IMG/VR virus record: IMGVR_UViG_3300043640_000102
Span: 1 to 21,625 of that record
Reading direction: 5' to 3' (one strand)
Source of the DNA: a virus
DNA length: 21,625 bases
The position numbers and the translations under genes were made by a program. Positions 1 to 21,625 of this stretch are shown here, one piece after another (position 1 is the first letter of the stretch; each line of letters starts with the position of its first letter). The notes below the pieces were generated by a model. The model was not told where the DNA came from, did no database searches, and worked only from the letters and a program-made list of their open reading frames with translations.

Positions 1-1
1 G

Positions 2-175
2 GCCGGACCCCGCAACCGCGACGAGATCGCGGCGTTCTTCGCTGGCCTCGATCTGCTGCCGCCGGGCGTGACGTGGCTGCACGAGTGGCGACCCGAGGCC
101 GGCAAGCCGGTCGAATCCGCCGGTGGGTCATTCGGCTCCGGCAGCTTCGGTGGGATCGGGCGCAAGGCGGCGTAG
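2..175 (+). CDS. SAM-dependent methyltransferase, C-terminal fragment (Methyltransf_19/DUF574-like)
   Basis: This is a partial gene; its 5' end lies outside the window and only 57 residues remain before a TAG stop. The fragment reads RDEIAAFFAGLDLLPPGV, then a W-RPEAG segment, and ends in a glycine/serine-rich tail with GGIGRKAA. The pattern of an 'AAFF-GL-L--PG' helix followed by 'W-RP' and a terminal 'GG-GRK' matches my memory of the C-terminus of the actinomycete S-adenosyl methyltransferase family DUF574 (Methyltransf_19). The catalytic SAM-binding part is not visible, so no substrate can be given. The next gene follows after 57 bp on the same strand. It could be a host gene at a prophage border or a phage-carried accessory gene. 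Confidence 0.72.
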   Translation, partial: AGPRNRDEIAAFFAGLDLLPPGVTWLHEWRPEAGKPVESAGGSFGSGSFGGIGRKAA

Positions 176-212
176 CCCCCGCAACGCAAAGCGTGGCCAC
201 ATCTACCCGTAG
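172..212 (+). repeat. Direct repeat copy 1, anchored on the methyltransferase stop codon
   Basis: This 41-bp stretch matches 1132-1172 at 32 of 41 positions by eye. Both copies start on the TAG stop of the gene upstream, share a core CCGCAA(C/T)GCAAAGCG, and end in CCCGTAG. Copy 1 also contains the 8-bp palindrome GTGGCCAC (193-200). It has no strong hairpin, unlike copy 2. Confidence 0.75.
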
Positions 213-232
213 ACCGCATCGGAGGGTTCACG

Positions 233-1135
233 TTGAGACTGCCGATCGCACTTTTCAACTACCAGGATGGCGGCCACCGGTCGGACGGTGGCTACGACTT
301 TCGTCCGCTGCAACGGGCGTTCGCCGACGTGACCGAGACGCCCGCGCTGATCTTGTACTGCGAGGGCAAGTACTTCCGGGCACACGGCAACGCGGGTCTG
401 TACGGCTGCGCCGAGGCGCTGTCCGACGAGTGCGGAGTCCCGTACATCCCGCTGGCCGGCTCGATGCGGCAGGGTCCGATGGGTCCGGTCGTGTTCTACA
501 ACCCTGCCGTGCTCGTCGCCCGGCGCTGGTGGGACGGCCACGACGAGCGCGAGTTCATCGACAAACGCAACCTCGCCCGGTTCGCAGTCCGGTGCAGCGG
601 GCAAGAGTTCCTGGCGTGGGTGGAGCACTGGGACGCCCGATCGGGTGACTGGCGGCTGATCCAAGCCGGGCTGCTGGACCGCTACGGCTACAAGGAGCGC
701 CTGCCGGTCATCGGCGGGGGTGACCTCAACTGCACCCCATCCGGTGATCACTGGCCGCAGCGGGACTGGGATGCTGCGGACTACCGGGCCAGATCCCACA
801 AGGGCGCCCAGATGCCGGATGGGACGTGGGCAGCCGACACCCGGGCGGTTGACCACCTGATCGGGCGGTGGGACGCCGAGCAAGGAACCCGCGTCGACGG
901 GTGCGGATTCAGCACCCTCGCCGAGGTCGAGTGGAACCGGGACCGCGCGCAGCCACTGATACCGACCGTCAACGCCGGCGTGGACCTCGGCGGCGGCTTG
1001 CACATCGATCACATCCTGGTCAACGCGACGATGCTGGAGCACTACATCCCGGGCAGCTATCGGGTGCACGTGCCACCGGACGATGGGCCGGCGCCGTCGG
1101 ACCATCGTCTGATCACAGCAGCCATCGACCTGTAG
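233..1135 (+). CDS. Endonuclease/exonuclease/phosphatase (EEP) superfamily protein
   Basis: This 300-aa protein has the full set of EEP metal-dependent phosphodiesterase motifs: N9, E44 (CEGKYF), H132 (WVEHWD), D164/N166 (GGGDLNCTP), D259-H260 (HIDHILVN) and D290-H291 (SDHRLI). The family cleaves phosphodiester bonds in nucleic acids, phosphoinositides or related substrates; the substrate here cannot be told. No signal peptide or membrane segment is visible, so it probably acts in the cytoplasm. The start is TTG at 233, chosen because GGAGGG sits at 221-226 with 6-nt spacing and the EEP fold begins at once (LPIALFNYQ). It follows the methyltransferase by 57 bp and ends before a hairpin terminator. 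In a phage setting it could be a host-takeover nuclease, but it could equally be a host gene. Confidence 0.85.
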   Translation: MRLPIALFNYQDGGHRSDGGYDFRPLQRAFADVTETPALILYCEGKYFRAHGNAGLYGCAEALSDECGVPYIPLAGSMRQGPMGPVVFYNPAVLVARRWWDGHDEREFIDKRNLARFAVRCSGQEFLAWVEHWDARSGDWRLIQAGLLDRYGYKERLPVIGGGDLNCTPSGDHWPQRDWDAADYRARSHKGAQMPDGTWAADTRAVDHLIGRWDAEQGTRVDGCGFSTLAEVEWNRDRAQPLIPTVNAGVDLGGGLHIDHILVNATMLEHYIPGSYRVHVPPDDGPAPSDHRLITAAIDL

Positions 1136-1172
1136 ACCCCGCAATGCAAAGCGCGCCCCCACTCGCCCGTAG
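1132..1172 (+). repeat. Direct repeat copy 2, anchored on the EEP stop codon
   Basis: This is the partner of 172-212 (32 of 41 positions identical by eye). The 3' part of this copy has become, or merges into, the left arm and loop of the terminator at 1154-1184. Confidence 0.75.
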
Positions 1173-1184
1173 GCAGTGGGGGCG
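1154..1184. terminator. Hairpin terminator between convergent genes
   Basis: A perfect 10-bp inverted repeat (CGCCCCCACT ... AGTGGGGGCG) encloses an 11-nt loop. It lies between the + strand EEP gene and the - strand antitoxin fusion, so it probably stops transcription from both sides. There is no T tract, which is common for GC-rich actinobacterial terminators. Confidence 0.8.
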
Positions 1185-1196
1185 CCTTGCTGTGCG

Positions 1197-1619
1197 TCAG
1201 TGCCGGATGAGGTCCCCGGCGGGCGCCTCGTGGCCGACCTCCTCGCAGATGTCCTGGATCTCGGCATGCGCGTCCGATGCGGCGGGGGTCATCTTGCCGA
1301 CCACGCCATCCCGAATCGCGTCCCACTCGATCGTGCTGCCGTCCAGCACGGTCTGAGCCAGCGGGGCGAGTCGGTGCAGCAGTTCATTCGCGGCGCTCGC
1401 GGTGAGGCACGGGATGGGGTACCAGCGCGCGTGGCCCTGCGCCACCCGCCCGGGGACTGCGCGGGTTTCATGAGATCCGGGCTCGGGGTTGTACTCGGCG
1501 CCGAGTTCGCCGGTTTCGAGATCCAACGCGATGTGCACCGGCTGGCGCACGTTCTGGCCCGGGTAGCGGCGGTACAGGGCACGTGCGCCTTTGACCTCGG
1601 TGATTTTGAGCGTGGTCAT
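1197..1619 (-). CDS. Possible short product from an internal start (C-terminal domain only)
   Basis: This is the same reading frame as the full fusion, starting at the ATG at 1619 (MTTLKITEVKGARALYRR). A purine-rich AGGAGAGAAG lies directly upstream and is a much better ribosome binding site than anything before the ATG at 1757. It would yield a 140-aa protein without the antitoxin domain. It is reported as an alternative product, not an extra gene. Confidence 0.5.
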   Translation of the reverse strand: MTTLKITEVKGARALYRRYPGQNVRQPVHIALDLETGELGAEYNPEPGSHETRAVPGRVAQGHARWYPIPCLTASAANELLHRLAPLAQTVLDGSTIEWDAIRDGVVGKMTPAASDAHAEIQDICEEVGHEAPAGDLIRH

Positions 1620-1757
1620 CTTCTCTCCTATGGCGGTGAGGCGGGCGACTGGTCGGCCATTGCGGGTAATGGTGATGTCGGTGCCCTGCTGGGCGATGGT
1701 GACGAGATCACCGAGACGCTTGCGGGCTTCCTCGATACCAACGTTCTCGCTGGTCAT
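1197..1757 (-). CDS. Orphan YefM/Phd-type antitoxin domain fused to a phage-type C-terminal domain
   Basis: This 186-aa protein has residues 3-45 typical of the Phd/YefM antitoxin N-terminal DNA-binding domain (VGIEEARKRLGDL, then ITRNGRPVARL). These domains fold as dimers, bind palindromic operators and repress their own promoter. Residues 47-186 form a second domain (RRYPGQ, HIALDLETGELGAEYN, RWYPIPCLT, STIEWD) resembling short hypothetical proteins of actinophages as I remember them. No toxin gene follows; the gene runs into a terminator. The ATG at 1757 was chosen over an upstream in-frame start because it begins the antitoxin fold and sits directly below a -35/-10 promoter, implying a leaderless mRNA. 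An internal ATG at 1619 (M47) is preceded by AGGAGAGAAG, so the C-terminal domain (140 aa) may also be made alone. Confidence 0.75.
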   Translation of the reverse strand: MTSENVGIEEARKRLGDLVTIAQQGTDITITRNGRPVARLTAIGEKMTTLKITEVKGARALYRRYPGQNVRQPVHIALDLETGELGAEYNPEPGSHETRAVPGRVAQGHARWYPIPCLTASAANELLHRLAPLAQTVLDGSTIEWDAIRDGVVGKMTPAASDAHAEIQDICEEVGHEAPAGDLIRH

Positions 1758-1793
1758 GCCCAAAACCTTAAGGTTCTGTGAGGCCGAAGTCAA
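1758..1793 (-). promoter_or_regulatory. Promoter of the antitoxin fusion (TTGACT-17-TAAGGT), leaderless
   Basis: On the - strand TTGACT (1788-1793) is followed after exactly 17 nt by TAAGGT (1765-1770). The usual start-site distance places the first transcribed base at or within a base or two of the ATG at 1757, which has no ribosome binding site. This predicts a leaderless mRNA, a common form in actinobacteria. Confidence 0.7.
1764..1775. promoter_or_regulatory. 12-bp perfect palindrome over the -10 box, candidate operator
   Basis: AACCTTAAGGTT is a perfect palindrome that covers the -10 hexamer of the promoter. Phd/YefM antitoxins bind palindromes in their own promoter, so this is the natural candidate for the autorepression site; that role is inferred. 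Confidence 0.55.
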
Positions 1794-1810
1794 CACCCCG
1801 TCGGCCTCAC

Positions 1811-1859
1811 GACAAAACAGCCGCCCTGCTCCCTACCCGAAGGTAGAGGCAGGGCGGCT
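1811..1859 (-). terminator. Intrinsic terminator ending the leftward late operon
   Basis: AGCCGCCCTGC (1819-1829) pairs with GCAGGGCGGCT (1849-1859), and an inner CTACC/GGTAG stem closes a CGAA loop (+ strand). Read on the - strand the hairpin is followed by GTTTTGT, so it is oriented to stop leftward transcripts. It lies downstream of the last late gene (ending at 2038) and upstream of the antitoxin promoter. Confidence 0.85.
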
Positions 1860-2037
1860 ACGCGTTTGGGCGACTTTGGCGGAGGTGATCGAGTGTCAGC
1901 TACGCCAAAGGCTGTCGGCGATATGCTCGGGTCCGCTGGCCCGTCGCGCGGCGTTCGAGGAGCCTGGTTACCTCGGTCGGGTCGCTCCCGGGTCGCCGGT
2001 TCGAATCCGGCCGCCGCTCCCGGCGGGCCAGCACCAG
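1860..2037. other. Non-coding stretch between late-operon terminator and kinase-like gene
   Basis: No convincing gene is visible in this stretch. It holds an inverted repeat TTTGGCG (1875-1881) / CGCCAAA (1903-1909) with a 21-nt gap, and the tRNA-like fold at 1947-2018. No integrase arm sites or duplicated attachment core could be recognised. Confidence 0.5.
1947..2018 (+). other. Degenerate tRNA-like cloverleaf (possible tRNA remnant or att-site relic)
   Basis: The 3' half is a perfect T arm: GCCGG-TTCGAAT-CCGGC (1995-2011). It is followed by CGCCGCT, which pairs with CGCGGCG (1947-1953) at six of seven positions. A D arm GAGG-AGCCTGGTTA-CCTC (1957-1974) has the usual A14 and GG. The anticodon arm is abnormal: the best stem (TCGGG/CCCGG) closes a 5-nt loop and leaves only about 3 nt for the variable region. 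The total is 72 nt with no encoded CCA. This looks like a decayed tRNA or a tRNA mimic rather than a working tRNA; I assign no anticodon. Confidence 0.45.
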
Positions 2038-2412
2038 CTAGCTGTCCCCGTAGTCCAAGGCGACGAGCCTGCCGTTGAGGTAGCCCCAACTGTCCTGCTT
2101 GTTCTCGGCGGGAACCCGGTAGTCGGTCCGGTCAACCAGCGCCTCGTACTCCGCGCCGGTGAGTTCGCGCTCCAACGGTTCGCAGCGGGGCATGACGATC
2201 AGCCATCCGCCGGGGACCGACCAGAGCACCGGGCACAGTTCGGGCCACCCGGTCTTCCCGAACTCCGCTTCCTGCATGTTGCCGAGCAGGCCGTGCAGGA
2301 ACATGTCCCAGCGGAAGGTGTTGTGCCACCAGAACCGGGGGATCTTGATCGCGTACCGGCGGGTCAGGATGACGAACCGGGTCACGCCCCGCCGGTTGAG
2401 AGTCAACGACAT
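2038..2412 (-). CDS. Minimal protein-kinase-like phage protein
   Basis: This 124-aa protein carries pieces of the kinase fold in the right order. YAIKIP contains a candidate ATP-binding lysine (K23). A helix with NMQEAEF offers a glutamate (E48/E50). GGWLIVMPRCEPL looks like a hinge. The C-terminal segment K-D107-SWGYLN113-GRLVAL-D120-YG resembles a compressed catalytic loop plus DFG motif, as in aminoglycoside/choline-kinase relatives ('D--xxN---GRLV--DYG'). At 124 aa it is about half of a normal kinase, with no substrate lobe. I recall similar short phage proteins of unknown function. Activity is therefore uncertain; it could be a pseudokinase or a binding decoy. Its ATG lies 2 nt after the stop of the gene upstream, so it is translationally coupled and is the last gene of the leftward unit. 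Confidence 0.6.
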   Translation of the reverse strand: MSLTLNRRGVTRFVILTRRYAIKIPRFWWHNTFRWDMFLHGLLGNMQEAEFGKTGWPELCPVLWSVPGGWLIVMPRCEPLERELTGAEYEALVDRTDYRVPAENKQDSWGYLNGRLVALDYGDS

Positions 2413-2414
2413 AG

Positions 2415-2618
2415 CTACAGCGGCTGGCCGGGGTGCTGAGGGAAGTGCGGGGCCAGGACCAGTTCAAGCACGTTGTGGATGTTGGCCTCCAGCCGGCCCG
2501 CTGCATCCTCGGTCAGGCAGAGATCCGCCGGCATCTCCACGCTGCACGTGATCCGCCGGCTCTGGATATGGGTGTGGAAAACAGCACCCGGGGTCTGGCA
2601 CTCCGTGGCGACCGCCAT
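2415..2618 (-). CDS. Small hypothetical phage protein (67 aa)
   Basis: This unrecognised protein starts MAVATECQTPGAVFHT and has a C-terminal LELVLAPHFPQHPGQPL. The ATG at 2618 overlaps the TGA of the upstream gene (TGATG), which I prefer over a GTG one codon earlier. It has no signal peptide or membrane segment and contains two cysteines. Its last residues (H-P-G-Q-P-L) nearly repeat the end of the upstream gene product (H-S-G-Q-P-L), and the DNA is also similar there. Confidence 0.6.
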   Translation of the reverse strand: MAVATECQTPGAVFHTHIQSRRITCSVEMPADLCLTEDAAGRLEANIHNVLELVLAPHFPQHPGQPL

Positions 2619-2836
2619 CACAGCGGCTGACCAGAGTGCAGTCCGAGAGCACGGCGATACGTCGCACCCGTCTCACCGCCGACGGAAACGGACGCGACGA
2701 TCGACGCCCATTCGGACGGTTCGAAGGACTGCTCGGCGCCGTCGTCACCCGCCCAGACGGTGACTGACCCGTCTTCGTTGCGCTTGAAGAACCAGCCGTC
2801 GTGGGCGTGGAAAGCGCCCGGAATCGTGCGGCTCAC
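2618..2836 (-). CDS. Small hypothetical phage protein (72 aa)
   Basis: It starts SRTIPGAF and contains HDGWFFKRNEDGSVTVWAG, a 'GWFF-R--DGSV' pattern I associate with short phage proteins, then SFEPSEWASIVASVS. The function is unknown. I chose the GTG at 2836 because it overlaps the stop of the preceding membrane protein by 4 nt (GTGA); the longer reading frame upstream is an arginine-rich shadow. It is soluble and acidic in its first half, and is coupled to the next gene by a TGATG overlap. Confidence 0.65.
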   Translation of the reverse strand: MSRTIPGAFHAHDGWFFKRNEDGSVTVWAGDDGAEQSFEPSEWASIVASVSVGGETGATYRRALGLHSGQPL

Positions 2837-2967
2837 GGGTGGTAGACCATGACGGCCGCACCGGCGAGCCCGAGGCCGATGGCGACCGCGAGCAGGGACT
2901 TGGTGTACCACGCTGCCACTCCGGCGACGATCGCACCGATGAGGAACAGCAGGAACTCGGCGCTCAC
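2833..2967 (-). CDS. Tiny two-helix membrane protein (44 aa), lysis cluster
   Basis: This small gene encodes an N-terminal SAEFLLFLIGAIVAGVAAWY helix, a short YTK turn and a second helix (LLAVAIGLGLAGAAVMVY). It is therefore a membrane hairpin with almost no soluble part. GTG at 2967 overlaps the stop of the upstream holin-like gene by 4 nt (GTGA), and its own stop overlaps the next GTG in the same way. This chain of overlaps on both sides is the main evidence that it is real. It is a candidate holin, antiholin or pinholin, but the size is compatible with any small membrane effector. Confidence 0.7.
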   Translation of the reverse strand: MSAEFLLFLIGAIVAGVAAWYTKSLLAVAIGLGLAGAAVMVYHP

Positions 2968-3134
2968 TTGCTGGCCACCGGGGTGTTGCTCACTCCGTAC
3001 ACCCCGAGGGCGCCGACAGCGGCTACAACGACCGTGACGATGTTCCAGCCCACGGAGTGCGGGGAAAGGGTGCCGAGCGCAGCGGTAGCGGCGGCGGCGA
3101 TGACGGCGACGATGGTCTTCGAGTACTTACCCAT
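2964..3134 (-). CDS. Holin-like two-helix membrane protein (56 aa)
   Basis: It starts MGKYSKTIVAVIAAAATAAL, then has a short polar loop (SPHSVGWN) and a second helix ending GALGVYGVSNTP. The 'LGVY-V-NTP' ending is very like holin candidates of actinophages that I remember. The ATG at 3134 has GGAG 9-12 nt upstream; the longer frame has no such site. It is downstream of the endolysin and other small membrane proteins, which supports a lysis role. It is the first gene left of a ~97-bp gap with overlapping inverted repeats, so it may have its own control. Confidence 0.75.
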   Translation of the reverse strand: MGKYSKTIVAVIAAAATAALGTLSPHSVGWNIVTVVVAAVGALGVYGVSNTPVASK

Positions 3135-3156
3135 GGTGATGACTCCGATCTTGGAG

Positions 3157-3194
3157 GGATGTTCGGAATGGGACATCCGAACCAGGGGATGTCC
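3157..3194. promoter_or_regulatory. Overlapping inverted repeats between divergent genes
   Basis: GTTCGGA (3161-3167) pairs with TCCGAAC (3176-3182), and GGACATCC (3171-3178) pairs with GGATGTCC (3187-3194). Each pair has an 8-nt gap. The stems share 3176-3178, so as RNA they exclude each other. A third, imperfect copy GGATGTTC starts at 3157. The stretch lies between the divergent genes at 3134 (-) and 3232 (+), so it may be an operator array, or a leader-RNA switch for the holin-like gene. Confidence 0.6.
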
Positions 3195-3231
3195 GGGATC
3201 TTGGACTTGGCGGATACGGCACACTGGACTG

Positions 3232-3552
3232 ATGGACCGCTACCTACCAGCCGGAGCCCAGCACCATGACCTGCTGCGGGAGTACCACCGGACCACCGGT
3301 GGCGTCTGGTATCACCCCGGAGACCACCCGGCGCTAGACGGCTACATCCGGTGGGGTGTGCTCGCAGACGGCCGGCCATGGCTGTCGTCGAGCATCCGGC
3401 CGGTGATGGGTGAGTGGGTCTTTCCCGACACGGAGGAAGGCGAGATCGCCATCGCCGCCGCCGTCCGGGAACTCCTGTCGACGCGTCCGGATGGGCGGTG
3501 GGAGAAGCGGCCGGTAACGCCGGAAGGGCTCGGCCACCCGAAGGGGAACTAG
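3232..3552 (+). CDS. Inverted hypothetical gene inside the lysis cluster (106 aa)
   Basis: I do not recognise this protein. It starts MDRYLPAGAQHHDLLREYHR, continues with GGVWYHPGDHPALDGYIRWG and VMGEWVFPDTEEGEIAIAAA, and ends polar (TPEGLGHPKGN). It has no membrane segments and is rich in Trp, His and Pro. It is the only + strand gene in the late region. It stands head to head with the holin-like gene across the inverted repeats, and ends on the same CTAG as the 3549-3944 gene. No ribosome binding site precedes the ATG, so it may be leaderless. This looks like an inserted accessory ('moron') gene. The absence of a clear promoter leaves some doubt. Confidence 0.55.
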   Translation: MDRYLPAGAQHHDLLREYHRTTGGVWYHPGDHPALDGYIRWGVLADGRPWLSSSIRPVMGEWVFPDTEEGEIAIAAAVRELLSTRPDGRWEKRPVTPEGLGHPKGN

Positions 3553-3944
3553 CGCGGTGCCTTCGGTGGAGTCCCGCAGGTGTTCGATGGCGGATCCGGG
3601 TACGGATGCGCGGCACGGTCCGCCGCGGTCTGCGCAAGCTTCGTCTTCCACGCGCTGTACACCGACGCTGCCTCTTCCTGAGTCTTCGCCGAAAACAGCG
3701 AGTTGATCAGATTGTTGAGGGCGGCGTTGTACGAATCCGCGGCCGTTGTCCGGGCCTGCAACGCCTTGACGAGCTGATCGTTCACGTCGGACTGGCAGGC
3801 CACGAACTGGGTCAACGCCGAGTTCTGCGCCTTCAGCGCCGCCTTGCCGTGCTCGGTGTCGATCTGCGACTTGACGCTGATACCAGCCGCGATCAGCGAC
3901 ACCGCCGCAACGAAAACGCCGAGCTTCTGTCCACGTGTTCCCAT
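3549..3944 (-). CDS. Membrane-anchored protein with long periplasm-side helix (131 aa)
   Basis: There is one N-terminal membrane helix (LGVFVAAVSLIAAGISV) after a short basic MGTRGQK head. A mostly helical, Ala/Gln-rich domain follows (QIDTEHGKAALKAQ through KTKLAQTAADRAA) with a Pro-rich tail ending CGTPPKAPR. The outside domain has two cysteines. I choose the ATG at 3944, which overlaps the upstream TGA (TGATG); a GTG at 3947 is also well placed behind AGGAGG. The layout (single anchor plus coiled helix within a lysis cluster) recalls spanin-like or Rz-like accessory lysis proteins, but I see no real family match. Its stop shares a CTAG with the convergent gene. Confidence 0.65.
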   Translation of the reverse strand: MGTRGQKLGVFVAAVSLIAAGISVKSQIDTEHGKAALKAQNSALTQFVACQSDVNDQLVKALQARTTAADSYNAALNNLINSLFSAKTQEEAASVYSAWKTKLAQTAADRAAHPYPDPPSNTCGTPPKAPR

Positions 3945-4081
3945 CACCGGCGTTCCTCCTGTCGCCTCGCGGGCGTGACCGCCCTGATCGCTTTGATCGC
4001 CAGCCAGCCCACCCCGCCGCCGGCTGCGATCGCCACAGCCGACCTCACAGCGTCGGGCAGTACATCAGTCAGTCCGGGCAT
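3944..4081 (-). CDS. Tiny single-helix membrane protein (45 aa), lysis cluster
   Basis: The protein is MPGLTDVLPDAVRSAVAIAA followed by GGGVGWLAIKAIRAVTPARR and a basic QEERR end: one membrane helix with a positively charged tail. Its ATG overlaps the TGA of the 77-aa gene (TGATG), and its TGA overlaps the ATG of the next gene in the same way. The ribosome binding site for that next gene (AGGAGG) is embedded in its last codons. It could be a holin partner or antiholin; no family was recognised. Confidence 0.7.
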   Translation of the reverse strand: MPGLTDVLPDAVRSAVAIAAGGGVGWLAIKAIRAVTPARRQEERR

Positions 4082-4314
4082 CAGGGAGTCCTCGCGTCGG
4101 GGCTGTCAGCCGGGTGCGGATTCGGAGGTGGGGGTATTTGCGGGGGTGGCCTCGTTGATCCCTCTACCCGGAACGCGGCGAGGATCGACCCGATCCCCAC
4201 CCCGAGCAACGCCCACAGTTCCGGCGGGACGTTGCCTTTGGTGTTCCAGGCGGAGATCACAACGGTGGTGAGCCACCCGACGGCGTACACGATCAGCAGC
4301 ACGGTCCGGGCCAC
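4081..4314 (-). CDS. Holin-like two-helix membrane protein with proline-rich tail (77 aa)
   Basis: Two membrane helices (TVLLIVYAVGWLTTVVISAW and LWALLGVGIGSILAAF) are joined by a short NTKGNVPPE loop. They are followed by a cytoplasm- or periplasm-side tail very rich in proline (RPPPQIPPPPNPHP). The start is GTG at 4314, 6 nt after GGGAGGAG. It is the first gene after the endolysin, the usual place for a holin in actinophages. Its stop overlaps the next start (TGATG). Confidence 0.72.
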   Translation of the reverse strand: MARTVLLIVYAVGWLTTVVISAWNTKGNVPPELWALLGVGIGSILAAFRVEGSTRPPPQIPPPPNPHPADSPDARTP

Positions 4315-4360
4315 CGTCGCTCCTCCCGTCGTTGATTGGTCGGCGGAGGTGGTCGGCAGT

Positions 4361-5299
4361 TCAGCCCTTCATCTGAGCGATGAGGGCCGCGGCGATGTCG
4401 GCCGCACTCGGCGGTGGCGGCAGCAGTGCGGCGACCTTCGCGGCTAGGGCGTCCAGGTCGACAACCGGCGCGCCGATGGACTTCAGCGGGTTGGCCTCGG
4501 TGATGGTCTTTGACTCGTCGAGCGTCGTTGGCACCTTGTAGGTGGCGACCCCCGGGGTGCAGGCGTTGTTGACACGTACCGCGGCCTGGAGCACGTGAAG
4601 CTTTTGCAGGTCCGTCAGGTCAGCCATGAAGTCCTCCGTCGTTGCTGCTGCTGGTGTTGCCGCTACCCACGGCTGGTACTGGCCGTAGGCGGGAATCAGG
4701 ATCTCGTTGACGTCGCAGTCGATGCCGCCGATGGTCTCGTGGCGCAGCTGCCGCAGGTGGGCGTAGGGCCAGCGGTTGGCGTTGCGGCCACCACTCCAGC
4801 CGTGCGACATGCCGGCCTGCCAGAACACGGCGAAGCCGCCCAACGTCCGGGCCCACGTCAGCACGTTGTACGGCCCGTAGACGCCGGGCAGATACCCGGC
4901 GGCGCGGATGCCGAGGGCGAACGCGAGCGCGTACGCCCTCCCGTGCGAAACCCACTGGGCACTGGTCATGTCGAAATCGCAGCTACCGATGATGGCGTGG
5001 CCTGCGGGGTATCTGATCGCCCGCGCCTGCTTGACGGCCTCCGCGGCGTGCTGCTGACCGGCAGTTTCGCCACCCAGCCAGTCCTCGGCGTCGAACTCCC
5101 AGTTCAACGTGACCGCGATGTGGGCGGCGATCAGACGATCGAACTCCGGCCGCTGGATCACCTTCGGGTTCGTGCCGGTCGTGTGCGTTTTCCCGCCCCA
5201 CCGGTTGAGCCACGACAGGTAGCGGGTGACACCGGATACGCCAGCAGCGGTGAGGGCCGCGGTGCTAGGTGAAGACGTGCAGTCGACAACGATTGACAT
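4361..5299 (-). CDS. Endolysin with GH25-like/DUF1906 glycoside hydrolase-like domain
   Basis: This 312-aa protein has a catalytic domain over residues 1-205: VVDCTS (D6), RYLSW, LNWEFD (W67-E68), GSCDFDM (D108/D110), AVFWQAG (W160-Q161) and GGIDCDVNE (D194/D196). These acid-residue positions follow the TIM-barrel glycoside hydrolase-like domain of DUF1906 and GH25 muramidase relatives, which cut peptidoglycan glycan strands. An Ala/Pro/Thr linker (~212-222) leads to a C-terminal part that starts MADLTDLQKL and ends LLPPPPSAADIAAALIAQ, an ending common among actinophage lysins. No signal peptide is present, so export would depend on a holin. ATG 5299 follows GGGAGG with 4-nt spacing. The holin candidates directly downstream support the lysis role. 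Confidence 0.85.
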   Translation of the reverse strand: MSIVVDCTSSPSTAALTAAGVSGVTRYLSWLNRWGGKTHTTGTNPKVIQRPEFDRLIAAHIAVTLNWEFDAEDWLGGETAGQQHAAEAVKQARAIRYPAGHAIIGSCDFDMTSAQWVSHGRAYALAFALGIRAAGYLPGVYGPYNVLTWARTLGGFAVFWQAGMSHGWSGGRNANRWPYAHLRQLRHETIGGIDCDVNEILIPAYGQYQPWVAATPAAATTEDFMADLTDLQKLHVLQAAVRVNNACTPGVATYKVPTTLDESKTITEANPLKSIGAPVVDLDALAAKVAALLPPPPSAADIAAALIAQMKG

Positions 5300-5308
5300 A
5301 GCGCCTCC

Positions 5309-5785
5309 CTACGGCACGTCGAAAAGGATGCAGGTGATGGCGGATCCGCCCTGCTCGCAGTTGAGTGCTCCGGTACCGCCCTGCCGGATGATCCGCAGCT
5401 TCAGTACGTGCGCACCAGCTGCCAGTGGAACTGGCCATTGGTACGTCATCGTCTGCCGGTCGATAAACGTGGAGCCCGTCGGATCCCAGGCGCTGGGTGC
5501 ACCAACCGCATCCGTGCCGTCAACGCTCAGATGGCCGACCGCTTGGCAGGACGTGGCGTTGGTTTTCCGGACATCCCAGCAGCCGAGCACAATGGCGAAG
5601 GCATGGGCACCGGTGGCTGTGACCGATATCGAACACCCCGGAACGTCAACCTCCGTGGTGAGTCCAGTGAGGGCGCCGGTTGCCTGCGCTGTCGTGGACT
5701 GAAGCAAGCCGTTCGCCAGCGCCGTAACGCCATCGGTCCACGTCCCAACAACAGGCTCGCCAGAAAATGGGGCGTTCAGCGCCAC
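5309..5785 (-). CDS. Tail-associated beta-rich accessory protein (158 aa)
   Basis: The sequence is beta-strand rich, with a 'GTWTDGVTALANGLL' start, a GCSISVTATGAHAFAIVLGCWD middle and a VPLAAGAHVLKLRII-QGG end, the pattern of a jelly-roll or carbohydrate-binding module. Four to five cysteines are present. The GTG at 5785 is preceded by GGAGG 10 nt upstream. It lies between the large tail-tip protein and the endolysin, where minor tail or receptor-binding proteins usually sit, so a role at the tail tip is likely. No named family could be assigned. Confidence 0.65.
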   Translation of the reverse strand: MALNAPFSGEPVVGTWTDGVTALANGLLQSTTAQATGALTGLTTEVDVPGCSISVTATGAHAFAIVLGCWDVRKTNATSCQAVGHLSVDGTDAVGAPSAWDPTGSTFIDRQTMTYQWPVPLAAGAHVLKLRIIRQGGTGALNCEQGGSAITCILFDVP

Positions 5786-5798
5786 GGTTGGGCCTCCA

Positions 5799-8549
5799 TT
5801 ACAGCGCCACGATCGCCGGTTGCCAGAGATGCACCGGCTGGCCAGCGGTCAGAATTTTGGTGACGGTCGTCGGATCGACGGTCAGCGTCTGCGGACTCGA
5901 CGCGCCGGTGATGTTGGTGACCTTCACCTTGATGCCGTCGATCCGCAGGTACAGCGGCAGGTATGACGCGTTGGTGGTCCACACCCGGCCGGGGACGTTG
6001 ACTTGCATCGAGGTGGCGCCGGCGGCGACGGTGGTTCGTACTGTGGTTCCGGCCGAGTCAACCCGGCCGGTGGCCAACGACCCCAGCGCCCAGACGCTGT
6101 ACGGGCCTTGTGGTGAGCAGTTGAGCGTTGCGGACCACCGCCTGCGGCCCAGCTTTTGACTGCGCCCTTGGACACTGATGTCCACGTCGCCCGGCGGATG
6201 CTGCGCGGGCATACCGGTCAGAGTGATCGGGTCGAGCATCCGCAGTGCCTGCCACGCCGGAATCAGGTCCGGGTTGGCCGCGAAATCCACCGGAAGCTGC
6301 GGGTATCGCAGGTCTTCGGTGGTGCCGACGTGCACCAGCCATGACGCGATGTTGGGCAGCACGTCGTCGGTGTCGACGTTGACCGTGACGGTGCCGCTGT
6401 CGTAGATGCCGATCGCGGCGGTACCCGACGGGCCGTCGACGTCCTCGGCGACGGCGGAGGATCCCTTGCTGCGCTCGACGCGGACGTAGTTGTGCAGCTG
6501 CTGGTCATCATCGGCAGGTGGCAACACCTGCGAGTCCGACACGTCGTCGCTGATTTTGATATCGCCATAGTCGAGCGTCAGGACCGACGGCCGGTTATAC
6601 CTGGAATTGAGGGTGGAGAACCGTAGCCCGCGGGTCGTGTTGTCGTAGAGCATCCCGCCGACCTCGGCCGACTCCGCATCTTGAACAAGGTGCATGAAGG
6701 AGTCGATGCCCTGCGGCCCCATCGTGACCGTGGTCATGCCGGTCGTTTCCAGGTCGACGCCTTGCTCGTCACACAGCCGCTGAATCCGCTCAATGGTCGT
6801 TTCGCCGACCCAGCCATCTTCGGCGTCGTCCGCCGCGCCGATGTTGTAGCCGTCGAAAACCGAGAGGTGGCCCACCGCCATGCCTTGCAGGGCGGTGTCG
6901 ACATCGACGAAGGTTCGGGAAGGCTGCCCGCACGTGCCTGCGTAGCTGCCCCCGTAGAAGAATCCTCCGCTGCCTGGAAGCGGAATCCACACGAGCTGCC
7001 AGTCAACGTTTCCGCCGGTCTGCCTGACCATCAGCCGGATGTGCACGAACTGCCCGACCATCTGTACCGGCACCGAGTTGTTCAAGACGATCGAGGTTGC
7101 ACCGGCTCGGGCGCTGACCGCCACCGCGCCGGTGGACAGCGCAACGTCCCACCGGGTGGCGGTGCCGGTGGACTCGATACTCATGATCGGGGTGAGCACC
7201 GCCGGTGCGGTCGCGATCTTGTAGTACCAGTCGACTTGCCAATGGCCATGGAAGGTGGAGTCGGCCGGCATCCGCCCGGTGATGCTGCCATCGCTGCCGA
7301 ATGTGGGCAGCGATGCGGAGCCGGCCAACCCGCTGTCGGCGCCGAAGCTCAGATCACTGACCGACAGGTACCCGACGCCCGAGATGGGCGAGCTCGCATG
7401 GGTCGCGTCGACACCGTCTTCGATCGGCCAGTACGCCACCGCATCGCTCGCCAGAAGAGCCCGGTAGAGCGGTGAGTGCAGAGCCTCGCTGCCCTGACTC
7501 AGCCGCCGGGACACACCCGACGCCGACAGGGTCACCGTGGCTTTCTGGGCGTAGACGTCCCAAGCCGGCGACCATCCGTCGGCATCACCGTCCAGCAGAA
7601 CCGGGTTAGGCGCCACGTCCGGATTGACGAGGATCAGGACCGGGCACCCTTTGCGGACCCCCGGCCAGTGCGGGCTTAGCGGGTTGCCCTTGGTGAATCT
7701 CGCGTCGTTGTTGTCCAGCGGTACCGATGCGGTCGCCGGGGATGTGGTCGTAGCGCCATCGGACCGGCCGTCCGAGACGGTGACAGTGTCGTCGAGTAGC
7801 CACGGCGAGATGTCGGTGTACTGCCAGGTGTACGGATCGGCGGCCCGGTCCGCGTCGAAGGCGGCGTAGACCAGCAACTCCAGGTCTTCATCCGGGAAAT
7901 CCGTCGTCGTTGGCGAGCCCACCAGGAAGTTGTCATAGCTGAAGACGACTGGCTTCGTATTGGTGTTGGACGCGGCGATACCCGAGCGGCAGCCAACCCA
8001 TCCGGCCGCGGGAACGGTGATGTCCGTGGTGGTGATCAGCCACAGAGGCGGCCGGATAGTCGACGCCTGCCACACGCGGACACGGATGGTGGTCCCGATG
8101 GCTTGCGCTTCAACGGTGATCTGCATGCCGCCGGTGTAGGTGATGCCCGGCACCGTCGCGGAGCCGATCGGCACACCCGAGTGCCCGTAAGTGTGGACGG
8201 TGACCGACGCGTCGATCTCGACCTGCGTGCGGATGAGGTTGTAGATGGCGACGCTGGTACCGCGCAGCATCAGGTTGGCGATTTCCAGCGGGGCCCCGGT
8301 AGGTACTGCGGCGACGCTGCCCGTTACCTGCGCGTCTACATCGACGAGCGACAGGGTCGACAGGTAGGTAAACCGGTACGCCGCGGCGATCGGGACACTG
8401 TGCTTACCGACGCCGCTCGACACCGACGAATCAGTGCCGCTGACCGTGCCGCCGGCACCCGTCGCGGTCCACGGCTGACCGCTCGTCGCAGAGCCCCAAC
8501 CGCTCGTGACGGTACGCCCGAAGGTGTCGGTGGCGACGTTGGTAATCAC
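5799..8549 (-). CDS. Large minor tail / tail-tip protein with lectin-like domains
   Basis: This is a 916-aa modular protein. Residues ~1-215 (DTFGRTVTSGWGSA to SYDNFLVGSP) look like a concanavalin/LamG-type beta-sandwich common in actinomycete proteins. From ~216 comes a tail-tip or baseplate hub region (WQYTDISPWLLDDTVTVSDG, PLDNNDARFTKGNPLSP). A second LamG-like module begins near AYWPIEDG, and the last third (TTIERIQRLCDEQGVDLE, YPQLPVDFAANPDLIPAW) resembles the conserved C-terminal part of siphophage minor tail proteins. Its GTG overlaps the stop of the tape measure gene by 4 nt (GTGA), and it follows that gene as expected for a distal-tail/tail-tip protein. The sugar-binding-like modules suggest a role in host surface binding. 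Confidence 0.8.
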   Translation of the reverse strand: MITNVATDTFGRTVTSGWGSATSGQPWTATGAGGTVSGTDSSVSSGVGKHSVPIAAAYRFTYLSTLSLVDVDAQVTGSVAAVPTGAPLEIANLMLRGTSVAIYNLIRTQVEIDASVTVHTYGHSGVPIGSATVPGITYTGGMQITVEAQAIGTTIRVRVWQASTIRPPLWLITTTDITVPAAGWVGCRSGIAASNTNTKPVVFSYDNFLVGSPTTTDFPDEDLELLVYAAFDADRAADPYTWQYTDISPWLLDDTVTVSDGRSDGATTTSPATASVPLDNNDARFTKGNPLSPHWPGVRKGCPVLILVNPDVAPNPVLLDGDADGWSPAWDVYAQKATVTLSASGVSRRLSQGSEALHSPLYRALLASDAVAYWPIEDGVDATHASSPISGVGYLSVSDLSFGADSGLAGSASLPTFGSDGSITGRMPADSTFHGHWQVDWYYKIATAPAVLTPIMSIESTGTATRWDVALSTGAVAVSARAGATSIVLNNSVPVQMVGQFVHIRLMVRQTGGNVDWQLVWIPLPGSGGFFYGGSYAGTCGQPSRTFVDVDTALQGMAVGHLSVFDGYNIGAADDAEDGWVGETTIERIQRLCDEQGVDLETTGMTTVTMGPQGIDSFMHLVQDAESAEVGGMLYDNTTRGLRFSTLNSRYNRPSVLTLDYGDIKISDDVSDSQVLPPADDDQQLHNYVRVERSKGSSAVAEDVDGPSGTAAIGIYDSGTVTVNVDTDDVLPNIASWLVHVGTTEDLRYPQLPVDFAANPDLIPAWQALRMLDPITLTGMPAQHPPGDVDISVQGRSQKLGRRRWSATLNCSPQGPYSVWALGSLATGRVDSAGTTVRTTVAAGATSMQVNVPGRVWTTNASYLPLYLRIDGIKVKVTNITGASSPQTLTVDPTTVTKILTAGQPVHLWQPAIVAL

Positions 8550-11500
8550 CGGCTCACCCTCGATCCCAATGCCTGCTGGGCGTTGCCACCGTAGGAGATA
8601 CGGATGTGGCTGCGCAGCGCCGCCATGACTGGGTCACTGACCGGGCCGACCCACTGTGCGGTCAGCGGTCCGGAATCGCCGAACGGAGAGGCCGCGGTAA
8701 GGGATGCCGTGCTGGCAAAATCGACACTGCCGGACAGGCTCGACGTGACACCCGAGAGTGTGCTTTGCACGCTGGATGCCTGCGCCCGAAGTCCGTCCTC
8801 AAACCCTTGCAAGACAAGGCGACCACTGCCGAACAGGATCTTCCGGTCCACACGCGGCGGGCCCTTCCAGTCCGGCAGCAATCCTGTGAGGTCGCTCAGC
8901 CATCCCTTCAGCGGGCCGAGCATCGACTTTGCGCCGTCAATCAGACCTTGGACGATGGCCTTGCCTGCACCTTTCAAGATGCTCCCCGCATGGCTGAAGG
9001 CGCCCGTGATGATGCCGGGGATGCTGCTAAATGTTGACTTCGCCGCCGAGCCGACCCCGAAGAACTGCTTGATGGCTGACACGAGCCACCCGATCAGCTG
9101 CGAGATCTTGGTAGAGAGCCAATGGATCACATCAGCAACGGTCTGAACGCCCGCGGCAACGACGATAAGCAGGCCGGTGAGGACGATGATGGTGCCTTGC
9201 AGTAGGCCGGACTTGGTGATCAGCGACAGGAAGAAGGTCAGGAGTTGCACGAGAACAGGCAGCAGTGGGGTGAACGCGACTAGGAGGGACAGGGCTGCCA
9301 CGGCCATTTGCCCAATGGCCACCGCAATGGTAGGTATCTCCGGCGCCAGCGCCAGGAGGATCGAAAGGAAGGACTGCGCGAGGGACACGCCGACCTGCTG
9401 GATGATCGGAACCAACTGCGCGAAGATCGCGAACAGTTGCGGCAGGAACGGGATCAGCCCTTGGATGAGCTGAGTAACGATCTGCGCGATGACCGGGATC
9501 AGCGGCGTGAACGCGAGCGCCAACTGGGCCGCGGCCTGGGCGATCTGCGGCAGGACAGTCTGCGCCGCCTGGAAGAGGATCGGCAGCAGCTGCTTCGCGA
9601 AACCCAACTCGATCTGAGCGATGATCTCGATAAACGGCGAGAAAGCATGGGCAATCCCGGAAAGGGCGATCGACGCGATCTCCAACGCGTTGGCAAGCTG
9701 CGCGCCGAGCAACGGCAGTAGTGGCGAGATCGCAGCAGCGATATCCCCGATGGCTTTGCCCACGGGCGCGGCCACCGGCGCGAGCGCGGCGATGGCCACT
9801 CCCAGCCCGCTGATTAGCGTCAGCAGCCCGGGACCGGCAGCAGCGAGCAGCCCGGTGACGATCTGCGCGATGGGCGGGATCGCCTGCGCCAAAATGCCTG
9901 CGAGGGCGGCGAAAACCGGGCCCAGCGCGCCGATCGCCTTGCCGATCGGCGCGGCTGCTGGCGCGAGTGATTGCAGCGCCTGTGACAAGCCCACGAAGAG
10001 TTCAATGATGCCCGCACCGGCACCAACCAACAGTCCGGTGATGATCTTCGCAATCGGAGTCAGAGCACCGGACACTACGGTGGCTAGCGATGCGAGCAGG
10101 CCGCCGATGGGCGCTGCCGCAGAGGCCACGATGCCCAGCGCCGTACCAACCCCACGGAGCAACGCCGTGAACCCGGGCGAGAACGCGGTGACCAGCTGAA
10201 CGAGCGTGCGCGCCAGTGGTGCGAGCGCCGCGGTGAGCGGGGTGAGTGCTGGCACCAGTGAGAGGATCCCGGGAGCCAGAGACCCCAGTGCGGCACCCAG
10301 TCCCGTGGCGAGACCGGCTAGACCCTGCGCGAATCCCTCGTTGGACGCGATGGTGGCGATCGCCTTGGTTACTGGCACCAGCGCCGAGCCGATCGCTTCG
10401 ACAACGGGCAGCAGTGAATCGCCGATCTGATTCAGCTGGGCGAAGATGCCAGTAATCGCGGACTGCCCGGACGTTGAGTTGACCAACTTGTTGAGCTGGT
10501 CCAGTACTAGGCCAAAGGCAGTCCCCGGGCCGATCGCCTTAGCCAGCCCGCCGAAGATGCCCGCAATGTCGGCGAGCGCACCGGCGAACGACTTCAGCGT
10601 GGCAAGCCCATCGACGATCAGCTTCGTCAGTCCGCCGGACGCGGCCAAAGCCGTGATCTTGTCGGCGAACTTGGTGACCGTGCCGATCAGCGGGACGAGT
10701 AGCTGGTTGATGACGCCGCCACCGGCAGTCGTCACGCCGATGAGTGCGCGACCGATCGGCGCGATCGCGGTCAGCAGGGTCTTCGCCGCAGTCGTCGCCG
10801 TGGTGAAAAGCTTGCCGAGAGACTGCCGGTTCGCCACCGTATTCAGGGCGTTGAGTCCGGTGATCACGCCTGCATTGATAGTGGCGGCAAGCCCGATGAA
10901 ACCCTTCTGCAAAATGGGCAGAGTGCTGCCGGACAACGCCTTGAGCGTCTTCGCGGTATTGGCGAAGAGTGCGTTCTGTACTTTGAGTTGCAGCTTCTTG
11001 AAGGCAGTCTGAAGCGCGATGACCTGCTTGACGAACTTCTGGGCGTTGGGTGCCAACGTCTTTAGGGCGGCGTCGAGCTTCTTCGCGTCGCCGCTGGCCG
11101 CCGCCGTCAGGGCGTCGGACAAGCCGTGCAGGCCGATAGCCAGCGTGGCGACACCGAGACCAGCAGCGGCGGCAGCGGCCGGGATTGCCAGCAGCGCACC
11201 GGATGCGGAGATGATCCCGGTGACCAAGCCCTTGACGATCGGCAGCGCCTTGGCCGCAGCCGCGGCGAGCCCGCCGATAGCAGACGCTGCGGCGCCAGCG
11301 CCGAGACCGCCGAGGGACAGCTTGGACACCCCGGACAATCCCTTGAGGGATAGCTGCGTACCACCAGTGACACCCGCCGACACGGCCGACGAGATCAGGC
11401 CCTGCAAGCGGGTTAGCTGAGACTTGGCTGTATCGAGCTTCAGGTTGATTGCCGGGGCAGCCTTCTCCGCCAACTTGGCTGCAAGCGCAACCCGCGTTTT

Positions 11501-12382
11501 AAGGCCCTTTTCGTCAGGCTTGAGGGGCAGGCTCACCGACACTTCGTGCGAGACCGCATCCGCCAACGCCTTGAGCTTGATCTCAAAGGCTCGCCGGTCA
11601 GCCAGCTCGACGGGCAGGTCGATCTCCAGCGTCTTTTGCAACTCGGCCAGCCGCGCCGCGAGACGCGCCCGCAACTCCGCAGTCTGCGCAGAAACGGGGA
11701 TGTTGAGATTGACCTGCCTGGACAGTGCCGCGAGTTGGCTGCGGACCTGCGCGCGGAACGACTCTGCCAACGGATCAAGGGGTACCTTGATCGGATCGGT
11801 ACGCTCCGGCAGGTCCTTCTTCACCTGCTCCCTGAACCCGCTAGTGTCCGGTTCCACCGGCAGGTTAATCGACAGTTCCTGCTCGACCGCTTCGGTCAAC
11901 GCGCGAAGCTTCGCCTCAAAATCGCGCTGATCCGCCGGCTCGACCGGGATCTTCGCGGAAAGTTGGCGCTGTACCTCCGCGAGTTGCGCGCCGAGCTTTT
12001 CGCGAAGCCGTGCGGTATCGCCCTCTACCGGCACTTCGAGGTTGACCTGCTTGGCGAGAGCGGCGAGCTTCGCCTTCATCTGCGCCTTGAATGCCGCAGC
12101 CAGCGGATCCAGCGGCACGCCTACCGGTGGCGTCGTCTTCGGCAGCTTCGCCTTTGTTTTCTGCTCGAACCCTGTGGTATCGGGGTCGATCGGCGCCTTG
12201 ACTGGCGGCAGGGTCTTCGGGAGTTGTTTCTGAGTCTTCTCTCGGAAGCCACTGGTGTCCGGCGCGACCGGGACCTCAATGCCTTTGCCGATTTCCTTTG
12301 CCAGCGCCGCTTTGAGCTTCGCGCCGAACCCCTTGGCGCTCGGCAAGATCGACACATAACCTGAGCCCAGCTCCTCCGCCAC
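8546..12382 (-). CDS. Tail tape measure protein (1278 aa)
   Basis: The start GSGYVSILPSAKGFGAKLKA is typical of actinophage tape measure proteins. Residues ~38-286 consist of repeated units with VP(V/L), DTSGFRE, PLDPLA-(A/S)F and LAAL-RQVNL motifs. Residues ~350-420 and ~640-1130 are long hydrophobic helices, in part as ~55-residue repeats ('APIGKAIG', 'PIAQIVTGLL'). By the usual rule of about 0.15 nm per residue the tail would be roughly 190 nm long. It is by far the longest gene in the window and sits between the tail assembly chaperones and the tail-tip gene, the standard place. The start is GTG at 12382, behind GGGGGTG. Confidence 0.93.
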   Translation of the reverse strand: MAEELGSGYVSILPSAKGFGAKLKAALAKEIGKGIEVPVAPDTSGFREKTQKQLPKTLPPVKAPIDPDTTGFEQKTKAKLPKTTPPVGVPLDPLAAAFKAQMKAKLAALAKQVNLEVPVEGDTARLREKLGAQLAEVQRQLSAKIPVEPADQRDFEAKLRALTEAVEQELSINLPVEPDTSGFREQVKKDLPERTDPIKVPLDPLAESFRAQVRSQLAALSRQVNLNIPVSAQTAELRARLAARLAELQKTLEIDLPVELADRRAFEIKLKALADAVSHEVSVSLPLKPDEKGLKTRVALAAKLAEKAAPAINLKLDTAKSQLTRLQGLISSAVSAGVTGGTQLSLKGLSGVSKLSLGGLGAGAAASAIGGLAAAAAKALPIVKGLVTGIISASGALLAIPAAAAAAGLGVATLAIGLHGLSDALTAAASGDAKKLDAALKTLAPNAQKFVKQVIALQTAFKKLQLKVQNALFANTAKTLKALSGSTLPILQKGFIGLAATINAGVITGLNALNTVANRQSLGKLFTTATTAAKTLLTAIAPIGRALIGVTTAGGGVINQLLVPLIGTVTKFADKITALAASGGLTKLIVDGLATLKSFAGALADIAGIFGGLAKAIGPGTAFGLVLDQLNKLVNSTSGQSAITGIFAQLNQIGDSLLPVVEAIGSALVPVTKAIATIASNEGFAQGLAGLATGLGAALGSLAPGILSLVPALTPLTAALAPLARTLVQLVTAFSPGFTALLRGVGTALGIVASAAAPIGGLLASLATVVSGALTPIAKIITGLLVGAGAGIIELFVGLSQALQSLAPAAAPIGKAIGALGPVFAALAGILAQAIPPIAQIVTGLLAAAGPGLLTLISGLGVAIAALAPVAAPVGKAIGDIAAAISPLLPLLGAQLANALEIASIALSGIAHAFSPFIEIIAQIELGFAKQLLPILFQAAQTVLPQIAQAAAQLALAFTPLIPVIAQIVTQLIQGLIPFLPQLFAIFAQLVPIIQQVGVSLAQSFLSILLALAPEIPTIAVAIGQMAVAALSLLVAFTPLLPVLVQLLTFFLSLITKSGLLQGTIIVLTGLLIVVAAGVQTVADVIHWLSTKISQLIGWLVSAIKQFFGVGSAAKSTFSSIPGIITGAFSHAGSILKGAGKAIVQGLIDGAKSMLGPLKGWLSDLTGLLPDWKGPPRVDRKILFGSGRLVLQGFEDGLRAQASSVQSTLSGVTSSLSGSVDFASTASLTAASPFGDSGPLTAQWVGPVSDPVMAALRSHIRISYGGNAQQALGSRVSR
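11525..12271 (-). repeat. Coding repeats in the N-terminal part of the tape measure gene
   Basis: These encode residues ~38-286. Two long units can be aligned: 90-174 (PLDPLAAAFKAQMKAKLAAL to SINLPV) and 200-284 (PLDPLAESFRAQVRSQLAAL to SVSLPL). Each is preceded by a VxPDTSGFRE segment (41-48 and 178-185), with an extra DTTGF copy in the first. Confidence 0.75.
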
Positions 12383-12414
12383 GATTCACCCCCGTGGGTT
12401 GTGACAGATGGGAT

Positions 12415-13097
12415 TCAGCAGTCGTGACCCAGCGCACGCAGATGCGCGTAGACCTCTTCTTGCGTGACAGTCGGCTTGCCGTACGTCGTATCCCGCGACT
12501 CGGCATTTGCCTTCGCCAACGGAGACAACGGTTTCGGCCTGTTGCGGCCTTTGCTGCCGTCCTTGGTGCGCTGCCAGTTCGCGATCGCCAACTGGTCATG
12601 GATCAGGAACAGCAGGTGCTGGTCTGGCGTGTACTCGTCCGTGGCCATCGCACGCTTCGTGGCACTGTCGGGCGGTAGGTGCTGCACCAGTAACCAGAGA
12701 CGCCGCGGGCTGAGTTCACCGCGGTAGTAGTCGAGCAGGTCGACTCCGCGAAAGAGCAGGTCGGCTTCGATCTGATCCCCGTACTCGTCGAGTAGTGCGG
12801 GGATCGCTAGGAGTTTCCCTGGCCCGAGTCCTCCATGACGAGACTCAGGAAGTCCTCCAGTTCGCCGATGGTGGCGTGCCGGCCACGGAATTCCGCCCAC
12901 TGGTCGGCGCCGAGGATGCCTTCGAGCGCGCGGACGTACTTCTGCTCGTCAACGGCGGTCAGGACGTCGATGGACCAGCCGCGGTACGGCGGGACGGCGT
13001 AGGTGTGGCCGCCGAAGATGATGTCGACACCGGACAGAAGCGCCTCGGTTTTGCGGCCGGCAGAGGATGACGTGGTCTTGCGCGGACGTGCAGGCAT
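12415..13097 (-). CDS. Tail assembly chaperone, -1 frameshift fusion (G-T type, 227 aa)
   Basis: This is the read-through product made when ribosomes slip back one base at GGGAAAC (12813-12819). The first 95 residues come from the short chaperone frame; the product then continues LLAIPALLDEYGDQIEADLL and ends LRALGHDC. The C-terminal part has features usual for T-type chaperone regions: RRLWLLVQHLPPDSATKRA, TPDQHLLFLIHDQLAIANW and RNRPKPLSPLAK. These proteins chaperone the tape measure during tail assembly and are not in the virion. The reading frame for the T part has no credible start codon of its own, and it lies directly upstream of the tape measure gene, as in lambda-like and actinophage tails. 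Confidence 0.88.
12774..12819 (-). promoter_or_regulatory. Programmed -1 ribosomal frameshift site (heptamer plus hairpin)
   Basis: The heptamer G GGA AAC (12819-12813) is in the zero frame of the short chaperone, two codons before its TAG. A 7-nt spacer follows (12812-12806). A stem-loop spans 12805-12774: GATCCCCG pairs with CGGGGATC, and, after a CAC bulge, TACTC pairs with GAGTA around a GAC loop. That is 13 base pairs at the ideal distance for a stimulatory hairpin. Confidence 0.9.
12807..13097 (-). CDS. Tail assembly chaperone, short form (G type, 96 aa)
   Basis: This is the zero-frame product. It starts MPARPRKTTSSSAGRKTEAL, with a core VDIIFGGHTYAVPPYRGWSIDVLTAV, and ends LEDFLSLVMEDSGQGNS. 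Length, position between the major tail protein and the tape measure gene, and the frameshift signal at its very end all fit the siphophage G-type chaperone. The ATG at 13097 is preceded by GGAGTC at about 9 nt. Confidence 0.88.
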   Translation of the reverse strand: MPARPRKTTSSSAGRKTEALLSGVDIIFGGHTYAVPPYRGWSIDVLTAVDEQKYVRALEGILGADQWAEFRGRHATIGELEDFLSLVMEDSGQGNS

Positions 13098-13147
13098 AGC
13101 TGATGACTCCTATGTGGATGGGGGAGTGCGCGGACTTGGTGGTGCAG

Positions 13148-13218
13148 CGGCTGGGCACGGTCCGCGCGACGTACCCAGCCGCCGTTCGACGTCGCTACCA
13201 CCGTTACGCGTGGTAGCG
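13148..13218 (-). terminator. Two hairpins downstream of the major tail protein gene
   Basis: First (in transcription order) is CGCTACCAC (13193-13201) with GTGGTAGCG (13210-13218) around an 8-nt loop. Second is CGGCTGGG (13148-13155) with CCCAGCCG (13174-13181) around 18 nt. They lie between the major tail protein stop and the chaperone gene, so partial termination or mRNA-end protection to lower expression of the chaperones is likely. There is no T tract. Confidence 0.65.
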
Positions 13219-13227
13219 AAAGAGTCA

Positions 13228-13782
13228 CTAGCTGTAGCCCCAGTTGGCATCGTCCGAGAATTTCGTGAGCAATACCCCGTTTGCGTCCGGGTACAGCGTC
13301 ACCGTGACCTCGTACTCGATGGCGTCGCTGGAGGTGTACACGATGTCCGACCGCTCGGTGACCTCCGCATTACTGGCGTACAGCCGGACGTGATTGGAGC
13401 CGTCCACCACGTCGATGGCCCAAGCCCGCGGGTCAGCGGTCGCAGCCTTAACGTCGATCTTCCACTTGCCGGCCGCAGTCGCGACGACGGCGGAGCCCTT
13501 GTGGTAGACCGAAAGGACCTTGCCGCGCGTCTCGATGAGCTTGAACTTCAGCGTCGCCGTGGAGCCGGAAATGACGGTCCGGACGGTCACGCCGCCCTGC
13601 CACGCCTTGATGTCGGTCGTGTCGTCGGAGTAGGACTCGGTGACACCGTCCTCACTGACGAAGCCGAGGTCGGCGAACGCGGCGGCGAGGGCAGTTGTGG
13701 AATCGGTGGGTGCTGTCGATCCGGTCGCGGCCACCGACACGGCACCGGACACGGCGACACGAACCGCGGCGGCATTAGCCAC
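13228..13782 (-). CDS. Major tail protein (tail tube subunit)
   Basis: This 184-aa protein (starting ANAAAVRVAVSGAVSVAATG) has an LGFVSEDGVTESYSDDTTDIKAWQGG segment followed by alternating beta strands (TVRTVISGSTATLKFKLIET). This is typical of siphophage tube proteins, which stack as hexamer rings around the tape measure. The start is GTG at 13782, with an excellent AGGAGGT 5 nt upstream, which fits high expression. It is followed by two hairpins and then the tail chaperones, the standard order. Confidence 0.9.
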   Translation of the reverse strand: MANAAAVRVAVSGAVSVAATGSTAPTDSTTALAAAFADLGFVSEDGVTESYSDDTTDIKAWQGGVTVRTVISGSTATLKFKLIETRGKVLSVYHKGSAVVATAAGKWKIDVKAATADPRAWAIDVVDGSNHVRLYASNAEVTERSDIVYTSSDAIEYEVTVTLYPDANGVLLTKFSDDANWGYS

Positions 13783-13869
13783 GGGTACCTCCTAAGGACA
13801 TGGTGGGATACCCGCGGTGCGGGCCGGATTAGTGCGCGGAAATCTGGGACGCCGTAAGGCGTTCGGGTG

Positions 13870-14244
13870 CTACTCGGCGCGGAGGGTGAGCGCGACGACG
13901 AGTTGCCAGCGCGGGTCGCCGGATTGGTCGTCCGTGGCGGACGCCGGGCCGGAAAACTCCTCCACCTGATAGCAGGAGACGCCGAGGGTGACCGCGTTCT
14001 TCAGCTCCCATATGGCGCGGCGAGCGGCCATCAGCAGGTCGTGCGCGGCGGTCTCCGTCGGCGCCCACGCGGTGATGGCAAGCCGGGGCTGGTCGCGCAC
14101 CGGCCACAGCACGGTTCCGCCGACGCGACGGATCTGCACGAATGTGGCCGGCCGCGGAGCCGGCACCCGCGAATGAACCTCGGCTGGAGCGACGATCGGA
14201 GTCAGGTAGTCGATGACGAGTCGCGTCGCGTCCGGGTAGCTCAT
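13870..14244 (-). CDS. Tail terminator protein
   Basis: This 124-aa protein starts MSYPDATRLVIDYLTPIV and contains RVPAPRPATFVQIRRVGG, RLAITAWAPTETAAHDLLMAARRAIWEL and a beta-strand end PRWQLVVALTLRAE. This matches the pattern of phage tail terminators/completion proteins that cap the tube and join it to the head. It begins 3 nt after the stop of the HK97-gp10-like gene and lies directly before the major tail protein gene, as expected. Confidence 0.8.
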   Translation of the reverse strand: MSYPDATRLVIDYLTPIVAPAEVHSRVPAPRPATFVQIRRVGGTVLWPVRDQPRLAITAWAPTETAAHDLLMAARRAIWELKNAVTLGVSCYQVEEFSGPASATDDQSGDPRWQLVVALTLRAE

Positions 14245-14247
14245 CCG

Positions 14248-14553
14248 CTAGCCCTTCGCGGCATCGAGCGCCTGGGCGAGCACGTGATGGTCCCGCTCAA
14301 CCTCGACGACGGCAGGGTGGATCGCCACGACTGCGGCTCGCGCGCGGTTGGTCTGGATCTGGCTATCGGCGAAGACGTGCACGCGGCCGGAGTCGACCAG
14401 CCGCTCATCGTCATACCGGGCCTGAGCAACCGCGGCAGCCCGTTGCGCACGGGCATACAGGTGCAGCCGAACCGTTTCCGATTTGAGGATGCCCGCAATG
14501 CCAGCGCGGTTGACGCGGAAGTTCACCAGTCCGTTGCCGCTACGTACGGGCAT
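14248..14553 (-). CDS. HK97-gp10-like head-tail/neck protein
   Basis: This 101-aa protein starts MPVRSGNGLVNFRVNRAGIA and has long helices (VRLHLYARAQRAAAVAQARY) and a VAIHPAVVEVERDHHVLAQALDAA end. The composition and the 'I-----V---L---A--A------A' helix spacing fit HK97-gp10-type proteins of the neck region, found between the stopper and tail terminator genes. It starts 3 nt after the preceding stop. Confidence 0.75.
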   Translation of the reverse strand: MPVRSGNGLVNFRVNRAGIAGILKSETVRLHLYARAQRAAAVAQARYDDERLVDSGRVHVFADSQIQTNRARAAVVAIHPAVVEVERDHHVLAQALDAAKG

Positions 14554-14556
14554 AGT

Positions 14557-14901
14557 TCAGCCCTCCACCTTCTGCAATTGCGCTTCAAGGTGATGCGGGC
14601 CGTGCCCAGGCTGGTCGACGGGCCACGGCGGGCCGGTGATTTCGTAGGTGGCCGGGCCGTCCTCGATGCGGTCCACGCCGGACACGGCCAAGTCGTTCGT
14701 CAGCAGCTTCCCGGCGCCGATAAGCGGCGCCCGGTCGTCGGTGATGGGCTCAGTCGAAGACGGCTGCTCGATGTAGCCCCGGATCGTGCGGCGGGTAGCT
14801 GCCGCGCCGTAGTCGGGCGTGGCGTCGTTCCACCGGTTCGTCGTCGTGGCCGGCTGAACCAGCGTCAAGTCCCGCAGTAGTCGATCGGGCAGTCCACTCA
14901 T
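14557..14901 (-). CDS. Head-tail connector / stopper protein
   Basis: This 114-aa protein starts MSGLPDRLLRDLTLVQPA and contains RTIRGYIEQPSSTEPITDDR and a strand-rich ATYEITGPPWPVDQP segment. It resembles small 'head closure/stopper' proteins (SPP1 gp16-like) that hold DNA in the filled head. Its ATG overlaps the adaptor gene stop by 4 nt (ATGA). The position fits. Confidence 0.75.
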   Translation of the reverse strand: MSGLPDRLLRDLTLVQPATTTNRWNDATPDYGAAATRRTIRGYIEQPSSTEPITDDRAPLIGAGKLLTNDLAVSGVDRIEDGPATYEITGPPWPVDQPGHGPHHLEAQLQKVEG

Positions 14902-15788
14902 CGGTTGCTCATCCGCACAGTGCCGAAGCCCTTGCTGCGGTAGTCGGCGAGCGAACTCTTGTCGTCAGCCGTCAGCCGGACCTGCAACCCGATACCCGCC
15001 GAGTCGATCCGGTAGCTGTAGCTGCCGATCGTCTCGCTCGTGACCCCGCCGGATTGGGTTGGCGCGGTGAGCGTCCGCAGGACCATGCCAACGGCCACGC
15101 CGACCACATCAGCCGGAACCTCGGCATAGCCGTGGGAGTAGGTGATCCGGAAGGTGTAGCCAACGCATTCGTTGAGCCACCACTCCGGCAAGTTGATCTG
15201 GATCCCGATGCCGCCGAGGTAGACGGTTTCGAGCCCGTCCCACCACCAGCCCACCAGCGGGACATTCGGCAGCCCACCGGTGCCCACGCCGACCACGGAT
15301 GCGACTGCGATAGCTGGGCGTTGGGGGAGTCGGATCTGGTCGCCGTCCGGGCGGGTGACGAGAGTGTCATTCGGCACGTAGGTGAAGGTTTGGCCGGTGT
15401 AGCGACGGATCTGTGCTGATGCCGCCGCGAGCAGGCCGCGCGCCCGGGTGGCTTCTGCTGCGGTCAGGTCCCGGCCGAGCGCGTCCTCTAGGTCGGTCGT
15501 GGATGCCAGCGACTCCAGCCGGGCGGGCGGATCGACGGCAACGTCGAAAAAACCGAGATCGACGCCGGTAGCAGCCCCGGAGATTTCCCAGCGGTATTGC
15601 CACCTGCCGGCCATCGTCGTCACCGGCGCGGCCGAGTAGGCGCCGACGCCGGTGTGGTTGATGGCGGTCGCCACGGTGGTGCCGTCCGGCGCGGTGACAG
15701 TCAGGACCACCGTGGCGTCGACCGGGGTGCCAGCGTTGTCCTCGACAGTCAGCTCAATCGGTGGCGCGTCGCCAATATCCCAAGCCAT
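14898..15788 (-). CDS. Head-tail adaptor with an added Ig-like N-terminal domain
   Basis: This 296-aa protein is about twice as long as a usual adaptor. Residues ~1-88 (PPIELTVEDNAGTPVDATVV to WRYRWEISG-like strands) look like a bacterial Ig-like or invasin-type fold. Residues ~90-296 carry the adaptor: LASTTDLEDALGRDLTAAEA, ARGLLAAASAQIRRYTGQTF, VPADVVGVAVGMVLRTLTAP and a final strand plus LADYR-KGFGTVRM segment. The adaptor docks below the portal ring. Ig-like domains on virion proteins often bind sugars weakly. It ends within the stopper start codon (ATGA). Confidence 0.8.
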   Translation of the reverse strand: MAWDIGDAPPIELTVEDNAGTPVDATVVLTVTAPDGTTVATAINHTGVGAYSAAPVTTMAGRWQYRWEISGAATGVDLGFFDVAVDPPARLESLASTTDLEDALGRDLTAAEATRARGLLAAASAQIRRYTGQTFTYVPNDTLVTRPDGDQIRLPQRPAIAVASVVGVGTGGLPNVPLVGWWWDGLETVYLGGIGIQINLPEWWLNECVGYTFRITYSHGYAEVPADVVGVAVGMVLRTLTAPTQSGGVTSETIGSYSYRIDSAGIGLQVRLTADDKSSLADYRSKGFGTVRMSNR

Positions 15789-15791
15789 CGC

Positions 15792-18521
15792 TCACGCTCC
15801 CGTCGGGTTCAGGTCGTTGCTGCGGACGCGAGAGGTGATGTGACTGGTGCGCACCCGGCTACGGAGTCGGCCGCCGGTGCTGGCAACGGGGATCCGCGGT
15901 GTCGGGATGGACGCGATGGCGCGCACCGTGCTGGCTGCGGCCGTGGCGCTGGCGCTTGTAGTCACGGCCGGAGCCAGAACGGCTGCAACTGCCGCAACGG
16001 CGGTCGGGTTTGCGACCGCCGAGGCGGAAACCGTCGGCGCTGGCACCGATGCTGTTGCCGCGACCGTTGATGCGGCCACGGTGGCGCTACCGCCAGCCGA
16101 GACCGCCGGAGCCGGGACGGATGCAATGGCGGTGACCGTGGTGGCAGCGACGGTCGCGAACGCCGAGGCGGAAACCGTCGATGACGGGATCGCTGCGACC
16201 GCGGCGACAGTAGCGGGATCGATGGTTACGTCGATTTCGACCGACTCGAACGCACCTACAGCAGCCGTGGCAGCGACCGCCGGAGCGGCAACCTTCGTGC
16301 TGGCCGAAACGCCCGCCACTGGCACGGCCGCGATCGCCTGCACAGTGGCCGGCGTGACCGAGGTCAGATGCGAAACGGTGACGGTTGGAACCGTCGCCGT
16401 GCCGACCACCACGGCCGGGGTGGCGCCGGCATCGACCGGATCGCCGAACAGGACGACCGGGTCAACCAGGTAGCCGCCGCCGGTACCCAAGTGTGGGAAT
16501 GCCGGGCCGGTGGCGGATCCGGTTAGGTCGAGCCGGCCGTTGCGTACCGGCGTGACCGTGTCGTCGGCGGGCCCGGTTAGGTGGCCGGTGACAACGTCGC
16601 TGGCGAACAGCCCGGACGCGGCGACGTACCGGTCAGGCGTGTGGATCGCCCAGACGTACCGCGGGCCGGCAGTGATGTCGGCGGGCGTGTCGAACGGCGC
16701 CGTATTCCAGCCGCCAGCCGTCGGGCTGGCGAAGGTCCCGGACGCGAGTTCGGTGCCGCCCGTTTCCGAGTCGTAGCTGTAGAGCACCGCGGCGACCGGG
16801 CCGGACGGCAAGGTGGCCGGGAAGTACCAGCGGCAGCCGATCGCTAGGCCATCCGTGTCCGACACCACGAGCGTGCCCAGGGTGTAGGCGAGGCTGTCGT
16901 TGGCGTCCGGGGTGTCCGGGGTCTGCGTGGTGAGCAGGTGTTGCTCTTCGCCCGGGCCGTGGGCGGAGACGGTCGGCGACGGGATCCCGGCGACGGCGGT
17001 GACCGTGCTGGGCGTGACCGCCGAGCCGGTGGAGATCGACACCGCCGGAACGGCCGTGACGCCGGGGACCGCGCCGGGCTGAACCGTTGCATTGTCCGCC
17101 GTGGACACGGTGACCGTCGGTACGTCGGCGACGGCGGAGACTACGTCCGGCGTGGCCGTGGCATCCGTACTGTCGCCGCCACCAGTATCGACGATGGGCC
17201 CGACGTGGAAGTTGGCCTGGTTGCCGCTGGGGGACGACGGGTACGCCGGCGTATCGGCAGATGCCGAGGCCAAGCAGCCGTTGACGGAGTCCGGTGCGGT
17301 CAGGTCGCCATCGGTGTGCGGCCACGTGTAGTGCGCCGTCGCCGAGTACCGGTCGGTGAGGACGGCCGCGATGTAGTGGGTGTCGGCCGTGATCGGTACC
17401 GACGAGTCGAAGGTGACATCGACGTCGCCGCCGGCCGTCCACGTGAACGCCTTGATGGCCAGCGGGGTGGTGTTGCTGACCTCGTACAGCAGGGCGTAGA
17501 GGTTGACGCCGGGCAAGCTTGTCGGTGCGCACCAACGGACACCGGTGCAGTCGCCATCGATCGCGCAATACCACTCAACGCCCAGCGTGTAGAGGACGCC
17601 GACACCGTCAGAGTTGTCGGGGAACTCGGGATCACCCCAGTCGAACGCCTCGATGCCGTGACCGCCGCCACCGGTCGAGACGGTGGGCGTATCGACTGCG
17701 GCGACTGCCGCCACCACGGACGGGGTGACGATCGAACCGGTGTGAATCGTGACCGCCGGAGCCGCAGTGACAGCGGAGACGATGCTGGGCGTGACTACTG
17801 AGCCGGTCTTGACGGCCACACTCGGTACGGCGGTGACACCAGCAACGACAGCCGGAGTGGCGGTCGCGTCAGTGCCACCGGCCGGGACGATCTCGAAGAT
17901 TTTGTAGGACCACGCAGCGGCGCCGGTGCTGCCAGCATCAAAGTTGAGCGTTACGGTCTGGCCGGTACCGCTGGTGTTCGCGGCCTTGTAGACGGAGATC
18001 CCGTCGATATTGCCCGCCGAATGAAACGCGACCGCCGTATCGGTACTAGTCGGCAGGCCAAGGGCATTCCACTCAATGCCGGTAGCGACCATCCGGCAGC
18101 CGTTGTTGGTATTGGTGACATTGACGGACAGGTTGTTCGTCGTCGACGTGCTCTGCGCCTTCGACACCACGGCCGACGTGCTGGCCGTACCCGTGTAGGT
18201 GACCGGCTTGACACCCTTGGTGCTGGTGGTTCCCGACCCGGACCACGTCGCCGTGACGGTCATCCCGGCATGCGACGCGCTGGTGAACGCCCAGCTAGCC
18301 GCTACGGTGCCGCCGCCGGTGCCGACCTGCGCGGTGCCGATCGGCGTCCACGTCAAGCCGACCGAGTCAGTAACCACGCAGGTGATTGACCCGGTGCCCG
18401 AGTCGCACACCGAGGGCACGATGATCAGCGAGTTGGCGGCCGGTGAGAACGTCGCCGAGGTGACGGCGTTGGTGCCGGAGTTGGTTGTCCAAGCCGGGTC
18501 TAGGTCGACTGCGATAGCCAC
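15792..18521 (-). CDS. Modular fibre-like structural protein with 22-residue repeats (909 aa)
   Basis: Residues 1-215 form a beta-rich domain (SGTNAVTSATFSPAANSLII). Residues ~286-445 and ~522-692 are two related modules (YTLGVEWYCAIDGDCTGVRW and YTLGTLVVSD--GLAIGCRW, then DTHYIAAVLTDRYSA or PRYVWAIHTPDRYVA), similar to DUF4082-type beta domains. Between and after them are blocks of ~22-residue Ala/Val/Thr/Pro repeats ('TPxxVxAVAxVPxxTVSxG'): 3 copies, 3 copies and 8 copies. The last ~30 residues are basic (RLRSRVRTSHITSRVRSN). No enzyme motif is seen. The GTG at 18521 follows GGGGGT. It lies upstream of the adaptor gene, so it may decorate the head or neck, though a tail or receptor role cannot be excluded. 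Confidence 0.7.
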   Translation of the reverse strand: MAIAVDLDPAWTTNSGTNAVTSATFSPAANSLIIVPSVCDSGTGSITCVVTDSVGLTWTPIGTAQVGTGGGTVAASWAFTSASHAGMTVTATWSGSGTTSTKGVKPVTYTGTASTSAVVSKAQSTSTTNNLSVNVTNTNNGCRMVATGIEWNALGLPTSTDTAVAFHSAGNIDGISVYKAANTSGTGQTVTLNFDAGSTGAAAWSYKIFEIVPAGGTDATATPAVVAGVTAVPSVAVKTGSVVTPSIVSAVTAAPAVTIHTGSIVTPSVVAAVAAVDTPTVSTGGGGHGIEAFDWGDPEFPDNSDGVGVLYTLGVEWYCAIDGDCTGVRWCAPTSLPGVNLYALLYEVSNTTPLAIKAFTWTAGGDVDVTFDSSVPITADTHYIAAVLTDRYSATAHYTWPHTDGDLTAPDSVNGCLASASADTPAYPSSPSGNQANFHVGPIVDTGGGDSTDATATPDVVSAVADVPTVTVSTADNATVQPGAVPGVTAVPAVSISTGSAVTPSTVTAVAGIPSPTVSAHGPGEEQHLLTTQTPDTPDANDSLAYTLGTLVVSDTDGLAIGCRWYFPATLPSGPVAAVLYSYDSETGGTELASGTFASPTAGGWNTAPFDTPADITAGPRYVWAIHTPDRYVAASGLFASDVVTGHLTGPADDTVTPVRNGRLDLTGSATGPAFPHLGTGGGYLVDPVVLFGDPVDAGATPAVVVGTATVPTVTVSHLTSVTPATVQAIAAVPVAGVSASTKVAAPAVAATAAVGAFESVEIDVTIDPATVAAVAAIPSSTVSASAFATVAATTVTAIASVPAPAVSAGGSATVAASTVAATASVPAPTVSASAVANPTAVAAVAAVLAPAVTTSASATAAASTVRAIASIPTPRIPVASTGGRLRSRVRTSHITSRVRSNDLNPTGA
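15891..16424 (-). repeat. Block of eight ~66-bp coding repeats
   Basis: These encode residues ~700-877 of the 909-aa protein: copies of a ~22-residue unit such as DPATVAAVAAIPSSTVSASA and TVAASTVAATASVPAPTVSA. One copy is degenerate (VGAFESVEIDVT). Confidence 0.8.
16959..17156 (-). repeat. Block of three ~66-bp coding repeats
   Basis: These encode residues ~456-521 of the 909-aa protein (TPDVVSAVADVPTVTVSTAD, then VTAVPAVSISTGS, then TPSTVTAVAGIPSPTVSA), which link the two DUF4082-like modules. Confidence 0.8.
17667..17858 (-). repeat. Block of three ~66-bp coding repeats
   Basis: These encode residues ~222-285 of the 909-aa protein (TPAVVAGVTAVPSVAVKTG, TPSIVSAVTAAPAVTIHTG, TPSVVAAVAAVDTPTVSTG), which link the N-terminal domain to the first DUF4082-like module. 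Confidence 0.8.
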
Positions 18522-18537
18522 GAAGGACCCCCGCCCG

Positions 18538-19605
18538 TCAGCCGGTGTAGTCGGTCAGGTGTCCGTCGTTGTCGTCCGGCCACCAATACTTGCCGTGGTC
18601 AGACGTGGAGAGTGCGGCGAAGTCGTCCCCGGCGCGGACCTGGAACCGGTTGCCCGCCCACGCGTTCGTACCGTCTCCGTCGTTCCAGACGTTGTTGAAC
18701 CACGGGCCGAAGATGCAATCCAACTCGGCGGAGAATATGTTGCCTGTGACCGTGATGTTGGTGCCCTGCCACGGATCCCGGGCGCCGACGCACAGCGAGT
18801 AGCCCCAGCCGCTCACGTAGCAGTTGGTGATGGACACCCGGTTGTACGTCGAATCGCCCTGCAATGCGACGCCGTTCGTATTGCCTAGGCTCGCAATCGT
18901 GCAGTGGTCGACGATAGTGTCGTGGCCGCCGCCCTCGCTATCTGGGCCGATTCCGTCGTGGTGGTAATTCTGGCCTGGAGGAGCGCCGGACGAGTCCGTG
19001 TCGGAACAGTCATGGATGTAGCAGTTGGTGAAACGCGCCGGGTGGGACGCATCTGTCCCGCCGGTGCCTTCCAGCCCTGCACCGCCCCAAATGTCGCAGT
19101 GGTCAAACTCGACAACCGTGCCCTCCACCTCGTTGGCAATCAGCTGCCAACTCTGGCTGTAGGGCGTGCCGGGCGCGGTCCGGCTTGACGACATGGAACC
19201 GTCATTCCCTGGCGGTGCCGAGTACTGATTGGGCTTGAAGGTGCAGTACCGAAAAGTGACCGTCGTTGCGCAGTAAATCTGCACCATGTTGTCATTCGGC
19301 AACGTGCCTTCGAAAACGCATCCGACAAAGGTCAGACGGTCACCAACACTCTGGTAGCCGATGTACGACTTGCCCAGCATCCGCTTGTAGCTGATGACGG
19401 TATCGTCGGCGACCTGGACGAAGCAGTTGCCATCCTGGGACATGCCGCCGGTCCAGTCGGCGACGGATCCGGGATAGCTCGGCTCCCGCAGGTAGCCCGT
19501 ATTGGAGTCGTCCGGCCAGTAGCCGCTGCCGTCGTTGGGCCGGGATGTGAGCGCCGTCCCGCGCGAACTCCCGGTGCCGATCAGCCGAACATCAACCCGA
19601 GCCAT
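18538..19605 (-). CDS. Right-handed parallel beta-helix protein (355 aa)
   Basis: From ARVDVRLIGTGSSRGT onward the protein shows serial beta-helix coils with N/C-rich turns: LTFVGCVFEGT, VTFRYCTFKP, VVEFDHCDIWGGAG, ARFTNCYIHDC, DTIVDHCTIASLG, VSITNCYVSGWG and ITVTGNIFSA. Such folds occur in polysaccharide lyases and in phage depolymerase tailspikes, but also in inert structural spikes. I cannot identify catalytic acids with confidence. The ATG at 19605 is chosen because it starts 7 nt after the stop of the upstream gene; the longer frame adds a low-quality N-terminus. It precedes the 909-aa fibre gene by 16 nt, so the two probably act together. Confidence 0.8.
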   Translation of the reverse strand: MARVDVRLIGTGSSRGTALTSRPNDGSGYWPDDSNTGYLREPSYPGSVADWTGGMSQDGNCFVQVADDTVISYKRMLGKSYIGYQSVGDRLTFVGCVFEGTLPNDNMVQIYCATTVTFRYCTFKPNQYSAPPGNDGSMSSSRTAPGTPYSQSWQLIANEVEGTVVEFDHCDIWGGAGLEGTGGTDASHPARFTNCYIHDCSDTDSSGAPPGQNYHHDGIGPDSEGGGHDTIVDHCTIASLGNTNGVALQGDSTYNRVSITNCYVSGWGYSLCVGARDPWQGTNITVTGNIFSAELDCIFGPWFNNVWNDGDGTNAWAGNRFQVRAGDDFAALSTSDHGKYWWPDDNDGHLTDYTG

Positions 19606-19612
19606 CGGAGGC

Positions 19613-20068
19613 CTACGGGGGAGTGAGGTCGATGGTGAAAATTCCCCCGCTGGCGAATTGGACGGCCAGCGTCCCCGCAACGGTGCTGTAATCCGCCCCG
19701 AAGTTCACCAGCAGGATGGCGTTGTTGCCAGTCAGCACATCCGCGTAGATCAGGGCGCAGCGAGCACCGGTGATGGTGGAGGTTGCCCACGACAGGTCAT
19801 CGCCGTCCCATTTCAGGGTTCCGGTCGGTGACTCGGTGACCGTGGTGGTCGTGACCACTATGCCGCCCGCGGTGTACCCGGTGCCGCTGCACTCGTTGGC
19901 ATTGTACGGGCTCACCCCATACGCGGTGTCGCTGGAGAAGTTCGGGGTGATGCTGTTGGTGAACAGCGCCGCCTTGTGGGTTTCGAGGTCCAGGTCGATC
20001 GCAAGCTGAGTCGTATCGAGAATGTCGATCCACGTCGGCAGGAACAGGCCGGAGACGGTGACAGCCAT
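19613..20068 (-). CDS. Small beta-rich phage structural protein (151 aa)
   Basis: It starts MAVTVSGLFLPTWIDILDTT and contains LDLETHKAALFTNSITPNFS, AYGVSPYNANECSGTGYTAG and a strand-rich TLAVQFASGGIFTIDLTPP end. I recall very similar short proteins in many actinophage structural operons ('DLETHK-ALFTNS--P-FS', 'ANE--GTGYTAGG'), annotated as hypothetical or minor structural. A virion role is likely; capsid decoration or fibre attachment is an inference from position. The ATG at 20068 lies next to the stop of the preceding gene. Confidence 0.7.
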   Translation of the reverse strand: MAVTVSGLFLPTWIDILDTTQLAIDLDLETHKAALFTNSITPNFSSDTAYGVSPYNANECSGTGYTAGGIVVTTTTVTESPTGTLKWDGDDLSWATSTITGARCALIYADVLTGNNAILLVNFGADYSTVAGTLAVQFASGGIFTIDLTPP

Positions 20069-20069
20069 G

Positions 20070-20327
20070 TCAGCCCACCTTCACAGTCGCCGGGACGATG
20101 GTCGCCGAGCCGGGGTCCTTCGTTGCGACCATCAGCCCACCCGATCGTGCTTCGTCCCGAGCGTCGGCGAGTGCCTGCGATGCGGCCCGGTGAGCCGCGC
20201 GGGTCTCCGGAGTCTGGCTATCCCGATACGCCGTCTTGGCTTCGTTCATCGCGGTCTCCAGTCGGGCCATGTCGTCGAGCTGGGCCGCCATGGCCCGTAG
20301 CTCCGCCGCCCTGTCGCTGCTATTCAT
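20070..20327 (-). CDS. Small coiled-coil protein (85 aa)
   Basis: Residues 1-65 are almost continuous charged helix (DRAAELRAMAAQLDDMARLE, NEAKTAYRDSQ, ETRAAHRAASQALADARDEA), followed by a strand-like tail (GSATIVPATVKVG). It has no membrane segment. Its ATG overlaps the end of the 70-aa gene by 8 nt, so they are translationally coupled. It may be a scaffold, a trimerisation stalk or an assembly factor for the beta-rich protein that follows; the function is not known. Confidence 0.65.
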   Translation of the reverse strand: MNSSDRAAELRAMAAQLDDMARLETAMNEAKTAYRDSQTPETRAAHRAASQALADARDEARSGGLMVATKDPGSATIVPATVKVG

Positions 20328-20532
20328 CAGTCCTCACCTCGGTGATTGGCATGCTGGCGTGCAGGCGCGGTGCACGGATCAGGACGTCTTGCCGGCCATC
20401 CCAGTGATGGGTGGTGGTGTTGCGGTGTTCGTCGGTAACCGGGTTGGTCCAGTCCTTGCCGTGGCGCGAGTAGCCGGTCTGGACGCCGATGCTGAGGAGC
20501 TTTTCGCGGTCGATCGGGGTGCCCTCGGGCAT
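20320..20532 (-). CDS. Small hypothetical phage protein (70 aa)
   Basis: It starts MPEGTPIDREKLLSIGVQTG and contains YSRHGKDWTNPVTDEHRNTT followed by THHWDGRQDVLIRAP. It is rich in His, Asp and Arg, has no cysteine and no membrane segment. The ATG at 20532 has GGAAGG about 8 nt upstream; a longer frame overlapping the glycosyltransferase is rejected as a shadow. No family was recognised. It is coupled to the coiled-coil gene. Confidence 0.65.
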   Translation of the reverse strand: MPEGTPIDREKLLSIGVQTGYSRHGKDWTNPVTDEHRNTTTHHWDGRQDVLIRAPRLHASMPITEVRTDE

Positions 20533-20548
20533 GGCGATTCCTTCCCGC

Positions 20549-21550
20549 CTATCGGGTCGCGAGTGCGCGTTTGGTGGATGCCGCCATCTGCGCGGCGAGG
20601 TGCCACGTCTCCAGGTCGGCGGTCGGGTCCAGCTCGGACGCTCGCGCCTTGGCGGCCTTGCTGGCCTTGGCCCAGTTGGCCGGCTTGCGCAGCGACCGGA
20701 TCGCCGAGACCCAGCCGTCAACGTCGGCAGGATCGACGAAGGTCCCGGCGTCGCCCAGCGACTCCCGCAGGCCCGGTGTCGGCGAAGCGATGACCGGGAT
20801 ACCGGAACACATCGCCTCCACGCCAACCCGGCCCCATGACTCGTACTTCGAGGGCACGAGCAGGATCCGGGTACGGGCGTAGACCTCATCGCGCATCCGG
20901 TCAGCCGGAACGTTGTCGATGATCTCGACGTTGGGCAGGTCGCGGATATCCTGCTCGCCGTAGCCGCCGGTGACGGCCAGGAACTTGACGTCGGGCATCC
21001 GTTCGGCAACCCGCCAGAAGGTGTTGGCGCCCTTGTTGGGGAACAGGTTGACCAGCGTCACCAGGCCGCCGGGTTTGGTGGCGTACTCCGCCACGTCTAC
21101 CGGCGGCCGGACCACGATGCCGGGCACCGGGTTGGGCGCGCCCTGCTCGACGAACCACTCGTTGTAGTCGGCCCGCATCCACTCGCTGTTGTAAACGGCG
21201 AGTTGCGGTTTCCTGGCCACCCACTGCTTGCTGGGCTCGAACGTGTTGTGCAGCAGATGCGCGACAGGAACGCCGTTGACCTGCCCCAGAACCGTCGCTC
21301 GGGGCGTGTTTTCCAGGTGGCTCACCAACAGGTCGGACGTGGGAATGTACTCGAAGACGTGGCCCTTACCCGTAGACGGATGTACCCGCACTCCATCGAC
21401 TTCGTAAGGCTGCCCGCCGTCCTCACGGGACAGCACCACATTGACTTCGTGACCCTGCTGGGCGAGATAGCGAAGCATGGCGTGAGCCATGACCTCGGCG
21501 CCGGCATTGTGGACTGGAACGTAGGCGTGGAAAAGCGCGAGAACTCGCAC
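20549..21550 (-). CDS. GT4-family glycosyltransferase
   Basis: This 333-aa protein has two GT-B Rossmann halves: MRVLALFHAYVPVHNAGAEV with AHAMLRYLAQQGHEVNVVLS, and VTLVNLFPNKGANTFWRVAE with the donor-site EX7E motif E237-SWGRVGV-E245 and GIPVIASPTPGLRESLGDAG. H101 (LLHNTF) is a typical acceptor-side residue. GT4 enzymes transfer sugars from nucleotide donors with retention of configuration. It has no membrane segment. The start is GTG at 21550 behind AAGGAG. It is the first gene of the visible late region, directly upstream of fibre-like genes. It may glycosylate a virion protein (known for actinophage capsids and tails) or change the host surface; the sequence does not decide which. Confidence 0.88.
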   Translation of the reverse strand: MRVLALFHAYVPVHNAGAEVMAHAMLRYLAQQGHEVNVVLSREDGGQPYEVDGVRVHPSTGKGHVFEYIPTSDLLVSHLENTPRATVLGQVNGVPVAHLLHNTFEPSKQWVARKPQLAVYNSEWMRADYNEWFVEQGAPNPVPGIVVRPPVDVAEYATKPGGLVTLVNLFPNKGANTFWRVAERMPDVKFLAVTGGYGEQDIRDLPNVEIIDNVPADRMRDEVYARTRILLVPSKYESWGRVGVEAMCSGIPVIASPTPGLRESLGDAGTFVDPADVDGWVSAIRSLRKPANWAKASKAAKARASELDPTADLETWHLAAQMAASTKRALATR

Positions 21551-21578
21551 GTGGGGGATCTCCTTCGGGTGCGCGGAA

Positions 21579-21625
21579 CCCGAGTCGGGGGGGGGGGGGG
21601 GGCCGGCCCCCCCCGAGGGGGCGGG
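21579..21625. other. Poly-G/poly-C low-complexity contig end
   Basis: A long run of G is followed by GGCCGGCC, a run of C and GAGGGGGCGGG. This is unlike the rest of the window and looks like low-quality sequence at a contig end. No gene can be read here, and the true upstream neighbour of the glycosyltransferase is unknown. Confidence 0.75.

Follow-up and report, generated by a model that had tools for sequence, protein, structure and literature searches.

A putative neck-borne, glycosyltransferase-linked adhesion appendage encoded ahead of the head-tail adaptor gene of an actinophage

In the viral record IMGVR_UViG_3300043640_000102, six genes precede the gene for the head-tail adaptor, and the question is what they contribute to the particle. 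The window, i.e., the whole stretch of 21,625 nt that was analyzed, is the entire record, and its sequence stops just 5' of the first gene of the set, which encodes a glycosyltransferase (GT). The source virus is an actinophage, and its hosts are soil-type bacteria. The initial annotation described the set as a GT4 glycosyltransferase, two small proteins, a beta-rich protein, a beta-helix protein and a 909-aa modular fibre, and proposed a glycosylated, head- or neck-borne and perhaps undescribed appendage system. All six open reading frames (ORFs) are found on the minus strand between 15,792 and 21,550, with consecutive genes either overlapping by as much as 8 bases or separated by up to ~16 bases, ahead of the adaptor gene (Table 1). 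The 151-aa protein (p151), the repeat fibre, the BppU_N-type partner and the adaptor constitute a single packed operon. We favour, with some reserve, the reading that the six genes give the virion an accessory appendage for adhesion, neck-borne and GT-linked. That the set encodes a virion-borne adhesive appendage of some kind is very probable.

Table 1. Features of the six-gene set, the adaptor and other structural genes in the window.
Feature	Position	Strand	Basis
GT4-family glycosyltransferase, 333 aa, first gene of visible operon	20549..21550	-	Pfam, PHROG
s69, small protein, conserved start GTPIDR(D/E)KLLSIGV	20320..20532	-	homologues in L018, L019
s85, small, probably helical, 85 aa	20070..20327	-	homologues in L015, L016
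p151, probable fibre-to-virion adaptor	19613..20068	-	phrog_644, predicted fold
355-aa protein, probable parallel beta-helix	18538..19605	-	five PbH1-like motifs
909-aa modular fibre: N-terminal domain, short repeats, two DUF4082, basic C-terminal tail	15792..18521	-	
Fibre N-terminal domain, residues 1-211	17889..18521	-	homology to L016 fibre
Fibre repeat block 1, residues 212-285, period 22	17667..17888	-	0/2000 shuffles reach it
DUF4082 domain 1	17202..17606	-	3.7e-12
Fibre repeat block 2, residues 452-522, weak	16956..17168	-	60/2000 shuffles reach it
DUF4082 domain 2	16551..16925	-	1.9e-19
Fibre repeat block 3, residues 694-884, period 24	15870..16442	-	0/2000 shuffles reach it
Adaptor N-terminal domain, BppU_N-type beta-sandwich, probable anchor	15498..15788	-	profile match
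Head-tail adaptor core	14898..15500	-	phrog_442 8.5e-36
Head closure Hc1, next neck gene	14557..14901	-	phrog_501 2e-6
Major tail protein	13228..13782	-	PF25681 2.8e-27, phrog_117
916-aa tail-tip protein	5799-8549		

The beta-rich protein, p151, belongs to phrog_644 by a profile match (E 3.8e-14, residues 22-149) and shares 37-69% identity with 26 relatives. Its AlphaFold model (pLDDT 91.9) is mostly beta, as had been annotated. The model resembles chains of the T4 baseplate (5iv5_BJ, Z 13.2) and the Bxb1 tail tip (9d93_Ra, Z 10.1), HFTV1 9h4p_BD is also among its best structural matches, and the BFVD matches are tail-collar fibre proteins. It further superposes on the GP4 fibre/fibre-tail-adaptor chain 8jou_a over 117 residues at 2.9 Å (Z 8.8). 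As modelled, p151 shares the fibre-attachment fold of the GP4 fibre-tail-adaptor and the T4 baseplate, which is a likeness of fold and not of function. The GP4 protein, located at the baseplate or tail, has no detectable sequence similarity to p151, and a PDB sequence search with the p151 family returned no match. Most of the structural matches are baseplate or tail-tip proteins and not neck proteins. Together with the presence of BppU_N domains on the baseplates of TP901-1 and mycobacteriophages (PMC6669499, PMC13252515), they argue for an alternative: a side fibre belonging to the tail tip or baseplate, with the slot between capsid and adaptor a mere matter of gene order and no relation to the adaptor domain described below. 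We regard this alternative as rather unlikely.

The genomic neighbourhood of p151 points in another direction. The major capsid gene lies immediately upstream of p151 in 55 of 83 relatives, mostly from two related groups; the podovirus ctEqG8 likewise has a capsid gene followed by p151, and a p151-like domain forms the end of a PHROG annotated as "virion structural protein, head and packaging". A tail-tip location gives no account of this placement after the capsid gene in many phages. The placement would suit head fibres, with p151 and the fibre attached as decoration to the surface of the capsid and the GT acting on capsid proteins; the head turrets of HFTV1 may bind the host S-layer (PMC12494034). 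Nevertheless, no capsid-binding feature was found, the predicted fold of p151 is that of tail or fibre attachment proteins, and in many of these 55 loci the genes that follow p151 are annotated as tail-fibre proteins. A location on the head is hence considered improbable.

A head-tail adaptor normally forms a ring at the portal. The adaptor of the window (14898-15788) was placed in phrog_442 by its profile match and by its position before Hc1 and the tail genes, and its core is 34-36% identical to head-to-tail adaptors of Arthrobacter phages; no close relatives were confirmed in viral contigs. The protein carries an additional N-terminal domain, whose assignment to the BppU_N type reflects profile similarity to proteins annotated as BppU N-terminal domain and a match to a single sequence with a probability of 70-83. 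Against the BppU_N-type family, hhalign gave a probability of 69.8 (0/300 shuffles), and the adaptor N-terminus was the best-scoring non-member in comparison with 900 control ORFs when the narrower family was used. Extension of the family with HRTV-25 gp8 raised the probability to 82.7 (E 9.5e-6, 0/100 shuffles). The match did not extend to Pfam PF10651, and the family found no match in a PDB sequence search or in TP901-1 BppU. An AlphaFold model of the domain (pLDDT 53) was discarded; its matches to complement MG domains (Z ~8) reflect a generic beta-sandwich. None of 73 related adaptors has an N-terminal extension of this type. By the profile match, the terminal domain of the gene cassette described next is part of the adaptor in the window and not a separate gene, which a tail-tip side fibre leaves unexplained.

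The set recurs in other phages as a cassette with the order s69/s85, p151, variable beta proteins, a fibre with 22-24-aa repeats and a BppU_N-type protein of ~110 aa, observed in loci L015-L020, L023, L024, L072 and L097; a single scan confirmed 226 relatives for one cassette member. Homologues of s69 immediately precede the cassette in L018 (2e-9) and L019 (1e-9), and those of s85 immediately precede the p151 homologue in L015 (4e-13) and L016 (1e-5), while s85-like proteins in L097 and L019 were recognised by sequence start and position. By eye, a coiled coil is plausible for s85. The closest counterpart is L016, in which a NosD/para_beta_helix protein occupies the position of the 355-aa protein and the fibre N-terminus is homologous to residues 9-211 of the 909-aa fibre (z 17.4, 0/300 shuffles). 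The Nonomuraea typhae prophage L097 has the order portal, capsid, adaptor, terminator, cassette, tail-tube and tape measure, and hence keeps an s85-like protein, p151 (67% identical), a 22-aa-repeat fibre and a BppU_N-type gene in the neck interval. This is in contrast to the window in that the cassette follows the adaptor and terminator, the adaptor has no extra domain, and the anchor-type domain has a 114-aa gene of its own; DUF4082 is absent from the cassette and GT from the stretch read.

Elsewhere, related cassettes follow tape-measure or lysis genes or precede terminase genes; GMA1, Guey18, L016, L018, L022-L024 and L072 carry them near tail, lysis or terminase genes. Those of L018, L072, GMA1 and Guey18 lie among tail genes, and the L018 repeat fibre forms a fusion with a tail protein whose family also includes the 916-aa protein of the window, observations that favour a tail-tip fibre. 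Gene position alone is therefore no proof of a neck location. The annotated appendage set is supported in its appendage nature, its distinction from the tail-tip genes, its neck interval and its link to a sugar enzyme, whereas the gene slot from which it was argued proves little by itself.

A comparison offers itself with the satellite MiniFlayer (OQ357865, gp6-gp9), in which capsid and adaptor are separated by a p151 homologue, a giant virion-type protein and a 111-aa protein of BppU_N-like type, whereas the adaptor directly follows the capsid in its sister satellite Mulchroom. Electron microscopy showed that MiniFlayer fibres adsorb to the neck of the helper, and its authors proposed an adsorption module in the capsid-adaptor slot (PMC10690885). 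All protein types of this module are present in the window and the adaptor follows them, with the contig ending before any capsid gene. MiniFlayer differs from the window in being a satellite, in having short, podovirus-like tail fibres, in encoding its BppU_N-like protein by a gene of its own and in lacking a glycosyltransferase; 22-aa repeats were not noted in the present comparison. The retention of the set in the neck interval by MiniFlayer and the Nonomuraea prophage finds no account in a tail-tip side fibre. Together with the predicted p151 fold and the adaptor domain, the prophage interval and the contrast between the two satellites support the appendage.

A described analogue is the neck passage structure (NPS, collar-whisker) of TP901-1 and 936-group phages, an accessory neck-borne adhesion device, in which a BppU-like N-terminal domain forms the collar and the ends are carbohydrate-binding or beta-helical (PMC6669499, PMC4493119). 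The similarity between the BppU_N-type family and the TP901-1 NPS N-terminus is weak (prob 20, 0/100 shuffles). In the lactococcal NPS, anchor, stalk and tip belong to a single protein, with an unmodified adaptor, while in the window the adaptor bears the anchor-type domain, another gene encodes the fibre and no single protein unites the three parts. We propose that the set would work like the lactococcal NPS but is built differently. The suggestion that the system was undescribed is thus partly wrong. On balance, we lean toward the neck as the site of the appendage.

The 909-aa fibre contains two copies of DUF4082 (Pfam PF13313, 5e-25, 88.5 bits against a cut-off of 28.4), a domain for which we know of no ligand, and a periodicity of 22-24 aa, in agreement with its annotation as modular. 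Its similarity to fibres other than that of L016 is mainly due to repeats of biased composition; those of ctEqG8 and GMA1 were rejected as homologues, being similar in repeat style only and not significant by BLAST or shuffles. The 22-aa period was dropped as the sole hallmark because other long proteins in adaptor-bearing loci show periods of 21-25 aa. For the 355-aa protein, the ORF is real and the beta-helix fold is suggested by its PbH1-like motifs; no match was found in Pfam, PHROG, NCBIfam or PDB. Neither protein has close relatives among phages or viral contigs.

The GT4 annotation is confirmed by Pfam PF13692 (Glyco_trans_1_4, 1.6e-16, 61.3 bits against a curated cut-off of 27), PF00534 (2.5e-14), PF13439 and phrog_26352 (2.2e-116). 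In Streptomyces phage TurkishDelight, gp20 has its gene in the interval from capsid to adaptor, and both halves of gp20 are 37-39% identical to the window GT. However, gp20 consists of two fused GT copies, and the phage has no p151, fibre or BppU_N-type partner; it was ruled out as a full counterpart. Sugar genes follow the cassette in L015, L017, L019 and L020, in support of the sugar-enzyme link. Many cassette-bearing records have no GT gene, which rules out such linkage as a universal feature. Phage GTs often alter the host surface, and the GT lies at the contig edge with its other neighbours out of view. Both points would fit non-virion proteins, with the GT and beta-helix protein acting on the host surface in superinfection exclusion or lysogenic conversion. 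We consider this highly improbable; p151, the repeat fibre, the BppU_N-type partner and the adaptor share one operon, their homologues adjoin capsid, terminator and tail genes, and inspection by eye revealed no evident signal peptide or transmembrane segment in the window proteins. The gene neighbourhood suggests glycosylation of the virion, and modification of a virion protein by the GT is judged somewhat probable.

For the neck-borne appendage, the extra N-terminal domains of the adaptor would ring the neck with docking sites, and this collar would hold the 909-aa fibre, together with the beta-helix protein, by way of p151 and the helical s85. The DUF4082 domains and the beta-helix protein may bind or cleave surface polysaccharide, so that the particle would already be held at the cell surface when the tail tip (the 916-aa protein) engages. 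Inside the infected cell, the GT4 enzyme may glycosylate the Ser/Thr-rich repeats, or else capsid or tail proteins. We advance only tentatively the fuller picture in which the adaptor is the anchor of a glycosylated adhesive collar, with its BppU_N-type N-terminal ring holding long beta-repeat fibres and a beta-helix enzyme at the neck through p151, and the cassette, by changing its anchor, shifts between sites on the neck, the head and the tail in tailed phages of bacteria.

Host recognition by tailed phages has been studied almost wholly at the tail tip. A widespread and largely unannotated cassette appears to give a second adhesion device, the position of which on the particle depends on the anchor, and an adaptor with a docking domain offers a simple testable case. 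If true, this would help to account for structural genes that lie unannotated close to the capsid genes of many marine and soil phages, provide a genetic basis for the neck-riding satellite MiniFlayer, and tie phage-encoded glycosyltransferases to a defined part of the virion.

The window, a complete IMG/VR record of 21,625 bases that is itself a fragment, carries its structural genes on the - strand. Read in the direction of transcription, a GT4 glycosyltransferase comes first, then a pair of small proteins, p151, the 355-aa protein, the 909-aa fibre, and the head-tail adaptor; behind these lie head closure, another two small proteins, the major tail protein, chaperone genes, the tape measure, a 916-aa tail protein, a 158-aa protein, and endolysin. 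The six genes ahead of the adaptor were correctly located in the initial annotation; its labels of beta-helix (five PbH1-like motifs) and coiled coil (by inspection only) stand on weaker grounds. The capsid genes that it predicted farther upstream would lie beyond the end of the record. Between glycosyltransferase and adaptor, neighbouring genes overlap by up to 8 bases or lie at most ~16 bases apart, as in one operon. Just 5' of the glycosyltransferase start, the contig edge is a nearly pure G/C run (poly-C/G) that looks like an assembly-edge artefact. The tRNA-Ala (cgc) called by ARAGORN, on the strand opposite to most surrounding genes, may represent the remnant of an attachment site, a genuine phage tRNA or a miscall. 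By eye, the tape measure protein has several imperfect N-terminal repeats of ~100 aa each, PVAPDTSGFREKTQKQLPK-like; a local 26-aa period was scored too.

Positions of features in the window and in comparison loci
Record	Positions	Strand	Feature
Window	21587-21625		G/C run
Window	20549-21550	-	GT4 glycosyltransferase
Window	20320-20532	-	small protein s69
Window	20070-20327	-	small protein s85
Window	19613-20068	-	p151 (phrog_644)
Window	18538-19605	-	355-aa protein
Window	15792-18521	-	909-aa fibre
Window	14898-15788	-	adaptor
Window	8546-12382	-	tape measure
Window	5799-8549	-	916-aa tail protein
Window	1948-2020	+	tRNA-Ala
L002 (TurkishDelight)	16832-17542		gp22
L018	9306-13073		fibre/phrog_5313 fusion
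L073	1317-4115		long repeat protein
L088	13313-14926		long repeat protein
L185 (HRTV-25)	2605-7645		gp7-gp8

A search from the first alignment of p151 relatives confirmed 226 of them in viral contigs, 80 of which were fetched. The nearest (50-69% identical) occur in phage or prophage contigs of actinobacterial character, and the two named hosts among them are both Nonomuraea. Their neighbourhoods share a common order: small proteins of the s69 and/or s85 type come first, then p151, from none to four beta-rich proteins, a long protein built of 22-24-aa repeats rich in Val/Ala/Thr/Pro, and a protein of ~110 aa. The closest counterpart of the window cassette is L016, in which a p151 with 69% identity is followed by a protein of the parallel beta-helix type with a NosD-like match (4e-9) and a para_beta_helix repeat, a 912-aa repeat fibre, and a 112-aa protein. 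Residues 229-426 of the L016 fibre match the N-terminal domain of the window fibre (z 17.4; reached by 0/300 shuffles). Database searches returned no relatives of the window 355-aa and 909-aa proteins; given the match to L016 in order and fibre N-terminus, both therefore fit the cassette by position and partly by sequence. Long 22-24-aa-repeat proteins, one with many Gln-Asn-Ala repeats, also lie near p151 in three contigs without actinobacterial character (L073, L088, and L093).

The window has no separate 110-aa gene after the fibre; the adaptor gene comes next, and its first 95 residues stand ahead of the conserved core. A profile built from seven of the 110-aa cassette proteins matches these residues (prob 69.8, E 4e-5), with a score of 30.9 against at most 17.5 for shuffles (0/300 reach it). 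Among 900 control ORFs, only four rank above the window adaptor, all members of the 110-aa family itself, and the best unrelated ORF reaches prob 5.8 compared with 39.2 for the full adaptor. The ~110-aa protein of cassette locus L020 shares 39.5% identity with HRTV-25 gp8, which carries the annotation of a phage BppU N-terminal domain. A profile extended with HRTV-25 gp8, CRP-6 gp56, and HGTV-1 gp6 matches the window adaptor at a higher prob of 82.7 (0/100 shuffles), does not match the rest of that protein (prob 0.3), and also matches MiniFlayer gp9 (prob 66). The structure model of the domain is weak (pLDDT 53). In HRTV-25, a haloarchaeal tailed virus, a 1569-aa laminin-G protein, followed by the BppU_N-type protein, lies before the terminase gene; the pairing of a giant adhesin with a small anchor-type protein occurs in an archaeal virus too. 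None of the 73 adaptors recognised in 80 loci fetched with the Nonomuraea prophage adaptor has an N-terminal extension of >60 residues, and Arthrobacter adaptors 34-36% identical to that of the window likewise begin at the core. The PHROG profiles phrog_17896 and phrog_442 contain such a region, and the fusion is therefore rare, not unique.

The p151 model, built from 27 sequences, has a pLDDT of 91.9. Among solved structures it is closest to a chain of the T4 baseplate (Z 13.2; 135 residues at 2.9 A). Next come chains from the Bxb1 tail tip (Z 10.1; 100 residues at 2.1 A), from the entry for the GP4 fibre and fibre-tail-adaptor (Z 8.8; 117 residues at 2.9 A), and from the HFTV1 tail (Z 7.6). 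The connector of Bas63 and the tail fibre of Agrobacterium 7-7-1 each supply a chain among the weaker matches, and the matches to predicted viral proteins include tail-collar fibre proteins. The fold is thus that of fibre- or wedge-attaching proteins and no known capsid cement protein fold; it does not discriminate between neck and baseplate.

The sister Streptomyces satellites Mulchroom and MiniFlayer differ in the capsid-adaptor slot. In Mulchroom, adaptor gp6 directly follows capsid gp5, whereas MiniFlayer carries a p151 homologue (gp6), gp7, the 1376-aa gp8, and the BppU_N-like gp9 between capsid gp5 and adaptor gp10. Electron microscopy showed that MiniFlayer adsorbs to the neck of its helper by short fibres, and its authors suggested that proteins of this putative adsorption module take part (PMC10690885). 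The pair ties the slot and its protein types to surface-binding fibres. This tie does not extend to placement at the neck of the MiniFlayer particle itself, which is podovirus-like in form.

The cassette occupies varied positions elsewhere. In the Nonomuraea typhae prophage, with landmarks assigned by profile, portal, capsid, a core-only adaptor, and the tail terminator come first; an s85-like protein, p151, a pair of small proteins, a repeat fibre of 813 aa, and a BppU_N-type protein of 114 aa follow, ahead of two tail-tube genes and the tape measure. A major capsid gene (identified via phrog_1357, 1e-58) lies directly upstream of p151 in 55 of 83 p151 loci, mostly from two related groups, and in podovirus ctEqG8 the capsid gene is closely followed by a homologue of p151 and a basic-tailed repeat protein. 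A large marine group (L025-L071) has portal, scaffold, capsid, and p151 together with several proteins beginning MPLGAFK/MPFGxxK, with no tail genes near these loci. In L018 the set comes after the tape measure, and its fibre of 22-aa repeats forms one fused protein with a tail protein of phrog_5313, the family to which the window 916-aa protein belongs: a natural anchor swap. In L022, L023, and L072 the set stands behind genes for tail and lysis, in GMA1 and Guey18 its neighbours are tail or lysis genes, and in L016 and L024 it precedes terminase genes, the small-terminase identity in L016 being our own reading. It follows that the cassette is portable and that its location on the particle cannot be read from the gene slot alone.

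Both halves of TurkishDelight gp20 are homologues of the window glycosyltransferase; gp20 sits between the capsid and adaptor genes, and the tape measure of TurkishDelight is related to that of the window (27% over 1204 residues). TurkishDelight gp22, between major tail protein and adaptor, resembles by eye a second sugar transferase, so there may be a pair of sugar enzymes in the interval from head to tail genes of this phage. GT4 genes are present in L015, L017, L019, and L020, where genes directly after the cassette include glycosyltransferases, UDP-glucose dehydrogenase, and nucleotide-sugar epimerase; a GT4 gene is absent from many other cassette-bearing records. Since the fibre repeats are high in Thr and Ser and almost uncharged, the fibre is a reasonable candidate for O-glycosylation, and we lean slightly towards a virion protein as the enzyme's target.

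Taken as a whole, these genes very probably encode a virion-borne adhesive appendage, and its placement at the neck is marginally favoured. At the portal, the adaptor ring would present its BppU_N-type domains on the outside, in the way that the BppU-like N-terminal domain is displayed in the lactococcal neck passage structure (PMC6669499), and p151 and s85 would couple the fibre and beta-helix protein to this ring. DUF4082 and the beta-helix protein may meet cell-surface polysaccharide. Such an appendage would be accessory, injection staying with the tail tip; the TP901-1 neck structure was reported to be non-essential. The device, known here from its genes, would work like the lactococcal neck passage protein but differs in form, with anchor and fibre on different genes. 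The system was at first considered possibly undescribed; its category is known from neck collars, whiskers, and the MiniFlayer module, whereas the cassette as a recurrent unit, the docking domain on the adaptor, and the link to sugar enzymes are new.
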